Shown: one piece after another, positions 1 to 64,000 of the stretch | How positions within the stretch are numbered: the stretch's first letter is position 1 | How the letters are laid out: each line of letters opens with the position of its first letter | DNA from: Brucella pseudogrignonensis | GTDB lineage: Bacteria > Pseudomonadota > Alphaproteobacteria > Rhizobiales > Rhizobiaceae | DNA length: 64,000 nucleotides | Direction: 5' to 3' | Assembly (NCBI RefSeq): GCF_032190615.1 | Contig: NZ_JAVLAT010000004.1 | Location: forward strand, 102,389 to 166,388 | Program-made: the position numbers and the translations under genes | Notes under the pieces: generated by a model | The model's database searches: none | What the model was told of the DNA's origin: nothing | What the model saw: the letters and a program-made list of their open reading frames with translations, nothing else

Positions 1-2
1 TT

Positions 3-485
3 CCGTTTTTCGACGGGCGCCATCAGGCCAGTCAGCTCATGCTGGACTACTTCGGCGCAGGTTTGATCGTTCATTTGTTATCTACTTACGGGAATGTGCA
101 GCAATCTGCGGCGTTCAGAAGAGGCGGTTTGACTCATCAACAGCTCAGCCGTGCAAAAGATTTATTGGCGGCGAATATAACAGGTGACGTTTCACTTTCA
201 GAAATTGCGAGAGAATGTGGCCTTTCGATTTCCTACTTTTCCCGCGCTTTTAAAGTTTCGACCGGACGATCCCCTTATAAATGGATGATGGATCACAAAA
301 TTGAAATTGCCACGGATCTGCTCAAAAATACATCCTTATCCATCGGAGAGATCGCCGCACGTTGCGGCTTCTCAGATCAGGCACATTTTACACGCACATT
401 TAGGACACTAAAGGGAGGAACGCCTCTGTCGTGGCGAAAGTCAGAACAGAAGTTATGGTCGATTCCATTAACAATCACTGTATAG
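3..485 (+). CDS. AraC-family transcriptional regulator, C-terminal part (cut by window edge)
   Basis: The reading frame is open from the first bases of the window, so the true start lies outside; 160 residues are visible. The C-terminal ~110 residues form the paired helix-turn-helix of AraC/XylS regulators: a first helix pair in VSLSEIARECGLSISYFSRA and a second in IGEIAARCGFSDQAHFTRTF, followed by the usual GGTPLSWR end. This is the DNA-binding half; the ligand-sensing half is not visible. Target genes are unknown and nothing downstream is in operon with it. The family call is firm; the specific role is not. Confidence 0.85.
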   Translation, partial: PFFDGRHQASQLMLDYFGAGLIVHLLSTYGNVQQSAAFRRGGLTHQQLSRAKDLLAANITGDVSLSEIARECGLSISYFSRAFKVSTGRSPYKWMMDHKIEIATDLLKNTSLSIGEIAARCGFSDQAHFTRTFRTLKGGTPLSWRKSEQKLWSIPLTITV

Positions 486-1119
486 CCAACCGTCAAGATG
501 TCTGGATGAAAACACTGTTATAAACATGCATTAAAGCGCCCTTAAATCTATTTTGCGGCCCGAAGCTGCGGCCGCCTTACCAGTTGGCAAACGTTTCGCT
601 TCCTATCGAGTAGGTACTGAGGAACGTTTGAGTTCAGTATACAGGCATTCACGCATACTAAGCGCGACCAAATGCCTTCACTACACACATGTCAGTCATG
701 CGGTGTTTCACGAAGGCCGCATGACCGACGAGTACAACGCAGGTCTTTGCTAAATGCTAATTTTCGTAATCGACTATGCTCCGAATGAAATACTTGGGTT
801 CCGCTCTGACTGCATACGCAAAAGCTGGAAATAGCATTTTGAGAATGTCCTGATAGAGTTCGGTGCGACGCTCAAAAGACAATTCAGCAAGTGGAAGTAA
901 AAATCCAAAGTTCCGATTGTGCTCACCGGCCATTTGAATGACATACGAACAATAATAGCAGATGCGTCACAAGCCCACGCCAAGGCTACGTAGTCAGCAG
1001 AAGAAGCGTTCGTAGATGATTACGTCGTCGCAACTTCATTTGAGCAAGATTACTGAAAATAATCCCACGAACGAACGTCATACAATTCCTACGTTGAGTC
1101 TGCTTATGTGATACTCCTA
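486..1119. other. Intergenic region with one small open frame
   Basis: This stretch separates the AraC gene from the end of the leftward MFS gene. Apart from the 58-codon leftward frame described separately I see no recognisable gene, RNA or repeat here. The short rightward frame at 553-753 has no recognisable content and is treated as chance. Confidence 0.5.
757..933 (-). other. Small open frame, 58 residues, unrecognised
   Basis: Reading leftward from an ATG at 933 gives a 58-residue product beginning MAGEHNRNFG and ending RSIVDYEN. The composition is protein-like, with mixed charge and an amphipathic middle (ERRTELYQDILKMLFPAF). The frame is open a few codons upstream of the ATG, back to a stop, so it may be the tail of a decayed gene. 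I do not recognise the family and see no strong ribosome binding site. It is equally likely to be a remnant or a small hypothetical gene. Confidence 0.25.
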
Positions 1120-2337
1120 CTAATGCTGGGCAGCAATCGAGCTGCGAACACGATAAGCGACGAACTGAATGGCCAGCGCTACGATGGCGAGCAAACCACC
1201 CAGCAGGCTTACATCAAGCCAGCCGCCATGTTTCCATACGAGCGTCGAGAGTGCAGCGCCCGCCGCTCCACCAAGGAACATGGCCGTCATGAAGATGGTA
1301 TTGAGGCGGCTCCTTGCTTCCGGATCAAGTGCATAGATGATGTGCTGATTGGAAACCAGAGCGCTCTGGATGCCGAAATCGAGCACGATCACACCAATAA
1401 CCAGCGCGATAAGCGACGACCAGAGGCCGAAGATGACCCAAGAAACCAGCGTGAAGATTGCGCCCATAAGCACGACAAAGTGCGGACCTTTGCGGTCTGC
1501 AATCCGGCCTGCAAATGGCGCTGCAAAAACACCAACTGCACCCACAATACCGAAGAGACCGGCCACATCTGCGCCCAAGCCAAATTCAGGCGTTTGCAGG
1601 TAAAGCGCGAGAATAGTCCAGAAGGCCGTGAAGGCTGCAAAAAGTGCTGCCTGCGTCAGTGCTGCAATGCGAAGGGCACTGTGTGTTTTCCAGATTTTAG
1701 CCAGCGAACGGATCGCCGTGTGATAGCGCATATGCGATGTTGAACGATGGTTCGGCAGCGCGAAAAACATCAGCAAACCGGCAAATAGCGCCAGCGGCAC
1801 GCCGATCCAGAACATTTCGCGCCAGCCAGCATGTTCACCGACAAAGCCGGAAAGCGTACGGCTGAACAGAATGCCCGAAAGGACGCCCGCCATCACCGTA
1901 CCGATGGTCGCGCCGCGCTTTTCAGGCACGGCAAGCGACGCCGCAAACGGCACGATCTGCTGTGCGACTGTCGAGCTTGCACCCACGATGAGCGATGCAA
2001 TCACCAGAGGCAGCGCCGATGGTGCGACAGCCGCAATGGCAAGCGCTACTGCCAGAATGATGAACTGGCCGATAATCAGCTTGCGCCGGTGAACGATATC
2101 CCCCAACGGTAGCAGGAAGAACAAACCAGCGGCATAGCCAAGCTGCGTGGCGGTCGGGATAAGGCTCGTCATCGGATCGTTTGGAAAATCGGCTTCGATG
2201 ATCCCAAGCATTGGCTGATTGTAATAGATATTTGCAACCGCCACGCCGCTGGCTACGGCCATTGCGAACAGAGCCCCTTTGCCGATACCAGCGCTGGCTT
2301 GCCCGGCTTGCATTGAAGATTGGCTTTTATCGTCCAT
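1120..2337 (-). CDS. MFS transporter, DHA1-type exporter
   Basis: A 405-residue inner-membrane protein with about twelve hydrophobic segments, the usual length for a drug:proton antiporter of the major facilitator superfamily. The first membrane segment carries NIYYNQPML, typical of the YgaY-like subgroup, and the loop between segments 2 and 3 has GDIVHRRKL, the MFS motif A equivalent. It probably exports a small organic compound by proton antiport; the substrate cannot be read from sequence. It is divergent from the frameshifted LysR gene at 2545, the classic layout of an exporter controlled by its neighbour, with a ~200 bp shared control region. Confidence 0.85.
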   Translation of the reverse strand: MDDKSQSSMQAGQASAGIGKGALFAMAVASGVAVANIYYNQPMLGIIEADFPNDPMTSLIPTATQLGYAAGLFFLLPLGDIVHRRKLIIGQFIILAVALAIAAVAPSALPLVIASLIVGASSTVAQQIVPFAASLAVPEKRGATIGTVMAGVLSGILFSRTLSGFVGEHAGWREMFWIGVPLALFAGLLMFFALPNHRSTSHMRYHTAIRSLAKIWKTHSALRIAALTQAALFAAFTAFWTILALYLQTPEFGLGADVAGLFGIVGAVGVFAAPFAGRIADRKGPHFVVLMGAIFTLVSWVIFGLWSSLIALVIGVIVLDFGIQSALVSNQHIIYALDPEARSRLNTIFMTAMFLGGAAGAALSTLVWKHGGWLDVSLLGGLLAIVALAIQFVAYRVRSSIAAQH

Positions 2338-2544
2338 TTTGCTGCCCTCTTATGGCTGATCCCGAGGAAAATGGGAGGCGCTTTCCGGCGGAACGATGCG
2401 TGAAAAACTTTGGATAGGGCGGCTATCAAAGGCACCTTGAAGTGAGAGCCGCTCTATCGCGATCGGTGCCTGACTATCTAGCTTTTTATCGATTTTCGTT
2501 TTAGTGATCTTGAATGATCTGCCTGTATAACGAAAATCGATATA

Positions 2545-3412
2545 ATGAACACAGATGACGATGTTGTATTTTTGGCGGCAGTCAATGCGGGAAGCCTGGC
2601 TGAAGCGGCCCGGAGGCTTGGTCTCCAGCCAATGGTTGCCACACGCCGTCTCGCTGCTCTTGAAACAATGCTCGGTGTCCGGCTGCTGCATCGCACGACA
2701 CGCTCGCTTTCGCTGACACCTGAAGGTGAAACCTTCCTGCCTTTTGCGCGCGCCATGATCGAATATGAAACCGAAGCCAAAGCGCTGCTGCGGGCAGAAG
2801 CCAGAGGTGCGGCAGGTCTTTTGCGTGTTTCGGTTCCCGTCGCCTTTGGCCTTTCGCTATGTCACGCCGTCTGTGCCGCAACTTCTTGAGCAGAATCCCG
2901 AACTGCGTATCGCGCTTGATCTCACGGATCACTTGCCCGATCTGGTGGCGAGCGGGACGGATCTCGCGATCCGCATTGCCCGGCTGCGCGACAGCAGCCT
3001 GATTGCGCAGAAGCTCAGCGACAATCCTCGTTGCATCGTTGCAAGCCCGGACTATCTGGCCAGACGCGGCATACCGCACGCGACTGATGAGATTGCAGAG
3101 CATGACTGCCTGCCGCTCGGCTCTGCAACTCACTGGACTTTCTCGACGCCCGAAGGTGAAAAGCACATTCGTCTTAACGCCCGCTTTTCCGCCAACACGA
3201 TGGAGGGCTGTTATGCCACCTGTCTTGCGGGCGGTGGGCTTGCACTTCTATCGACTTGGTATGTGAGTGAAGATGTGAAGGAGGGGCGTCTGGTCAGGCT
3301 CAATATCTGGGCGGTCTATCCGACCACCAGACTGGTTTTGCCGAAGGTCCGGGTTTTCATTGCCGCATTGAGGGAGGCCATTGCGGCATCGGCTGAAAAC
3401 TTTCACGCGTGA
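2545..3412 (+). pseudogene. LysR-family regulator, broken by a single-base frameshift
   Basis: The first part (2545-2889) encodes the winged helix-turn-helix and linker of a LysR regulator (SLAEAARRLGLQPMVATRRLAALE; HRTTRSLSLTPEG). The effector-binding domain continues in the next frame from about 2853 (RYVTPSVPQLLEQNPELRI...) to 3412. The two halves join cleanly if one base is removed in the run GGCCTTTCGC near 2849-2858, so this is a one-base insertion, real or a sequencing error. Repaired, the protein is about 288 residues, normal for the family. It is divergent from the MFS exporter at 1120-2337, which would be its likely target. Confidence 0.8.
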
Positions 3413-3416
3413 AACC

Positions 3417-4037
3417 TCAGTAGATTTCCGCGACTGCAAGTTTCGCCCTAACATTTGCCCCGACATTCGCCCCGATATTCGGACGTGTCTGATAACGGCG
3501 CCATGCGCTTGGTGTCGTACCGGTGATCCGGCGGAATACGCGCGACAGGTGAGCCTGATCGGAAAGGCCGCAATCAAGCGCGATTTCGCAGAGAGGCGCG
3601 TTACTGTTGAGCATCTTGTCCTTGGCAAATTCGACACGGCGCTTAATCACATAATTATGTGGTGAAACGCCGAAGCTGTTCTTGAAGGCTGCCGAGAAAT
3701 AGCTGGTGCTCAGTTTGACCTGACGCGCCATTTCATCAAGCGAAATCGTGTAGGAAATGCGCTCATCGATAAAGCGGCACACACGCTTGATCTGCCAGGG
3801 CGCCAGTCCGCCGACAACGATCCGATCCGCCACATCATTGCTGTCAACCATGCGTGTGCCGAGCAGGCTTGAAGCCTGATTGACCAGATCGATAGCGATT
3901 GTCTCATCTTCTTCGAGAAGCTTTACGGCATTCAACAACAGGGCCGAGACCTTGATTGATGTCTCGCTTGCGAACTTGTCGAGGGGAAGGCGTGGCTGCT
4001 TGTGATCAACTGGTGTTGCGAAATGTGACATCATCAA
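3417..4037 (-). CDS. AraC-family transcriptional regulator
   Basis: A 206-residue protein whose C-terminal ~105 residues are the AraC double helix-turn-helix (ISLDEMARQVKLSTSYFSAAFK and LCEIALDCGLSDQAHLSRVFRR, then GTTPSAWRRY). The N-terminal ~90 residues are a short domain without a recognisable sugar-binding cupin. Its HTH resembles that of the partial AraC gene at the left edge of the window, so the two may be paralogues. Three consecutive Met codons (4037, 4034, 4031) leave the exact start open. It converges on the LysR gene with a 4 bp gap. The target is unknown. Confidence 0.85.
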   Translation of the reverse strand: MMMSHFATPVDHKQPRLPLDKFASETSIKVSALLLNAVKLLEEDETIAIDLVNQASSLLGTRMVDSNDVADRIVVGGLAPWQIKRVCRFIDERISYTISLDEMARQVKLSTSYFSAAFKNSFGVSPHNYVIKRRVEFAKDKMLNSNAPLCEIALDCGLSDQAHLSRVFRRITGTTPSAWRRYQTRPNIGANVGANVRAKLAVAEIY

Positions 4038-4200
4038 TCTCCCGTAAAATCGTTGAACTGCGTTGAATATGGGAGGATTTTGGGATGATGTGGCGCGGTA
4101 CGAAACCGTACTATGAGTGCAAAACCATACACCTGAGTTTTTGCTACTCTATACATGGGTATAGGGTGAGCGGGATTGTGCTTCACCTCGCGCACAAACG

Positions 4201-4226
4201 AAAAAAGGGGCCAATGGCCCCTTCTT
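4201..4226 (-). terminator. Rho-independent terminator of dps
   Basis: Just downstream of the dps stop, AAGGGGCCAATGGCCCCTT forms a G+C-rich stem with a very short loop. Read leftward, the stem is followed by a run of T (the AAAAAA at 4201-4206 on the top strand). Confidence 0.8.
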
Positions 4227-4246
4227 TTGTGTGACTGATCCTGCGA

Positions 4247-4765
4247 TCAGCCGTTGGTACCGCGCAGCGTTTCAAACAGGAACCAGACGCGGCGTTCGCC
4301 TTCGTCGATCCAGTTTTCGAGCAGACTTGCTGTTGCCACATCGCCATATTCGTCGCAAAGTTCGTGCAGCACCCGCATACTTTCAACAAGCGCCTTGTTA
4401 TCGTCGCGCAGCTCGGCGAGCATTTCATGCGGATGCACAAACTCCGCATCATTATCGAGAATACGCTGGTGGCGCGAAATATCGCCGATGGAGCGCAGGG
4501 TGTTGCCACCAAGCTTGCGGGCGCGTTCTGCCAGATCGTCGGTGATGGCAAAAATCTGATCGCCCTGTTCATCCAGCAGCAGGTGATAATCGCGGAAATG
4601 CGCGCCAGACATATGCCAATGGAAATTCTTGGTCTTGAGATAAATGGCAAACACATCTGCGAGCAGAGCGGTGATGCCGCCGGAAATTTCCTTCACGGCT
4701 TCTTCTGAAAAACCGCTTGGTGTCTTGAGAGAAGCAGAGCGACGGGATTTTACATTATCAGTCAT
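4247..4765 (-). CDS. dps: Dps: DNA-protecting ferritin-like protein
   Basis: A 172-residue protein with the full Dps/ferritin-like four-helix bundle. The ferroxidase-site signature is visible: NFHWHMSG supplies the conserved His, and LLLDEQGDQIFAITDDLAER supplies the conserved acidic residues. Dps assembles as a dodecamer in the cytoplasm, oxidises Fe(II) with hydrogen peroxide, stores the iron and coats DNA in stationary phase or oxidative stress. The N-terminus has a short basic tail (KSRRSASLK), the part that often contacts DNA. It is monocistronic with its own terminator. Length and motifs are normal, so the call is firm. Confidence 0.93.
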   Translation of the reverse strand: MTDNVKSRRSASLKTPSGFSEEAVKEISGGITALLADVFAIYLKTKNFHWHMSGAHFRDYHLLLDEQGDQIFAITDDLAERARKLGGNTLRSIGDISRHQRILDNDAEFVHPHEMLAELRDDNKALVESMRVLHELCDEYGDVATASLLENWIDEGERRVWFLFETLRGTNG

Positions 4766-4860
4766 GATGATGGTCCTTTCGTTCGTAAATGCATGTTGTC
4801 GGTTTGAGAGCAGGGAGATTCCCGAAGGGCTTTAATGAAGGGTGCGGGAAATGATCACGC

Positions 4861-5031
4861 CTAAGAGCCTGTTCCAAAATGATTTAAGTTATTTCAATGA
4901 GTTATGCGCTTGCTATCCTAATGCTACCATTTTCACGCGTGTTAAACCTATTGAACTCCGGGTTGATGGCGATTCTGGGCTACATTTTAAGCCTTTGAAT
5001 TCATTTCAAACATTATGAGTCAGGCTCTAAG
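4861..5031. repeat. Possible MITE-like or palindromic repeat unit
   Basis: The segment is bounded by CTAAGAGCCTG on the left (4861-4871) and CAGGCTCTAAG on the right (5021-5031), inverted with one mismatch. Weaker complementarity continues inward for about 25 more bases on each side. It has no coding capacity. The layout (about 170 bp, inverted ends, A+T-rich interior) is that of a miniature inverted-repeat element or decayed IS ends. No clear target duplication is visible. Confidence 0.35.
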
Positions 5032-5706
5032 ACATTCAATTGGCAGGTCGGCTGGTTCAGTAAACATTTCAAAAACCTCACGTGACCTATGTGCTTCAAA
5101 GGGTCATCCTGTCTAATATTTTGCCGAGATCAATTTCGCCAAAATAATGCCTATATAGACTTCCAGATTATTGAACGGCTTTATCAAACTTGAAAAATCC
5201 AATTTGTTACAAGATAAACCAGCTAAATCAAACAATTGGTGCAGAGCAGCCGTCGGACTTCAAAAATCAAGTCATAAGGCAGCGTTAATACTCATCGGCT
5301 TCGTAGCGTAATCGGCCTCAAGGCAGACTTTCTAGCGTTCCACCCTCAACTAGCACGTGGTCATGACAATATGGAGAAGCTATGGCTATTGCACCATCGG
5401 CCAAACTTGTGAACATTACGAAAACTATATAGTACGAAGATGTACGGCATTGTCGGCCAGCAACGCCCGGGACGGAGCGACGAACAGGCCAGCCGAGACA
5501 CCTTCGTCCGCGTTGCGCTTCTGCATTTCACGGCTGGCGATCACGAGCGTTTTTGGAAAGCCGTGATCACGCAGCCTAACTCACATGGGATCGGCAACCC
5601 GCCTTACAAACCCACGTCTCATGAGAAAGACGTGTTGCAAATCTTCGCGGGCATCGAGCGGACCTGACGTGCTCTGACAGGGGCTGTTAAAGCCGCATTG
5701 GTCTGT
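5032..5706. other. Gene-poor region with one weak open frame
   Basis: No recognisable gene is found. A rightward 75-codon frame at 5440-5667 (MYGIVGQQRPGR... to IFAGIERT) has plausible composition but no family match that I recognise and no good ribosome binding site. It lies just before the truncated mmcQ gene, in DNA disturbed by insertions. I treat it as unsupported. Confidence 0.3.
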
Positions 5707-5988
5707 CTACTTCGTCAGTTCGTAACTCTCGTCGAGAAGCACGAAGACCTCTTCACTTGATACGGATCCATCGAGGACAGCGGTGAGCCAGTGCTCCTTG
5801 CTCATGTGATAGGCTGGTCTGAAGCCGGGCGACCTCTTGAGGTCATCGACCTTTGCCGGATGGCATTTGACGTCGATGATCTCGACCTCTCCATCGCCCT
5901 CAAGACCCAGCTTGTCCCGCAATACATTCATGATCAGCCCAAACCATTTGTTGCCGTCGGCATGGCGAAGGACCGCATAGTGCGGATG
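5707..5988 (-). pseudogene. MmcQ/YjbR-family protein, N-terminus lost to an IS110 insertion
   Basis: The leftward frame encodes the C-terminal two thirds of an MmcQ/YjbR-fold protein (DUF419): HYAVLRHADGNKWFGLIM, then EIIDVKCHP, then the signature PGFRPAYHMSKEHWLTAVLDG and the end LLDESYELTK. Family members carry about 30 or more further residues before HYAV. Here the upstream sequence changes to IS110 left-end DNA at about 5989, so the gene is cut. The family is a small cytoplasmic fold of uncertain function, often annotated DNA-binding. An open frame runs on into the IS DNA to 6144, but that part is not family-like. Confidence 0.75.
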
Positions 5989-6087
5989 TTGATTGCCGCT
6001 GAGAAGTGATGGTGTGGATACCCCCTGCCAACGGCATCTCAATGTGCCAAGGTGATGTTGGGTAACGTCACTTGAGAGGAGATATCC

Positions 6088-7021
6088 ATGGAAGAGATTA
6101 GCATTATCGGTCTGGATCTTGCAAAGCAGGTTTTTCAGGTTCATGGCGCACGCGTTGACGGCAGCGTTGTTCTGCGTAAAAAACTAACACGCGGACAACT
6201 TTTAGCATTTTTTTCAAAGCTGCCAGCCTGCATCGTTGCCATGGAAGCGTGTGCAACGGCCCATTACTGGGCACGCGAGATCGGAGAGTTTGGTCATGAG
6301 ATCCGGCTGGTCCCACCCGCCTATGTAAAGCCCTTTGTGAAGCGACAGAAAAATGACATTGCTGATGCGGAGGCTATCGCTGAGGCTGCAACGCGTCCAA
6401 CGATGCGCTTCGTCGAACCTAAAACGCCTGAACAGCAAGCACGCGCAATGGTCTTCCGGACACGCGAGTTATTTGTCCGTCAACGAACCCAAACGATAAA
6501 TGCCTTACGGGCACATCTGGCTGAACACGGCCTTATCGCGCCAAAAGGCTTGTGGAATCTTTCAAGCATCCGGCAACTTATTGACCAGGCAGAAGATACA
6601 GTAGATGGGCTGATAGTGGAAACGGCACGCATCTACCTCGAGCAGATTGAGACATTTTCGACGCAGATTCTACCTCTCGAGGCTGTCCTAAAGAAAGAAG
6701 CCGCACGGTCTGGCGCTTCATCGCGTATGATGACCATGCCCGGTCTAGGGCCTATCACGGCTATGGCCATTGAAGCATTCGCTCCTACGCTAACTGTCTT
6801 TAGGCGCAGTAGGGATTTTGCTGCATGGCTTGGACTTGTGCGGCGCCAACACTCGAGTGGTGGAAAGCAGATTTTGGGACGCACATCGAAAATGGGGCAG
6901 CGTGATATCCGGCGTTTGCTCATAATCGGTGCGATGTCGATAATTCGCTGTGCCAGTAAAAAGACACCAGTACCTAGAACATGGCTTCATGCGATGCTTT
7001 TACGTAAACCTAGAATGGTTG
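6088..7021 (+). pseudogene. IS110-family transposase, C-terminus cut by an IS66-like insertion
   Basis: The protein starts at 6088 (MEEISIIGLDLAKQVF) behind a good GAGAGGAG site. It has the N-terminal RuvC-like DEDD nuclease of IS110 recombinases (LDLAKQVFQVHG; MEACATAHYWARE; KNDIADAEAIAEAA) and the C-terminal Transposase_20 region (MPGLGPITAMAIEAF, FAAWLGLVRRQHSSGGKQILG, GQRDIRRLLI). At LLRKPRMV the sequence switches into the end of the next element at 7022, so the final ~25 residues are replaced by unrelated codons up to a stop at 7092. Probably inactive. It in turn interrupts the mmcQ-like gene. Confidence 0.85.
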
Positions 7022-7143
7022 GTAAGCGGGGCATATCCGTTGGCGGTGCTATTTCACTGTGCAATTGCGCGCTGACTTGCAATCTACCATAATCCGGTCT
7101 GTGACAGAAGATTGCTTCCCATTGCATTTTGAAGAAGGCGCGG

Positions 7144-7485
7144 ATGACAGAGATCGATATTGATAGTCTGGATGAAGCAACGCTTATGGATCTGAACCGG
7201 CGCATCGTTGAGCGATTGCAGTTTTTGCATCAGCAGAAGACAACTGCTGCCTTACAGGATATCAGGATCGGCAGCGGTGTGACGTTTGAAGGGCCGGGTG
7301 GAGCCTTGGTTCGGGGTTTTGTTATCCGCTGCAATCGCAAGACGGTGACGGTACACACAGATGATGACAAACAGTGGAACGTTTCGCCATCATTGTTGAC
7401 GCTGACTGGCAAACATATGATGGATGAGGTGTCGATAAAGCGAGGCGGGGTGGTCCCATTTTTGAAGCCTGATCGTCGTCAATGA
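7144..7485 (+). CDS. Small IS-associated protein of unknown function
   Basis: A 113-residue protein, starting at the ATG at 7144 behind GAAGAAGG; the frame also opens at a TTG at 7129, which looks less likely. The N-terminus is helical and acidic (TEIDIDSLDEATLMDLNRRIVERLQFLHQ). The C-terminal half looks like a small beta-barrel (IGSGVTFEGPGG, RKTVTVHTDDDKQWNVSPSLL), resembling SH3-like or KOW-like folds. I do not recognise a named family. It is tail-to-tail with the IS66-like transposase with a 12 bp gap and inside the element's ends, so it is probably an IS passenger or accessory gene. Confidence 0.6.
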   Translation: MTEIDIDSLDEATLMDLNRRIVERLQFLHQQKTTAALQDIRIGSGVTFEGPGGALVRGFVIRCNRKTVTVHTDDDKQWNVSPSLLTLTGKHMMDEVSIKRGGVVPFLKPDRRQ

Positions 7486-7497
7486 AGACAGAGCTTG

Positions 7498-9171
7498 TCA
7501 GGCTCTTGCGATGATGAGGCCTGCAAGTTCTGGAATGGCTGGCTTCTGAATGGATATACGAAGCCGATCACCGAGATAATGCCAGAAGGAAAGCCCGAGC
7601 TTTTTGCAGGTTTTCATGAGACCCAGCATGGTATCGCGGGCAATACGGCCGTCCCGGCTCATGGTGCCGCCGGAGATCTTGCGTTTGGTGACGCAACTGC
7701 GCAGATCATTCTCGGAAGTATTGGTGTGCAACGGGATCTCGGGTCGTTCGAGAATTTTCAGCAATTCCTGTTTACGGCGCAGTAAGTGCGTCAAAAGCTT
7801 ATCCAGATCAGCATAACCGGTGCGGATGGAAAAGATCCGATCGAACCTGACTTCAAGGGCCTGAGCTGCACGTCGGCTGGGACTTCGGGCAAAGTCTTTC
7901 AAAAGCTTGTAAAAGAGCCAGATGAGTTTGCGCAGCGTTTCGACATGTCCTACCTGCTGAGGCGTTGCTGGCATCAGCTTGTGCAACAAGCGTTCAGCAT
8001 GCACCCAGCACAGAGCATGGTCCCCAACCCGGAACTGCCCCGCATCGTCAAAGACAATCACCGTATTGCCCATAAGCCCGTGATATCGGATAGCTCCCCA
8101 TAGACCAGCTTCACCGAACATGCGGAGCGTATTGTTGTCGAAGATATCGACGCCATTTCTGAGCAGATGCTCAAGACATGGCACCTGATTGGGAAAGTGC
8201 TGTGGTTTGCGGGGTTGTAAGCGGGCTATGAGTGCAGGATCCGCTTTACGCGCCAGCAAATAATCGAATGCTGCATCGTTAAGAACATAGTCGGTATAAT
8301 TGCCATGCAGCAGCGACAGAAAGTTCAGCCGTGATTTCGTCTTTGTGGTGCGAAAGACGCTAAAATGCGCGTTGCCGATATGAGTAGTATAGAAGTTATC
8401 GCGGGCATGACGAGCACCGGTGTCGTCGACCGTTACATAGTCTGCCGACACCAGACCAGTATGCAGAACCGCAGCATCCTCAGCGATAAAACCATCCAGG
8501 TTCCTGGTTAGCAGACGAACAACCTGTCGTTTCGAGATATCCACGCCGATATCGTTCAACAGCGTCGATAGTCGTTCCATCGTCACCTGGCCTTGTGCAT
8601 GAAGCATTAAACAGAACCGCCGCAGATTGGGTCCGTAGCCGCCGACAATTCCGGCAGGCAGCGACGCAAGGATTGTTTTACCGTCCGGGGTCACCCAGCA
8701 TTCGCGCCGGTAATGAATAACTTCAGCGCGCAAAACAACGTCGCGCACGTAATAGCTTTTGTAGCCCTTAAAGCGTGATCCAACCGGAGCATTGGCACGA
8801 AGAACAACGTCACGGTCAACGCGTCCGACATCCAGCTTTGGTCCACGCGGTTTCTTCTTGCTTGCCTGCTTATCCTGAGCCTGCACGTCAGTTGCCTTGT
8901 CCATGCCTGACGGTTTGAACGGTGGCCGTGGCGGCAGGTTTTTCAGCCGTGCAATCTCATCGCGAAGCAGTTGGTTTTCAACTTTAAGCTGGGTGTTTTC
9001 CAGACGGAGCTCGGCATTCTCTTTACGGAGTGCGGCATTCTCAGCTTCCAGATTCTCAAAGCGAGCCTCTGCATGTTCTGCTTTCTCAACCAGACCTGTG
9101 ACCAGACTGCGCAACGCATTCAGTGAAAGCGTGTCAGCATGCTTGGGCGAGGGAAGCGTTCTCTTCGGCAT
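7498..9171 (-). CDS. IS66-family-like DDE transposase
   Basis: A 557-residue protein. Residues ~30-80 are a leucine-zipper-like coiled coil (AENAALRKENAELRLENTQL) followed by a basic, proline-rich linker, as in IS66 TnpC proteins. The catalytic domain shows the first acidic residue in YVTVDDTGARH and the C-terminal signature IPLHTNTSENDLRSCVTKRKISGG with the catalytic Glu, followed by TMLGLMKTCKKLG. It lacks the usual zinc-finger cysteines after the coiled coil. It would cut and join the ends of its own element. The frame is intact, so it may be active, unlike the interrupted IS110 next to it. Confidence 0.8.
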   Translation of the reverse strand: MPKRTLPSPKHADTLSLNALRSLVTGLVEKAEHAEARFENLEAENAALRKENAELRLENTQLKVENQLLRDEIARLKNLPPRPPFKPSGMDKATDVQAQDKQASKKKPRGPKLDVGRVDRDVVLRANAPVGSRFKGYKSYYVRDVVLRAEVIHYRRECWVTPDGKTILASLPAGIVGGYGPNLRRFCLMLHAQGQVTMERLSTLLNDIGVDISKRQVVRLLTRNLDGFIAEDAAVLHTGLVSADYVTVDDTGARHARDNFYTTHIGNAHFSVFRTTKTKSRLNFLSLLHGNYTDYVLNDAAFDYLLARKADPALIARLQPRKPQHFPNQVPCLEHLLRNGVDIFDNNTLRMFGEAGLWGAIRYHGLMGNTVIVFDDAGQFRVGDHALCWVHAERLLHKLMPATPQQVGHVETLRKLIWLFYKLLKDFARSPSRRAAQALEVRFDRIFSIRTGYADLDKLLTHLLRRKQELLKILERPEIPLHTNTSENDLRSCVTKRKISGGTMSRDGRIARDTMLGLMKTCKKLGLSFWHYLGDRLRISIQKPAIPELAGLIIARA

Positions 9172-9313
9172 ACCAAAAGAGAATCATGATTTGCCAAAAT
9201 CAGGAATCCCATAGGCATGAAATATCGATGCGAAACTCGCGATATGCACAGTGTTTGATATTTCTGACTTCGACTCAAAAACAAGATCCACCCACCAAAT
9301 CTGCCCCAGTTAC

Positions 9314-9731
9314 TGCTGTCGCCGCTGGCCCGCGCCCGCGAAGCTTCGGCGCGTCTTGATGAGGGGCGTGTGTTGATTTGCGCGATGGATTGAACCACCT
9401 TTGTGTTCCCCGGTGCCCGAGTCCATCGTGAGGAATTTGGCGCGATTTCAAGATCCTAAATGTATTCATGTGGATCACAGTAAGACGCAAAAATGGTTCA
9501 AATGACGGCAGAACTCGACAGCTAGAGCCTTGCCAGCACCTTTAGACTACGCAATGTGGGAACGATACGACTACACGTGTGTTCTCTCTACACTCAAAAT
9601 CGAGAAGGGAAATGGGTCATTTCTATTCAGCACAACTTCAGGCTTCATCGCGCTGTTGTCATAAAGCGAGCTGCGGCTAATGCAAATCCAGCCGGATTTT
9701 CTGAAACACACGACTCGAGAGGTTTGAGACT
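9314..9731. other. Flank of the IS66-like element; short possible DUF1612 fragment
   Basis: Directly after the IS end, about 15 codons (LSPLARAREASARLDE, 9315-9362) resemble the N-terminal part of rhizobial DUF1612/RHE_PE00001-type plasmid proteins, then the frame stops at about 9395. The rest, up to the Ntn hydrolase gene at 9732, has nothing I recognise. A remnant of the same family also occurs near 22.5 kb. Confidence 0.3.
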
Positions 9732-10427
9732 ATGACCGTCGTCCTTGCGACAGTTTGCGAAGATGGAGTGGTGCTTGGCTCTGACTCTCAGATTACGGAC
9801 GAGGGGAGAGGGATGACATACCCGGCCGAGAAGCTGCACCCTTTGGGCGAGCTAGCGGCTTGGGGCGGAAGTGGCGCGCGATCGGTGCTGTTCGACGTCG
9901 AACGGTGTTTCAGTGAAAACAGTGCGGCTATTTTGGAGGCCCCGGATATCGGACGCGCGTTGCAAGAACAGGTACTCCCGATCCTGCACCATCACTACGA
10001 CACGTTCATCTCGGACGTTCCGGGCGAAGAAGGAGGCGGCTCGCCATCGGCCTACGTGATGGCTGCCGGGTGGCGCAAAGGTGAGCCGTGGATTGTTGAG
10101 ATAACGCCTTCTGGCATGATCGGGCACTACGCCGATATCGGATTCCACGCGATCGGCAGCGGTGCGGCAATGGCACAGCAAGCCGGATCGCTTCTGTCTC
10201 ACTTCAATTTCACCGAGCGGTCGATGCGCTTCGGTTGCGCGGCGGTCCTGCGTGTTTTGGAAGCGCTCGACCTATCGTCCCCCACCGTCGGTAAGCCATT
10301 CAGTCTATGTCGTATCGACCAGGACGGTGCGCACCACCTCAGTGACAAAGAGATTGAGCAAGTGACCAAGGACGTGCGTCAATGGGAGGAGGCCGAACAA
10401 GCCGTAATCGCTAAAATATTCGATTGA
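9732..10427 (+). CDS. Proteasome-beta-like Ntn hydrolase
   Basis: A 231-residue protein that begins M-T-V-V-L-A. Removal of the initiator Met would expose Thr as the N-terminal nucleophile without any propeptide. The following VCEDGVVLGSDSQIT matches the proteasome beta-subunit strand pair (GVVLAADSRAT), giving the conserved Asp, and PAEKLHPLG supplies the expected active-site Lys. The C-terminal half keeps the Ntn alpha-beta-beta-alpha pattern (FHAIGSGAAMAQQA). The length suits an ungated beta-type ring subunit related to stand-alone bacterial proteasome homologues. No alpha subunit or unfoldase is nearby. Substrate and oligomeric state are unknown. It is G+C-richer than its surroundings and flanked by IS debris, which suggests transfer. 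Confidence 0.7.
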   Translation: MTVVLATVCEDGVVLGSDSQITDEGRGMTYPAEKLHPLGELAAWGGSGARSVLFDVERCFSENSAAILEAPDIGRALQEQVLPILHHHYDTFISDVPGEEGGGSPSAYVMAAGWRKGEPWIVEITPSGMIGHYADIGFHAIGSGAAMAQQAGSLLSHFNFTERSMRFGCAAVLRVLEALDLSSPTVGKPFSLCRIDQDGAHHLSDKEIEQVTKDVRQWEEAEQAVIAKIFD

Positions 10428-11075
10428 CCAACCTTGATGCAAATTGAACGAGCGAGATGAAGGCGTTCAATATTCGCCTACATTCTTGACTTGTTGACTG
10501 GCAGGATCAGAGCGCTGAGATATAGTCTGTATCGTCACCGGTGTTCTGACACCACATTCTGTTTGATTTTGTGTTCTGTCATTGAGTGTTAACGAATGAA
10601 CAGAACGGAGTTTCTCTCAATGGATCAGAGTAAGCGCGATAGCAATCGCCAGTGACCAGCTGATTCAAAAAATCCGGATTGTTTCGGAAAGCTTGCGCCC
10701 TGGCGTGACGGTGCAGGAGGTTGCCGATTGTTAACCGCTTGAAGCTGTCGGGTTGAAGCACGGCTGGTGTTGACTCTACGTCAAAATTCTCCCGAAAATG
10801 CATATAACGGATCAGTCCGTGCCACCAATTGAGCCTCGGTTTCAAATCCACCAGTTCATGCCCGCTTTAAAGGAACCAATGTTTCTGACTTGCAATCAAT
10901 ACGTCACCCAATAACAGGAGCCAGTGGTTCACATCCCTTTAAGTGTATGACAGAGCGTGCAGATCGCGCCAAGCCGCACACCTGTCCGCTCATTTCACTG
11001 AAAGCGCCCTGCGCGCGAGTATTATCCAGATGAGATTTCTTTATCCGTGTAAAACTCTGCGGCGGTCGAGTTCAT
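10428..11075. other. Gene-free stretch holding an IS66 tnpA remnant
   Basis: Between the Ntn hydrolase and the ornithine-cyclodeaminase-family gene the only recognisable content is the decayed IS66 TnpA fragment described separately. The remaining bases show no gene, tRNA or strong hairpin. Confidence 0.5.
10596..10734 (+). pseudogene. Decayed IS66-type TnpA fragment
   Basis: Starting at the ATG at 10596 the frame reads MNRTEFLSMDQSKRDSNRQ and stops. A shift of frame restores SDQLIQKIRIVSESLRPG followed by VTVQEVAD, the N-terminal HTH region of IS66-group TnpA (orfA) proteins. It then stops again at 10734. At least one frameshift and an early stop make it non-functional. It indicates a former IS66 copy here, separate from the intact-looking element 1.3 kb to the left. 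Confidence 0.55.
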
Positions 11076-12038
11076 TTATTCTCTCATTTTTGATTGAAAA
11101 GCGAGGGTTGCGGCTGACAAGTCCGCCAGCGCGGTACCTACTGCTTTAAATAGCGTTATCTCTTCGTTGTTGGAGCGCCCAATAGCAGTACCTGACGTCA
11201 GATCCGCTAATTTTGCTTGAACATGACTACGATTAATAACGCCTTCCTTAATAGGCTGAACGATGTCTCCACCTTCGTGAAACACTTCTTCGGTATCGAT
11301 AAAGACCTTGGCCATTGACACGCACTCATCATCGGTTTCGCGCATTTCCGAAGTAAATGCGCCAATCAGATCCACATGTGTACCTGGGCGTAACCAATTA
11401 CCGCATATGAGTGGCGCATGAGAAAGTGTGGCGGACGAAATAATGTCGGCTTCATTCACGGCCTCCTTGAGAGAGGCAACAATTTCGCAATTATACCCTT
11501 TCTCTCTCAAAGCATCTACAAGTCTTTGTGCACTAACAATATTGATGTCCCAAATTCTAATTTTCTTGATGTCACGAATAGCTTTGTAGGCCTCGGGGAT
11601 TAGACTGGAAATACGTCCTGAACCTAGTACAAGAAGCGATTCTGCATCTGGGCGAGCGAGATAATCAGCCGCGAGTGCAGAAACGGCCACGGTACGCAAA
11701 CCAGTGATCGTATTGCCATCCATCGCCGCAAGATGTTCACCTGTATTGCCATCAAACAAATTATACGTGGAATTTAATGCAGGCTTCCCCAATTCGGCGT
11801 TACCTGGAAAAATGTTGACCTGTTTTACACCCATGTACCGGGTGTTCCCCGGAGGAGACCAAGCGGGCATCAACAATAAAGTGCCTTGCTGATTGTTTAA
11901 GCCCGCGATGGAGTGATGTTCACGGGCAGGAGCGCTGCACCCAATCGTAAATGATGTCCGCAACGCTTCAATAAGTTGTTTCATAGGAAGTAACGTCGAA
12001 AGCTCATGCTGAGAGAGAGAAACAGGCATGATCGTCAT
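11076..12038 (-). CDS. Ornithine cyclodeaminase / mu-crystallin family protein
   Basis: A 320-residue cytoplasmic NAD(P)-dependent protein. It has the family core KQVNIFPGN (substrate-site Lys), AAMDGNTITGLRTVAVSALAADYLAR, the Rossmann glycine motif LVLGSGRISSLIPEA and the later HVDLIGAFTSEMRE with the family Asp. One glycine of the usual GxGxxxxxH motif pattern is altered (GSGRIS). Members include ornithine cyclodeaminase, alanine dehydrogenase and imino-acid (pyrroline/piperideine-2-carboxylate) reductases; which of these cannot be decided here. It starts behind GGGGAA and follows the molybdenum fusion gene by 33 bp, so the two are probably one leftward operon acting on a common, probably amino-acid-like, substrate. 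Confidence 0.8.
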   Translation of the reverse strand: MTIMPVSLSQHELSTLLPMKQLIEALRTSFTIGCSAPAREHHSIAGLNNQQGTLLLMPAWSPPGNTRYMGVKQVNIFPGNAELGKPALNSTYNLFDGNTGEHLAAMDGNTITGLRTVAVSALAADYLARPDAESLLVLGSGRISSLIPEAYKAIRDIKKIRIWDINIVSAQRLVDALREKGYNCEIVASLKEAVNEADIISSATLSHAPLICGNWLRPGTHVDLIGAFTSEMRETDDECVSMAKVFIDTEEVFHEGGDIVQPIKEGVINRSHVQAKLADLTSGTAIGRSNNEEITLFKAVGTALADLSAATLAFQSKMRE

Positions 12039-12071
12039 AAAAATTCCCCATTCGCTTCGTTGTTGGTTGCG

Positions 12072-15000
12072 CTAAATGTCGAGTACGAGATCACTTGTTG
12101 GCCGCGCTTGGCAGGTCAGACAGATATTCGGATCATCAGGTTCTGAGCCATGCATGTGTTGAACAGTTCCGGATACAATTCTGACAGCACAGCTTTCACA
12201 CTGGCCAACGCGGCATCCGCTGGGCAAGGCAACCCCCATCTTCTCAGCAAAATCAAGAATAGGTCCTTGCGAGGCCGACCATTCAGCGTTCTTCGACCGA
12301 CCAAATTGAATCTGAAAGGACTTGCCGTCATCCATCATCGTTTCTGGCGGAGAGCGAAACACTTCATTGAAAATGTCGAACTTTGGAACACCGCGACTTT
12401 GAAGTCCTTCAGAAAATGCATGCATCATGCCCGGTGGTCCACACATATAAATTCGTGGACGCATTTTGATCAGCTCGTCACTTATCATCGTGGCGCTAAC
12501 GCGCTGATTGCTGTAGTAATCCCTCCCTTCGACATCCTCGGCGAGAGGAGCGTCATAGAAGTCAAATACATGGAAATTTGGCAGTCTGTTTTTGTGTTCG
12601 CGTATTCGACTGCGGAAGGCATGCGTTCGACTATTAAGATTGCCATAAAGCAAGCTGATTTGAATCTCGTCCTTGTCGGGCAGGGATTCAAGCAGACTTA
12701 TAAAAGGTGTTATACCTATACCGCCTGCAAGGAAAATAAGCGGCTGAGGCGAAAATCTTGGAATAATAAAGTTGCCTGATGGCGCTCTCAGATTAACTGT
12801 GTCGCCGTCTTTCAAGGCGTGATGAATTTGGCTGGACATCTTTCCTTCGAAGTATTTTCCGTCTTTAGTCACCCCTTTTTGGTGTCTGACAGAAATGCTG
12901 TAGGTTGTCCTTGCACTGACCGTGGCGGCTCCTGTCAACGAGTATGCTCTGCTCAGTCCGTTATCATCACCTATCTGGATTTGAATATGCTGTCCGGGAC
13001 GAAAATCCGGAAGTTCTTCACCATCAATGGTTTCGAATATCAGGCTCCGCACGCCATCTGCTTCGATCGTTGACTGCCTTACACTAAATTCTTTCCATCC
13101 TTTCCAAGACCTCTGACGCAGTTCAGTGAGCGGGTCCAATTCTATATTGCATCTGAATGATCTGTGGGGAATTGATCCGCTTATCGGATCGACTGCGTCG
13201 GCGGATATCAAGCTATTGGCGTTACTGTTGTAAGGACCCTGAGCAGAAAGTTCGGCGCGATCCATTTCAGGGCACGACTGCCACCAGCCGAATTCAGCCA
13301 CGACAACGTCGTCTGCAAGACCCGGCGTGGGTTTGGCCACAAAGCGGGCTGCGCCATTTCTCGTAGAAATGCGGATCCAGTCACCGCTTTGAATGCCGCG
13401 CTCTTTCGCCAGACCTTCACCGATTTCTGCAACGGGATCGGGCGCTCGCTTTCTCAATGAGGCGAGACTACGGTGTTGACTATGGCAGTAGTATCCATTC
13501 TTTGCTGAACTTAAGACCAGAGGAAATTTTCTGCGCAGACCTTTGCGCTCTAAGATTTCATCTTCAGCGGGGGGGATGAAAGTCGGTATCCCAGGCTGCC
13601 CGTTGCGCTGCAACAATTCCGAATACAGTTCAATACGTCCTGTTTCAGTGTCAAAGGCTCGAACTCTGTTCTGATCATCGTGATGAGGTAGACTATATTT
13701 ACGCTCTCTAGAATCTATCTGTGTTTTTACGCCTTTTGGAGCAATGCGGAGCGTTTCAACAGTGTGTCCGAGGGGCTCAAGCATATAGTTCCACCCATTC
13801 TCCAGACTGCCGTCGAAGAACTCTTTTGCCATTCCCATTCTAGCCGCGAGATCAAAAATGATATCGTTGTCCGAACGAGATTCTCCGCGAGGTTCGACCA
13901 TTCGTTGACGCAACTGAACCAGAGACGCTGCATCATCGCTGATCTCAAAGCCGAAGCGAATGCCTTCATGCTCCCAAGGCGTATTCACTGGAAGAAATAT
14001 GTCGGCATACTTAGCCGCGGGTGTTTCAAATAAATCGCAGTGGACATGAAACTCAAGCTTATTAAGTGCTTCTTCTGCGAGCGAACTGTCAGCTTGAGAA
14101 ATAGGCAAATTTGTACCAAAAGCCATCATTGCTCGTATGCTGTAAGGCTCACCATGGATTATGGCTTTGTACATATCACGGGCTGTTACCCAGCCCATAG
14201 AGGCTGGACCAATAGGCCTCATTTCCGCGCCTAATGTTTTGGAAAATTGCTTTTCAGTCAGTTTTTCCAGTGCATTGACTGGCCGATAGTACGGGCCGCG
14301 GCGTACGCGGTTGCCGCCGATAAGATCAAAACTTCCTGTAAGCGCATAGAGTGTTGCAACGGCTCGTTCTGTCTGCGTTGCGTTGCTGTGCTGCCCGATA
14401 CCTGTCCAAGCATGGTAAGAAATACGATTACCACTTCGGATTAATGCCGCGGCTGCTTTCAGTGCTACCGGAGGTACCCCTGTAAGGCGCTCGACCGTTT
14501 CAGCATCATAACTGGCCGTAGCGCATGACAACAATTCGAATACCGGTCGACAGGACAGCACTTTTTTGGCACCAACAGCCAGCTTCACGTCCACCTTGCC
14601 CTTTAGTGCAAAGCGGTTTGTCAGCACAGAAGATGGAGATTTTATAGCGTCTACCGGGGTCGGTACGCCTGACATGGCATCCCAGGCAACATACCGGTTT
14701 TCTGTAGCATCCGGCCAGAGCGTTTGTTCCCTCAAGAACAACCCATTGTCGTCGCGCACGAGCAATGGTGCATTTGTCCAGTCACGCAGAAAGCGCTCAT
14801 TATAAAGCTGCTCTTGAATCATTATTCTCAGCAATCCAAGCGCCAGCGCACCATCTGTTCCGGGCCTTACCGGAAGCCATACATCCGCCTGTTTCGCGAG
14901 AGCTGTTGGGCGAGGATCAACCACGATCAACTTAGCCCCTTTTGCACGGCCTATAGAAATTGCGCTGGCTTGTGCAAGCCAGGTGTTTGTTGGATTATGG

Positions 15001-15518
15001 CCCCACAAAACGATTGTATCGGAATTGGAATAATCGGCGGGGGGTATTCCGCATCCAAACGTAAATGCATGAGCGAAATCCTTATGCCAATTGCAGATTT
15101 CGGTGCCATAGCATGTGTTTGGACTGCCAAAACTCCGGATAAATCTCTCAATCCAATCGATGCTGTCGGAGAGGGGAGTGCCACTGGGCGTTGTCACAGA
15201 AAACGCAACTGCCTCTGCACCACTTTCTTGTTTAATCGAAGAAAGACGAGTCGCTGTTTCAGATAGCGCCTCTTCCCAGCTTATGCGCTCCCAGCAAGGG
15301 TCCGGTGACCCCTTGGGAGAAGTCCGGCGCATAGGATATAACTGCCGGTGGGGACTATGAACGAGTTCTGGTGCTGCGCGTCCTTTCATGCACATTGCAC
15401 TGCCTGTTGGATGGGACGTGTCTGGCCGAACCGAAACAAGCTGGCCATTTTCAACAGTATTGATCGTGCCGCATCTTGAGCGACACAGTGTGCAATAGCC
15501 AGAAATTTCTGTTCCCAA
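12072..15518 (-). CDS. Molybdopterin oxidoreductase fused to an FAD/NAD and 2Fe-2S reductase
   Basis: An 1148-residue two-part enzyme. Residues 1-60 bind a 4Fe-4S cluster (C9-x2-C12-x3-C16-x26-C43, then K45). Residues ~60-660 are the Mo-bisPGD catalytic domain; EICNWHK around residue 140 places a Cys where formate-dehydrogenase and nitrate-reductase relatives have their Mo ligand. Residues ~660-790 are the dinucleotide-binding domain. Residues ~800-1148 are a phthalate-dioxygenase-reductase-like module: FAD site SRAYSLT, NAD site GGIGITPFISLL and CGPPGMM, and a C-terminal plant-type 2Fe-2S cluster (C-x4-C-x2-C ... C). Electrons can thus pass between NAD(P)H and molybdenum in one chain. No Tat signal is seen, so it should be cytoplasmic. 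The substrate is unknown. It is the first gene of the leftward operon. Confidence 0.85.
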   Translation of the reverse strand: MGTEISGYCTLCRSRCGTINTVENGQLVSVRPDTSHPTGSAMCMKGRAAPELVHSPHRQLYPMRRTSPKGSPDPCWERISWEEALSETATRLSSIKQESGAEAVAFSVTTPSGTPLSDSIDWIERFIRSFGSPNTCYGTEICNWHKDFAHAFTFGCGIPPADYSNSDTIVLWGHNPTNTWLAQASAISIGRAKGAKLIVVDPRPTALAKQADVWLPVRPGTDGALALGLLRIMIQEQLYNERFLRDWTNAPLLVRDDNGLFLREQTLWPDATENRYVAWDAMSGVPTPVDAIKSPSSVLTNRFALKGKVDVKLAVGAKKVLSCRPVFELLSCATASYDAETVERLTGVPPVALKAAAALIRSGNRISYHAWTGIGQHSNATQTERAVATLYALTGSFDLIGGNRVRRGPYYRPVNALEKLTEKQFSKTLGAEMRPIGPASMGWVTARDMYKAIIHGEPYSIRAMMAFGTNLPISQADSSLAEEALNKLEFHVHCDLFETPAAKYADIFLPVNTPWEHEGIRFGFEISDDAASLVQLRQRMVEPRGESRSDNDIIFDLAARMGMAKEFFDGSLENGWNYMLEPLGHTVETLRIAPKGVKTQIDSRERKYSLPHHDDQNRVRAFDTETGRIELYSELLQRNGQPGIPTFIPPAEDEILERKGLRRKFPLVLSSAKNGYYCHSQHRSLASLRKRAPDPVAEIGEGLAKERGIQSGDWIRISTRNGAARFVAKPTPGLADDVVVAEFGWWQSCPEMDRAELSAQGPYNSNANSLISADAVDPISGSIPHRSFRCNIELDPLTELRQRSWKGWKEFSVRQSTIEADGVRSLIFETIDGEELPDFRPGQHIQIQIGDDNGLSRAYSLTGAATVSARTTYSISVRHQKGVTKDGKYFEGKMSSQIHHALKDGDTVNLRAPSGNFIIPRFSPQPLIFLAGGIGITPFISLLESLPDKDEIQISLLYGNLNSRTHAFRSRIREHKNRLPNFHVFDFYDAPLAEDVEGRDYYSNQRVSATMISDELIKMRPRIYMCGPPGMMHAFSEGLQSRGVPKFDIFNEVFRSPPETMMDDGKSFQIQFGRSKNAEWSASQGPILDFAEKMGVALPSGCRVGQCESCAVRIVSGTVQHMHGSEPDDPNICLTCQARPTSDLVLDI

Positions 15519-15825
15519 GGCATACCTCTTTTTGGTAGCGCATTATTGTAGCGCACTACATGGCTTCAGTTTTGTTACGCTGTCAAGCCGTTGGGTGAAT
15601 GAATTAATTAAAAATAGGCGCTTGACAGACGCGCAAGTAGTGCGTCACTGTGGTGCATCACAAAGTTCGGCATAGATCGATCGTGGGGAACGTTTAGATG
15701 ACGCAGAAGTCTTTTTCGTAGGAACCTACGATTAGGAAAAGGCTCGCTTTTACCCAACGTACTGTTTCTGTGCCAAGCGTAACTATCGACTTTCTGACTG
15801 TGGTTGGACAGAGCGAGGATTCGAC
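15519..15825. promoter_or_regulatory. Divergent control region between the Mo-fusion operon and the ABC importer operon
   Basis: The region contains inverted and repeated GCGCA/TGCGT motifs: TAGCGCATTATTGTAGCGCA near 15537 and GCGCAAGTAGTGCGTCACTG near 15631. A TTGACA at 15622 could be a -35 element for rightward transcription, but no clean -10 follows. The shared, palindrome-bearing spacer suggests that one regulator, possibly the GntR protein encoded at 20631, controls both directions. Exact promoters cannot be fixed by eye. Confidence 0.35.
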
Positions 15826-16569
15826 ATGGCGGTGCTTGAGGCACAAAATATCAGCATTTCATTCAACGGATTTTACGCCGTAAAGAACGTAAATTTCACG
15901 CTGAAAAAGGGTACTATTCAAGCTGTCATCGGTCCGAACGGAGCAGGAAAGACTACGCTTTTCAATCTTTTGACCAAGTTCCTGCAACCTACTGAAGGAC
16001 GGATACTGCACGATGGCACGGACGTTACTGTGCTTAAGCCGTCTGCGATTGCACGGCGCGGGGTGCTTCGTTCATTTCAGATTTCTGCTGTCTTTCAGGC
16101 GCTGACAGTGCGTGAAAATATTGAACTCGCACTCCTCCGACGCAATCGTTTGGAGTGGCGATTGCTAGGGCAAGCTAGAAACAATCGCCAATTGGTTCAA
16201 AGATCTGATGAAATTCTCGAAGAATTTGGCTTCTCCGCTGAAGCGGCGGTTCATGTAGGCCAGCTTTCATACGGACGCAAACGAGTTCTTGAACTTGCGA
16301 CCACGGTCGCTGCGGATCCGAACGTTCTATTACTAGATGAGCCTATGGCCGGGCTAGGGCGAGAAGACATTGATCGGGTCGCTGATCTTATTCGTAAGGC
16401 TGGACAAGGTAGAACTGTGCTGCTCGTTGAACATAATATGCAGGTTGTGTCCCGCCTCGCTGACCAAATTACAGTTATGGTTCGTGGTCAGGTTCTTGCT
16501 GAGGGTACTTATACGGAAGTTTCAAATCGGCCTGATGTTATAGCAGCTTACACGGGAGGGGCTCACTGA
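15826..16569 (+). CDS. Branched-chain-type ABC importer, ATPase 1 (LivG-like)
   Basis: A 247-residue cytoplasmic ATPase: Walker A GPNGAGKTT (residues ~37-45), Walker B VLLLDEPMAGL and switch His in VEHNM. The signature reads LSYGRKR rather than LSGGQ, a variant common in LivG-type subunits, where LSYG is usual. The C-terminal IAAYTGG end is the LivG hallmark (normally AYLG). It powers uptake by the fused permease encoded downstream. Its stop overlaps the start of the next gene by one base, so the two ATPases are translationally coupled. It starts behind GAGCGAGGA. Confidence 0.88.
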   Translation: MAVLEAQNISISFNGFYAVKNVNFTLKKGTIQAVIGPNGAGKTTLFNLLTKFLQPTEGRILHDGTDVTVLKPSAIARRGVLRSFQISAVFQALTVRENIELALLRRNRLEWRLLGQARNNRQLVQRSDEILEEFGFSAEAAVHVGQLSYGRKRVLELATTVAADPNVLLLDEPMAGLGREDIDRVADLIRKAGQGRTVLLVEHNMQVVSRLADQITVMVRGQVLAEGTYTEVSNRPDVIAAYTGGAH

Positions 16570-17270
16570 TGGCCGAAGTTCTGACGGTGAGCAAGCTTGA
16601 AGCTTGGTACGGTGAATCCAAGGTTCTCCACGGCATGAATTTTAGGCTTACGCAAGGAGAGGTCGTTACGTTGCTAGGACGCAATGGTGCAGGAAAGTCC
16701 ACGACGCTGAAATCTTTGATGGGCCTGATGAAGTTGCGTAAAGGCTCGATACTATACAATAATGAGCAAATCATTTCCTCCCAAGCCTATGATATTGCGC
16801 GAAAAGGTATTGCGTTCTGCCCGGAAGATAGAGGAATTTTTTCAAGTCTTAGCGTGCGCGAAAATTTGATGCTTCCACCTAAGATAGCGCCAAACGGAAT
16901 GGAAGTTGAAGATATCCTCCAGCTGTTTCCAAATTTACGCGAACGGATTGATAGCCCGGGTACAAAACTCTCCGGTGGTGAACAGCAAATGTTAGCCTTG
17001 GCGAGAATTCTTAGAACCGGTGCAAGGATTCTTCTGCTTGATGAGCCTACCGAAGGTCTGGCACCGATCATTATCAAGCAGATTGAAAACACTATTATAA
17101 AACTTAAGGCACTGGGATTTACGATACTTCTTGTCGAGCAAAATGTAGGCTTTGCACACGCCCTCGCAGACCGAAACTATATCGTAGAAACCGGTACAAT
17201 CGTGGACGAAGTCGCTGCGGCGGACTTCGAGCGTCGCCTTCCTTCCATCCAAAGTTATCTGGGCCTTTGA
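16569..17270 (+). CDS. Branched-chain-type ABC importer, ATPase 2 (LivF-like)
   Basis: A 233-residue partner ATPase with Walker A GRNGAGKST, signature LSGGEQQM, Walker B LLLDEPTEGLAP and switch His replaced by Gln in LVEQN, as is normal in LivF. YLGL at the extreme C-terminus is also typical. It pairs with the ATPase encoded immediately upstream and the permease encoded 26 bp downstream to form a LivFGHMK-type importer. That class carries branched-chain amino acids but also amides, urea, aromatic acids and betaines, so the substrate is open. Confidence 0.88.
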   Translation: MAEVLTVSKLEAWYGESKVLHGMNFRLTQGEVVTLLGRNGAGKSTTLKSLMGLMKLRKGSILYNNEQIISSQAYDIARKGIAFCPEDRGIFSSLSVRENLMLPPKIAPNGMEVEDILQLFPNLRERIDSPGTKLSGGEQQMLALARILRTGARILLLDEPTEGLAPIIIKQIENTIIKLKALGFTILLVEQNVGFAHALADRNYIVETGTIVDEVAAADFERRLPSIQSYLGL

Positions 17271-17295
17271 TCTCCAGTATGTATAGGAACTAAGC

Positions 17296-19206
17296 ATGGT
17301 CACTATATTCGGTATCCCAACTGCTCTGCTCTTTGGTCAGTTGTTACTGGGGATTATCAACGGGGCTTTTTACGCTACATTGAGCCTCGGCCTGGCTGTT
17401 ATCTTTGGGATGATGAACATCGCCAATTTCGCTCATGGCGCTTTGTATATGATGGGTGCGGTATTAGCCTGGCTTTTGTTGAACTCAATGGGGATCGGAT
17501 ATTGGCCGGCACTCCTACTCTGTCCTTTGATAGTGGGTGCATTTGGTATGTTGATGGAGCGCTTCATACTAAGGCGCGTAAGTCATATCGATCATCTCTA
17601 CGGTATGCTTCTCACATTTGGAATGGCGCTTGTAATTCAGGGTGTGTTTCGCTTTTGGTTCGGGTCATCTGGTCTTCCATACGCGATCCCGAGTTCTTTG
17701 TCGGGCGGAGTAAATCTTGGTTTTATGTTCCTACCCTATTACCGAGCATGGGTTATCGTTGCGTCACTTGGAATCTGCTTAGTGACTTGGTTCACGATCG
17801 AGAAAACAAAGTTGGGTTCGTATCTGCGTGCAGCGACTGAGAATCCAGAACTTGTGCAGGCTTTCGGTATTAAAGTGCCATTGATGATAATGCTCGTGTA
17901 TGGTGCTGGCGCGGCATTGGCAGCATTTGCAGGAGTTCTAGCTGCTCCCATTCTCCAAGTAAATCCAACTATGGGAGCTGACATCTTAATCGTCATTTTC
18001 GCTGTGGTTGTTATCGGCGGATTGGGCTCGATTAAGGGAGCCATCGTTGCTGGGTTTGCAGCAGGGATTCTTGAGGGCTTAACAAAAGCATTTTACCCGG
18101 AAGCATCGACAACAGTTGTGTTCCTTTTGATGGCACTCGTTCTTCTGGTGAAGCCCACAGGTCTGTTCGGCGCAAAAACATATACCAGCGGTACTGTCAT
18201 GGCGCTTCCAACCTTTGCTAAGGAAACGCCCCTTTTGAGGTGGGCAATGTTTGGAACAATGGCGGTATGCTTGGCAATTGCTCCATTATTTGTTTATCCG
18301 GCATTCCTAATGAAAGCCATGACATATGGTTTATTCGCTTGTGCTTTTAATCTTATGGCGGGCTACGGAAAACTGGTATCTTTTGGACATGCGATGTTCT
18401 TAGGTACTGCTGGATACGTGACCGCTTATGCTGCGAAAACGTGGGGGTTCTCGCCGGAATTGGCAATCCTTGCCGGAACTTTCACAGCAGCAATACTAGG
18501 GCTCGCGGCGGGTTGGCTCTGCACTCGGTCAAGTGGCGTTTACTTCGCGATGATTTCACTCGCTCTTGCGCAGATGATTTACTTTCTGGCGCTGCAATTA
18601 CCTCAGACTGGAGGAGAAGATGGGATTCAAAGCGTTCCGCGTGGATTGCTTTTTGGACTTTTCGACCTGAGCGATCCAACAGTGCTCTATACCTTCGTAC
18701 TCGTGATATTTTTAAGCGGCTTCCTGTTCCTTTCCGGGCTCGTTCGCTCACCTTTCGGCCAGGTTCTCAAAGCTATTCGTGAACATGAGCCAAGAGCCCA
18801 GTCGTTAGGATTTGCGACCGAACGATACAAATTGGCGGCATTTGTGATTTCCGCAGCTTTGTCAGGATTAGCTGGGTCGACAAAAGTCATCGTTACACAA
18901 ATCGCGAGCCTCACCGACGTACATTGGACAATGTCGGGTGAAGTAATCCTCATGACGTTTCTCGGAGGCGTTGGTACGCTCTACGGGCCGGTCGTAGGCT
19001 CTTTTATTGTGGTGGCCATGCAAAATTATCTCGCCTCGCTAGGAGCTTGGGTCACCGTCATTCACGGCGCTGTATTTGTTTGCTGCATTCTTCTTTTCCG
19101 CCGAGGGATCGTTGGAGAACTAATCTCATGGGTTTCTGCCCGTAAGGTGAAGAACCCAAACAAAAGGGATCTGCCAGTTCGGGGAGAGGCGGCGCAAGAC
19201 GTTTAG
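17296..19206 (+). CDS. Branched-chain-type ABC importer permease, LivH and LivM fused
   Basis: A 636-residue inner-membrane protein. Residues ~1-295 are a LivH-type permease (LLLGIINGAFYATLSLGLAVIFGMMNIANFAHGALYMMGA near the start; VVIGGLGSIKGAIVAG as the ATPase-coupling loop). Residues ~310-610 are a LivM-type permease (GYGKLVSFGHAMFLGTAGYV; VLKAIREHEPRAQSLGF; TFLGGVGTLYGPVVGS). The two are normally separate ~300-residue proteins; here they form one chain, so a single polypeptide could provide the whole membrane pore. It sits between the two ATPase genes and the binding-protein gene in the same operon. Confidence 0.88.
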   Translation: MVTIFGIPTALLFGQLLLGIINGAFYATLSLGLAVIFGMMNIANFAHGALYMMGAVLAWLLLNSMGIGYWPALLLCPLIVGAFGMLMERFILRRVSHIDHLYGMLLTFGMALVIQGVFRFWFGSSGLPYAIPSSLSGGVNLGFMFLPYYRAWVIVASLGICLVTWFTIEKTKLGSYLRAATENPELVQAFGIKVPLMIMLVYGAGAALAAFAGVLAAPILQVNPTMGADILIVIFAVVVIGGLGSIKGAIVAGFAAGILEGLTKAFYPEASTTVVFLLMALVLLVKPTGLFGAKTYTSGTVMALPTFAKETPLLRWAMFGTMAVCLAIAPLFVYPAFLMKAMTYGLFACAFNLMAGYGKLVSFGHAMFLGTAGYVTAYAAKTWGFSPELAILAGTFTAAILGLAAGWLCTRSSGVYFAMISLALAQMIYFLALQLPQTGGEDGIQSVPRGLLFGLFDLSDPTVLYTFVLVIFLSGFLFLSGLVRSPFGQVLKAIREHEPRAQSLGFATERYKLAAFVISAALSGLAGSTKVIVTQIASLTDVHWTMSGEVILMTFLGGVGTLYGPVVGSFIVVAMQNYLASLGAWVTVIHGAVFVCCILLFRRGIVGELISWVSARKVKNPNKRDLPVRGEAAQDV

Positions 19207-19250
19207 TACGTATGATACAAACCTCAATGCTAACCAAAAGGTAGCTAAAA

Positions 19251-20486
19251 ATGGGCAATGAAAAAAGATACTCTCGGACGCGCCTCGCACTAGCAGCTGT
19301 TGCAGGTATTGGCTTAGGCAGTTTTCCGGCACAGGCTGCGGGCATAAGCGACGATGTCGTTAAGGTTGGGGTTCTAACCGATATGTCAGGGGTTTATTCT
19401 GATATGAACGGAAACGGCTCGGTGATTGCTGCACAAATGGCAATTGAGGATTTTGGTAAGTCAGTATTAGATAGACCTATCGAACTTATAAGTGCTGATC
19501 ATCAGATGAAGGCAGACGTTGGGACGGGGATTGCTCATCGATGGATCGATAACGAGAAAGTCGATGTGTTCGTCGATCTGACCAACAGCGCAATTGCGCT
19601 TGCCGTCCAAGACATTGCCAAAGAAGCCAATAGAGTGGCGATTTTCACATCTCCAGGAACGACAGAGCTTACTGGAGCTAAGTGCTCGCCCACAGGTTTT
19701 CATTGGGTTTATGATAACTACTCCAACGGTGTCGGGCCGGTGAAGGCCCTCTTGGAACAGGGCAAAAAGAGCTGGTACTTCATTGTGTCCGATTTTGCCT
19801 TCGGGCACTCTCTGGAGGCCATTGCTAAGAAAGCCGTGGAAGAAGGCGGGGGTACCGTGGTCGGTTCAGTGCGTCACCCACTTAATGCGCCCGACTTTAG
19901 CGCCTTCTTGCTTCCCGCCCAGGCATCGGGGGCTGATGCTATCTTGGTTGCAGGATCGGGACGCGACTTGTCGACACTTGTGAAGCAAGCCAACGAGTTC
20001 GGTGTGGTAGCTGGAGGGCAGACGATCACTGCTCCTGTAATGTTCCTGACCGACATCCATGCCATGGGGCTGGATCAGGCACAAGGCATATCCTTTATTG
20101 ATGGGTTTTACTGGGATCGCACCGATGATACCCGAGCCTTTGCTAAGCGGTTTGGTGAGCGCAACGGTGGAAAAATGCCTACCAGCATCCAAGCTGGCGT
20201 TTATTCCAGCGTAATGCATTACCTAAAGGCTGTGAAAGCGGCGGGTTCGGATGAGGCGAAGGCAGTTTCAGCGAAAATGCGGGAGCTCCCGGTACAGGAT
20301 TTCTTCGCAGAGAACGGCATAGTTCGCGAAGATGGTCGCATGGTGCACGATATGTATTTGGTCAAAGTGAAATCGCCTGCCGAATCCAAAAAACCATGGG
20401 ATTACGAGGAGATCATTGCGACTATTAAAGGCGATGATATTTTCTTACCCATTTCCGAAAGCAAGTGCCCGCTCGTAACAAACTAA
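19251..20486 (+). CDS. Periplasmic substrate-binding protein, LivK/amide-binding type
   Basis: A 411-residue protein with an N-terminal signal peptide (basic NEKRYSRTR, hydrophobic LALAAVAGIGLGSF, cleavage after AQA at about residue 30). The mature part is a type I periplasmic binding fold: VKVGVLTDMSGVYSDMNGNG, AIEDFG, ILVAGSGRDLSTLVKQANEFG. It would deliver the ligand to the fused LivHM permease encoded immediately upstream. Its match to amide/urea-type binding proteins looks closer than to the classic leucine-binding protein, so the ligand may not be a branched-chain amino acid. It is the last gene of the transporter set, followed by a terminator-like hairpin. Confidence 0.87.
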   Translation: MGNEKRYSRTRLALAAVAGIGLGSFPAQAAGISDDVVKVGVLTDMSGVYSDMNGNGSVIAAQMAIEDFGKSVLDRPIELISADHQMKADVGTGIAHRWIDNEKVDVFVDLTNSAIALAVQDIAKEANRVAIFTSPGTTELTGAKCSPTGFHWVYDNYSNGVGPVKALLEQGKKSWYFIVSDFAFGHSLEAIAKKAVEEGGGTVVGSVRHPLNAPDFSAFLLPAQASGADAILVAGSGRDLSTLVKQANEFGVVAGGQTITAPVMFLTDIHAMGLDQAQGISFIDGFYWDRTDDTRAFAKRFGERNGGKMPTSIQAGVYSSVMHYLKAVKAAGSDEAKAVSAKMRELPVQDFFAENGIVREDGRMVHDMYLVKVKSPAESKKPWDYEEIIATIKGDDIFLPISESKCPLVTN

Positions 20487-20491
20487 CTGTT

Positions 20492-20520
20492 CGGGGGAGG
20501 GGCTTTCACCGCTCCCCCTG
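20492..20520 (+). terminator. Hairpin after the Liv-type importer operon
   Basis: GGGGGAGGGGC pairs imperfectly with GCTCCCCC across the loop TTTCACC, directly after the binding-protein stop codon. There is no long T run after it, so it may be a weak terminator or an mRNA-stabilising hairpin. Confidence 0.55.
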
Positions 20521-20630
20521 ATAAACCGTTGCGGCAAATTGTTGTTACTTGTATCAAACAGCGGTCTAGCAAATAATGCTTTCTACGTTGATTTGCTGGC
20601 GTGTTGGATTTGGGTGGGGAAAAGGCCTGG

Positions 20631-21317
20631 ATGGCAGATCAAGAGATTAATCTACGCGAACATGTCTTTCAGCAGATACGCAGTGAGATCATTGCAGGTC
20701 ACGCGTTACCGGGAAGCATGTACTCGGTCCCGAGCATTGCAGAGACTCTCGGCACTTCAACGACGCCTGTGCGTGAAGCCCTGTTAGAACTGGTTCGGCT
20801 GGGCCTTTTGGAACCGCATCGAAATCGTGGTTTTAGAGTAACAGCGCCCTCACTAAGCGAGACTAAAAATATCTTTGAAATGCGTGAAGTATTGGAAGTG
20901 CACGCTGCAAAAATTGTCGCATCCCGACAAGATTGCGATATATCGCATCTGAAAAAGATTGCAGATGATATCGCAACAGCAGTTGAACGGGAGAATTTTA
21001 GAGCTTATTTGATATCGGATCGTGAATTTCACCTCGAGCTTACCAAGGCCGCAGGCAACGATATCCTTACGGAAACTATTTTTTCTTTGAGAGATCGCAT
21101 GCGCTTTTATGGCGATGTTTCAGATGAGGGTTATAAACGTCAGAAGGCCTCGGTTCCGGAGCATTATAAAATTGCGGAATTGGCTTGTGCGGGTAAAGCC
21201 TCTGAGGTTGGCAAGCTCTTATCAAAACACATAAGATCGTGGGAGCCGCTTTTCATTAGCGCTCTCAAGGGTGGACGAACGGTGTTTGCGACGAAGCAGG
21301 GATCTTTGACCTCCTAA
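20631..21317 (+). CDS. GntR-family regulator, FadR/FCD type
   Basis: A 228-residue repressor-type regulator. The start at 20631 (MADQEINLREHVFQQIRSEI) has GGGGAAAAGG upstream; an in-frame GTG at 20601 is less likely. The winged HTH spans residues ~8-75 (SVPSIAETLGTSTTPVREALLELVRLGLL). The C-terminal all-helical FCD domain carries the metal/ligand residues (FEMREVLEVHAAK; DREFHLELTKAAGN; PEHYKIAELACAG with the expected His). FCD regulators bind organic or amino acids through a metal ion. Lying right after the Liv-type importer, it probably controls that operon and perhaps the divergent molybdenum enzyme operon. Confidence 0.86.
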   Translation: MADQEINLREHVFQQIRSEIIAGHALPGSMYSVPSIAETLGTSTTPVREALLELVRLGLLEPHRNRGFRVTAPSLSETKNIFEMREVLEVHAAKIVASRQDCDISHLKKIADDIATAVERENFRAYLISDREFHLELTKAAGNDILTETIFSLRDRMRFYGDVSDEGYKRQKASVPEHYKIAELACAGKASEVGKLLSKHIRSWEPLFISALKGGRTVFATKQGSLTS

Positions 21318-21394
21318 ACAAAATGGACCCAAAGCTAGCCGGAACGTAAATCGATATTTTTCCAAAATGGCTTTAGCGCTAGGACGGTTTGAAG

Positions 21395-22315
21395 ATGCAG
21401 GTGCCGCGGCGTTTCCTACCATCGCTTCCGTTACTGAACGCGTTTGAAGCTGCTGCGCGCACAGGCAGTATCACTGCTGCAGCAAGAGAACTTGATTTAA
21501 CCCAAAGTGCAGTAAGTCGCCAGATCAAAGCCCTCGAAGAGCAAATTGGCGTCGAGTTATTTCATCGCGAACGCCAAACAATTAAGTTAACAGTTGGCGG
21601 AGAAGGGTATGCACGTGATGTGCGTGAAGCTCTACGTCGTATTAGCAATGCTTCTTTAAACCTTCGAGCTAATCCTGCCGGAGGTAGCTTGCGTCTGGCT
21701 GTTTTGCCGACATTCAGCTGTCGATGGCTTGCGCCAAGACTGCTTTCTTTTAATGAAAGCCACCCAAGCATAAGCATCAGTATCATCACTAAATGCAATG
21801 AAGTCGATCTTTCTACATATCAAGTCGATGGGATAATTGACTTTGGAAAGCCAGACGTGGAAGCTATGGAATTCGCTTTTTTAAAGCGTGAAACTGTCAT
21901 TCCGGTTTGTAGTCCTGAATGTTTATCAAAATATCCGATTTCTTGTGCCGAGGACATTAAGTTCGCACCTCTAATTCACTTGATCTCACGTCCGAACGCT
22001 TGGGAGCTTTGGATGCTTTCCAATGATGTTCCGTTCATTTCATTACATGGAATGCTCTTTGATCAATTCGAAACAATCATCCGATCGACTGTTGCTGGAT
22101 TAGGCGTTGCACTGGTACCGGAGTTCATGATCCGTGAAGAATTAGCATCCGGTGAGTTGATCGCTCCTTTGGATATGAAGTTACAGGAGAAGGGAATTTA
22201 TTACTTGGCTTGGCTTAGTGAGCGCGCAGAGTACTGGCCGTTGACGGCTTTTAAGGATTGGATCAAGAGTGAATTACGGGATGACAAGAACCATATTACA
22301 GATTTCGAAGGATGA
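21395..22315 (+). CDS. LysR-family regulator, GcvA-like
   Basis: A 306-residue LysR regulator. The N-terminal HTH (PLLNAFEAAARTGSITAAARELDLTQSAVSRQIKALEEQ) is of the GcvA/AmpR subgroup. It starts at the ATG at 21395 rather than the TTG two codons earlier. The effector domain is complete (GVALVPEFMIREELASGELIAP near the C-terminus, the usual last strand). It follows the GntR gene in the same direction and points away from the ribB operon. No obvious target is assigned; the Liv-type importer operon or the molybdenum enzyme operon are the nearest candidates. Confidence 0.86.
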   Translation: MQVPRRFLPSLPLLNAFEAAARTGSITAAARELDLTQSAVSRQIKALEEQIGVELFHRERQTIKLTVGGEGYARDVREALRRISNASLNLRANPAGGSLRLAVLPTFSCRWLAPRLLSFNESHPSISISIITKCNEVDLSTYQVDGIIDFGKPDVEAMEFAFLKRETVIPVCSPECLSKYPISCAEDIKFAPLIHLISRPNAWELWMLSNDVPFISLHGMLFDQFETIIRSTVAGLGVALVPEFMIREELASGELIAPLDMKLQEKGIYYLAWLSERAEYWPLTAFKDWIKSELRDDKNHITDFEG

Positions 22316-22509
22316 AACCGTTGAACTCGTGATCGAGCATAACAGCTGCGCGATATGCGTCAGCTTTATCGATCGAAATAATTTTGATCAAAGGTGCATT
22401 AAAATGCATCTTAATGCGCAATTTTCCTTCTGTTGATGCAATGCGGATGTTCTTGATTTTGAATCAAAAACACAAATTCGCCACTCAACTTGCTCCTATT
22501 ACTCTTTTG

Positions 22510-22927
22510 GAGTCTGCGTTTCGCGCCGGCTTCGGGCTGACGCGTCTCGACGAGCGTGCTGCCCGTTCGTTGGTCGGACCCGGCTTCATCAAGCGCCCCA
22601 ATTCGCCGATGCCTGCCCTTCGCTGTGGATCGACAGCGAACTCGTTCATTTCGAGGACCTCGTCCTATACAACGATGTCAGAGATATTCGCGCACCAACC
22701 CATGAATTAACAGTCGCCCGCGACGCCCTTCGTACTCGCCGGCGAATTGCTGGCCAGACACCAGACTGGGCCTTGTCGGCAGAGGGCATCCGATCCTTGC
22801 GACAAACGTTGGCCGAAGCTGTCAGCAGAGATGCGGCTGGCGTCATCCCGCCCGCGGTGACCGTCGATGCGGAAGGGATGTCCGTGGCGTCGCGGCCGAC
22901 TGCGCATCTGCAGCCACGCATTGAGCA
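22510..22927 (+). pseudogene. DUF1612/RHE_PE00001-type plasmid protein, fragment with a frameshift
   Basis: Reading rightward, AFRAGFGLTRLDERAARSLVGPGF is followed, after a one-base frame change near 22615, by SLWIDSELVHFEDLVLYNDVRDIRAPTHEL, ALRTRRRIAGQTPDWALSAEGI. These are the conserved blocks of DUF1612-type proteins common on rhizobial plasmids. N- and C-terminal parts are missing. The fragment is clearly G+C-richer than the genes around it. It is a decayed remnant, evidence of past exchange with plasmid DNA. The family's function is not established. Confidence 0.6.
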
Positions 22928-22949
22928 GTGTATATACTTACACAACCAA

Positions 22950-23621
22950 TTATTGAGTTTCAAATATTCGCTCTGCACATTTAACATTCTGCGCAGAGAT
23001 CTTGTCTCTCAAATCCAATCTTAAACGATATTCAATCAGTGCTTCAATCGTAATTAAATGCAATTTATGATGTGATGCAAATTCGATCAATTGGGGAAGT
23101 CTGGACATAGTTCCGTCATCGTTTGCGATTTCACAAATTACTCCGCATGCAGAATGTCCAGCCAATCGTGCCAAGTCAACGGCCGCTTCCGTATGCCCGG
23201 GGCGACCTAAAACGCCCAGTGGATTTGCTCGAAGAGGAAAAATGTGCCCTGGTCGGGCAAAGTCGCTTGGCTTAGACAATGGATCGACCAGAGCACGGAT
23301 GGTTTTAGCACGATCTGATGCTGAAATACCGGTCGATATTCCCTTCATTAAGTCCACCGAAACAGTGAAAGCGGTTTGCATGGATTCTGAGTTTCTGCTT
23401 ACCATTAGCGGAATAGCGAGTTCATCAAGACGCTCACCTTGAAGTGATACGCATATGAGCCCTCGTGCATATTTCATCATAAAGGCGACGCTCTGAGCCG
23501 TCACAGCATCACCAGCAATGACGATATCCCCTTCATTTTCGCGGTTCTCATCGTCTACCACGATAACCATTTCACCATTCGCTATTGCCTTGATGGCAAC
23601 TTCAATTGAAGAAAATGACAT
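22950..23621 (-). CDS. ribB: 3,4-dihydroxy-2-butanone 4-phosphate synthase
   Basis: A 223-residue cytoplasmic enzyme converting ribulose 5-phosphate to 3,4-dihydroxy-2-butanone 4-phosphate plus formate, a branch of riboflavin synthesis. It has the acidic signature VVDDENRENEGDIVIA and the C-terminal catalytic block RPGHIFPLRANPLGVLGRPGHTEAAVDLARLAG. It is the single-function form without the GTP-cyclohydrolase II half. It starts at 23621 behind AGGAGAT and is the third gene of a leftward operon with a flavin reductase and an aldehyde dehydrogenase, so it is most likely a pathway-dedicated copy that raises FMN supply. Confidence 0.9.
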   Translation of the reverse strand: MSFSSIEVAIKAIANGEMVIVVDDENRENEGDIVIAGDAVTAQSVAFMMKYARGLICVSLQGERLDELAIPLMVSRNSESMQTAFTVSVDLMKGISTGISASDRAKTIRALVDPLSKPSDFARPGHIFPLRANPLGVLGRPGHTEAAVDLARLAGHSACGVICEIANDDGTMSRLPQLIEFASHHKLHLITIEALIEYRLRLDLRDKISAQNVKCAERIFETQ

Positions 23622-23630
23622 TGGTATCTC

Positions 23631-24134
23631 CTATGCTTTTTCAGCGGCTTGTTTTCCTGCCAGACTCACAAATCCTTGCCGATGCCATAAAAGGCATCGA
23701 TCTGCGTCGACGTTCGGCAGCAAAATATCATGAATTATTGCCACAACGATGGTGTGGCTGAATCCGTCATGGGTTGTAACAATGCGGCAATCAAATGCTA
23801 CGGTTGACCCTGCTAAGAGAGGGGCTCCAGTTTCCTGAAAGCTCCAAAGCGCTCCCTCAAATCGATCTACACCTTTAGCGCGCGCAAAATGATCCGCGTA
23901 GGGCAACATTGTGTCAGGTAGAACGGAAACACCAAGAAATCCCTGACGCAAAATTGTGTCATGAGCGGAAGCAGTCTTGTTTATGCATACTATTAGCGAG
24001 GGCGGCGATGCTGATAAGCTGCAAACAGCCGTCGCCATTAGGCCAGTAGGGATGCCGTTTTCAATGGTTGTGATCGTCGTCACGGGTCCAGCAAAACGCT
24101 GCATTGCTTCTCTAAAGTCTTCCGGTCGGATCAT
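23631..24134 (-). CDS. Flavin reductase (FMN-dependent, two-component monooxygenase partner)
   Basis: A 167-residue protein of the flavin reductase-like/FMN-binding split-barrel family (RutF, HpaC-like). Typical blocks are RFAGPVTTITTIENGIPTGLMATAVCSLSASPPSLIVCINKTAS, GFLGVSVL and the closing ILLPNVDADRCLLWHRQGF. These enzymes use NAD(P)H to make free FMNH2, which diffuses to a separate monooxygenase. It lies 9 bp before ribB and 16 bp after the aldehyde dehydrogenase gene. Its natural partner here is the luciferase-like monooxygenase encoded at 34992, whose operon carries the same promoter type. Confidence 0.87.
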   Translation of the reverse strand: MIRPEDFREAMQRFAGPVTTITTIENGIPTGLMATAVCSLSASPPSLIVCINKTASAHDTILRQGFLGVSVLPDTMLPYADHFARAKGVDRFEGALWSFQETGAPLLAGSTVAFDCRIVTTHDGFSHTIVVAIIHDILLPNVDADRCLLWHRQGFVSLAGKQAAEKA

Positions 24135-24150
24135 CTATATCCTCCTTCTC

Positions 24151-25587
24151 TCACATGCTATCGTGAGTAATGAAACGCGTGTTCACATAGGCTTCGAGTG
24201 CTTCACTGCCGCCTTCATAGCCATATCCAGAATCTCTAACGCCGCCATATGGAGTTTCCGGCAAACCCAAGCCTATATGGTTAATCGTCAACATGCCTGC
24301 CTGCACACCTTGGGCAAGGCGTCGTGCAGTAGAGCTACTTGTTGTCCATGCGTACGAACCAAGGCCAAACGGTAATCGTCCAGCTTCCTCAATCGCTTCA
24401 TCCAGATCGTCGTAGGCTTTTACGAGCGCTACAGGACCGAACGGTTCTTCATTCATTGCCCGCATTTCGGAAGTTACACCCATTAGAACAGTCGGTTCAA
24501 AGAAGTATCCGTTGTTGCCGATGCGATGGCCACCTGTGGCAATCTCTGCGCCATTTGCGGTGGCATCTTCCATTAGGGCCTCTACTGCTGCACGACGTCT
24601 CTCGTTAATCAGCGGCCCCATCTGTGTGCCATCAGCGAGCCCGTCTCCCACTTTAAGGGACTTCGTTTTTGCTACGAAACTCTCGACAAATTGATCATGA
24701 ATTTTCGAATGAATCAGAAAACGCGTCGGAGAGATACAGACCTGTCCAGCATTTCTGAACTTAGAAGCCACCAGTGCGGTTGTAGCAGCATTGATGTTGG
24801 CATCTTCTGCAACAATAACGGGTGCATGGCCTCCTAACTCCATCGTCACACGCTTCATATGAAGACCGGCAAGAGAGGCGAGTTGCTTGCCAACTCCAAT
24901 CGAACCTGTGAACGAAACTTTGCGTATAGCGGGATGTGGAATCAGGAATTCGCTTACTTCGGAAGGTGTGCCGAACACCAGATTGACGACGCCATTTGGA
25001 ATGCCTGCGTCATGCAAACACTGGAATAATAGAGCAGGAGAGGCGGGGGCTTCCTCCGGACCCTTGATAATAATCGAACAACCCGCAGCGATTGCTGGAC
25101 CGAGCTTTCGCACTATCTGGCTCATCGGAAAATTCCAAGGAGTGAAACCGACGGCCGGACCCACCGGATCTTTTATTGAGAACTGCTGAACATTTGTCGA
25201 GCGAGAGGGGATGACCCTGCCATAGGTACGACGGCCTTCTTCTGCGAACCAGTCTAGCAAGTCTGCACAAGAATTAACCTCCAATCTCGATTCAGCAAGC
25301 GGCTTACCCTCATCAGTTGTCAGGAGGCGTGCAGCATCTTCAATGCGCTCTCGCAACAAAGAAGCCGCTTTGCGAATGATTTTATATCTATCAAATGCCG
25401 AGGTACGGCTCCATGTTTCGAAGCCTGAAACTGCTGACTCGACAGCATATTCGAGATCTGATCTAGAGGCATGAGCAACCTTTCCGATCACCTCTCCGTT
25501 GACAGGATTAATAACGTCAATCGACAACCCCTTTTCGGCATCATGCCACTGGCCGCCGATGTAAAGCCGGGTATTCGGATAGCTCAT
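24151..25587 (-). CDS. NAD(P)-dependent aldehyde dehydrogenase, GabD-like
   Basis: A 478-residue cytoplasmic enzyme of the aldehyde dehydrogenase superfamily. The catalytic Cys is in FRNAGQVCISPTRF (around residue 283), the general-base Glu in VTMELGGHAPV (around 250), and the cofactor loop in VSFTGSIGVGKQ. Overall similarity is to succinate-semialdehyde dehydrogenases. It oxidises an aldehyde intermediate to the acid. It is the first gene of the operon with flavin reductase and ribB, directly behind a perfect sigma-54 promoter, so it is expected to be induced through the activator encoded divergently at 25812. Confidence 0.9.
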   Translation of the reverse strand: MSYPNTRLYIGGQWHDAEKGLSIDVINPVNGEVIGKVAHASRSDLEYAVESAVSGFETWSRTSAFDRYKIIRKAASLLRERIEDAARLLTTDEGKPLAESRLEVNSCADLLDWFAEEGRRTYGRVIPSRSTNVQQFSIKDPVGPAVGFTPWNFPMSQIVRKLGPAIAAGCSIIIKGPEEAPASPALLFQCLHDAGIPNGVVNLVFGTPSEVSEFLIPHPAIRKVSFTGSIGVGKQLASLAGLHMKRVTMELGGHAPVIVAEDANINAATTALVASKFRNAGQVCISPTRFLIHSKIHDQFVESFVAKTKSLKVGDGLADGTQMGPLINERRRAAVEALMEDATANGAEIATGGHRIGNNGYFFEPTVLMGVTSEMRAMNEEPFGPVALVKAYDDLDEAIEEAGRLPFGLGSYAWTTSSSTARRLAQGVQAGMLTINHIGLGLPETPYGGVRDSGYGYEGGSEALEAYVNTRFITHDSM

Positions 25588-25630
25588 GGAAATCTCCTTT
25601 ATCGAAGCATTCTATGCACGACTTAGGAAA

Positions 25631-25646
25631 AGCAATCATCGTGCCA
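25631..25646 (-). promoter_or_regulatory. Sigma-54 (-24/-12) promoter of the aldehyde dehydrogenase operon
   Basis: Read leftward the sequence is TGGCACGATGATTGCT, an exact match to the consensus TGGCAC-N5-TTGCW. It ends 43 bp before the start codon at 25587, so transcription should begin at about 25620. Confidence 0.85.
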
Positions 25647-25717
25647 ATTCGCTAAAATACTGATCTGAAAAACCTTTTAGCTATGCAATCTCATTAAACG
25701 CCAAAATTCTCAATTTT

Positions 25718-25733
25718 GTCTCAAAAATGAGAC
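25718..25733. promoter_or_regulatory. Upstream activator palindrome (GTCTCA-N4-TGAGAC)
   Basis: GTCTCAAAAATGAGAC is a perfect inverted repeat. A second, half-degenerate copy (GTCTCA-GTTT-TGATCC) lies at 25763-25778. They are about 75-130 bp upstream of the sigma-54 promoter, the normal distance for an enhancer site. The same 6-4-6 palindrome occurs at 36235-36250. Confidence 0.7.
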
Positions 25734-25811
25734 TTCATTCGTCTGAGCGATTGTCTTGACTTGTCTCAGTTTTGATCCGTTAATGTCTAAAAAATATAAG
25801 GGAACACGGTA

Positions 25812-27770
25812 ATGCTTGATGTAGACGATCACTACCGTCTTATAGAAAGAGCTGTTTTAGAGGGAGCAGATAAGTCTGCCTCCTCGTGGAGGACGGAATC
25901 TTGGGCGCGATGTTTAAACGACTTCAAACTTGATCCATCGCGACCTCAATTGGTAGATCTGACTTCCCGCGAACTTAGGGTAGAATTTGAATCATTCGAC
26001 GAGGACGTTGCCTTAGCGACAAAAGAACTCGAAGCCACATTATCGATGATTGAAGGTGGTGGGTATAGTGCACATTTGGCCAATCGCAACGGCGTTATTA
26101 TTTCTGAACGGCGTAGCAAAGATTCTGCCTTCTATTGCAGCACGGACAGGGTTGGCGCGGTGTGGACCGAGGAAGTCGGCGGTACAAATGGCATCGGAAT
26201 GGCTTTGTCCCGCTTATCATCTACAGCAGTTTACCTCTCTGACCATTTTTACGCAGAGCTTACAGGGCAAGCTTGCGCTTCGGCACCTTTCTTTGGGCCC
26301 AATGGTGATGTTCTCGGAGTTGTTAACTTGTCCACCTGTAACCCCGGACTGCCGCAATTAGCACATCGGGTAGTTTTCGGTGTAGCTCAGGCAACCGCTG
26401 ACCGGTTGGAAACAGCTTATTTCCGAACATGTTTTAAGAGGAACTATACACTGATGGTACGTACAGAAGAACGTACACCTGCAATTTTTGCTATCGATAG
26501 TGATTTCCGCATCGTCGGAGCTACGAGAACAGCCCGAAGCCTTTTTAAGCTTCAAGATTCCACAATTGGTAGTCGAACAATATGGGCAATTTTCGAGAAA
26601 ATTCGTGGAAACCCACCAGTGGATACTCTTTGTGATAGCCTGAAAGAATTAAGGCAACTGGGAATTTCAAATGTTGTAGAGGTCGTATTGAAGCGCCCTC
26701 TGTCCATTACTCCAGTTGGAAGCATAAAGCCATCCGCAGTTCGGAGTTCAACTGCTAACATTGGGAAGCGTATAACGACTTTATCAGAGTGCTGCGGCGA
26801 CGATAGTCAGATGAAACGTAACGTCGCTGTTTTGAAAAAGGTGTTTGGCAGTGGTCTGCATATTCTATTGCTCGGTGAGACTGGTGTCGGGAAAGATACG
26901 CTAACACGGGCTCTTCACTATGAAAGTGAAAGAGCTGTCGGACCGTTCGTTGCCTTTAATTGCTCTGCAGTGCCCGAAACATTAATCGACAGTGAATTGT
27001 TTGGTTATAGTAGCGGCGCATTTACTGGCGCTAGCAAGGATGGCAACTCTGGCCGTATCGTTGAGGCTGACAAGGGGACTTTGTTTCTTGATGAAATTGG
27101 TGACATGCCTTTGCAGCTCCAAACACGGCTTCTTCGTTTTCTTGAAACGCAGGAGGTTACCCCTCTTGGTTCGGGAAAAATGCGTACGGTCGATGTACAG
27201 ATTGTTGCTGCGACCCACCAAGATTTACAGGCCAAGGTTAATGCAGGTACATTTAGACAAGATTTATATTATCGATTAGCAGGGGCCGTCGTCGTATTGC
27301 CCTCTCTGAGAGAAAGAGAAGACCTTGAAACGATAATTGCCAATGTAATGTTGCACATTGCAGATGGTGAGGATCTCAGCATCTCTGCCGAGGCAATGCG
27401 GTTATTGACGCAGCATGAATGGACAGGAAATATCAGAGAGCTAAGAAATGTACTTACACGAGCTGTCAAGTTGGCTGAAGGTAAAATTATAAAGCCAGAT
27501 GATCTGATGCTCTCGCCATCGGTAAAAATAGCTAGTCCTCCTCTCGAAGAGTTGAAGGTTTCCGAGCGAATAGCCGCAAGAAGGAATGTTGTTGCTATTG
27601 CTTCGTCGTCAAAAAAAGCAGCTATCAATTTGGCAGAGCGTGAAGCTATTCTTTCCGCAATTGAGACACACAACGGAGATGCAATTGCTTGCATAGACGC
27701 ACTTGGCATTAGCCGAGCGACTTTTTATCGCAAACTTAAACAATATGGAATAAGTTTAGGCACCCGCTAA
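25812..27770 (+). CDS. Sigma-54-dependent transcriptional activator, GAF-AAA-Fis type (AcoR-like)
   Basis: A 652-residue activator. Residues ~60-200 resemble a GAF sensor (SAHLANRNGVIISERRSK; EVGGTNGIGMALS; FFGPNGDVLGVVNLS), as in AcoR-type regulators. Residues ~330-560 are the AAA+ domain: Walker A GETGVGKDT (~355), the sigma-54-contacting loop GAFTGA (~402), and Walker B TLFLDEIGD (~424). The C-terminal Fis-type HTH is DALGISRATFYRKLKQYGI. The GAFTGA loop shows it works with sigma-54. It is divergent from the aldehyde dehydrogenase operon and should bind the TGAGAC palindromes. The inducer is unknown but probably the substrate of the flanking operons. Confidence 0.92.
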   Translation: MLDVDDHYRLIERAVLEGADKSASSWRTESWARCLNDFKLDPSRPQLVDLTSRELRVEFESFDEDVALATKELEATLSMIEGGGYSAHLANRNGVIISERRSKDSAFYCSTDRVGAVWTEEVGGTNGIGMALSRLSSTAVYLSDHFYAELTGQACASAPFFGPNGDVLGVVNLSTCNPGLPQLAHRVVFGVAQATADRLETAYFRTCFKRNYTLMVRTEERTPAIFAIDSDFRIVGATRTARSLFKLQDSTIGSRTIWAIFEKIRGNPPVDTLCDSLKELRQLGISNVVEVVLKRPLSITPVGSIKPSAVRSSTANIGKRITTLSECCGDDSQMKRNVAVLKKVFGSGLHILLLGETGVGKDTLTRALHYESERAVGPFVAFNCSAVPETLIDSELFGYSSGAFTGASKDGNSGRIVEADKGTLFLDEIGDMPLQLQTRLLRFLETQEVTPLGSGKMRTVDVQIVAATHQDLQAKVNAGTFRQDLYYRLAGAVVVLPSLREREDLETIIANVMLHIADGEDLSISAEAMRLLTQHEWTGNIRELRNVLTRAVKLAEGKIIKPDDLMLSPSVKIASPPLEELKVSERIAARRNVVAIASSSKKAAINLAEREAILSAIETHNGDAIACIDALGISRATFYRKLKQYGISLGTR

Positions 27771-27780
27771 CGGGTGCCTA
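27757..27780. terminator. Bidirectional hairpin between convergent genes
   Basis: TAGGCACCCG pairs perfectly with CGGGTGCCTA around the loop CTAA. The loop is itself the overlapping stop codons of the activator gene and the convergent flavoprotein gene. A T run is lacking on both sides, so termination may be inefficient. Confidence 0.65.
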
Positions 27781-29197
27781 CGCGCATACCAATGATACGA
27801 GGTAGGTTAGCTATGGCTCGCGCTAAAGCTGGTTGAGGTAGTCCCGCATCCTCTGCATCTTCGCAGCGTACAATTGAATCTCGGACCATAAGCCCGCCGA
27901 TGTACCTAAAGGGTTCAGGTGGGAAAGTAAGACGTTGCCGATGGCAAAATACTGAATTAGACCATTTGTCGTTTTCATTGAGTATTAGCGATGAGATGCA
28001 TTCGCCAGCAAGCACTGTCGCGTTGACGCCATGACCCGAATAGCCAGACCCATAATGAATTCTAGTTCCCGGTAAAGTACCAAAGAACGGTAACCGATCA
28101 GCCGTTACTTCGATGGGGAAGCCCCAACGGGCGGCAATGCCTCCGCTCATGTTAGGGAAGAACCTTTTGAGACCTACTTCAGCCCTCTGAACACTCGAAG
28201 GGTCATTTCTGAGCTTAGGTGAGAGGTGTGCATTTCCTTTTTCCAATGGTCCCGAGCCTGAACCCATCAGAATACGTCCGTCGCGTGTTCTTCGGAAGTA
28301 ATGGGTGAACATTCGGAGGTCCGCTAGTCCTCGCGCGATGGTGTAATTTCTCTTTTCAAGTTCTTCAGGATTTGCAGCTGACATCACAGGAAAGCTTGAA
28401 AATAGTGACGTCGAACGAGACACAGCATTAATGTCCATCGTCCCGGTATACGTCGCCAAGACTACATCTCGAGCAATTACCTCACCTGATCCTGTCTGAA
28501 CACGGCAGGTCTGTCCCTTGTTAATCGCAATGACAGGCGTATCCTCGAAAACTAACACACCTGCATCGGCAATTGCAGCTCTTAAATGATTTGCGAGACG
28601 CGCTGGATGAACTGTAGCTCCTTCTTCGAATAGGAGACTCTCCTGGAACATTTCCGATTGGCAGAGTGCGTTCGTTTCGGCTTGCGAAAGGCGTGTAAGT
28701 GTTGTTGATACGCCCAAACTATTTGCAACAGCAATTAACTCATCAATCTTTTTACTTTGAGCCGCTGAGGTCGAGACGCGGATATAGCCTTTTTCTTCCC
28801 ACCAAACATCTCGATCTTTATTTGAAGCAAATTGACTTAAGCGGCGTTGCGCTAGCGTCCCAAGATGCGCGGCTTCAAGGGCCTTGTTCGCACCAAACAT
28901 TGGCAATAGCGTGGGTAAGGCCCCCCAGTATCCATGTACATTGCCGCCATTTCTGGAGCTTGCTCCGTCGCCGCATCTAAATGCGTCTAAAACTGCGACG
29001 CGGAGATGAGGTTGACGTTCTTTTAGTATGAGAGCAGTCCACATGCCTGTGAAGCCTCCGCCGATGATTGCAACATCGACGCTCACTGATCCGTGAAGAG
29101 TGCGATAATTAGAGACTTCAGAGCTTGAGCGAATGTCCTGTTGCCACCATGAGAACTCGGAGGCAATATTGGAAGGAACGGCGGAAAGCAATTTCAT
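27767..29197 (-). CDS. FAD-dependent amine/amino-acid oxidase-like protein (DAO family, PuuB-like)
   Basis: A 476-residue flavoprotein. The start at 29197 (MKLLSAVPSN) has GGAGTACC upstream; the 20-residue extension to 29257 lacks this. The FAD Rossmann motif DVAIIGGGFTGMWTALIL is at residue ~40, followed by GASSRNGGNVHGYWG, the block next to the flavin in gamma-glutamylputrescine oxidase relatives. The C-terminus has the second flavin contact HYGSGYSGHGVNATVLAGE. It probably oxidises a primary or secondary amine to an imine, hence to an aldehyde, handing product to the aldehyde dehydrogenase. It is the last gene of the long sigma-54 operon. Confidence 0.85.
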   Translation of the reverse strand: MKLLSAVPSNIASEFSWWQQDIRSSSEVSNYRTLHGSVSVDVAIIGGGFTGMWTALILKERQPHLRVAVLDAFRCGDGASSRNGGNVHGYWGALPTLLPMFGANKALEAAHLGTLAQRRLSQFASNKDRDVWWEEKGYIRVSTSAAQSKKIDELIAVANSLGVSTTLTRLSQAETNALCQSEMFQESLLFEEGATVHPARLANHLRAAIADAGVLVFEDTPVIAINKGQTCRVQTGSGEVIARDVVLATYTGTMDINAVSRSTSLFSSFPVMSAANPEELEKRNYTIARGLADLRMFTHYFRRTRDGRILMGSGSGPLEKGNAHLSPKLRNDPSSVQRAEVGLKRFFPNMSGGIAARWGFPIEVTADRLPFFGTLPGTRIHYGSGYSGHGVNATVLAGECISSLILNENDKWSNSVFCHRQRLTFPPEPFRYIGGLMVRDSIVRCEDAEDAGLPQPALARAIANLPRIIGMRVGTR

Positions 29198-29222
29198 TAG
29201 GGTACTCCGACCGTTAGGCCGC

Positions 29223-30809
29223 CTATATCTTAATTCCAAGGATGAATTCGGCAGCACGTTCGCCCAACATGATAGCTGGAGCGTTCAGGTTACCAGAGGG
29301 AACACGAGGGAAGGTCGATGTATCCGCAACGCGCAGACCATCAATACCTCTAACTCGGAGCAGTGGGTCGACGACTGCCATCTCGTCGGTGCCCATTTTG
29401 CATGCGCCTGACGGGTGCAGTGCACCTTGTCCTGTCGCGCGTACGAAGTTCATGCGTTCAGCTTTAGTTTTGAGTATTTCACCCGGACGGTAGGGAGCAC
29501 CGACATACTTTGAAAGACTGCGTTGACGAAGTATTTCCTGACCAATACGGACACCTTCCGCCAAACACTCAACATCGTACTCTTCAGCGCAATATCGAGG
29601 ATCAACAATCGGAAATACGTTCGGATCGCTACTCTTTAGTTTGACGTACCCCCTTGATTTGGGTCGTGATTGATAAACGTTCGTGGTGCAACCATTGCCG
29701 CTCGGTGTTGAGTCCGACCCTTCTTCTACACCTGCGCCAGGGAGGAAGTGATACTGCAACGTTGGTAGCTTATCGTCCTCAGCGCCATACCAACAAAGAC
29801 CGCCCTCGCAGACGTTCGAAGTCACGGGTCCATTTCGGAACAATGCGTATTGCAAACCTGCCCAAGCCTGCCAGCGTAGCTTCTTATATTTGTCATAGCT
29901 GTGGGGTCCGGTTAACTCATAGATCAGGAACATATCGAAGTGATCCTGGAGATTTTGACCAACACCTGGAAGATCGTGCTTCACATCTACGCCAATTTCA
30001 CGAAGATGATCGGCGGGGCCAATTCCTGATAGCATGAGCAGGTGGGGTGATCCAATTGCTCCAGAACAGATAATAACTTCCTGAGCCGCCGAGACTTTCA
30101 AAATCTGTCCATTGTGCTCGTATTCCACCCCCACCGCTCGATTATTTTCGATAAGTATTCGCAGTGCTTTTGTTTTTGTCTGAATGGAAAGGTTCTTGCG
30201 CTTCTTGGCTGGGCGCAAATAAGCAGCCGAAGCACTACAACGTAGACCATCCTTCATCGTTACCTGATAAAATCCCACACCTGCCTGCTGGCCTGAATTG
30301 AAGTCAGGATTGAAGTTTATCCCCATCTCTTGTGCTGCTCTAACCCAGGCTTTTGTAAGATAATGAGTATGTCGCTGATCAGAAACACTGAGAGGTCCTT
30401 CTGTTCCATGTGTTTCACCAGCAAAGCGTTCGTTACTTTCCGCTTTCTTGAAATAGGGAAGAACGTCCTTGTAGGCCCATCCGTGGCACCCATCAGCCTC
30501 CCACTGATCGTAGTCTTGAGGGATGCCGCGCATGTAGACCATTGCATTCACAGAGCTACCACCACCTAACACGCGACCCTGAACAAATTCAGGTGTTATC
30601 CCGCCTTGATGTGCCTGAGGTTCAAGCCGATAGCGGGTTAACATGTCGCTTTTCGACGTTTTGTAATAAGTTACGGGCAAATGGATATATGGGCTCCAAT
30701 CCCGGCTGCCCTGTTCCAGCAATAAAACCTTACTCGATCCATCTTCACTCAACCTCGATGCGATGGTGCATCCAGCGGACCCGCCGCCTACGATAATGTA
30801 ATCGTACAT
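29223..30809 (-). CDS. GMC-family FAD alcohol dehydrogenase (choline dehydrogenase-like)
   Basis: A 528-residue glucose-methanol-choline oxidoreductase. I start it at 30809 (MYDYIIVGGGSAG), directly before the FAD motif; the 40-residue extension upstream is not family-like. Other signatures are GRVLGGGSSVNAMVYMRG, AGAIGSPHLLMLSGIGP (GMC signature 2) and, at the C-terminus, the catalytic His in GALHPSGACKMG and Asn in PSGNLNAPAIM. It would oxidise a primary alcohol to an aldehyde, passing electrons to the respiratory chain or oxygen. It follows the ABC ATPase gene by 20 bp and precedes the DAO-type gene by 25 bp. Confidence 0.9.
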   Translation of the reverse strand: MYDYIIVGGGSAGCTIASRLSEDGSSKVLLLEQGSRDWSPYIHLPVTYYKTSKSDMLTRYRLEPQAHQGGITPEFVQGRVLGGGSSVNAMVYMRGIPQDYDQWEADGCHGWAYKDVLPYFKKAESNERFAGETHGTEGPLSVSDQRHTHYLTKAWVRAAQEMGINFNPDFNSGQQAGVGFYQVTMKDGLRCSASAAYLRPAKKRKNLSIQTKTKALRILIENNRAVGVEYEHNGQILKVSAAQEVIICSGAIGSPHLLMLSGIGPADHLREIGVDVKHDLPGVGQNLQDHFDMFLIYELTGPHSYDKYKKLRWQAWAGLQYALFRNGPVTSNVCEGGLCWYGAEDDKLPTLQYHFLPGAGVEEGSDSTPSGNGCTTNVYQSRPKSRGYVKLKSSDPNVFPIVDPRYCAEEYDVECLAEGVRIGQEILRQRSLSKYVGAPYRPGEILKTKAERMNFVRATGQGALHPSGACKMGTDEMAVVDPLLRVRGIDGLRVADTSTFPRVPSGNLNAPAIMLGERAAEFILGIKI

Positions 30810-30829
30810 GCAATATTCCCCAAAAAATG

Positions 30830-31909
30830 TTAGCTTGCCAAGACGACTACAGAAGCAGGATCCCAACTTAACGAAACGGGGCTGCCGACACCGAAGCGTA
30901 TCCCTGCTGCGGCGCGGGCTTCCTGACATTTCAGAGTTGTGCCACTCTGATGACGAACTTTGTAAACGACCCGACTTCCGACAAAGACGACATCTTCCAC
31001 TTCACCTGAAAGACGATTTACGGCCTCGTTATTGTCATCAGCTTTAGCGATAGTGATTGCTTCGGGACGAATTGAAACGTGCACTGGTGCACCAGATGGT
31101 AGGTCTGGAGTCCCAACGCTGGCTGCTCCCACCGATAGGTCGAGCAACGCACCATTGCTGTCGGAAGCTCTCACTTTGCCATCCAGCAGGTTGGTTTCGC
31201 CAAAGAACTTTGCGCAGAAAAGCGTTTTGGGTGATCCATACATTTCATCGGGTGTACCAATTTGCTCGATAGTGCCCTTGTTCATAAGCACGACGCGATC
31301 AGAGAGTATCATCGCTTCATCTTGATCGTGGGTCACGTAAACAAAGGTCGTGCCTGTTTCGGTATGAATACGCTTAAGTTCTTCCAGCATAAGGTGGCGA
31401 ATTTTCAGATCTAAAGCTGCAAGGGGTTCATCGAGTAGAAGAACCGAAGGTTTGTTAACCAAGGCTCGAGCAAGTGCAACGCGCTGAGCTTGCCCACCGC
31501 TGATCTCACCAATCCAGCGGTTGGAGAATTCCTGTAGTTGTACCAAATTCAGCATGGCAGAAACTTGATCGTTAACCTCCGCCTTTGGTAAGCCTTTAAG
31601 GCGAAGACCAAATGCAACATTGTCAAAAACATCCAAATGAGGAAACAGCGCATAACGCTGGAAGACCATATTAACTGGTCGTTTCTCTGGAGGAGTTTTA
31701 GTAACTGTCTGACCCGAAATTAACACTTCACCCCGGGTCGGCATTTCGAAGCCCGCGATAATGCGCATTAAAGTGGATTTGCCGCAACCACTGGGGCCAA
31801 GTAGTGTGAGGATTTCGCCCTGCTTTACGTGCAGATTTATGTTATCGAGTGCAACAAATGCGCCAAAGGATTTAGTGATGTTGCTAAGTCCTACTATATT
31901 CTGTGACAT
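30830..31909 (-). CDS. ABC importer ATPase, spermidine/putrescine class (PotA-like)
   Basis: A 359-residue ATPase. The start at 31909 (MSQNIVGLSN) is fixed by TAAGGAGAT just upstream. Walker A is GPSGCGKST, signature ISGGQAQR, Walker B VLLLDEPLAALD, and switch His is in VTHDQDEA. Residues ~250-359 are a TOBE domain (VHVSIRPEAITIAK), as in PotA, where it tunes transport. With the two permeases and the binding protein encoded upstream it forms a complete polyamine/opine-class importer. Confidence 0.9.
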   Translation of the reverse strand: MSQNIVGLSNITKSFGAFVALDNINLHVKQGEILTLLGPSGCGKSTLMRIIAGFEMPTRGEVLISGQTVTKTPPEKRPVNMVFQRYALFPHLDVFDNVAFGLRLKGLPKAEVNDQVSAMLNLVQLQEFSNRWIGEISGGQAQRVALARALVNKPSVLLLDEPLAALDLKIRHLMLEELKRIHTETGTTFVYVTHDQDEAMILSDRVVLMNKGTIEQIGTPDEMYGSPKTLFCAKFFGETNLLDGKVRASDSNGALLDLSVGAASVGTPDLPSGAPVHVSIRPEAITIAKADDNNEAVNRLSGEVEDVVFVGSRVVYKVRHQSGTTLKCQEARAAAGIRFGVGSPVSLSWDPASVVVLAS

Positions 31910-31920
31910 TTTTGATCTCC

Positions 31921-32718
31921 TTATGCTTCTGAATCTCGCGATGCCATCGCTCGTTTTCTTTGCAGCCAAAGAATTAATCCACCTGCGGCAAGAACAGCTA
32001 TTGATAGCGCCAATGCTATGACGCTGGCCGCGTTGATGGACGGATCTACGGTTCTTCGCATCATTGACCAGATGTAGAGCGGAAGAGTTGTATCGTTTCC
32101 GCTGACAAAGACGGTGACGATGAATTCGTCGAACGAAAGCGCAAATGCCAGTATCGCTGCACCTGCTATTGTTGGTGCGAGAATTGGTATTGTCACAAAG
32201 CGAAAAGTTTGAAGCTGCGTTGCACCGAGATCGCGCGCGGCCTCCTCTAAAGAGTGATCAAAGTAGTTGATGCGAGACCGCATAGTTTCAACGAAAAACG
32301 GCAAAGTGCACAATACATGAGCTATTGTCACTGTGAGTAGTGTCCGAGGAAGACCCACTTGAGCGAAAAGCGTCACGAGAGCGATGCCAATAAACAAGCC
32401 AGGCAAGCCAATTGGCGCGAAATTCATCCACTCGAATGTCTTTTTGTATCTATCTTTCAGACGTATCAGCGCCAACGCTGCCAATGTGCCTAAAATAGTT
32501 GTTGTTATCGCGGTGAAGAAGCCAACCTTAAGGCTGTTCCAAAGAGAAGCAACAAAATCAGGGCGCGATAAAAGCGCTTCATACCATCTTAGGCTCAGCC
32601 CCTCGATTGGGAAAGTCAAAGCCGGACTGCTATGAAAGCTGAACAGAATGATGATCAGAATTGGCGTGAACAAGAAAAATAAATATGCTGTCAGATAAGC
32701 TCTTAACATGGCGATCAC
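31921..32718 (-). CDS. ABC importer permease, PotC-like
   Basis: A 265-residue inner-membrane protein with six predicted helices. The cytoplasmic coupling loop is SLEEAARDLGATQLQTFRFVTIPILAPTIAG, the EAA motif that docks on the ATPase. N-terminal TPILIIILFSFHSSPALTFPIEGLSLRWYEALL is characteristic of PotC/PotI-type subunits. Its start overlaps the stop of the PotB-like gene by 4 bp (ATGA), indicating coupled translation. It forms the pore together with that subunit. Confidence 0.9.
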   Translation of the reverse strand: MIAMLRAYLTAYLFFLFTPILIIILFSFHSSPALTFPIEGLSLRWYEALLSRPDFVASLWNSLKVGFFTAITTTILGTLAALALIRLKDRYKKTFEWMNFAPIGLPGLFIGIALVTLFAQVGLPRTLLTVTIAHVLCTLPFFVETMRSRINYFDHSLEEAARDLGATQLQTFRFVTIPILAPTIAGAAILAFALSFDEFIVTVFVSGNDTTLPLYIWSMMRRTVDPSINAASVIALALSIAVLAAGGLILWLQRKRAMASRDSEA

Positions 32719-33632
32719 CGATGGTAGCGCCGACCTGGCGCAAGCTTGAGAATGCGAAGTGTAAATGTGAACAGAATGTACACAATGATGAACGCGCCCA
32801 TCAAAACGAATGCCATCGCTGAACCTAATGGCCAGTTACCCGCACTGCGAAACTGGTTAGCTATTAGGAGACCACTCGTCACCCCGTCGCGCCCACCAAG
32901 CAGCTGAGGCGTAATATAATCCCCTGCAGCAAGGATGAATGTGAACATGAAAGAGCCGACGATGCCCTTATAGCACATCGGCAAAATGACCTTTGTAAAC
33001 ACACCTGTTTTTGACGCACCCAAGTCTCGGGCGGCATCTAAATAATCCTGCTTTACGTCACGAAGCGATGCGACGAGGATCAACAGAGAAAAAGGTAACA
33101 TGATGTGGATCAGTGTAAGCACCGTTGCGAACGGACTAAAAAGTATTACTTCAAGGGGTTGATTAATTATGCCCGTGCTCATGAGCATTGAGTTGATCAC
33201 ACCGTTTGTACCAAGTATTGTCCGCCAAGCGTATACACGTACTAAGTAGCTAGAGAACCACGAGAGTAATACCAAATACATTATAAGGTTGCTACGGGTC
33301 CTGTAGACTAAATAGTAAGCGACTGGGAAGCTCAGGGCTAAAGAGAGTGATGCCGTATAGAAGCCATTCTTCATCCCAACCCAAGTCGCTTGCCAGAAAC
33401 CTGGGGCTGACAGGATTCGTACATAGTTCTCCACATTCCAGATGGGCTGAATTACAAACGATCGAGCCGTAAAAAAGCTTGTCACGAACAAGAGAATGAC
33501 AGGTATGATGAAGAAGATAACTAGAAATGCAAAAGGAAGACTAGCTAGTCCAAACCCGTTCGGCAGCTTGAAAGAAGTTCTTCCCGAAGCTTGTGTGTTA
33601 TTCTTGTCAACGTATTCGGCGGCAGTCGCCAT
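32715..33632 (-). CDS. ABC importer permease, PotB-like
   Basis: A 305-residue inner-membrane protein, slightly longer at the N-terminus than its partner. EAA coupling loop: KQDYLDAARDLGASKTGVFTKVILPMCYKGIVG. GDYITPQLLGG is the strongly conserved PotB/PotH motif near the fifth helix. It pairs with the PotC-like permease encoded immediately after. It is separated from the binding-protein gene by a hairpin that probably lowers its expression relative to that gene. Confidence 0.9.
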   Translation of the reverse strand: MATAAEYVDKNNTQASGRTSFKLPNGFGLASLPFAFLVIFFIIPVILLFVTSFFTARSFVIQPIWNVENYVRILSAPGFWQATWVGMKNGFYTASLSLALSFPVAYYLVYRTRSNLIMYLVLLSWFSSYLVRVYAWRTILGTNGVINSMLMSTGIINQPLEVILFSPFATVLTLIHIMLPFSLLILVASLRDVKQDYLDAARDLGASKTGVFTKVILPMCYKGIVGSFMFTFILAAGDYITPQLLGGRDGVTSGLLIANQFRSAGNWPLGSAMAFVLMGAFIIVYILFTFTLRILKLAPGRRYHR

Positions 33633-33683
33633 GAGCGTACATCCCGTGATACTTAGATTATTTCAATAAGTGCGAAACAAAAG

Positions 33684-33713
33684 CGGCCAGCGAGCCTTTT
33701 AGCTCGCTGGCCG
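33684..33713 (-). terminator. Intercistronic hairpin between binding-protein and permease genes
   Basis: A perfect 12 bp stem (CGGCCAGCGAGC / GCTCGCTGGCCG) with a 6-base loop, seven bases past the binding-protein stop. Read leftward it is followed by CTTTTGTTT. It probably acts as a partial terminator or mRNA-stabilising element that keeps the binding protein in excess over the permeases. Confidence 0.75.
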
Positions 33714-33719
33714 TTACCA

Positions 33720-34895
33720 TTAGAAACCGGCACGGAAATCGGCCCAAACCTGCAGCCAATCATCGTATGTTGCAAATTCATCTGACGTACGTGGCGGTTG
33801 ACCGTAAATCTTTAGCGTTTTGAACTGCTCATCAAAATGCTCATAATCAAAAAGCGCTTTGGTTTCGGAATCCATTAAGGCCGGAGCCTTTTTGGAAACC
33901 GTCGATGCAACAGCGGTTTTACAAACAGACGCTTGGATTTCCGGATCAAGAGCTTCATTAATAAAGGCAGTGGCTGTGTCAATGTTAACAGCCGTTTTGG
34001 GAATGAACCAAGCATCTGCCCAAACAGCTCCACCTTCTTTTGGATAAACTGCGACAGTTTTCACATTTTGTTTAGAAGTTTCTAGTGGAACAGCACTCCA
34101 GACGCAGAAACACGCTGCAATTTCTCCAGAAGCAAACAGTGAAATTACATCACCGTTTGATGACGCAAAGACTTTCGTTTGGTCACGATAAGGCTTCAGT
34201 TTTTCGAAACAATCTTTCAGTTCATCCTTGGTAAGATTAGGGAACTTCTCGCCGTAACCTGTAACTTTTGCAATCTGTGGCCACACGGTGAGTGGATTGT
34301 CGAGAAACGCGAGTTTTCCAGTTAATTCTGGACGCAGTAAATCTTTGTAGCTTTTGACTTCAAAGCCCGTCAGTTCAGGATTAACAACAATCGTGTCTAA
34401 TCCCCAAACCCAGGGAATTGCGTAGTTCTTACCATCCCAAAACCACATGTCACCTTCGTAGAAGGGCGGATAAATGTCATCTTTATTGTAATTCGGTAGT
34501 TTTGAAGTGTCTATTTCTGTGAGAACGCCGAGTTCATCATAAATAGCGTTGTATCCATTAGAGTACTCCGCCAAATCTAGTCTTACCGCGTTATTACCCA
34601 CTATTTTGGCGGTGACGTCGTCCTGATTACTCATAATGGCCGCACGCATAGTGACGTTATTAGCTTTACGCCAGTCTGCGGTTTCTGGCTCCAGCGTATA
34701 GCCTTCCCAAGCCATCACTTCAAGATTACCGCCAATGGCAGCCCGTGCGTTTGGAACCCATGCTCCCAACGTTGCTCCTGCCGTAATAGCAGCTGTCCCT
34801 AACAGAAAACTTCTGCGCCCAAGTACAATTTGATCAAGGAGATCGGTAGTACGTGCTGATTCATTGTTATTGTTACTCGTCGGCTCATTTTTCAT
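33720..34895 (-). CDS. Periplasmic binding protein, PotD/spermidine-putrescine class, Tat-exported
   Basis: A 391-residue protein. I start it at 34895 (MKNEPTSNNN) behind GGGAG; the 29-residue extension upstream is not needed. The signal has a twin-arginine motif (GRRSFLLGT) and a hydrophobic stretch ending in ARA near residue 51, so export of the folded protein by Tat is likely. The mature fold is a type II periplasmic binding protein (LEVMAWEGYTLEP; AIPWVWGLDTIVVNPELTG; FIPKTAVNIDTATAFINEAL). It captures the ligand for the PotABC-like subunits. The ligand is probably a cationic amine or related compound, but this is only class inference. Confidence 0.88.
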   Translation of the reverse strand: MKNEPTSNNNNESARTTDLLDQIVLGRRSFLLGTAAITAGATLGAWVPNARAAIGGNLEVMAWEGYTLEPETADWRKANNVTMRAAIMSNQDDVTAKIVGNNAVRLDLAEYSNGYNAIYDELGVLTEIDTSKLPNYNKDDIYPPFYEGDMWFWDGKNYAIPWVWGLDTIVVNPELTGFEVKSYKDLLRPELTGKLAFLDNPLTVWPQIAKVTGYGEKFPNLTKDELKDCFEKLKPYRDQTKVFASSNGDVISLFASGEIAACFCVWSAVPLETSKQNVKTVAVYPKEGGAVWADAWFIPKTAVNIDTATAFINEALDPEIQASVCKTAVASTVSKKAPALMDSETKALFDYEHFDEQFKTLKIYGQPPRTSDEFATYDDWLQVWADFRAGF

Positions 34896-34991
34896 CGAAA
34901 GGCTCCCAATTTGGAATGTAATGTGTGCTTTTCCCTCGAGTATTTTATTGTGTTTGGTCACGCGGGTTTCCCCGCATGACATAGTATTTAT

Positions 34992-36098
34992 CTACTCCGC
35001 TGCAGCGAGCGTGCTTACATGCTGACGAAGTTTGGGCATTACATCGGTCGAAAGCAGTTCCATCGAACGTTTATGTACTGCAGGGCGATCCCAATCTTTT
35101 TGGGTCATCATAAGTGAACCAAAAGGTCCGCCAACTTCATCGACGAAAGCAATAAGCTTATCGAGAACAGTTTTTGGGGATCCTGAGAGTACCATCCAAT
35201 CGAGGCAATTCTGAACCGTGATATCACTATCCAAAGTATTCATTGATGGCTTCAGAACCCCGAGCATCTTGAAGGCAGCCATATCTTCAACGATGTATTC
35301 ATAGTACCATCGATATGAAGAATTTTCCTCTGCTAAGTAATCCGCTGCTTGATCGTCACTGTCAGTAACGAGTAAGGAACGTGCAATTCGCCACTTATTG
35401 CGATCTGGTCGACGGCCTGCCTTTTCGCAACCGATTAGATACTGTTCCCAATGTGTCTTCACATTTGCGACTGGTGTGAAGTTTGCTGAAACGATACTCC
35501 ACCCATTCTCGCCTGCTTGGCGCGCAGAACTTGAGTTCGGGCTCATCACTGAGATTGCCAATTCTGGGAATGGCTTCTGGTATGGCTTGAGCATCGGACC
35601 AAAGCCAAGGCTTGGGATCAGGTTTTTCTCGATCACTACGTCCCAGTATTTGCCTTTAATATTATAGGGAGGGTCCTGTGACCAAATCTCGTGCATGATA
35701 CGGATAGACTCCGTCGTCATCTCAGCTCGATTTTTTTCACTGGTTCCAAATAATTCCATATCAGTGACGAGGCCGCCTGGACCTACACCCATGATAAATC
35801 GGCCCTCTGAAAGATGATCGAACTGTGCGATCTCACCAGCTAGGCGAGCAGGATGGTGTTGTGGCAGGTTAAGCACACCCGTTGCGAACTTGATCTGTTT
35901 AGTCGCATGAATGAGTGATGCAAAAAACTGCAATGGATCCGAGATTGGTTCACACGAACAACTGATGTGTTCACCAACCCAAACCTCAGCAAAATTCAAG
36001 CGATCTGCGAGGATAACCGCTTCGCGGTCCTGTTTAAGCAATTCCGTGAAATTGCGCCGCTGATCGTGAAGCGGCATCATAAATAGACCGAGGTCCAT
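34992..36098 (-). CDS. Luciferase-like FMNH2-dependent monooxygenase (LLM class)
   Basis: A 368-residue TIM-barrel flavin monooxygenase. The start at 36098 (MDLGLFMMPLHDQ) has AGAGGAG upstream. Family blocks: FAEVWVGEHIS, ATGVLNLPQHHPARLAGEIAQFDHLSEGRFIMGVGPG (substrate and flavin pocket) and a C-terminal LSGSPKTVLDKL. It uses free FMNH2 and O2 to hydroxylate or cleave an organic substrate. The FMNH2 should come from the flavin reductase encoded at 23631, in the other operon of the same predicted regulon. It is the first gene behind the sigma-54 promoter, so its reaction may be the first pathway step. Confidence 0.88.
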   Translation of the reverse strand: MDLGLFMMPLHDQRRNFTELLKQDREAVILADRLNFAEVWVGEHISCSCEPISDPLQFFASLIHATKQIKFATGVLNLPQHHPARLAGEIAQFDHLSEGRFIMGVGPGGLVTDMELFGTSEKNRAEMTTESIRIMHEIWSQDPPYNIKGKYWDVVIEKNLIPSLGFGPMLKPYQKPFPELAISVMSPNSSSARQAGENGWSIVSANFTPVANVKTHWEQYLIGCEKAGRRPDRNKWRIARSLLVTDSDDQAADYLAEENSSYRWYYEYIVEDMAAFKMLGVLKPSMNTLDSDITVQNCLDWMVLSGSPKTVLDKLIAFVDEVGGPFGSLMMTQKDWDRPAVHKRSMELLSTDVMPKLRQHVSTLAAAE

Positions 36099-36152
36099 TT
36101 GGAGTCTCCTCTTTTTACCAGATCGGCCTTTTCCGATCCTCATTAATATCGA

Positions 36153-36168
36153 AGCAAGGTCCGTGCCA
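36153..36168 (-). promoter_or_regulatory. Sigma-54 (-24/-12) promoter of the monooxygenase/importer operon
   Basis: Read leftward: TGGCACGGACCTTGCT, an exact match to TGGCAC-N5-TTGCW, 54 bp before the start codon at 36098. It would drive seven co-directional genes down to 27767. Confidence 0.85.
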
Positions 36169-36234
36169 GTTGAAAATTGATAGAAAAACCAATATGTTAT
36201 AGGTCGAAGTGCACTGTCTCAATAAGCTTTGCGA

Positions 36235-36250
36235 GTCTCATGCTTGAGAC
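36235..36250. promoter_or_regulatory. Upstream activator palindrome (GTCTCA-N4-TGAGAC), second copy
   Basis: GTCTCATGCTTGAGAC is a perfect 6-4-6 palindrome, identical in its arms to the one at 25718-25733 and at a similar distance (about 75 bp) upstream of its sigma-54 promoter. Extra half sites occur at 36216-36221 (GTCTCA) and 36275-36280 (TGAGAC). Confidence 0.7.
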
Positions 36251-36280
36251 AAACGATTGAGATTTGGGTGGCTTTGAGAC

Positions 36281-36308
36281 AAAAAAGAAGCCGGATAAAT
36301 CCGGCTTC
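36281..36308 (-). terminator. Rho-independent terminator of the DadA-like gene
   Basis: GAAGCCGGA pairs with TCCGGCTTC around a TAAA loop. Read leftward the stem is followed by six T. It lies 13 bp after the stop codon at 36322. Confidence 0.9.
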
Positions 36309-36321
36309 CGTAGAGGGTGGA

Positions 36322-37572
36322 TTAAGCGGCATCCCGCCGCTGAAGTTTCGGAGATTGCGCTATCAGCTCCGAAACAAGTTCTGCCGTCGCTGCCGATAAT
36401 GTCCAGCCGAGATGCCCGTGGCCCGTGTTGTAAAAAATGCCGGGTCTAGATCCAGCTTTTATGCGTGGTAGCATGTTGGGCATCATCGGACGTAAGCCCG
36501 CCCAGGGGGTTACTCTCGAAGTTGAGATGTCTGGGAACAACAAACGCACCCAATCAACAAGAGGCTTAATTCGATCATGCCGAATGTCTTTGTTTTCCCC
36601 ATTGAATTCCGCTGTCCCAGCAACGCGGAAACGATCATGGCCGAGCCTACTGGTAACAATCTTTGCGCGATCATCCAGCAGACTTACCCACGGTGCACCA
36701 TGCTGACTAGTCTCGTCGTCGAGGTGAACTGTTATCGAATAACCTTTGACAGGATAGATGTTTACGCGATCACCCAGCATGGATGCGAAGGTTCTACTCG
36801 CCACGCCAGCGCAAACCACAAGTCCATCTGCTTTAATTGAGTTATTTGCAGTTCCAATCTTCCCGCTCTCTTTCCAGAGAAGCTCAATGCTATCTCTGGC
36901 ATCAATTCGCTCTACGTCCGCGTCAAAGATAAATTTCACACCTCTACGAATACAAGCTTCTGCGAGCCCTCGTGTAAATTTATGAATATCTCCAGTTGAA
37001 TCAGAAGGCGTAAAAAAGCCACCATAAAAATCTCCAACCAATGATGGTTCTATTTGCTTAATTTCAGATTCATTAACGGAGTGGCGGTCTAACCCACCTT
37101 GAATCAGAAGACTGTTAACCTTCTTGGCATGCTCAAAACTTTGCTTATCGTAATAAACATGTAGAATGCCACGCTTTTCTAAGTCAAAATTGATGTTTTC
37201 TTTATCCGCAATTTCGAACATGTATTTACGTGCTGCAATAGCTAGACGCGTCGTTTCAACGGTATTAGATTGATAGCCGCCAATAAACTTCATAAACTCA
37301 CCCATCCATGAGTATTTATGCCAATTAGGCGATGGGTTCATTAGTAGAGGCGCGTCTTTCTTGAGCATCCATTTGATGCCTTTGAACACCGTCGACCAGT
37401 GATTCCAAACTTCGGCATTGCTCGCAGAAAGCTGGCCACCGTTTGCAAAGGAAGTTTCCATCGCTGGATAACGGTGCCTGTCAAACACAGTGACATCGTA
37501 TCCCCGTTTCGACAATGCATAAGCCGTGGTGACGCCAGTAATCCCAGCGCCTAAAACTGCAATGTGGTGCAA
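36322..37572 (-). CDS. D-amino-acid dehydrogenase/glycine-oxidase-like flavoprotein (DadA-like)
   Basis: A 416-residue FAD enzyme. No ATG precedes the FAD motif (HHIAVLGAGITGVTTAYALSKRG), so I place the start at the TTG at 37572, five bases after GGAGAG; the frame upstream of it runs into riboswitch sequence. The DadA hallmark is TSFANGGQLSASNAEVW, and the C-terminus has GHGHLGWTLSAATAELV, as in DadA. DadA-type enzymes sit on the inner face of the membrane and oxidise D-amino acids to oxo acids, passing electrons to quinone. The glycine riboswitch in its leader suggests glycine or an N-substituted glycine as the physiological substrate, giving glyoxylate. It has its own terminator, so it is monocistronic. 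Confidence 0.87.
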   Translation of the reverse strand: MHHIAVLGAGITGVTTAYALSKRGYDVTVFDRHRYPAMETSFANGGQLSASNAEVWNHWSTVFKGIKWMLKKDAPLLMNPSPNWHKYSWMGEFMKFIGGYQSNTVETTRLAIAARKYMFEIADKENINFDLEKRGILHVYYDKQSFEHAKKVNSLLIQGGLDRHSVNESEIKQIEPSLVGDFYGGFFTPSDSTGDIHKFTRGLAEACIRRGVKFIFDADVERIDARDSIELLWKESGKIGTANNSIKADGLVVCAGVASRTFASMLGDRVNIYPVKGYSITVHLDDETSQHGAPWVSLLDDRAKIVTSRLGHDRFRVAGTAEFNGENKDIRHDRIKPLVDWVRLLFPDISTSRVTPWAGLRPMMPNMLPRIKAGSRPGIFYNTGHGHLGWTLSAATAELVSELIAQSPKLQRRDAA

Positions 37573-37620
37573 GATTCTCTCCGACAGTTGGTCTGGGACG
37601 TTTGCCAGTCCCGTAGCCCC

Positions 37621-37785
37621 CAATCTGTCTTTCTTACCTGAGAGCTTTCCCCAATATGGGTCCCCTTCGGTGGGCACTTCCGTGCCTCTCTCCAGATTGT
37701 TCAACTGCGCAGTCTTTTTTGCCTGAGAGTTTCCTGGGGGGTTGCTCCTTCGGCGTGGCGTGATGCCATCTCTCCTGAACAGCTT
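37621..37785 (-). ncRNA. Tandem glycine riboswitch
   Basis: Read leftward, two consecutive glycine aptamers are visible. The first has CAGGAGAGAT, CCGAAGGAGCAA and AACTCTCAGGCAAAAAAGAC; the second has CTGGAGAGAGGC, CACCGAAGGGG and GCTCTCAGGTAAGAAAGACAG. These are the conserved core blocks of the class, joined by a short linker. The expression platform (37573-37620) contains a GGGAC/GTCCC hairpin and then the GGAGAG ribosome binding site of the DadA-like gene. Tandem glycine switches usually turn expression on when glycine is abundant. Confidence 0.93.
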
Positions 37786-37856
37786 TTGAACGCTATTAGG
37801 TTAGACACATATAGCTATATTCGACAATCCCCTTTTTGAAAAAAGATTTTTCCCGT

Positions 37857-37872
37857 TGGCACGTGTTTTGCT
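37857..37872 (+). promoter_or_regulatory. Sigma-54 (-24/-12) promoter upstream of the 2-hydroxyacid dehydrogenase gene
   Basis: TGGCACGTGTTTTGCT matches TGGCAC-N5-TTGCW exactly and lies 32 bp before the ATG at 37905. No GTCTCA/TGAGAC palindrome is seen upstream, where the divergent riboswitch leader begins, so the enhancer site is unclear. Confidence 0.8.
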
Positions 37873-37904
37873 TTGTAAGTTAGAAAATTGCTAAAGGATT
37901 GAAG

Positions 37905-38885
37905 ATGCATGATTTTATTGTCTATATCGAAAATTCGTTAGAAGAGACTTCTCCCTATTTCATATCGGAAGAAGCGGTTCGCAATGCGTTGGGCGATAAT
38001 GCGACAAACGCCAGAATACACTGCTGCTCCAAATCCAACCCAGACATTGAGGCTCTCTCAACAGCCCATTACTTTGTAGGCTCAGGTTTTGATACGCAAC
38101 GTATTGGCCGTGTTGCTACGTCAGTTAGGATTGTGCATTGCACGAGCGCAGGTGTTGAAAAATACATGCCCATGGATTGGCTTCCAAAGGGAGCAGTATT
38201 GACTAACAGCAGTGGTGTTCATGCAGAAAAAGGTGGTGCATTTGGATTGATGACGGTCCTGATGTTGTTGGAAGGAATTCCACGACATATTCGAAATCAA
38301 AGGAACCATTTCTGGGATAATCAGCTTTCAAAAGGAGTGTCAAAGCAGACAGTCGTGTTTGTTGGTTTTGGTGCATTAGGACGAGCAATTGGCGCAAGGC
38401 TTAAAGCGCTTCGAACGACGATTGTATCTGTCACCCGAAGTGGGCGCTCCGATGACATTTCTGATAAGACTTTCCCTGTCTCGAGACTTGCTGAAGTCTT
38501 ACCATTAGCAGATTGCCTCGTCATTAGCTGTCCATTGACTCCTGAAACGAAGGGGCTGATCGGCAGAAATGAAATTCAACTTCTTAAAAGGGGGGCAACT
38601 TTATTTAACATTGGACGCGGGGCCGTTTTGGATGAAATGGCTTTATCTCGCGCGCTCGAAAACGGCCATCTATCCGGTGCGGCGTTGGACGTGTTTGAAA
38701 ATGAACCACTTTCGGCGGACAGTGGACTTTGGGATGTTCCTAATCTTTTAATATTCCCACATATTTCATGCGATGAGGTCGAGGGATATGTTGATCGCTG
38801 TCTTGATTTATTCGCAGCTAACATTTTACGCGATCAGCTGGGTTTATCACTCCATAATCGTGTGGATGCGTCTTTAGGTTACTAA
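37905..38885 (+). CDS. D-isomer-specific 2-hydroxyacid dehydrogenase (glyoxylate/hydroxypyruvate reductase-like)
   Basis: A 326-residue NAD(P)-dependent enzyme, starting at the ATG at 37905 behind AAAGGA rather than the TTG at 37899. Cofactor motif: VVFVGFGALGRAIGARL (residues ~152-168). Catalytic triad: Arg in CPLTPETKGLIGRNE...NIGRGAVLDE, Glu in FENEPLS, His in IFPHISCDE. It reduces a 2-oxo acid such as glyoxylate or hydroxypyruvate, or works in reverse. It is divergent from the DadA-like gene, whose product from glycine would be glyoxylate, and is followed by a GlcG-family gene. Confidence 0.85.
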   Translation: MHDFIVYIENSLEETSPYFISEEAVRNALGDNATNARIHCCSKSNPDIEALSTAHYFVGSGFDTQRIGRVATSVRIVHCTSAGVEKYMPMDWLPKGAVLTNSSGVHAEKGGAFGLMTVLMLLEGIPRHIRNQRNHFWDNQLSKGVSKQTVVFVGFGALGRAIGARLKALRTTIVSVTRSGRSDDISDKTFPVSRLAEVLPLADCLVISCPLTPETKGLIGRNEIQLLKRGATLFNIGRGAVLDEMALSRALENGHLSGAALDVFENEPLSADSGLWDVPNLLIFPHISCDEVEGYVDRCLDLFAANILRDQLGLSLHNRVDASLGY

Positions 38886-38903
38886 TACAACGAGGAGTAA
38901 ACT

Positions 38904-39329
38904 GTGTCAGATCCCTATATCAATATCGTAGTACTATCTCATTCCGGTGCATTTAAGGCGCTGTCAGCAGCGGTTGCTAAGGCTGAAGAGATCAATGTTC
39001 CACAGTGCATATGCATTGTTGATCCAAGCGGTGAAACAATAGTCTCATTCCGAATGGATGGGGCAAAATATCTAAGTATGCAAACGGCACGGTCCAAGGC
39101 ACGCACTGCTGCTTCAATACGAAATAGGACAGGTGGTATGCCTGCAGATTTTGCCGTTTCAGCAGGTATTGCCACAAATGGTGGTATAATTAACCTGCCG
39201 GGCGGATTGCCGATCAAGTTTGACGGTAAGCTTGCAGGTGCAATCGGCATTGGCTCGGGTACTGGGGAACAAGATATCGATGTCGCGCGAGCTGCTCTTG
39301 CGGCTTTAGGGGCTGATGCAGTGGATTGA
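38904..39329 (+). CDS. GlcG/HbpS family protein
   Basis: A 141-residue protein starting at a GTG (38904) behind CGAGGAG. It belongs to the GlcG/HbpS family (formerly DUF336): AVAKAEEINVPQCICIVDPSGETIVSFRMDGA, then ARSKARTAASIRNRTGG and the C-terminal GGLPIKFDGKLAGAIGIGSGTGEQDIDVARAAL. GlcG is encoded in the glycolate oxidase locus of E. coli; HbpS binds haem; the molecular role here is not known. It is 18 bp after the 2-hydroxyacid dehydrogenase gene, consistent with a two-gene operon for C2 or short hydroxyacid metabolism. A terminator follows directly. Confidence 0.85.
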   Translation: MSDPYINIVVLSHSGAFKALSAAVAKAEEINVPQCICIVDPSGETIVSFRMDGAKYLSMQTARSKARTAASIRNRTGGMPADFAVSAGIATNGGIINLPGGLPIKFDGKLAGAIGIGSGTGEQDIDVARAALAALGADAVD

Positions 39330-39337
39330 TTAAGCAG

Positions 39338-39371
39338 TAGAATGCCAGCATCCGATAATGCTGGCATTCTA
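39338..39371 (+). terminator. Hairpin terminator after the GlcG-family gene
   Basis: A perfect 13 bp stem (TAGAATGCCAGCA / TGCTGGCATTCTA) with an 8-base loop, followed by TGTTTTGG. Being symmetrical and T-poor it may be a moderate terminator. Confidence 0.75.
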
Positions 39372-39401
39372 TGTTTTGGAAGTACGGCAGGGAAACGCGA
39401 A

Positions 39402-40304
39402 ATGAAATATCATCAGATCGAAGCCTTTTACCAGGTCATGTTAACTGGAAGTATCTCCAAAGCTGCTAAAAACCTCGGTAGAACACAGCCTGCCGTTAGT
39501 ATGACCATTGCAACTCTTGAAGAGTTTTTGGCAACTGCTCTTTTTGATCGGCATGCTGGAAGAATTACGCCACGCGCCGAAGCTGCTGTCCTTTTTCAAC
39601 AGATCAGTCCCGTTATGGATCAGCTGAATGATATTCGCCATAGGTTTGGCCGTTTGGCACAGATAGAAGTGCCGCGTATCTCGATAATTTCATCAAGCAA
39701 TGTCGGTAACCATCTTGTTCCAACAGCAATCGCATCATTCGCACGTAAAGGGCAACAGATGCGATTGATGACCGGTAACTCGGCCGCGATTGTTTCTGAA
39801 ATGGAGAATCAGCGGCATGATATTGCCATATCTGATGAAGGGACTGCCGAAATTTCAATGAATTCGCCACTTTATGAGGTGCAGGCTTTTGAAATTCCGG
39901 TTTATGCGTTCTTCAAGCGCGGTTTAATCTCAACGCAAAAATCAGAAATTGTAACAAAGGATTTAGCGGGGCAGGATATCTGCATGTTGTACGAAGAAAA
40001 TCGTGCGACAAGACAAGTACGCACCAAGCTGGGCACGCCTAAAATAGAATTCTCAACGTTTTTTGCGATGGCCTGTTTTGCCGTACAAAATGAGAGCGTT
40101 GCAATAGTCGACAACATTACGAGGGGTGCCATGGCCGCGTTAACAGGCGATGCCCTTCGAGGCGACAGTCTATTGCTAAAAGATATTGATCCGGCTCGCT
40201 ATTACCTTATTCGAAGCAGATATCGGCCACGCTCGAAAACTGCCGACAGATGCTATGAAACATTGCGAAATGCTTTGCTAAATTATCAGAACAAACAACA
40301 ATAA
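39402..40304 (+). CDS. LysR-family transcriptional regulator
   Basis: A 300-residue LysR protein. I start it at 39402 (MKYHQIEAFYQVMLTGSISKAAKNLGRTQPAVSMTIATLE), with GGGAAACG upstream; the longer frame from 39342 runs through the preceding terminator. The effector domain is complete but diverged, with no recognisable ligand class. It lies directly before the enolase-superfamily gene, whose control region contains ATAAGAA/TTCTTAT palindromes, so that gene and the importer after it are the likely targets. Confidence 0.86.
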   Translation: MKYHQIEAFYQVMLTGSISKAAKNLGRTQPAVSMTIATLEEFLATALFDRHAGRITPRAEAAVLFQQISPVMDQLNDIRHRFGRLAQIEVPRISIISSSNVGNHLVPTAIASFARKGQQMRLMTGNSAAIVSEMENQRHDIAISDEGTAEISMNSPLYEVQAFEIPVYAFFKRGLISTQKSEIVTKDLAGQDICMLYEENRATRQVRTKLGTPKIEFSTFFAMACFAVQNESVAIVDNITRGAMAALTGDALRGDSLLLKDIDPARYYLIRSRYRPRSKTADRCYETLRNALLNYQNKQQ

Positions 40305-40341
40305 TTCGACCGTTAATCGGCAATCTCCGCTGTCAATTGGT

Positions 40342-40373
40342 ATAAGAATTTCTTATGAATGTATAAGAACTTC
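40342..40373. promoter_or_regulatory. Candidate LysR operator (ATAAGAA repeats)
   Basis: ATAAGAATTTCTTAT (40342-40356) is a perfect palindrome with the T-N11-A spacing style of LysR boxes. A second half, ATAAGAACTTC, follows at 40363. A further 12 bp palindrome, CGGTACGTACCG, lies at 40434-40445, just before the ribosome binding site of the next gene. Confidence 0.5.
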
Positions 40374-40464
40374 GATTTTGCATACCAATCTCCATTGAGC
40401 AAGACTTCCGCATCATAAGCGTCAGCCTAGATGCGGTACGTACCGAGCACAAAGGAGTGCGACA

Positions 40465-41631
40465 ATGCGGGTTACAAATATTCGTGCGTATAGAATCCCT
40501 ACCGGCGGCGTTCGTCCGGTTATCGTAGAAGTATCAACCGACGAAGGGATAACAGGGTGGGGTGAGGCGGCAGTAGCCTATGGTCTTGGCGCACAAGCCG
40601 CTGCAGGAATGGTGGCTGATTATGCGCCACGAGTAATCGGTGCCAACCCTTTGTTGCCCCGTAATGTCTATCATGATCTTTACGACAACTCGTTTTGGAC
40701 GAAGGGCGGCGGTGCAATTACGTTCGCGGCAATAAGTGCTATCGATCAGGCGCTGTGGGACATCAAAGGCAAAGCCATGGGCGTGCCTGTATATGAATTC
40801 TTTGGGGGTGTATTTGCAGATCGTGCGCAGGTCTATGCAAACGGTTGGAATTATCATTGCAACGATGCTGTCGAATGGGCAAAAGCAGCTGAGCGTCCTT
40901 TAAAGGACGGTTATCAAATTCTCAAAAGCTATCCCTTGGCTACGCAGCAACCCGGTCGCACACTGACCCATGTGCAGCGAAGAGCATTGTCTCCAGAAGA
41001 TTTCAAACGTGCGATGGAGCGAGTGAAGTTGCTCAAAGACGTCGTGGGCGATCAAGCTGAACTTATGATCGATTTGTCGGGCGGACTGAACAACGATCAA
41101 CTATACCGTCTATTGGACCTATGCGAAGATCTTGGCGTGATGTGGATTGAAGAGCCATTGGATGCTTATAATCTTGCAGGTTTAAAGAATCTCGCGGGCC
41201 GCTATAAGTTCCCGATCGCGGCCGGAGAACGAGTTTATACACGCAATGGATTTAAAAATCTTTTGGATACCGGAGCGATTGACGTTGTAATGCCTGATGT
41301 CGGCAATTGCGGCGGTATTTTTGAACTTGTTCAAATTGCGGCTATGGCGGAAGCCTATAATGCCCGCATGTCCCCACACAATTGCGCGTCGACGCTCTGC
41401 ACCGCAGCCTCGCTTCAGGTATGGGCTGCCTGTGCTAACGCTATGCCATTGGAAATCTATCCGTATCTGCCGGAGTCGAACGGATATGTTCAAGTATTGA
41501 AGAACTCACCAGAAGATCGCATCAAGGACGGTTATCTGGAAGTTTCAAAGGACGTAGGGCTTGGTGCGGAAGTTGATAGTGAGCGTCTCGCTAACTATTG
41601 CTGCTTCGACTACATCGCTCAAAACGCTTAG
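40465..41631 (+). CDS. Mandelate racemase/muconate lactonizing enzyme family dehydratase
   Basis: A 388-residue enolase-superfamily enzyme. The three Mg ligands can be placed in LMIDLSGGLN, MWIEEPLDA and IAAGERVYTRNGF. The catalytic His is in ARMSPHNCAST. A Lys in YQILKSYPLA lies where the second base sits, without the classic KxK. The pattern resembles galactonate dehydratase or galactarolactone-cycloisomerase relatives, which abstract a proton alpha to a carboxylate and eliminate water. It starts behind AAGGAG. The following amino-acid-type importer and cupin gene suggest the substrate is taken up by that importer, but acid-sugar or amino-acid derivatives are both possible. Confidence 0.82.
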   Translation: MRVTNIRAYRIPTGGVRPVIVEVSTDEGITGWGEAAVAYGLGAQAAAGMVADYAPRVIGANPLLPRNVYHDLYDNSFWTKGGGAITFAAISAIDQALWDIKGKAMGVPVYEFFGGVFADRAQVYANGWNYHCNDAVEWAKAAERPLKDGYQILKSYPLATQQPGRTLTHVQRRALSPEDFKRAMERVKLLKDVVGDQAELMIDLSGGLNNDQLYRLLDLCEDLGVMWIEEPLDAYNLAGLKNLAGRYKFPIAAGERVYTRNGFKNLLDTGAIDVVMPDVGNCGGIFELVQIAAMAEAYNARMSPHNCASTLCTAASLQVWAACANAMPLEIYPYLPESNGYVQVLKNSPEDRIKDGYLEVSKDVGLGAEVDSERLANYCCFDYIAQNA

Positions 41632-41720
41632 GATCAATTCTTCGTCTAATTATCTGCTCTGCCTTCTTGTGAGGGGGCTGAGCTCAAAGACTTGTAAACA
41701 GTAAACAATGGGGAACTTAA

Positions 41721-42563
41721 ATGAAAAAAATACTACTTTCTGCATCATTAATCCTTGCAGCCATATTCAGCACACAGCATGCGCAAGCACAAACCAAAGA
41801 AAACTGCCTTCCTGCTCCACCAAATCTTATTGAGGAAGGGAAGTTGACCGTTGGAATTTCCCTTGCATCGCCTCCAACTGCCTATTTGGAGAATGATCAG
41901 GCATCTGGACTAGACCCAGACCTCATCAGAGCGTTGACTGCGAAAATGTGTATCGAACCTAAGTTCGTCAATATGGCATTCTCGGGCTTGTTTCCGGCTC
42001 TAATCGCAAAGAGACTAGACGTTATCCATTCACAGGTGGGGATCACAGACGTTCGCAAAGAAACGTTTGATTTTGTTCCGGTCTTTGTCGGTGGCGTGCG
42101 CATCGTAGCCAGTAAAGATTCCGGCCTCCAATTCACATCTGAGCAGGACACATGTGGTTCAACGATGGCCATTATGGGTGGTTCTACTCAAATGGCGGCA
42201 CTCGAACGAGTTCAAACAACTTGTCCAGCAGATAAGCAAATGGTCTTAAAACCATTTGGTGGCCAAGCAGAAGCTTTGAACGAAGTTGGACGTGGAACTG
42301 CACAGGCCGCTTTCGTTGACTGGTCTGTAGCAACGTATGCTGCGAAACAACGACCAGATCAGTACGTGGTCGCGAGCCCAATATTGAGTGGAAAAGGTCC
42401 AAACACCGAGCGCAACCGCATAGGTATTGTTTTTCGCAAAGGCAATACTGAAGATGCAGCCGCTGTGAAAGCTGCATTCGACGCGATAGTCGCCGATGGT
42501 CAGTATGATGCTCTGCTCAAAAAGTATGGGCTTGGTGAAGGCGATATCCGCGCAGCGAATTGA
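41721..42563 (+). CDS. Polar amino-acid-type periplasmic binding protein
   Basis: A 280-residue protein with a clear Sec signal peptide (MKKILLSASLILAAIFSTQHAQA, cleavage after residue ~23). The mature part is a type II binding protein of the HisJ/GlnH class (LTVGISLASPPTAYLENDQASGLDPDLIRALTAKM; MAFSGLFPALIAKRLDVIHSQVGITDVRKETFDFVPV). Two Cys pairs (ENCLP...MCIEP; DTCGST...QTTCPAD) could form disulphides. It is the first gene of a three-gene importer. The ligand is not deducible. Confidence 0.88.
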   Translation: MKKILLSASLILAAIFSTQHAQAQTKENCLPAPPNLIEEGKLTVGISLASPPTAYLENDQASGLDPDLIRALTAKMCIEPKFVNMAFSGLFPALIAKRLDVIHSQVGITDVRKETFDFVPVFVGGVRIVASKDSGLQFTSEQDTCGSTMAIMGGSTQMAALERVQTTCPADKQMVLKPFGGQAEALNEVGRGTAQAAFVDWSVATYAAKQRPDQYVVASPILSGKGPNTERNRIGIVFRKGNTEDAAAVKAAFDAIVADGQYDALLKKYGLGEGDIRAAN

Positions 42564-42572
42564 AGATAAATC

Positions 42573-43259
42573 ATGCAGTTTGATACTCAATACTTCCTAG
42601 ATCTTCTTTTCTCAACGCGTTTTTTCGATGCCATCTGGGCGGTGATTTGGATCACCGCCTGCGCTATGGCGGTTGGCATTGCGATTGGCGTTCTGTGTGG
42701 GTTGGTCCTCACCAGCCCCGTCAAGTGGCTACACCCACCAATCAAAGGTTATGTCGCATTTTATCGCGGCGTTCCAGTTCTTGTCCAAATTGTATTTTGG
42801 TACAATGGCTTGTCAGCAGTCACAGGAGGAGCCATTAGTTTACCAGCCGTCGTGGCAGGTATTCTAGCACTGGGCGTCAACGAAGGAGCCTATATGACCG
42901 AGATTATTCGGTCTGGTATTCAGTCTGTTGATCGAGGGCAGAGAGAGGCATCACAAGCTTTAAATCTCAGCTATACATCAATGATGCGAAAAATAATTCT
43001 TCCTCAAGCTTTCCGCATTGCCATACCGCCAACAGGCAACGAAGTAATTAATGTGATCAAAAATACCACTTTGTTATACATGATTGCAGTTCCTGAGATG
43101 TTCGGCGCGGCTGTTAATATTTATAGTCAAAACTTCAAATACTTTGAAGTACTTTGCGTGATCGCTATCTGGTACATCGTGATCGCGAGTACGTATACCT
43201 TCCTTCAGGGAATGGTTGAAAGACGCTTGAACCAGGGTCGTAAGACGCTGTTCGGTTAA
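42573..43259 (+). CDS. Polar amino-acid ABC importer permease (HisM/GlnP type)
   Basis: A 228-residue inner-membrane subunit with about five helices and the family coupling motif SVDRGQREASQALNLSYTSMMRKIILPQAFRIAIPPTGNE. It also shows the conserved FYRGVPVLVQIVFWYNGL. It is the only permease in this operon, so it is expected to act as a homodimer, as in GlnP-type systems. It lies 9 bp after the binding-protein gene. Confidence 0.88.
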   Translation: MQFDTQYFLDLLFSTRFFDAIWAVIWITACAMAVGIAIGVLCGLVLTSPVKWLHPPIKGYVAFYRGVPVLVQIVFWYNGLSAVTGGAISLPAVVAGILALGVNEGAYMTEIIRSGIQSVDRGQREASQALNLSYTSMMRKIILPQAFRIAIPPTGNEVINVIKNTTLLYMIAVPEMFGAAVNIYSQNFKYFEVLCVIAIWYIVIASTYTFLQGMVERRLNQGRKTLFG

Positions 43260-43317
43260 ATGAATACGGGTGGAGCAAGTCACCCTCCACCCAGCTGGTT
43301 CATGAAAGTGAAGCTTG

Positions 43318-44052
43318 ATGAATACGAGTGCAATTTCGTTCAAAAACGTCGACAAGTTCTACGGCGACCATAAGGTTCTGAAGTCTATAACCTTCGACGT
43401 GAAAAAGGGTGAGAAAGTCGTTGTCTGCGGTCCGTCCGGATCGGGAAAGTCGACGCTTATCCGATGCATCAATCGATTGGAGGTACACCAATCCGGCAAC
43501 ATTTCCGTGTCGGGAATACCATTAGGTGCTCGAACAGTAAGAAAAGTGCGCCATCACATCGGAATGGTGTTTCAATCGTTCAATTTATTTCCTCATTTAA
43601 CGATTGAAGAGAACTGTATGGTCGCTCCAATGAGCACCAAGAAAATGAGTAGAGAACAAGCTCGGGCCTTAGCAAACAAGTATTTGTCTCGCGTCCGTGT
43701 TGAAGTACATGCAAAAAAGTATCCATCCCAACTCTCGGGAGGGCAGCAACAGCGTGTAGCCATTGCGCGTGCGTTGTGCATGGAGCCTGACATCATGCTG
43801 TTTGACGAACCAACATCAGCCCTAGATCCAGAGATGATTCAGGAGGTTCTAGATACTATGGTAACACTGGCCGCTAGTGGTATGACGATGATTTGTGTGA
43901 CGCATGAAATGGGCTTTGCCAAGAATGTTGCTGACAGAGTAGTATTCATGGACCACGGCGAGATAGTGGAGGTTGGACATCCAAATGAGATATTTGGCTC
44001 ACCCAAAAGTCCACGACTAAAAGATTTCTTGGGGCACATCAAAACGGCATAA
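43318..44052 (+). CDS. Polar amino-acid ABC importer ATPase (HisP/GlnQ type)
   Basis: A 244-residue ATPase, started at the ATG at 43318 rather than the TTG one codon earlier. Walker [10 protein letters not shown], family marker IRCINRLE, signature LSGGQQQR, Walker [16 protein letters not shown], switch His in [25 protein letters not shown]. It energises the permease encoded upstream. The gap of 58 bp to that gene is larger than usual in such operons but has no terminator-like hairpin. Confidence 0.9.
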
Positions 44053-44116
44053 CGGTTCATTCAATTCTAAATAGATTTATTTGGGGAGGCCATAGTTATT
44101 CGTGACTCCCCTAAAC

Positions 44117-44132
44117 TGGCATCACTCTTGCT
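44117..44132 (+). promoter_or_regulatory. Sigma-54-like promoter upstream of the cupin gene
   Basis: TGGCATCACTCTTGCT matches TGGCAC-N5-TTGCW with one change (T for C at the sixth position). It lies 111 bp before the cupin start. Expected transcription start is about 44143, immediately before a hairpin with a T run. Confidence 0.55.
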
Positions 44133-44156
44133 TGAATATAATTTGCATCATGGAGC

Positions 44157-44185
44157 ACGAGATTTTTTGAAGAAATCTCGTTTTT
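44157..44185 (+). terminator. Intrinsic terminator in the cupin leader
   Basis: ACGAGATTT pairs perfectly with AAATCTCGT around a 7-base loop and runs into TTTTT. It either ends the importer operon upstream or acts as an attenuator just after the sigma-54-like start site. Confidence 0.7.
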
Positions 44186-44243
44186 GACGCAAGCTCTTCT
44201 AAGGCGCTGCCTGATAATTTTTTGTAAATAAGGGTCTAATCAG

Positions 44244-44591
44244 ATGAACCGAATGACTGTTCTCACTCCTGCTCAACTCAACTCATCGCCTCTTGAACCT
44301 GCAGGAATTCGGGTAGGCGCAGACAGCGGCGACCCACAGCTACATGTGATGAAGGTTGCCTTCAATGCTGGTGGGCGTGTTGGTATATGGGAATGTCAGC
44401 CTGGGGGGTGGCCAGTCGTTGACCGTCCAGATACTGAAATTGCATACATCCTTTCTGGAGTCGCAGACATCACAGATTCAGACGGGATAGTGAGAACCAT
44501 ATCTGGAGGTGACATGCTGATCTTGCCGCCTGGCTGGAGTGGCAGGTGGGATGTAAAAGAAACTGTCCGCAAGTTTTATGCTATATACTGA
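44244..44591 (+). CDS. Cupin_3/DUF861-family protein
   Basis: A 115-residue single-domain cupin of the EutQ-like DUF861 group: VGIWECQPGGWPVVDRPDTEIAYILSGVADITDSDG, then GGDMLILPPGWSGRWDVKETVRKFYAIY. It has Glu in the first cupin motif but lacks the His residues that bind metal in classic cupins, which is usual for this group. The DUF861 group includes ureidoglycolate-lyase-like relatives and proteins of unknown role often found with amino-acid or polyamine catabolic genes. It follows the importer operon by 190 bp and has its own leader. Confidence 0.75.
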   Translation: MNRMTVLTPAQLNSSPLEPAGIRVGADSGDPQLHVMKVAFNAGGRVGIWECQPGGWPVVDRPDTEIAYILSGVADITDSDGIVRTISGGDMLILPPGWSGRWDVKETVRKFYAIY

Positions 44592-44611
44592 TGTTTTCGG
44601 TTACCCAACTT

Positions 44612-44635
44612 CGAAACGCTCAAATAGAGCGTTTC
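44612..44635 (+). terminator. Hairpin after the cupin gene
   Basis: CGAAACGCTC pairs with GAGCGTTTC around AAATA, followed by ACTTTCG. An outer CCAACT/AGTTGG pair encloses it. The right arm doubles as the end of the IS630 remnant. Confidence 0.6.
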
Positions 44636-44831
44636 ACTTTCGAGTTGGATCGTATCCGCACGAGTTGAATTGGTTCACCGCCTCTTGCCGTTTGATGAGA
44701 TCAACCAGCTTGCCGATGCGATCCCAAAGCCCAGTGACTGGTCTCTCGGCAGCATTTCGTAAAAGCGCCTCCAGCTTGGAGAAGGCCTTTCCGATGGGGT
44801 TGAAGTCTGGGCTGCAGGGAGGAAGAAAAAT
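44634..44831 (-). pseudogene. IS630-family transposase, C-terminal fragment
   Basis: Read leftward from the edge of the IS6 element: IFLPPCSPDFNPIGKAFSKLEALLRNAAERP followed by a helical end and the stop at 44634-44636. LPPxSPDFNPIE is the hallmark of the last catalytic block of IS630/Tc1-type transposases; here the final Glu is a Gly (NPIGKAF), so the DDE triad is lost. All upstream sequence is absent, replaced by the IS6 element at 44832. Confidence 0.75.
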
Positions 44832-45646
44832 GGCACCGTTACGTTAACCTGACGTAAATATCAGCGTCGATAATGGGTTATGACCGAACCACGTCCTTCG
44901 CTTTATCATCGCCATCGTTATCCCGCTGAGATTATCGCGGAAGCCGTATGGTTGTATTTTCGCTTTCCACTGAGCTTTCGCATGGTCGAAGATATGCTGG
45001 CCTATCGCGGGATATTCGTCACATATAAGACAGTGTATGAATGGGCCGAGAAATTCGGACGGGCCTATGCCAGTAATATCCGTCGCCAGACACCACGCCT
45101 TGGTGACAAGTGGCATCTGGATGAGGTTGTTATTACGATCAAAGGTGAGCATCACATTCTTTGGCGAGCGGTTGATCAGGATGGCTTCGTGCTGGAGGTT
45201 CTGGTCCAGAAACGCCGCAATACCAAGGCGGCCAAACGTTTCATGCGCAAGCTTCTTTCTGCTCAAGGCTGCGCACCGCGGGTTATGGTCACCGACAAAC
45301 TACGTTCTTACGGCGCTGCCAAACGAGACGCAGGTCTAACTCTTTGCGATCATCGCCAGCATAAGGGTTTGAACAATCGAGCAGAGAATTCGCATCAGCC
45401 AATACGACGACGAGAGCGGATTATGAAGCGCTTTAAATCAGCGCGACATGTGCAGAAGTTCACGTCGATACACGATCCGATCTATAACCTGCAATACTTT
45501 CCTCGCAACCAATTCAACGCAACTGATCATCGTGTGTTGCGACAAACTGCCACCAACATGTGGCGTGAAATCACGTGCCTCAAATCTGCTTAGAAACCGC
45601 GTCAAAGAATGAGTTACGTTGACCCTCAGGTTAACGTAACGGTGCC
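44832..45646. mobile_element. IS6-family insertion sequence, complete
   Basis: The ends are inverted repeats starting GGCACCGTTACGTTAACCTG on the left (44832) and the same sequence inverted on the right (to 45646), matching over at least 21 bases. Length is 815 bp with one transposase gene, the standard IS6/IS26 plan. The flanks do not share an 8 bp duplication (AGAAAAAT on the left, GGGCGGGG on the right), so flanking DNA was deleted or recombined after insertion, as IS6 elements often do. Confidence 0.9.
44880..45593 (+). CDS. IS6-family transposase
   Basis: A 237-residue DDE transposase. N-terminal helix-turn-helix-like region (YHRHRYPAEIIAEAVWLYFRFPLSFRMVEDML), then the catalytic domain: first Asp in WHLDEVVITIKG, second in VMVTDKLRSYGAA, Glu in NNRAENSHQPIRRRERIMKRFKS. 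Length and motifs are complete, so it is probably active in replicative cointegrate formation. It lies centrally within the IS6 ends at 44832 and 45646. Confidence 0.93.
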   Translation: MTEPRPSLYHRHRYPAEIIAEAVWLYFRFPLSFRMVEDMLAYRGIFVTYKTVYEWAEKFGRAYASNIRRQTPRLGDKWHLDEVVITIKGEHHILWRAVDQDGFVLEVLVQKRRNTKAAKRFMRKLLSAQGCAPRVMVTDKLRSYGAAKRDAGLTLCDHRQHKGLNNRAENSHQPIRRRERIMKRFKSARHVQKFTSIHDPIYNLQYFPRNQFNATDHRVLRQTATNMWREITCLKSA

Positions 45647-45668
45647 GGGCGGGGTGCAAATCTTAAAC

Positions 45669-45815
45669 TCAGTTCAAGAAGGTGCTGATATACCAGATAC
45701 CAGCCTTCAAAGCATTCTTGCCTGGGTAGCCGAGCTGGCGAATAGTCGCTTTCGGGCGTTCGCCCAAATTGATGTAAAGCGCAATGGCTCGCATCCGATC
45801 TTCGTAGGGATATAA
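45669..45815 (-). pseudogene. IS3-family orfA fragment
   Basis: Read leftward, YPYEDRMRAIALYINLGERP then KATIRQLGYPGKNALK matches the N-terminal HTH of IS3-type (IS150-like) OrfA proteins, then departs into AGIWYISTFLN and a stop. No start codon is in frame and orfB is missing. It is a truncated remnant left beside the IS6 element. Confidence 0.65.
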
Positions 45816-45909
45816 ACTACCTCCATGATAGTCCAAGTTCGTCCGCCCCCATAGGGGCAGTTCTCAGCGGTAATTAACACTCCAAGTGGAAGATAGCGAT
45901 CAGCGTACG

Positions 45910-45978
45910 CTAACCGACGACTTGCGAAGTGAGCGACTCTTCACGCGGATGCGCCCATACGATAAGTACTTTCTTCAT
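45910..45978 (-). pseudogene. NAD(P)H:quinone oxidoreductase-like gene, N-terminal stub
   Basis: Behind GGAGATAATAGG, an ATG at 45978 opens MKKVLIVWAHPREESLTSQVVG and stops after 22 codons. This is the first strand and phosphate-binding loop of flavodoxin-like NAD(P)H dehydrogenase (quinone)/NQO-type proteins. The rest is missing, replaced by the IS3 remnant. It lies in the same direction as, and downstream of, the MFS gene at 46078-47289 and was probably the second gene of that operon. Confidence 0.55.
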
Positions 45979-46077
45979 CCTATTATCTCCAAAGACTTTT
46001 CAAAGACGCGCGGTACGAATGCGTGATCCGATACAGCGATCACAGAGCATGTGAATGGGTTAGAGCCTATTGTTCGC

Positions 46078-47289
46078 CTAGCTTTCGGTCGATTTCTGCC
46101 AGTCTAGCTTGGCGCTTAACGAAGTCAGGGCTACAGCACCAAACACCATGACGCCGGCTACCCACGGGGTTGCGCCTAACCCCCATTGAGATCCAACTAC
46201 TATACCGCCAGCCCAAGCTCCCAGTGCGATGCCCAAGTTAAAAGCGGAAATATTTAATGCTGAGGCAATATCGACAGCACCAGGGCGATACCGCTGAGCC
46301 AATTGCACCACATAAAATTGCAGGGCGGGGATGTTTGCGAAGGAGAGGAAACCCAAAGCTACCAGCGTCACCAGTGCCGGAACAGGATATGACGCCGTGA
46401 ATGTGAAAACCACCAGGACTGCGGCTTGCAACATGAACAGCAAAGCCAGTGCCTTGGCCGGATGTTTGTTTGATAATTTTCCGCCAACATGGTTGCCCGC
46501 CGCCACCGCGAGCCCGTACATCACCAGAATTATGCTGACTTCGCCGGATGAAAATCCCGTGATATCTGTGAGAATGCTCGCAAGATATGTGAATGCGACG
46601 AATGTGCCCCCGTACCCTAAAATCGTCATTGCGTAGGCTAGAAGCAATCGTCCAGATCCCAGTACTCCAAACTGTTCGCGCGGACGAACCGGAGCCGGAG
46701 TCTTCAGATTTGAGGGCAATAAAGCTGCTATGACGACGAGAGAAATCAAACCTAGCACGGTTACAGCCCAGAATGTGGCGCGCCAGCCAAAATTTTGTGC
46801 GATCACAGACCCAAGCGGAACGCTCGAGACGATGGCGACCGTCATTCCTGTGAACATCATTGCGATCGCAGATGCTCGTCGGTTCTCAGGAACAAGATCT
46901 GCAGCAATAGTCGCTCCGATGGAGTAAAAAACGCCCTGCGCAAACGCAGTAATGACCCGAGCGACTAACAAAACAGGCAGCGTAGGGCTAAGCGCGGCAA
47001 TAGAATTGCCGATAACGAAAAGCACAAGAAGTCCAAGGACAAGGGGCTTGCGCCCCACGTGACCGGTCAAGGCCGTGAGGATCGGCGCGCCGAGGGTTAC
47101 CCCTAAGGCATAAACAGAAACAATTAATCCAGCGAGCGGAAGAGTGGTATCGAGGTCCGCTGCAACAGTCGGCAAAATACCTACCGCCACAAACTCCGTA
47201 GTGCCGATCGCATACGCGGCGATCATGAGAGCATAGACTGCAAGCGGCATCCCAGACCTTTGGTTACCAGCTGAGCGAAGTATAGTCAT
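46078..47289 (-). CDS. MFS transporter, DHA1 exporter (AraJ/YdhP-like)
   Basis: A 403-residue inner-membrane protein with twelve predicted helices. AIGTTEFVAVGILPTVAADL in helix 1 and LTALTGHVGRKPLVLGLL in the 2-3 loop mark the AraJ-type DHA1 group. ARVITAFAQGVFYSIGATIAADLVP is motif-rich helix 4. It is expected to be a proton-coupled exporter of a sugar, nucleoside or drug-like compound. It is divergent from a frameshifted LysR gene at 47396, the same exporter/regulator layout seen at 1.1-3.4 kb. The quinone oxidoreductase stub downstream suggests a disrupted operon. Confidence 0.88.
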   Translation of the reverse strand: MTILRSAGNQRSGMPLAVYALMIAAYAIGTTEFVAVGILPTVAADLDTTLPLAGLIVSVYALGVTLGAPILTALTGHVGRKPLVLGLLVLFVIGNSIAALSPTLPVLLVARVITAFAQGVFYSIGATIAADLVPENRRASAIAMMFTGMTVAIVSSVPLGSVIAQNFGWRATFWAVTVLGLISLVVIAALLPSNLKTPAPVRPREQFGVLGSGRLLLAYAMTILGYGGTFVAFTYLASILTDITGFSSGEVSIILVMYGLAVAAGNHVGGKLSNKHPAKALALLFMLQAAVLVVFTFTASYPVPALVTLVALGFLSFANIPALQFYVVQLAQRYRPGAVDIASALNISAFNLGIALGAWAGGIVVGSQWGLGATPWVAGVMVFGAVALTSLSAKLDWQKSTES

Positions 47290-47395
47290 GAAGTCTCCAA
47301 ACGATCATTGTTTTTATTCCCGTATATGAATGGTCAGGACTTGAGAATAAACGGCAGCCGTCCTAAAAACTGTTTTGAATTAAATTCATAGGTGA

Positions 47396-48339
47396 ATGAT
47401 GGACAATCGTGCAGGTGAGATGGGAGTGTTCGTAGCAGTCGCCGAAACTGCTGGCTTCTCCGCGGCAGGTAGGAGGCTAAACCTCTCTCCCTCGGCAGTT
47501 AGTAAACTGATCGCTCGCCTGGAGGAGCGCCTCGGAACGCCGTTGTTCGCTAGATCAACGAGAAAATTTCAGCTCACAGCCGAAGGCTCTGTGTATCTAG
47601 AACACGCTCGCCGGATACTCGGAGACATCGATCATGCAGAGAGACTTGTGTCGAAAAGCACATCATTTAGCCCCACGGGAAAACTGCGGATCAGCACCTC
47701 GGCTGCATTCGGCGAAAGTTGCGTTCTTCCGCTGGTATCAACTTTCCTTCAGCGGTATCCCGAGATCCAGCTAGACTTGTCCTTTACAGATGAGGTGGTC
47801 GATATATTCGATGATCGAACTGATATTGCGCTCAGATCAGGTCCGCTTAGAGACTCCCGTTTAATGGCGAGAAAACTGTTGGACAGCCGCCAATTGATCG
47901 TCGCATCCCCTAGCTACTTGAGTAAGAGTGGCACCCCTGATGCCCCGACGATTTGCGAGATCATCAGTGCTTACGCCTGAGCTACCAACGCAAGTCACCC
48001 GAATGGCCGTTTCTTCGAAGTAAAATGTCAAAATCTTACATGGTGCCCGTTTCTGGAAAGGTCGAAGCGAGCAGTGGTGTCACATTGCGCAAGCTCGCCC
48101 TAGCAGGCGTGGGGCTGGCGCGGCTTGTCGATTATCATGTCGCGCGTGACATTTCTGAAGGCAGGCTGGTTCCCGTACTCGAAGAATTCAATCCCGGCGA
48201 CACAGAGCCTCTCCATGCAGTTTATGTAGGACACGACCACCTGTCCGCACGCATCCGTGCCTTCATCGATTTCTTATCAGAATTCGTCAAACCGGCTTGT
48301 TTCCGCCCGGCTATTCATAACGACACGGTTGAATCGTAG
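47396..48339 (+). pseudogene. LysR-family regulator, broken by a single-base deletion
   Basis: The first frame (47396-47980) encodes the LysR HTH (GFSAAGRRLNLSPSAVSKLIARLEER) and half the effector domain up to ASPSYLSKSGTPDAP. The frame is lost near 47948 and resumes one frame over as DDLRDHQCLRLSYQRKSPEWPF, then runs to 48339. One missing base in CCCCGACGATT explains it. Repaired, the protein is about 314 residues, normal for the family. It may be a true pseudogene or a sequencing error. Its natural target is the divergent MFS gene. Confidence 0.8.
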
Positions 48340-48443
48340 CCTTAACGCTCATGGAGGCGCCGCCCTCCTTCCCAAATATTGAGAAAGAAGACGGCGCTGT
48401 CATTTTACATTCGCTTATTTAGTTAGCGCTGTGATGGCACCAA

Positions 48444-49052
48444 TCAAACATCGACGAAAAGAACCTCTCCGGTGATAAAGCCGTCCACCGACCTTTGGAA
48501 TGCTTTGCCGACGCGCTTTCCAGGAACCGGTTCAAATCCTGGCAGCATCTCACCATAAACACTCCAGGACTCTTCGAGTACGGTCGGATTGACAGAGTTG
48601 ATGCGGATACCTCTTGGCAACTCGTAAGCCACACATCGCACGAACGTATCGATGGCGCCGCTTAGCGTTGAGTCAGTGATCGAGGTTGGCACAGGTTTGA
48701 TATTGTGAATACCCGAGATCAACGTGAACGAGCCTCCGTCGCTGATGAACTTCAACCCGGCATTGACGACATTGACTTGCCCGAGGAGCTTACTATTCGC
48801 GCTGGTAAGCCACTGATCCTCAGTCAGGTCTTCGAACGGTCCGTATTCACAATGCCCAACCGCACTGACAACCGCGTCAAATGTGCCAACCTTGGCGTAC
48901 AGTTCTGACAGGGAGGCGCGGCTGGTAATGTCGACCGCGTAATCGCACCCTTCTCCGGTTTGGCTTGCCGTGACGACCTTGTGATGCTCCAGACCGCTGC
49001 GCGCAGCCTTGCCCATTTTTCCCGAGGCGCCGATCAAAATAACCGTTTTCAT
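48444..49052 (-). CDS. Short-chain dehydrogenase-like protein lacking the Tyr-x3-Lys motif
   Basis: A 202-residue Rossmann-fold protein; the start at 49052 (MKTVILIGASGKMGKAARSGLE) follows GAAAGGAC, and an in-frame start at 49103 is less likely. Cofactor loop GASGKMG and AVVSAVGHCEYG correspond to the SDR motifs, and GIRINSVNPTVLEESW to the late loop. The catalytic Tyr-x3-Lys is replaced by a stretch without Tyr (PVPTSITDSTLSGAIDTFVRC), as in a known subgroup of short SDRs, so activity is uncertain. It is divergent from the LysR gene at 49140, its likely regulator. Confidence 0.78.
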   Translation of the reverse strand: MKTVILIGASGKMGKAARSGLEHHKVVTASQTGEGCDYAVDITSRASLSELYAKVGTFDAVVSAVGHCEYGPFEDLTEDQWLTSANSKLLGQVNVVNAGLKFISDGGSFTLISGIHNIKPVPTSITDSTLSGAIDTFVRCVAYELPRGIRINSVNPTVLEESWSVYGEMLPGFEPVPGKRVGKAFQRSVDGFITGEVLFVDV

Positions 49053-49139
49053 ACTTAGTCCTTTCGTTTGACTTGTTGACAAACTAGCGACGCAAAGACA
49101 CAACGTAAATATTCAAAGGGTTTTTATGAGATACAAGAT

Positions 49140-50033
49140 ATGATGGTATCAGGGTTAGAGATCAAGCACCTCAGGGTCTTCCTTCATTTGGTGAGGGAAA
49201 AAAGTGCCACCAAAGTTGGGGCTGATCTTGGGTTGTCGCAGCAAGCTGTGAGTATTTATCTCAAGAAGATACGCACAGCCCTGAAGCATGAGCTATTCCT
49301 TCGTCACAGCAACGGTTTCGAACCTACTGAATTTGCCTACAAAATGGCGGAACGCGTCGAAGCTCTTCTTCTTGAGTTTGACCGCCTCGGCGAAGACGCG
49401 CCTTTCGATCCATCACAGCTCAATAGGACGGTGAGGGTCATCGCCAATGAATACAGCCAGATGACCATAATACCTCGACTATTCAAAGAAATGAGTTCGA
49501 CATCCTCAAAGCTGAAGCTCGAGGTAATAGATTTCGGCGAAAGAACACACGAGGAAGCATTGACTTCTGGCGCAGCCGATATGGTTATCGGATTTAGTCG
49601 CAGCATAAGCGATACCTTATACAAGAAGACGATAAGGCAAGAAAAATTCGTCTATGTTTCTGGACCAAATTCGCAAACATACCCTGAGCGAGATCCCGCG
49701 GCGCTTTGTCAATACAATCACGTTGCGGTCAATGATGGCTCTTCGCATTCCCTATCTGAAATTGATGGAAGGCTTTCTCAAGCTGAGGGAAAAAGAAATG
49801 TCGTTGCGACCCTCTCATGTTACACATCATTGAAAGCGTTCCTGGTTGTCAACGATGCGATAGCCCTCGTCCCTTCCGCCGTCGCAGCAGCTGGTGGGTT
49901 AAAGCTCTTGGACGCGTACAGAGAGTCTATCCCTTTCGATGTTGTGGTGGCGTGGCATCGACGCGTACACGCAACCCCATTGAATCGATGGCTGAACGAA
50001 CTGGTGGCGAAATCCGTCCATCTCTCCACATGA
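49140..50033 (+). CDS. LysR-family transcriptional regulator
   Basis: A 297-residue LysR protein with HTH at the N-terminus (LEIKHLRVFLHLVREKSATKVGADLGLSQQAVSIYLKKIRTAL). Two adjacent Met codons (49140, 49143) are possible starts. The effector domain resembles the NodD/NahR-like group in layout (VRVIANEYSQMTIIPRLFKEM; AADMVIGFSRSISDTLYKKTIRQEKFVYV). Its start is 87 bp from the divergent SDR gene, which it probably controls. Confidence 0.85.
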   Translation: MMVSGLEIKHLRVFLHLVREKSATKVGADLGLSQQAVSIYLKKIRTALKHELFLRHSNGFEPTEFAYKMAERVEALLLEFDRLGEDAPFDPSQLNRTVRVIANEYSQMTIIPRLFKEMSSTSSKLKLEVIDFGERTHEEALTSGAADMVIGFSRSISDTLYKKTIRQEKFVYVSGPNSQTYPERDPAALCQYNHVAVNDGSSHSLSEIDGRLSQAEGKRNVVATLSCYTSLKAFLVVNDAIALVPSAVAAAGGLKLLDAYRESIPFDVVVAWHRRVHATPLNRWLNELVAKSVHLST

Positions 50034-50267
50034 ATCCTTCGTTGTCGTTAGCGGGACCCGCGTAACATCCCCGTAACGAGTCCTTCTTACTGTCGTTGGT
50101 CCGGTGACAACGACGAGCCAAATTGGCAATCGTTCTCAGCATTGCAGGGAATGTGACACGAAGGGCTGCCAAGAAGTTCAGCCATAAGTGCGTAATTCGC
50201 CGGCATTGTGATTTCTACCGGCGCAGCTGTGTCTTTGTCCGATCGCATTCAGTCCCGCAGCGAAGAG

Positions 50268-51047
50268 TTACTGGTTCTTTCCGATGTACCGAGATGGTGT
50301 CTGTCCAAAAAACGATTTGAATGCGACCACGAAGGCAGACGGTGAATCGTATCCGACGTCTATCGATGTGTTCGATACACTTTCGCCGCGCGCAAGCAGC
50401 TCAAGAGAATAGATCATCTTCTGCCGGAAGCGCCAAAGTCCCAACGAAACGCCTGTCTCCTTTTCGAACAAACGCTCCAGAGTCCGTTTGCTTGCACCAA
50501 TCCGCGTGGCTAGCACGGCAATGGATTCACGATTAGCTGCCTCTTTCTTGAGTATTCGAGCGAGTTTTATGGCACGGGGATCGGATGGCATAGGAAGATC
50601 GAGCGGCTGCAACTTGAGATACTTCACCTGATCTATCAAGACCGCAGTGAGGCGGTCTGCTTCCGAGCCGGATTGGTAGTCCCATGCCAAGCCGGCACAG
50701 CTGCGCATCAACTCCTTCATGAGCCCGCCCACCTCAGCCACAAAACACTTCGATCCGCCCCCAAGCGGATCAATGAGTGGGTCGATGTACAGCACGATGA
50801 CTTCAGCAGACCGGCGAACGTTGAAAGCATGATGCGTACCGCCCTGAATCCATAAGGCGCGGCCAGGCGGGATCAGCCAGACCCGATTCAGGGCGGTCAG
50901 GTAGATGATGCCCTTAGAAGCATAGATCAATTGATGCCGATCGTGTCGGTGCTCGGCGAGTGCTCCCGCTTCCCAGTTTTCAACACGTCCCACGACCGCG
51001 ACGGAAGCGGTATCTGGATCCGATGAGGTTTGGCACGATATCAACAT
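50268..51047 (-). CDS. AraC-family regulator with N-terminal cupin sensor
   Basis: A 259-residue regulator. Residues ~25-110 are an AraC-type cupin (AEHRHDRHQLIYASKGIIYLTA; LIPPGRALWIQGGTHHAFNVRR). The C-terminal ~100 residues hold the two HTH motifs (ESIAVLATRIGASKRTLERLFEKETG and SVSNTSIDVGYDSPSAFVVAFKSFFGQTPSRY). The cupin His residues suggest a small-molecule or metal-assisted sensor. It is divergent from the small monooxygenase gene at 51259 with a 211 bp spacer, which may be its target. Confidence 0.87.
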   Translation of the reverse strand: MLISCQTSSDPDTASVAVVGRVENWEAGALAEHRHDRHQLIYASKGIIYLTALNRVWLIPPGRALWIQGGTHHAFNVRRSAEVIVLYIDPLIDPLGGGSKCFVAEVGGLMKELMRSCAGLAWDYQSGSEADRLTAVLIDQVKYLKLQPLDLPMPSDPRAIKLARILKKEAANRESIAVLATRIGASKRTLERLFEKETGVSLGLWRFRQKMIYSLELLARGESVSNTSIDVGYDSPSAFVVAFKSFFGQTPSRYIGKNQ

Positions 51048-51258
51048 AATCTGTCATAATGTCGATAAATTCGGATTAGGCAATATGGTATCAGAACAAT
51101 TGTCGGACATCAGGTCAAAGGAAGCTGTCCGATCAAATACGCGCCGAGTCGTTCGTTGTTCGCGTTGCGAATGTGTTTGCATGCACAAGCGAACGGCAAT
51201 GTATAACTCTCTGCTTGTGTGACTACGCGCAAGAAATATTCTCGAAAGGACTTATGGT

Positions 51259-51612
51259 ATGTCTTCACAAATCATGTGGGTATGCACGTTCGGAATTGAT
51301 CCTAAAAGATTCGGAGAGGTGAACGATACACTCGATGCGCTAACGTCCGCTTCGCTTGAGGAGCCTGGCTGCGCTGACTACCAATACTTCTTCAACGGAA
51401 ACAAGACGGAACTTCATATCATCGAAGCCTACCGAAATTCGGAGGCCGTAGTCACTCACGTCAACCATACGTTCTCCAAGTTTTCCGAGAAATTCGGTGA
51501 GTTGACGACTGCCGGAAGTTTCACTGTTTACGGACAGCCTGAAGGGGAAGCTCGTCGAATTCTCGATGGCTTCGGCGCAACATATCTCTCTCCAGCGCCC
51601 ATCGCTTCCTGA
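51259..51612 (+). CDS. Antibiotic-biosynthesis-monooxygenase (ABM) domain protein
   Basis: A 117-residue single-domain protein of the dimeric alpha/beta barrel ABM family (YgiN/LsrG-like): FGIDPKRFGEVNDTLDALTSASLEEPGCADYQYFF, then ELHIIEAYRNSEAVVTHVNHTFSKFSEKFGE. Such proteins act on quinones or other electron-rich small molecules without a bound cofactor, or degrade signal molecules. It starts behind GAAAGGAC. The IS30 element begins 75 bp downstream, so any following genes of the operon may have been separated from it. Confidence 0.8.
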   Translation: MSSQIMWVCTFGIDPKRFGEVNDTLDALTSASLEEPGCADYQYFFNGNKTELHIIEAYRNSEAVVTHVNHTFSKFSEKFGELTTAGSFTVYGQPEGEARRILDGFGATYLSPAPIAS

Positions 51613-51687
51613 GCCCGGAAGGCCGATCCTAACGCTTACCGAAGAACCGCGCGGCGTTTCGAGTGTACCCCGGTGTGAGGTCAGGCT

Positions 51688-52776
51688 GAAGCGCGACTTT
51701 TTCGGTTTTAGTTTACGCATAACGATGTCTGTTTGCGATGAGTTTTTGTCGGAAGACTTCTGCGGGTGTTTTGTACCCCAGACATTTGCGTGGCATATTG
51801 TTGAGGCGATGACAGATGAATGCGAGGTCTTGATCACTGAGGGTGAGCGGATCAAGGTCTCGGGGAAGCCAGCGTCGTGTGCGTCTGTTGGTATTCTCAA
51901 CAGTGCCTTTCTGCCAGGGGGACTGCGGATCACAGAACCATATTTGCGTCCCTATCCCATTCTGTAGATAGGACCACTCTGTAAACTCAGTACCACGATC
52001 AAACGTAATCGATCGGCGGGCCATTTGGGGCAGGGGTTGGAGTACCCTAATCACACCTTCCATCACCGGTCGGGACTGACGATCATTGTTGCGCAACAAA
52101 ACCGTAAAGCGGCTCACCCGCTCGACCAGAGACGTCACATTGGCTTTACCGAACTTCTTACGAAACTGAATAAGATCGCCCTCCCAATGGCCGAACTGCT
52201 TGCGCCTAGCAACCATGTCTGGACGATAAAGGATGCTCAGTTCTGGTGGAAAGCGGCGTCCATGATGACGCCGGGCATGACGTGGGCGTCGTTTGGCACG
52301 ACGTTCCGGCAGACATTTCCAAAGCTCTTCTTTTCGACCGTCGGTGGAATACACAAACTGATAGATTGTTTCATGACTGACAGAGATGGGATGCCGCTCC
52401 AGCCGCATTCTCCCGGCAATCTGTTGCGGCGACCATCCATCGTTGATGTGATCGATTACGGACTGCCGGAGCTGATCATACCGGATCAACTTGCGTTGCT
52501 TCGAGCGACGCTCACGGCATTTCTGGTCAGCAATCGTGCAGTAATAGCCGTTTAAATCCTTGATCTCATCATCGGTAAACCGGTTGCGTTTAAGTTCACG
52601 AAAAATGGTCGAGCGATGCCTTCCAAGCCTCTCAGCAATAACGTCAACGGAAAGCTTTGCAGTGCGCCAGCGCGCTATTCTGCGGCGTTCATCCAGATCA
52701 ATATGCGAATAGGTGCGGTCCATGACAGGTTCCTTGCATTGGATAACTCATTGTTATCATTTGCAAGTCGCACTTC
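51688..52776. mobile_element. IS30-family insertion sequence
   Basis: The ends read GAAGCGCGACTT (51688) and, inverted, GAAGTGCGACTT (to 52776), matching 11 of 12 bases. Length is 1089 bp with one leftward transposase gene, normal for IS30. No short target duplication is visible at the flanks. Confidence 0.8.
51713..52723 (-). CDS. IS30-family transposase
   Basis: A 336-residue DDE transposase. N-terminal HTH of IS30 (YSHIDLDERRRIARWRTAKLSVDVIAERLGRHRSTIFRELKRN), then the second DNA-binding segment (SPQQIAGRMRLE) and the catalytic core: first Asp in FGHWEGDLIQF, second in ITFDRGTEF, Glu in WQKGTVENTNRRTRRWLP. The C-terminus LNNMPRKCLGYKTPAEVF is the family signature. It appears intact and potentially active. 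Confidence 0.93.
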   Translation of the reverse strand: MDRTYSHIDLDERRRIARWRTAKLSVDVIAERLGRHRSTIFRELKRNRFTDDEIKDLNGYYCTIADQKCRERRSKQRKLIRYDQLRQSVIDHINDGWSPQQIAGRMRLERHPISVSHETIYQFVYSTDGRKEELWKCLPERRAKRRPRHARRHHGRRFPPELSILYRPDMVARRKQFGHWEGDLIQFRKKFGKANVTSLVERVSRFTVLLRNNDRQSRPVMEGVIRVLQPLPQMARRSITFDRGTEFTEWSYLQNGIGTQIWFCDPQSPWQKGTVENTNRRTRRWLPRDLDPLTLSDQDLAFICHRLNNMPRKCLGYKTPAEVFRQKLIANRHRYA

Positions 52777-52965
52777 AAACTAGAACCCACCCGGCTACAT
52801 AATGAAATCACATAATTAGTATTATGGAACTTTGAGCACTCCTTACAATTTTGCGATCATTATTTTTTGAACTTTTGGACTTCGGACAAAGAGACGAAAA
52901 TCAGTGTTTTCAATAACAACACTCGTAAGAACGGTTGAAATACATCAAACACGCGCGACGAAACG

Positions 52966-53770
52966 CTATCGAATGTCGTTAATCGATATATCGGCATCGA
53001 TCAGCTCCGGCCTTTTTTCTCGCAGGATATTGATGGGCGGGAATGTGCTGTCCAGTTGCACTTGTAAACAGATGCAGCACCTGCTTCATCGCGCTTCCTT
53101 ATCCGCTCGTAGATTTCACGGTGCTCATTGAACACTTCCGAATAATGGCCCTCTAGAGGGTAAGCCTGCCTGTGTACGCGATCCAGCTGCCCTGTTGCGT
53201 TGTGGATGGTCATCCACGAATCTGGAAAGCCAGCAGTTTCACAGATCAGTTTGTGGAACTCGTTATCGAGCGCAAAGAATTCGTCCTTGTCTTTGCGTTT
53301 TGCCGCTGCCTCTTGCTTGAACAACGCTAATTCAAAGTCTTTTCATACTCCCGTTTGAAATTCCGAGCTGCCAGTTTCGTCAATCGCATTTCGATCGTGT
53401 CGCGAACCAACTGGCCCTGCAACACTTCGCGGATGATGATCTTGTTCACGAACGTGCCGTCGCTCGGAGCGATTTTAATCAGACTTTCTTTCGCCAGTTG
53501 CAAGATTGCTTCGCGCAATGGTGTTCGCGAGATGCCTAACTGGGCGCAAATATCCTTTTCAACCACTGCACTGTCTGGAGGCATCTCAAGCGAGATCATC
53601 GCAATGCGCAGGAGTTCGTACACCTGCACCGATTTTGATGTCCGGCTATCCAGTTGGTCGGGGAAAATAACTGCACGATTTGATCCACGGTCACCTCTGG
53701 GATATTCTGAGAAAGCCGCATTACGGCGACGTTTTTCCCAATAATATACCAATACATTGGAACACTCCAA
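52966..53770 (-). pseudogene. GntR-family (FCD) regulator with two or more frameshifts
   Basis: The HTH part (SKSVQVYELLRIAMISLEMPP; KDICAQLGISRTPLREAILQLAKE) lies in one frame up to 53327. The FCD domain (FALDNEFHKLICETAGFPDSW; VFNEHREIYERI) is in the next frame, joined by a missing A near 53340. The tail (QLDSTFPPINILREKRPELID) needs a further frame change near 53060. The N-terminus may need another, since MRLSQNIPEVTVDQIVQLF is a plausible start in a third frame. As sequenced it cannot be functional. It is divergent from the kinase/phospho-lyase operon, which it would have controlled. Confidence 0.75.
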
Positions 53771-53831
53771 AACTTTTGTTGGAGAGCGCCCACAAATTCT
53801 CGCTTGCCAACAGCATATTTATATACCAATA
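53744..53831. promoter_or_regulatory. Candidate GntR operator repeats
   Basis: The 11-mer ATATACCAATA occurs twice, at 53744-53754 and 53821-53831, on either side of the likely divergent promoters. The first copy runs into CCAATACATTGG, a palindrome. Position and symmetry fit operators for the neighbouring GntR protein. Confidence 0.45.
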
Positions 53832-53862
53832 TATCGCTAACATAGGGCAAGGGAACGCATGA

Positions 53863-54918
53863 ATGTTGCAATCAAAGACAAATCCAGTCACGCCGGCCCT
53901 CACCGCGAAATCATCTCTGCTGACTTCTGAAGAGGCCGCGGACTTAGCGCTTCAGCATTACGGCCTCAAAGTTAGAGCTCACCGTCTCTCTGGAGAGAAA
54001 GACAGCAACTTTCGTATCTCCACGGACAATGGAGACGAGTATCTGCTGAAAGTCGTTAATCCGGGGGAAGATCCGGCCGTCACGAACATGCACACGATGG
54101 CGCTACGACATGTAGAGGAACGGGATCCGGGGATGCCAGTCCAACGGGTGGTCCCTTGTCATGACGGCCGTTTCGATTTCGAGATCGATTATGGTCCTAA
54201 TGACCGTCGCACTGTGCGACTTGTTACATTCACCAAGGGAGAACTGCAGCGTAAAACTCCGCAAACCGGCCGACAGCGCCGGAATATAGGGGCAAGCCTC
54301 GCGCGCCTTCAGGAAGCACTAGAAGATTTCCGTCACCCGGCAGAAAATCACTTCTCAACCTGGGACCTCAAGAACACGTTGTCGTTGAAGCCGATGATCG
54401 ATGAGATCAAAGAAGCTTCCAAAGCACTGGAACTCCTTTCTTGGGTCGATCGCTTCAGGGTAGAAGTCGTGCCGAAAATCTCCTCTTTCCGCTCCCAAGT
54501 GGTCCATAACGATCTCAACAGCGACAACGTTGTCGTCGATCCTCATGAAACGGACCGCGTCGTTGGGATCATTGATTTTGGTGACATGGTGCGGACACCG
54601 GTGATCTTCGACGCTGCAGTTGCTGCAGCCTACCAATTGACCGAGGCCGATGATCCTATGGCTGCTGCCTGTGATTTTCTGGCAGGTTTTCATAGCAAGC
54701 GCGCATTGTTGGCGGAAGAGGTCGATGTGCTGTTTACCACTATTGTCGCGCGCACCGTCATGCGCATCGCAATCACCGAGTGGCGGGCCGTTCGTTTCCC
54801 CGAAAACCGCAGCTACATCCTTCGCAACACACCGCAGGCTTGGCTTCAGTTCCATCGTCTCGTCGAAATCCCCCATTCCCGGGCAGCAGACATGTTTGCT
54901 CGCGCACTCTCTTTCTAG
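53863..54918 (+). CDS. APH-family small-molecule kinase, hydroxylysine-kinase-like
   Basis: A 351-residue kinase of the aminoglycoside-phosphotransferase fold. Gly-rich/strand region LSGEKDSNFRISTDNGDEYLLKVVNPGE carries the ATP-binding Lys. The catalytic loop is VVHNDLNSDNVVVD (H-x-D-x4-N), and the Mg-binding motif is GIIDFGDM. The pattern matches eukaryotic 5-hydroxylysine kinase and its bacterial relatives, found next to or fused with class III aminotransferase-like phospho-lyases, which is exactly the gene that follows 10 bp downstream. Predicted role: phosphorylate the hydroxyl of an amino alcohol such as 5-hydroxylysine or a relative. Confidence 0.83.
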   Translation: MLQSKTNPVTPALTAKSSLLTSEEAADLALQHYGLKVRAHRLSGEKDSNFRISTDNGDEYLLKVVNPGEDPAVTNMHTMALRHVEERDPGMPVQRVVPCHDGRFDFEIDYGPNDRRTVRLVTFTKGELQRKTPQTGRQRRNIGASLARLQEALEDFRHPAENHFSTWDLKNTLSLKPMIDEIKEASKALELLSWVDRFRVEVVPKISSFRSQVVHNDLNSDNVVVDPHETDRVVGIIDFGDMVRTPVIFDAAVAAAYQLTEADDPMAAACDFLAGFHSKRALLAEEVDVLFTTIVARTVMRIAITEWRAVRFPENRSYILRNTPQAWLQFHRLVEIPHSRAADMFARALSF

Positions 54919-54928
54919 GAGTACCCTG

Positions 54929-56266
54929 ATGTCATCATCCGCTTCCGCCTATATGATCAACGGTTTCGATCCAAGCACAGTTGATAAACTATCTACCAAT
55001 GAACAGGCGCTGATTGCGCGAAGGAAAACGCTTCTCGGGCCCTCCTACAAGCTCTTCTACGAGCATCCAGTGCATGTCGTAAGGGGCGAAGGTGTATGGC
55101 TTTATGATCCCGACGGCAATGCTTACCTCGACGTCTACAATAACGTCCCTTCCGTCGGCCACTGCCACCCTCGCGTGGTCGAAGCGATTACCAGGCAGTC
55201 CTCTGTTCTAAACACTCACACCCGCTACCTGCACGACTCTATTCTCAAATATTCCGAAGACCTGCTTGCAACCTATCCTGACGAAATCGCCAACGTCATG
55301 TATACATGCACTGGTAGCGAAGCGGTCGATCTGGCACTGCGGATTTCTCGCTACTATACCGGCGGTACAGGCATCATCGTCACCGCCAATGCTTATCACG
55401 GACTAACCACCGCCGTCGCCGAGATTTCGCCTTCAATGGGTCCGAATGTTCCAATCGGCCAGCATGTCTATGTGGTCGATGCTCCCGACGAGTATCGCAC
55501 CGAGGGTGAGGACGTTGGTGAAGTGTTCGCCCAGCGTGTCGACGATGCCATCAAGGCGATGCAGCGTCATGGTATCAAGCTCGCAGCCTTCATCGCGGAC
55601 GGCATCTTCTCAACTGATGGCATCCTGACCGAGCCGGCAGGTTTCTTGAAGAAGACGGTCGAAGTCGTTCACGCCGCTGGCGGCCTCTATATTGCGGATG
55701 AAGTTCAGCCCGGTTTCGGCCGCACTGGTACGCATTGGTGGGGCTTCCAACGGCATGGCATAGTTCCCGATCTAGTTGTAATGGGCAAGCCGATGGGTAA
55801 CGGCATGCCGATCGCCGGCGTCGCAGCCAGGCCAGAAGTTTTGGAGCGCTTCGGCAATGATATCCGCTACTTCAATACTTTCGGCGCGAATACGGTTTCT
55901 ATCGCAGCCGCGCAGGCGGTTCTGGATGTTATCAAGGACGAGAAGCTGATGGAGAATTCCGTCAGGATCGGTGACTACATGGTCGCCGGAATGCGGAAAC
56001 TCCAACAGAAATACCGGTCGATCGGCGCAGTCCGCGGTGCCGGCCTGTTTATGGGCATGGAATTCGTAACAGACCGTCAGTCGAAGACACCGAATGGGAA
56101 ACTCTCGCTTGGCGTTGTGAATGGACTTCGTGAAAAGCGCATGCTGATCAGTGCGTCCAGTTCATCCGGCCATGTCCTCAAGATACGTCCTCCGTTGCCG
56201 TTCACAACCGACAACGCCGACCTCTTTCTGTCCACTTTGGACGAGGTACTCGCTGAACTTTCGTAG
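54929..56266 (+). CDS. Class III PLP enzyme, phospho-lyase (AGXT2L/PHYKPL)-like
   Basis: A 445-residue pyridoxal-phosphate enzyme. The start at 54929 (MSSSASAYMINGFDP) follows TAGGAGTAC. PLP-binding Lys is in LVVMGKPMGNGMPIAG, and the cofactor Asp in IADEVQPGFGRTGTHWWGF. The MGKPMGNG lysine context and the VRGEGVWLYDPDGNAYLDVYNNVPSVGHCHP block are characteristic of the AGXT2L1/AGXT2L2 branch, which eliminates phosphate from O-phosphoethanolamine or 5-phosphohydroxylysine rather than transaminating. The linked kinase gene supports this. Products would be an aldehyde, ammonia and phosphate. Confidence 0.85.
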   Translation: MSSSASAYMINGFDPSTVDKLSTNEQALIARRKTLLGPSYKLFYEHPVHVVRGEGVWLYDPDGNAYLDVYNNVPSVGHCHPRVVEAITRQSSVLNTHTRYLHDSILKYSEDLLATYPDEIANVMYTCTGSEAVDLALRISRYYTGGTGIIVTANAYHGLTTAVAEISPSMGPNVPIGQHVYVVDAPDEYRTEGEDVGEVFAQRVDDAIKAMQRHGIKLAAFIADGIFSTDGILTEPAGFLKKTVEVVHAAGGLYIADEVQPGFGRTGTHWWGFQRHGIVPDLVVMGKPMGNGMPIAGVAARPEVLERFGNDIRYFNTFGANTVSIAAAQAVLDVIKDEKLMENSVRIGDYMVAGMRKLQQKYRSIGAVRGAGLFMGMEFVTDRQSKTPNGKLSLGVVNGLREKRMLISASSSSGHVLKIRPPLPFTTDNADLFLSTLDEVLAELS

Positions 56267-56281
56267 GCCTTCAGGCCTACG
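56262..56281 (+). other. Intercistronic hairpin
   Basis: CGTAGGCCT pairs perfectly with AGGCCTACG around a TC loop; the left arm contains the stop codon of the phospho-lyase gene. It is followed by A-rich rather than T-rich sequence, so it is probably an RNA-processing or stability element ahead of the binding-protein gene. Confidence 0.55.
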
Positions 56282-56338
56282 CAAAAAAATAAGACGGGAA
56301 AATCCGCGCTAACCTTAACATTCCTAAAGGGGAACGAC

Positions 56339-57100
56339 ATGAAACTTTCGCATATCGCCACCGCCAGCGTGCTGGCACTCGCGCTGTTATCTGCCGCACA
56401 CGCGGAAGAAACGACCAAAATTGCCACCGAGGGCGTCTACCCTCCCTTCAATTATGTCGAAGGCGGCAAGCTAACCGGCTTCGATGTCGACATCGCCAAC
56501 GCACTCTGCGAAAAGGCGAAGCTCAAGTGCGAGATTGTCACTCAGGAATGGGATGGCATGATCCCTGCTCTTGTGGCGCACAAGTTCGACGCCATCGTCG
56601 CTTCGATGAACATCACCGAAGAGCGCAAGAAAAAGATCGACTTCACTGCGAAATACTACGACACGCCTGCGAAATTCATGACCGCCAAGGATGCCAAGGT
56701 CACCGATCTCTCGCCCGCCGCTCTTGCCGGTAAGATGATCGGCGTCCAGGGGTCGACGACACAGCAGAACTACTTGGAAGCGAAATATAAGGATTCCACT
56801 ATCAAAACATACACGACCGTCGACGATGCGAGTGCTGACCTCGCTGCCGGTCGCCTCGATGCGGTCCTTTCCGACAAGATCCTTCTCGATGAGTGGCTGA
56901 ATAAGTCGTCGGACGGCTCTTGCTGCGAACTGGTCGGCGACGATCTGCGTGATCCGTTGTTCGGTGCGGGCAAAGGCATCGGCATGCGCAAAGAAGATAC
57001 AGCACTGCGTGAAAAACTTGATGCTGCGCTGACGGAAATCCTCGCCGATGGCACCTACAAGACCATCAATGCGAAGTATTTCCCCTTCTCGATTTACTGA
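56339..57100 (+). CDS. Polar amino-acid binding protein, Lys/Arg/Orn-type
   Basis: A 253-residue protein with a Sec signal (MKLSHIATASVLALALLSAAHA, cleavage at residue ~22). The mature part is a classic HisJ/ArgT-type binding protein: IATEGVYPPFNYVEGGKLTGFDVDIANALCEKAKLKCEIVTQEWDGMIPALVAHKFDAIVASMNITEERKKKIDF, later IGVQGSTTQQNYLEAK. Basic amino acids are the usual ligands of this branch, which fits import of a lysine derivative for the upstream kinase/lyase pair. It is followed by two permease genes and an ATPase gene. Confidence 0.9.
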   Translation: MKLSHIATASVLALALLSAAHAEETTKIATEGVYPPFNYVEGGKLTGFDVDIANALCEKAKLKCEIVTQEWDGMIPALVAHKFDAIVASMNITEERKKKIDFTAKYYDTPAKFMTAKDAKVTDLSPAALAGKMIGVQGSTTQQNYLEAKYKDSTIKTYTTVDDASADLAAGRLDAVLSDKILLDEWLNKSSDGSCCELVGDDLRDPLFGAGKGIGMRKEDTALREKLDAALTEILADGTYKTINAKYFPFSIY

Positions 57101-57161
57101 AACCGATCAAACTGGCGCCCGGACAGCTATGGCCGGGCATTGATCTTTTCGGGAGACGACG

Positions 57162-57875
57162 GTGGATCTTCTTCATTTACTTTCATTTGGCCCCGATGGT
57201 TGGGGTGGACCGCTGCTTGAAGGGCTTTCGCTGACGATCAGGTTGGCGCTTGCCACACTTCCATTCGGACTGCTGCTGGGCCTAGGTCTCGCATTGTTGA
57301 TCAACGGCAAGCGGCAATGGCTTGCCGGCGCGGCAACTTTCTTCGCGACGATTTTCCGTGCGCTGCCGGAGTTGCTGACGCTGTTCATCATCTACTACGG
57401 CGGCGGGATGATCTTGCAGAGCGTGTCGCAGCTGCTGTTCGGTGTACCTTTTGGGGAGTTCAGCGGATTTATCGCTGGCATGATTGCTCTCGGCATCGTT
57501 TTCGCCTCCTTCGCCTCCGAGACATTTGTGGCTGCGTTGCGCTCGATTCCGCGTGGTCAGCACGAGGCAGCTGCAGCTCTTGGTCTGTCGCGGTGGCGGA
57601 CTTTTGCGAGCGTCATCGGCCCACAGCTCTGGAGGCTTGCCCTCCCCGGCTTAGGCAACCTTTGGTTTGTGCTTCTTAAAGATACGTCATTGGTTTCTAT
57701 TATCTCGCTGTCTGATCTGATGCGTCAGACCAATCTTGCTGTTGCCAATACCAAAGAACCGCTGTTCTTCTATGCCGTCGCCTGTCTGATCTATCTCGTC
57801 GTCTCGATGATTTCGTCGGGCGCCGTCGGCCTGCTTGAAGCGCGATCCAATCGCGGAATAGTCGGAGGCCGATGA
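57162..57875 (+). CDS. Polar amino-acid ABC permease (HisQ type)
   Basis: A 237-residue inner-membrane subunit starting at a GTG (57162) behind GGGAGACG. Coupling motif: IPRGQHEAAAALGLSRWRTFASVIGPQLWRLALPGLGN. TIFRALPELLTLFIIYYGGG is the HisQ hallmark near helix 2. Its stop overlaps the start of the second permease gene (ATGA). The two form a heterodimeric pore. Confidence 0.9.
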   Translation: MDLLHLLSFGPDGWGGPLLEGLSLTIRLALATLPFGLLLGLGLALLINGKRQWLAGAATFFATIFRALPELLTLFIIYYGGGMILQSVSQLLFGVPFGEFSGFIAGMIALGIVFASFASETFVAALRSIPRGQHEAAAALGLSRWRTFASVIGPQLWRLALPGLGNLWFVLLKDTSLVSIISLSDLMRQTNLAVANTKEPLFFYAVACLIYLVVSMISSGAVGLLEARSNRGIVGGR

Positions 57876-58600
57876 TGAATTTCGAGCTAATGTCGAATTA
57901 CGGTCCGAAGATCCTATGGGGCCTCGTTGTGACGCTGCAGCTCGTCGGGATCTCCGCACTAATCGGTGCGGTGCTTGCTCTCCCGCTAGCCATTGTGCGC
58001 AACAGCAGCTATGCGATCCCCCGCTACTTGGCCAAGGCGTATATTGTCTTTTTTCGCGGAACCCCTCTGCTCGGACAGATCTTTCTGATCTACTATGGTG
58101 CTGGTCAGATCCGTTCTGAACTGACAACTCTTGGAGTCTGGTGGTTTTTCCGGGACGCGTATTTCTGCGCACTGTTTGCCTTCACCTTGAACACAATAGC
58201 CTATCAGGCTGAAATCCTGCGGGGTGCGCTGAGCTCCCTGCCTCGTGGTCAGCTTGAAGCCGCAAACTCACTTGGCCTCAGCCGAATTACGACGTTCTTC
58301 CAGATCCTTCTCCCTCAGGCGATGATCATCGCTTTGCGCCCGCTTGGAAACGAGTTGATCCTATCGCTGAAGGCTTCGGCCCTCGCGAGCGTTATCACAG
58401 TACCCGAGCTGATGCAGGCCACGAAGCTTGCCTTCTCGCGATCGTTTGATTTCCAGGTCTATATCTGGGCTGCGGTTCTCTACCTGATCATGGTGGAAAC
58501 GATCCGTCGGCTGTGGGGTGTTCTCGAATGGTATCTTACTCGCCATCTCCGCCATCGTGTCGCGCCGGCTAGCAAGCCGCCGGTCGTCGTGCAGGCGTGA
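57872..58600 (+). CDS. Polar amino-acid ABC permease (HisM type)
   Basis: A 242-residue inner-membrane subunit with [22 protein letters not shown] and the coupling motif [39 protein letters not shown]. The longer periplasmic loop after the first motif ([24 protein letters not shown]) matches HisM proteins. It overlaps the HisQ-type gene by 4 bp, so translation is coupled and the subunits should be made in equal amounts. Confidence 0.9.
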
Positions 58601-58617
58601 CCAATATGGAGCTTTCA

Positions 58618-59367
58618 ATGGCCGAAAAGTCTGCCAATTGCGCCGTGGAGTTTGACAATGTCTCCAAATGGTATGGAAACCATCAGGTCCTGACGGATAT
58701 TAGCCTTCAGGTTAAGGAAGGGGAGCGGATCGTTGTCGCGGGACCTTCCGGATCCGGCAAATCAACCATGATCCGGTGTATCAATCATCTCGAACGACAT
58801 CAGAAGGGACGGATTCTGGTCGAGGGTGTCCAACTAACCAACGAACGGAAGCAGATTGAAGCCGTTCGCCGTGAGGTTGGAATGGTCTTTCAGCACTTCA
58901 ATCTGTTCCCACACAAGACGATCCTCGAGAACTGCACTCTGGCGCTCCGGTCAGTGCGAGGCATGTCGCGTGCTGAGGCGAACGATGTGGCAATGAGCTT
59001 CCTTGAAAAGGTGAGAATTCCTGAGCAGGCCGACAAATATCCAGGCCAACTTTCAGGCGGCCAGCAGCAGCGCGTTGCAATTGCCCGTTCTCTCGCGATG
59101 AAGCCGAGGATCATGCTCTTCGATGAGCCGACGTCCGCACTAGACCCGGAAATGATCCGCGAAGTGCTCGACGTAATGGTGAATCTTGCGGAAAGTGGAA
59201 TGACGATGATCTGCGTGACCCATGAGATGGGATTTGCGCGACAGGTCGCCGATCGAGTGATTTTCATGGCAGAGGGGAAGATTGTGGAAACGGCGCCGCC
59301 CGCCGAGTTCTTCGACAATCCCAAAGAGACGCGGACACGGGCCTTTCTCCAACAGCTCTTGCATTAG
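58618..59367 (+). CDS. Polar amino-acid ABC ATPase (HisP type)
   Basis: A 249-residue ATPase; I choose the ATG at 58618, seven bases after GGAG, over the GTG at 58597 that overlaps the previous stop. Walker [10 protein letters not shown], marker IRCINHLE, signature LSGGQQQR, Walker [16 protein letters not shown], switch His in [25 protein letters not shown]. It completes a four-subunit importer with the binding protein and the two permeases encoded directly upstream. Confidence 0.92.
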
Positions 59368-59376
59368 GCTAATACA

Positions 59377-60180
59377 ATGAAAAAGATTCTGATTACCGGA
59401 GCCGCTGGAAATGTCGGCCGACTGATCCGTCCCCTGATGAAGGATAATTATAGGCTCAGGGTTACGGGGCGAACTGACTTTGCAACTGAGGAGGGAGAGG
59501 AAAAAGTCATCGGCGACCTATCATCCCCAGCTTTCTGCGGGGAGGTGGTACAAGGTGTCGATGGCGTTTTGCATCTCGCCGGATTGGTGGGGCCCGATCT
59601 CGACTTCGAGGATACGCTTGATCCGAACTACCGCGCTGTTCTTTATTTGCTTGAAGCGTGCCGCGCAGCAGAAGTCGGGCGGTTCGTTTTTGCCAGTAGT
59701 CATCACATTGTTGGTCAGTATCCTTCCAATCGTCAGTATGACCATTCTGTCACGCCGGCGCCCGATGGCTATTACGGTTTGAGCAAGGCCTTCGGCGAAG
59801 CAGCCAGCGCAATGTATGCCCACCGCTACGGCATTAAGACCATGCTCTTGCGTATAGGAAATGCTGATCCCAAAGTGGTAGACGGTCGGCGCGAACGGAT
59901 ATGGACCAGTGCAACGGACATGGTGCAACTAATCGATATCGGATTGATGCATCCTGAGATCAACTGTGAAGTCGTCTATTCGGTGTCGAACTGCCCGGAC
60001 GCCGTGTTCGACAACAGCCGCGCCGAGCAACTCGGCTATCGGCCGCAGGATTTCGCCAGTGACCACAGAGCCGTAGAATTTCAATCGCTATCGGAACTGC
60101 CTGCCGAGGTGACGACGAAAGTGGGCGGCTTTTTTGCCGTTAGCCCGCTTCTCGTGCCGTCGCGTGAAGACGACAAGTGA
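59377..60180 (+). CDS. NAD-dependent epimerase/dehydratase-type SDR (uronate-dehydrogenase-like)
   Basis: A 267-residue extended-SDR protein. Cofactor motif ITGAAGNVGRL at the N-terminus, GVLHLAGLVG, and the catalytic Tyr-x3-Lys in YYGLSKAFGEA. Length and YGLSK context resemble uronate dehydrogenases, which oxidise a hemiacetal carbon to a lactone. It lies 9 bp after the ATPase gene, the last gene of the kinase/lyase/importer operon. There it may oxidise the aldehyde or its cyclic hemiaminal formed by the phospho-lyase, but this is inference. Confidence 0.8.
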   Translation: MKKILITGAAGNVGRLIRPLMKDNYRLRVTGRTDFATEEGEEKVIGDLSSPAFCGEVVQGVDGVLHLAGLVGPDLDFEDTLDPNYRAVLYLLEACRAAEVGRFVFASSHHIVGQYPSNRQYDHSVTPAPDGYYGLSKAFGEAASAMYAHRYGIKTMLLRIGNADPKVVDGRRERIWTSATDMVQLIDIGLMHPEINCEVVYSVSNCPDAVFDNSRAEQLGYRPQDFASDHRAVEFQSLSELPAEVTTKVGGFFAVSPLLVPSREDDK

Positions 60181-60263
60181 CTGGTCGTTCGGAAAACGTT
60201 CCCCTTTGGGATTATTTGCTGAGCTCACAGCAGGTTGGCGGTCGAAATTAGGAGAACTAAAGC

Positions 60264-60380
60264 ATGAGGAAAAATATTCGAAAAAGCCCTGCCGAAGTGA
60301 CCGCCCAGAGCGTGTGTGTCGGATTATTCGAAGCCCATTCAATCTTACATGATGAGACTCTCGACTTCGAGCCAATTTGA
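60264..60380 (+). CDS. Possible 38-residue leader or small protein
   Basis: An ATG at 60264 is preceded by AGGAG at a 9-base spacing and opens a 38-codon frame (MRKNIRKSPAEVTAQSVCVG... ending ETLDFEPI). The peptide is not similar to anything I recognise. It lies between two operons, with a TTGACA promoter-like box right after its stop at 60377. It may be a small protein, a leader peptide or the stub of a deleted gene. Confidence 0.3.
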   Translation: MRKNIRKSPAEVTAQSVCVGLFEAHSILHDETLDFEPI

Positions 60381-60455
60381 CACTTACACTGCACCGGTAC
60401 TACCTCTCCCAACGCGATACAGTTCATAAGGGTATACTGTGTCGAGGGAGGAAAC

Positions 60456-61148
60456 ATGAGTATCGATTTTTCACCGATCCTGGATCGGGCACTATTGCTA
60501 TGGGATGGCGCTGAAGTGACGCTCTCCCTTGCCTTTTTTTCAACGGTGTTTGGTTTTGCTCTTGGGACGGGTGTGGCTGTCGCAAGGCGGTCAAAAAACA
60601 AAAAATCGCAACTAGTTTCGGCTGCATATATTGAAGTTGTTAGAAATACGCCCCTTCTTGTTCAGGTTTTTCTGATCTATTTCGGCTTGTCTAGTGCTGG
60701 TTTCTCCCTGAGTGCTTTCTCTGTTGCGGTGATCGCACTCGTTTTAAATGTCGGCGCATATACGGCAGAAATCATGCGAGCTGGCTTTAACACTGTGTCA
60801 AAAAGCCAGTGGGAGACAGCAGAGGCGCTCGGTCTTAACCGCTGGCAGGCATATTGGCACGTTGCGTTGCGACCCGCGATGGAGCGCGTATACCCGTCCC
60901 TTACCAGTCAGTTCATTTTACTGATGCTGGCATCGTCCATCACTTCACAGATTTCGCTAGAAGAACTAACGGCCGCGGCCAACTTTATTCAGTCAGAGAC
61001 CTATCGCCCCTTCGAAACCTATATCGTAGTCGCAGTCATTTATCTTTTGCTGTCCCTTATTATGAGATTAGCATTTGAGGTTTTTGCGCTGATTGCCTTT
61101 CCTCGCTATCGCAAGCTTAAAACACCACTCGGTGGTGCCCATGTTTAA
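60456..61148 (+). CDS. Polar amino-acid ABC permease, subunit 1
   Basis: A 230-residue inner-membrane subunit starting behind GAGGGAGG. VRNTPLLVQVFLIYFGLSSAGFSL and the coupling motif VSKSQWETAEALGLNRWQAYWHVALRPAMERVYPSLTSQF identify the HisM/ArtQ-type permease family. The leader contains GATACAGT and ACTGTGTC arms around GTATA (60405-60445), a possible operator. It is the first gene of a second complete polar amino-acid importer. Confidence 0.88.
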   Translation: MSIDFSPILDRALLLWDGAEVTLSLAFFSTVFGFALGTGVAVARRSKNKKSQLVSAAYIEVVRNTPLLVQVFLIYFGLSSAGFSLSAFSVAVIALVLNVGAYTAEIMRAGFNTVSKSQWETAEALGLNRWQAYWHVALRPAMERVYPSLTSQFILLMLASSITSQISLEELTAAANFIQSETYRPFETYIVVAVIYLLLSLIMRLAFEVFALIAFPRYRKLKTPLGGAHV

Positions 61149-61791
61149 TTCTCTGGGCCTGATCCACTTCCAGTATCTTCTCAATGGCGCTCTCTGGACA
61201 ATCGTGCTGTCGACTATTGCATTCAGCGGCGGAGCCGTTGGAGGCATCGTACTTGCACTTCTTCGCATATCGCCATCTACTTCGTTAAGAATAATTTCCC
61301 GCCTTTACATCCAGACGATTCAAGGCACACCTCTGCTTGTTATACTATTCCTCGTTTTCTTTGGGTTACCAGGAATAGGCATCACAACGACCCCTCTGAC
61401 AGCTGCATCGATAGCGCTTATAATTTATGTAAGCGCTTACCTAGGAGAAATATGGCGCGGTTGTCTGGAGGCAGTTTCGAAGTCGCAATGGGAAGCGGCT
61501 GAATGCCTCGCAATGTCAAGGCTGCAACGAATGGTATATATCATTCTGCCGCAGGCGTTCCGAATGGCTATACCACCGACAGTTGGCTTTCTCGTCCAGA
61601 TTATCAAAAACACATCACTAACTTCAATCGTGGGGTTTGTAGAACTAACACGCGCCGGGCAGTTAATTAACAACTCCCTATTCGAACCATTCCTTGTCTA
61701 TTCGCTTATCGCCGCACTGTATTTCCTCATGTGTTTCCCGGTCTCACTTCTGAGCCGGCGGCTAGAGGTGCAGACGCATAAGGCTTCTTAA
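61141..61791 (+). CDS. Polar amino-acid ABC permease, subunit 2
   Basis: A 216-residue inner-membrane subunit. The start at 61141 (MFNSLGLIHFQYLLNGALWT) overlaps the end of the preceding permease gene by 8 bp; a longer in-frame start lies inside that gene and is unlikely. IQGTPLLVILFLVFFGLPGIG and VSKSQWEAAECLAMSRLQRMVYIILPQAFRMAIPPTVG give the family and the coupling helix. It pairs with subunit 1 as a heterodimer. Confidence 0.88.
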   Translation: MFNSLGLIHFQYLLNGALWTIVLSTIAFSGGAVGGIVLALLRISPSTSLRIISRLYIQTIQGTPLLVILFLVFFGLPGIGITTTPLTAASIALIIYVSAYLGEIWRGCLEAVSKSQWEAAECLAMSRLQRMVYIILPQAFRMAIPPTVGFLVQIIKNTSLTSIVGFVELTRAGQLINNSLFEPFLVYSLIAALYFLMCFPVSLLSRRLEVQTHKAS

Positions 61792-61822
61792 TTCAAGGCA
61801 ATAAACAAGGCCGGAGAAAATT

Positions 61823-62548
61823 ATGGGAATTGTAACCCTCAAAAACGTAAAAAAATCTTATGGAAATGTCGAAGTGCTCAAAGGAGTGAGTTTCGATGTT
61901 AATCCGGGTGAGGTTGTCGCGATCATTGGTAAAAGTGGTTCCGGTAAAAGCACCGCATTGCGCTGCATCAATTGTCTTGAGAAGATTAATGAAGGTAGCA
62001 TTACCGTAGCCGGACACGACGTTGCCAGCCCTGCCCTTGATCGAAAGAAACTTCGGCTTGACGTTGGTATCGTCTTTCAAAGCTATAACCTGTTCCCTCA
62101 TCTGACGATTGACCAAAATATTACACTGGCTCCTCGCATTGTGAAGCGTCTTTCCAAGGCAGAGGCATCGGCTATTGCAAAGCGAGCACTTGCTCAGGTT
62201 GGTCTCGAAAACAAGGCAGAATCTTTTCCGGAAGAATTGTCGGGCGGGCAGCAGCAAAGAGTTGCTATTGCAAGAAGTCTTGCCATGGAACCCAAGGTTA
62301 TGCTTTTCGACGAAGTGACTTCGGCGCTCGACCCGCAACTTACCGGCGAAGTTCTGAAGGTGATTGAAAATCTTTCACATGGCGGTATGACGCTCGTTAT
62401 GGTGACACACGAAATGGCCTTTGCGCGGCGCGTCGCAGACAGAATAATATTCATGCATGAAGGCAAGGTACATGAAGAGGGTGGGCCAGAAATCCTGACG
62501 TCACCAGCTACGAAAGAACTTCGCACATTTATAGCAACGGATCTCTGA
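61823..62548 (+). CDS. Polar amino-acid ABC ATPase
   Basis: A 241-residue ATPase with Walker [10 protein letters not shown], marker LRCINCLE, signature LSGGQQQR, Walker [16 protein letters not shown] and switch His in [25 protein letters not shown]. Val for Pro in DEVTSALD is a known variant in this family. It starts behind CCGGAGAA, 31 bp after the second permease gene. It drives the importer encoded at 60456-63365. Confidence 0.9.
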
Positions 62549-62573
62549 TTTTATCTAGCTTGGGAGGATTGAA

Positions 62574-63365
62574 ATGAAACTTAATAGCCTAATTGTAGCG
62601 TCTTGTCTCGTAACTGCTTCTTTTCCTTTAGTAGCCAATGCTGATGCATTGGAGGATATAAAAGCAGTAGGCAAAATCAGGGTTGCCACCGATATGAGTA
62701 TCCCGCCATTTGGTTTTCTGGATGAGGCCCTGCAACCAATTGGTTCCGATGTAGAAGCCGCCAAGCTTCTGGCCGATCATCTCGGTGTTAAGCTGGAGTT
62801 CATTCCAACAACCGGGCCAACACGAATACCTAACCTTCAAACAGGCAAAGCAGATATTATAGTCTCCTCTCTATCGGTCACACCGCAGCGTGCTGAGGTG
62901 GTTGATTTCAGTAAGCCATATGCAGCTGTCTTCTCTGTCGTAGCGGGCCCGAAAGATGTGTCGGTTACTGAATGGAAAGATACTGATGGTAAAACAATTT
63001 ACGTCACACGGAGCACTGTTCAGGATAGTGAATTGACGAGCCTTGCGAAAAATCACGGTTTCAAAGTTGCGCGATATGATGATGATGCCACCCTGATTAC
63101 GGCAGCAGTCAGTGGACAGGCTGGACTCGTATCGACAGGCAACGTCATCGTTGCACAGATTGCGAAGAAAAATCCAGTTATGGGATTTGAGCCTAAAATT
63201 GTGGTCCGCACATATGACGTGGCGGTGGGCGTACGCAAAGGCGAAGAAGCCCTGGTCAATGAGATCAACAACTGGATTGCAGGGGATATGAAGAACGGCA
63301 AGCTTCCTGCAATCTTCAAGAAGTATCATGGACTCGATTTGCCAGAAAAAGTCGTTTCACACTAA
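62574..63365 (+). CDS. Polar amino-acid-type periplasmic binding protein
   Basis: A 263-residue protein with a Sec signal (MKLNSLIVASCLVTASFPLVANA, cleavage at ~23). The mature part is a HisJ-class binding protein (IRVATDMSIPPFGFLDEALQPIGSDVEAAKLLADHLGVKLEFIP; GKADIIVSSLSVTPQRAEVVDFSKPY). It starts behind GGGAGGA, 25 bp after the ATPase gene, and is the last gene of the operon. Having the binding-protein gene last, after the ATPase gene, differs from the other importers in this window. The ligand is unknown. Confidence 0.9.
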   Translation: MKLNSLIVASCLVTASFPLVANADALEDIKAVGKIRVATDMSIPPFGFLDEALQPIGSDVEAAKLLADHLGVKLEFIPTTGPTRIPNLQTGKADIIVSSLSVTPQRAEVVDFSKPYAAVFSVVAGPKDVSVTEWKDTDGKTIYVTRSTVQDSELTSLAKNHGFKVARYDDDATLITAAVSGQAGLVSTGNVIVAQIAKKNPVMGFEPKIVVRTYDVAVGVRKGEEALVNEINNWIAGDMKNGKLPAIFKKYHGLDLPEKVVSH

Positions 63366-63493
63366 CAGACGTTTTTTTACAGAGATTGAGCTAGCAGATG
63401 CTGTGCTCGTTCTATTGAAAAAGTAGCTCCGGAAACTGCGCTGAATTTTCGGAGCTGCAGTACTAATTTCTGAAAAGTAGGTAATAATCTTAA

Positions 63494-64000
63494 TTATATA
63501 TTAGCTATTTTTTCTCTCGTTCCTTCTTCGTCGTTGTTGATCGAGATCAGCATGCCGCTCAAGGGAGCGTTACTCAGGGCATCGCTTGAGAGACCGGTTC
63601 TATCGGATGTAATGAATATTCGGGAAACAGAGAGCCCACCAAATGCGACTGATGTTGGTGCGGGTACTGGCAAGGGCAATATCTTATCAAACTCACCCTC
63701 AGCATCCAGTTTAACAACGCTCCAACCCTCCTGAAGTGCAACCCATAACAGACCCTGCTCGCCTATTGCCAATGCCGTTGGACGACCTGCCCCTTCGGGT
63801 ACGCGGCAAAAGACCTGTTTGCGCCCATCTGAGAGGCCAAGGCGCATTATACTTTGTCTCTCTGGGATTGCGGCATATATGCATTTTTCTGCACTGGAAA
63901 AGGCAAAATCGGTGACGACGCCGCCCAAGCTGAAGCCTTCGTTTTGTTTGCCAAGTGGTCCCACCCGTGTTTCCTGGACATGAGCGTCCCATGAAGCAAG
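63494..64000 (-). CDS. SMP-30/gluconolactonase-like beta-propeller protein, partial
   Basis: The leftward frame is open to the right edge of the window, so the N-terminus is outside; about 168 residues are visible. Repeated beta-propeller blades are seen (GGVVTDFAFSSAEKCIYAAIPERQSIMRLGLSDG; GRPTALAIGEQGLLWVALQEGWSVVKLDAEGE; PTSVAFGGLSVSRIFITSDRTGL), the pattern of SMP-30/gluconolactonase enzymes that hydrolyse lactones with a bound metal. The visible part includes a typical near-terminal metal-site block (PAPTSVAFGG). It would fit with a neighbouring sugar-acid or lactone step, but its operon lies outside the window. Confidence 0.7.
   Translation of the reverse strand, partial: LASWDAHVQETRVGPLGKQNEGFSLGGVVTDFAFSSAEKCIYAAIPERQSIMRLGLSDGRKQVFCRVPEGAGRPTALAIGEQGLLWVALQEGWSVVKLDAEGEFDKILPLPVPAPTSVAFGGLSVSRIFITSDRTGLSSDALSNAPLSGMLISINNDEEGTREKIANI

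Follow-up and report, generated by a model that had tools for sequence, protein, structure and literature searches.

Two operons in the window, the 64,000-nucleotide stretch of Brucella pseudogrignonensis DNA analysed here, share a regulatory site and sigma-54 promoters; this observation is confirmed. An AcoR-like sigma-54 activator encoded between them (25812-27770, plus strand) very probably binds the shared palindrome, GTCTCA-N4-TGAGAC, and opens sigma-54 polymerase at both operons, thereby co-inducing a single catabolic pathway that is split between them. Between them, the two neighbouring gene sets appear to encode a single degradation pathway that uses oxygen.

Promoters and half-site arrays

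The original prediction had placed perfect -24/-12 promoters before both operons and one palindrome upstream of each, and the elements are where it put them. An exact TGGCAC-N5-TTGC stands on the minus strand before operon 1 at 25632-25646 (TGGCACGATGATTGC; 10 of 10 bases invariant in six aligned loci) and again before operon 2 at 36154-36168 (TGGCACGGACCTTGC; 9 of 10 invariant in six loci), and the palindromes, which are the predicted activator sites, are exact at 25718-25733 (GTCTCAAAAATGAGAC) and 36235-36250 (GTCTCATGCTTGAGAC). The promoter element is exact at three places in the window, the third being at 37857-37871 on the plus strand before a D-2-hydroxyacid dehydrogenase/HbpS-like operon, where there is no palindrome within 250 bp.

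The two palindromes each form the centre of an array of several half-sites. The prediction of a single palindrome per operon was therefore right about the exact core and understated the count, since three exact half-sites occur at operon 1 and four at operon 2, along with 5-base remnants. On the promoter side of the operon 1 palindrome lies an extra TCTCA (TGAGA on the promoter strand; 25706-25712) whose TGAGA is invariant in the six loci, and a further exact GTCTCA at 25763-25768 (plus strand) is not kept in the aligned relatives. The operon 2 array includes GTCTCA at 36216-36221 (TGAGAC on the promoter strand; TGAGA invariant in six loci) and a distal TGAGAC at 36275-36280 (GTCTCA on the promoter strand), likewise invariant in all six. 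The predicted distance of 75-80 bp to the promoter fits if it is measured from the palindrome centre; from its edge to TGGCAC the gaps are 71 and 66 bp. Helical phasing of the site-to-promoter gaps was also considered and falls short of significance, the best R of 0.45 being matched by 21% of random sets.

Rarity of the palindrome

The palindrome is not common genome-wide: the 4.45 Mb genome holds three exact copies, two of them at these operons. Given its 25 exact sigma-54 promoter elements, the chance of two of three palindromes falling 40-150 bp upstream of any such element is about 1e-6. The composite of palindrome, 45-75 bp and sigma-54 promoter is present in two of the 394 genomes from the family and in one of the 397 from the order. 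The family hits are the source genome itself and one other (G627), in which a 70%-identical activator is encoded directly beside the composite. This blind match, together with co-conservation, supports the earlier pairing of the palindrome with the encoded activator, whose binding is predicted from sequence. Two other occurrences were set aside: the third genomic copy (C2:1133580) lies within a 1031-aa ORF and has no sigma-54 element, and a one-mismatch palindrome at 61741 falls within ORF 61093-61791 with no sigma-54 match listed nearby.

Could unrelated palindromes simply have fallen near two sigma-54-like sequences? When two mismatches are allowed, palindromes are near background in the window (6 observed against 2.4 expected; 4 of 100 shuffles reach 6), as such a coincidence would have it. 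Exact copies are rare, however, with the pairing probability just given, the arms are conserved, and the 222-base intergenic region matched no plasmid record in a sensitive blastn search. We consider chance refuted because the palindrome is conserved, and give it hardly any weight.

Conservation in related loci

For each operon, the window was aligned with five relatives (68-70% identity; Mesorhizobium was left out). At operon 1 all 12 arm bases of the palindrome are invariant, versus 10 of the 71 columns between palindrome and promoter; at operon 2 the figures are 10 of 12 versus 11 of 66. Beside the orthologous activators, the palindrome is exact before the aldehyde dehydrogenase operon in 6 of 6 loci, the window included, and before the monooxygenase operon five of the six loci have it with at most one mismatch. 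The exception is the A. cucumeris locus, with two mismatches in the palindrome and one in the promoter. Both outcomes that the original prediction had named as refuting it, a palindrome common across the genome or one missing beside orthologous activators, were thus checked, and neither occurred.

These alignments also bear on whether the operon 1 palindrome might serve mainly for autoregulation of the divergent activator gene, with sigma-54 activation of operon 1 being secondary. The palindrome ends 78 bp ahead of the activator start, and close to it stands a GTCAAG block, invariant in the six loci, that reads CTTGAC on the activator strand and might be a -35 element; both features would suit autoregulation. 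Yet operon 2 has the same site without a divergent activator gene, all six close loci keep the operon 1 site 70-71 bp from its sigma-54 element, and a promoter scan found no sigma-70 promoter there for the activator gene. Autoregulation as the main role thus appears quite improbable, and activation of both operons remains our preferred reading. The conserved CTTGAC block is the remaining lead for the activator's own promoter.

The wider set of related loci comprises the best 80 of at least 573 loci encoding a relative of the activator, and these relatives are not independent samples. In the count per locus group, from which L088 (the same record as L166) and L086 were left out, the N4 palindrome with at most one mismatch occurs in 20 of 23 monooxygenase-linked activator loci, whereas a single one of the 29 other AcoR-like loci and none of the 64 distant loci has it; palindromes with other gaps gave 0-3 matches per locus group. 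A de novo count of gapped palindromes ranks GTCTCA with gap 4 first, in 10 of 15 orthologous upstream regions (runner-up 3; base-shuffled controls at most 1). Among 34 palindromes from 25 loci, 22 have a sigma-54 element at a distance of 35-150 bp, versus 2.4% of random positions. The other 12 have no sigma-54 match at that distance, and nine of these come from six Xanthobacteraceae or Bosea loci.

The activator and its clade

The predicted GAF-AAA-Fis architecture holds for its central and C-terminal parts: the GAFTGA loop is intact, the AAA+ domain is present, and the Fis-type helix-turn-helix matches PF02954 (HTH_8, E 8e-7), as it does in 21 of 21 members of an alignment made of the query and 20 of 120 proteins listed. 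The GAF domain, by contrast, has no Pfam match at E<=0.1 in this activator; GAF is matched in 3 and GAF_2 in 4 of the 21 members. A fold search on the activator model was informative for the AAA+ domain only and barely covered the N-terminal part, and a single-protein scan of the contigs gave no match.

A 32-member activator clade (100/99) contains all 28 rows scored as monooxygenase-linked at a cut of 38%. The best site has at most one mismatch in 22 of 32 clade members versus 0 of 14 outsiders; in the other 10 it has two, a level that 8 of the 14 outsiders also reach. The recognition helix S[RK][AS]TxYR is found in 32 of 32 proteins inside the clade versus 3 of 14 outside. The link between activator and monooxygenase may extend further, because four outsiders (L186-L188 and L191) match the monooxygenase at 36-37%, just below the cut.

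Some other regulator, such as a repressor encoded nearby or another of the genome's sigma-54 activators, might bind the palindromes while the AcoR-like neighbour acts elsewhere or at other sites. Two LysR-type genes lie nearby (21389-22315 and 39342-40304), the genome holds five further strong sigma-54 activator matches, and the identity of the binding protein is predicted from sequence. Against this, the palindrome tracks the activator clade through Rhizobiales, one Acidisoma and one of two Pseudomonas loci despite changed neighbour gene order, and the N4 palindrome with at most one mismatch is absent from all eight further loci of activator type in this genome. A two-fold symmetric site upstream of a -24/-12 element is, moreover, what would be expected of a Fis-type activator. 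We therefore regard a different binding protein as unlikely and retain the AcoR-like activator as the favoured candidate.

Gene content of the two operons

Operon 1, on the minus strand, encodes an NAD-type semialdehyde dehydrogenase (24151-25587; Pfam Aldedh) whose best solved relative is alpha-ketoglutaric semialdehyde dehydrogenase 5x5t (E 3e-178), a flavin reductase (23631-24134; PF01613, E 6e-31) presumed to be the reductase half of a two-component monooxygenase, and a ribB-like 3,4-dihydroxy-2-butanone 4-phosphate synthase for FMN supply (22950-23621; PF00926, E 2e-84; TIGR00506 above cut-off). Operon 2, on the same strand, begins with a luciferase-like (LLM) monooxygenase (34992-36098; PF00296) whose best solved relative is 3,6-diketocamphane 1,6-monooxygenase (E 3e-39). 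It continues with a PotD/PotF-like solute-binding protein (33720-34982), PotB-like (32715-33632) and PotC-like (31921-32718) importer permeases, a PotA-like importer ATPase (30830-31969; TIGR01187 above cut-off) and a GMC (choline-dehydrogenase-like) oxidoreductase (29223-30929; PF00732/PF05199), and ends with a DAO-type FAD oxidoreductase (27767-29257; PF01266; nearest NCBIfam TIGR03329, below cut-off).

The monooxygenase start is probably at 36098 instead of 36143; its nearest listed homologues have 368 aa, versus 383 aa here, with 96% covered. The monooxygenase mRNA carries in its leader a conserved inverted repeat or hairpin (36119-36139, minus strand). Ensifer DNA matches the monooxygenase from residue 1, which we attribute to a conserved leader.

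An oxygenase of the Bac_luciferase fold (PF00296) and a flavin reductase (PF01613) are thus encoded in one cluster, and of the 24 related loci that have an oxygenase match, 20 have a reductase match too (19 of 23 once the duplicate L088 is removed). By their predicted products the operons are complementary, the flavin reductase and FMN-supply gene being in one and the luciferase-like monooxygenase in the other. Tentative substrate routes weighed here were those for trigonelline, pyridine and vitamin B6; pyridoxine 4-oxidase is only a weaker match to the GMC protein.

Proposed mechanism and its implications

We propose that the activator would bind GTCTCA-N4-TGAGAC, the core of an enhancer array of several half-sites, 66-71 bp ahead of each -24/-12 element, and that in the presence of effector its GAFTGA loop and AAA+ ATPase would open sigma-54 polymerase at both promoters. 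Operon 2 would contribute the importer, the luciferase-like monooxygenase and the GMC and DAO-type oxidoreductases, and operon 1 the flavin reductase, RibB and the semialdehyde dehydrogenase, such that a two-component flavin monooxygenase split across two operons would be co-induced by one activator. The DNA binding of the activator, the induction and the pairing of reductase with monooxygenase are what we infer here, and the effector is probably either the substrate that the importer brings in or a compound derived from that substrate.

More tentatively, GTCTCA-N4-TGAGAC might be the strict code of a whole undescribed AcoR-like subfamily. In Rhizobiales, Acidisoma and Pseudomonas that subfamily would have been inherited, frequently on plasmids, together with a single uncharacterised pathway built on a two-component flavin monooxygenase, and one array would be able to serve several promoters of the cluster, among them site-less ones such as that at 37857, from at least 1.6 kb away. 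We think this broader scheme possible although doubtful.

An activator, an upstream activating sequence (UAS) and a sigma-54 promoter form a textbook mechanism, in which transcription requires RpoN as well as the activator, and the surprise is therefore moderate. What began as a two-site hunch is nevertheless now a tested binding model, with predicted sites, for a clade of uncharacterised activators. Because the palindrome is kept in relatives, it offers a way to locate the remaining genes of an unstudied pathway, serving as a tag to draw up pathway gene lists across many genomes and to choose candidate substrates. Once the effector is known, an inducible promoter could be built with the palindrome.

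Comparison with known systems

Among the matches listed in open-licence literature there is no description of the palindrome with a monooxygenase cluster, motif letters being poorly searchable. The acetoin catabolism activator AcoR of Bacillus is also a sigma-54 activator, and of its published sites the one from Peng is, we presume, that of B. thuringiensis. The AcoR UAS is given as CAGTTTGAGAC (Ali 2001) and a second site as GACAAAACGAGACAGATGTCTCATTTTGTC (Peng 2020), with both sequences taken from quotations in an excerpt of PMC12648084. Judged on these quoted sites, the likeness lies in a GAGAC/GTCTC half-site common to them and to the conserved GTCTCA/TGAGAC here, although in the second the half-sites face outward (CGAGAC-N4-GTCTCA), whereas ours face inward. 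A Clostridiales AcoR motif has also been published (excerpt of PMC6615313). AcoR proper is encoded beside the acetoin dehydrogenase (aco) genes, controls them and is activated by acetoin, whereas the predicted targets here belong to a two-component monooxygenase pathway; a Pfam scan of 20 neighbouring proteins found no acetoin dehydrogenase component, although further targets may lie elsewhere in the genome.

The butane monooxygenase of the BmoR system is of the multicomponent diiron type. According to the excerpted account in PMC8899819, its genes are controlled from P_BMO by BmoR, a butanol-responsive sigma-54 activator with an inverted-repeat UAS; the combination of sigma-54 activator, inverted-repeat UAS and monooxygenase genes is thus like the one described here, with the UAS 193 bp upstream versus our 66-71 bp.

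Our enzymes find their closest counterparts among the two-component LLM monooxygenases, a class in which oxygenation depends on FMNH2 and the cognate reductase, and with which they share the set of an LLM oxygenase, a separate flavin reductase and a semialdehyde dehydrogenase; one example, 3,6-diketocamphane monooxygenase, is a distant relative at E 3e-39. Luciferase-like two-component flavin monooxygenases also include TgnA/TgnB (trigonelline) and PyrA/PyrE (pyridine). A difference is that the reductase and oxygenase are encoded here in separate operons.

Results

All four elements that the original prediction placed before the two operons are exact in the sequence. The minus-strand aldehyde dehydrogenase operon (operon 1) has the sigma-54 promoter element TGGCACN5TTGC at 25632-25646 (-) and the palindrome GTCTCA-N4-TGAGAC at 25718-25733, and the minus-strand monooxygenase/importer operon (operon 2) has them at 36154-36168 (-) and 36235-36250, the edge-to-edge gaps being 71 bp and 66 bp, respectively. 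Nor is the palindrome common genome-wide without sigma-54 promoters, since the 4.45-Mb genome (7 contigs) holds only 3 exact copies and 14 at ≤1 mismatch; the third exact copy lies within a 1031-aa reading frame, and no promoter element was found there. Exact promoter elements number 25, with 2 in the reversed control. For two of three palindromes to have one of these 25 elements 40-150 bp downstream the chance is ~1e-6, and for three of the 25 elements to fall within this 12-kb span it is ~5e-5. The third of these elements (37857-37871, +, exact) precedes a D-2-hydroxyacid dehydrogenase/HbpS-like operon and has no palindrome within 250 bp. Exact elements without a palindrome also occur inside the clusters of relatives (activator loci L160 at 24517, L158 at 8890, L170 at 13156 and L179 at 1923), and in the Mesorhizobium loci L161 and L162 the D-2-hydroxyacid dehydrogenase and the monooxygenase share one two-mismatch palindrome.

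Conservation was assessed over six loci, namely the window, Rhizobium vallis, Ensifer adhaerens, Agrobacterium pusense, A. cucumeris and the family genome G627. Before operon 1, 12/12 palindrome arm bases are invariant, compared with 10/71 columns between palindrome and promoter and 12/43 upstream columns; the corresponding counts for operon 2 are 10/12, 11/66 and 7/48. Extra half-sites are also kept: a TGAGA 11 bp on from the TGAGAC of the operon-1 palindrome, and GTCTCA upstream and TGAGA downstream of the operon-2 core. Sensitive blastn found no plasmid record matching the 222-base operon-1 intergenic region. The longest conserved operon-2 block is an inverted repeat, AGGATCGG...AGGCCGATCT, in the monooxygenase mRNA leader (36119-36139, -). 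It is almost invariant across the six loci, single-copy in the genome and absent as such in Mesorhizobium, and it folds at -12 kcal/mol (z -1.8). A hairpin that stabilises the mRNA is one possible role, a second site for a protein another. A terminator-like stem and T run (36286-36309, -) follow the D-amino acid dehydrogenase gene, their end abutting the operon-2 array's distal half-site, as if to insulate the enhancer.

An exact search for the composite (palindrome, 45-75 bp, promoter element) covered 394 family and 397 order genomes, two overlapping sets. It returned 2/394 family genomes, our own (2 copies) and G627 (1 copy), and in the order set our own genome alone (reversed control, 0). 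The G627 activator, 70% identical and identified only once the composite had matched, lies at C21:27956-29917, adjoining the composite at 29994-30095, and G627's second operon pairs a one-mismatch palindrome with an exact promoter element 67 bp away. A protein search of the family set at E<=1e-120 gave matches in three genomes: our own, G627 and G337 (40% identity), the last having no composite and a best palindrome with 2 mismatches. At E<=1e-80, 45/297 order genomes matched, none above 42% identity besides our own protein.

The expectation that the same sites would stand beside activator orthologues is borne out by G627 and by the other close loci: counting palindromes at gap 4 with ≤1 mismatch, we found 9 spread over 5/5 close loci, 4 over 2/2 Mesorhizobium loci, and 18 in 13/16 loci combining a ~40%-identical activator with a linked monooxygenase. 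Counts fell to 1/29 at loci of other AcoR-like activators (most merely ~4.8 kb), 0/64 at distant activator loci and 0/8 at our genome's other activator-type loci; other gaps gave 0-3 palindromes per group. Among 20 further loci (12.5-20 kb), L185 alone had any, and it is itself monooxygenase-linked. Across 25 loci, 22/34 palindromes have a promoter element (≤1 mismatch; 16 of them exact) at a distance of 35-150 bp, compared with 2.4% of random positions (n=10,000). The 12 lacking an element are in L160, L165, L080, L082, L083 and L185 (one each) and L081, L084 and L090 (two each); those of L165, L080 and L083 stand directly before a GMC gene. L084 has a palindrome pair 22 bp apart (5703-5740; also in L081 and L090) with no canonical sigma-54 element near, and a similar pair precedes the GMC gene of L165. 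In Mesorhizobium, a second ABC importer is a likely further member of the regulon: a one-mismatch sigma-54 element precedes it, and exact palindromes (L161 9676, L162 9684) stand 102 bp upstream of that element.

In a 46-activator tree, a 32-member group (support 100/99) includes all 28 scored as monooxygenase-linked at a 38% cut. The four members not so scored are L170, whose locus starts within the monooxygenase gene (89.8% over the first 294 bases), L086 and L181, whose activators are at contig ends, and L180, with a 31% match only. The best palindrome has ≤1 mismatch in 22/32 members (11 exact, 11 with one) versus 0/14 outsiders; in 10/32 and 8/14 it has two, a level reachable by chance. 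The recognition helix S[RK][AS]TxYR occurs in 32/32 members versus 3/14 outsiders; forms like DRTTVHRR are met outside the clade, and helix type and palindrome agree broadly, if not perfectly. The monooxygenase link may extend beyond the clade, because outsiders L186-L188 and L191 have 36-37% matches, under the cut; three of these four carry the helix. One clade member, L164, reads GSFTGA for GAFTGA.

Discussion

We conclude that the two operons are a real regulon with a strong, testable model of binding at the predicted activator sites. Leftward, operon 1 encodes a semialdehyde dehydrogenase, a flavin reductase and a RibB-type synthase, and operon 2 a luciferase-like monooxygenase, a PotD/F-like binding protein, two permeases, a PotA-like ATPase, a GMC oxidoreductase and a DAO-type oxidoreductase. 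Co-regulation is sensible because reductase and flavin supply sit in operon 1 and the flavin-dependent oxygenase in operon 2; from the gene cluster we infer that reductase and monooxygenase act as partners. A glycine riboswitch (37700-37787, -; Rfam RF00504, 64.7 bits) upstream of the D-amino acid dehydrogenase gene (36322-37704; PRK12409, above cut-off), a gene so named also in four relatives' clusters, and malate synthase G in both Mesorhizobium clusters hint at a connection between the pathway and glycine or glyoxylate.

No description of the palindrome with a monooxygenase cluster was found among the literature matches listed. A network table in a Mesorhizobium huakuii bacteroid study (PMC3973600) includes MCHK_4854, an LLM monooxygenase (value 7.7), and MCHK_4853, a flavin reductase (value 5.3), possible orthologues of the pair in the window. 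We class the activator as AcoR-like, not AcoR, because the cluster showed no acetoin genes. The regulatory mechanism is of a known kind. The AcoR sites quoted in PMC12648084, CAGTTTGAGAC (Ali 2001) and GACAAAACGAGACAGATGTCTCATTTTGTC (Peng 2020), have the same half-site as the window; the second pair faces outward whereas ours faces inward, both with four bases between. PMC10018347 describes the AcoR operator as a ~30 bp palindrome comprising two site pairs, an arrangement reminiscent of our half-site arrays, and an AcoR motif is reported for Clostridiales in PMC6615313. BmoR, likewise an activator of monooxygenase genes, also has an inverted repeat as its UAS (PMC8899819), at 193 bp rather than the 66-71 bp of the window.
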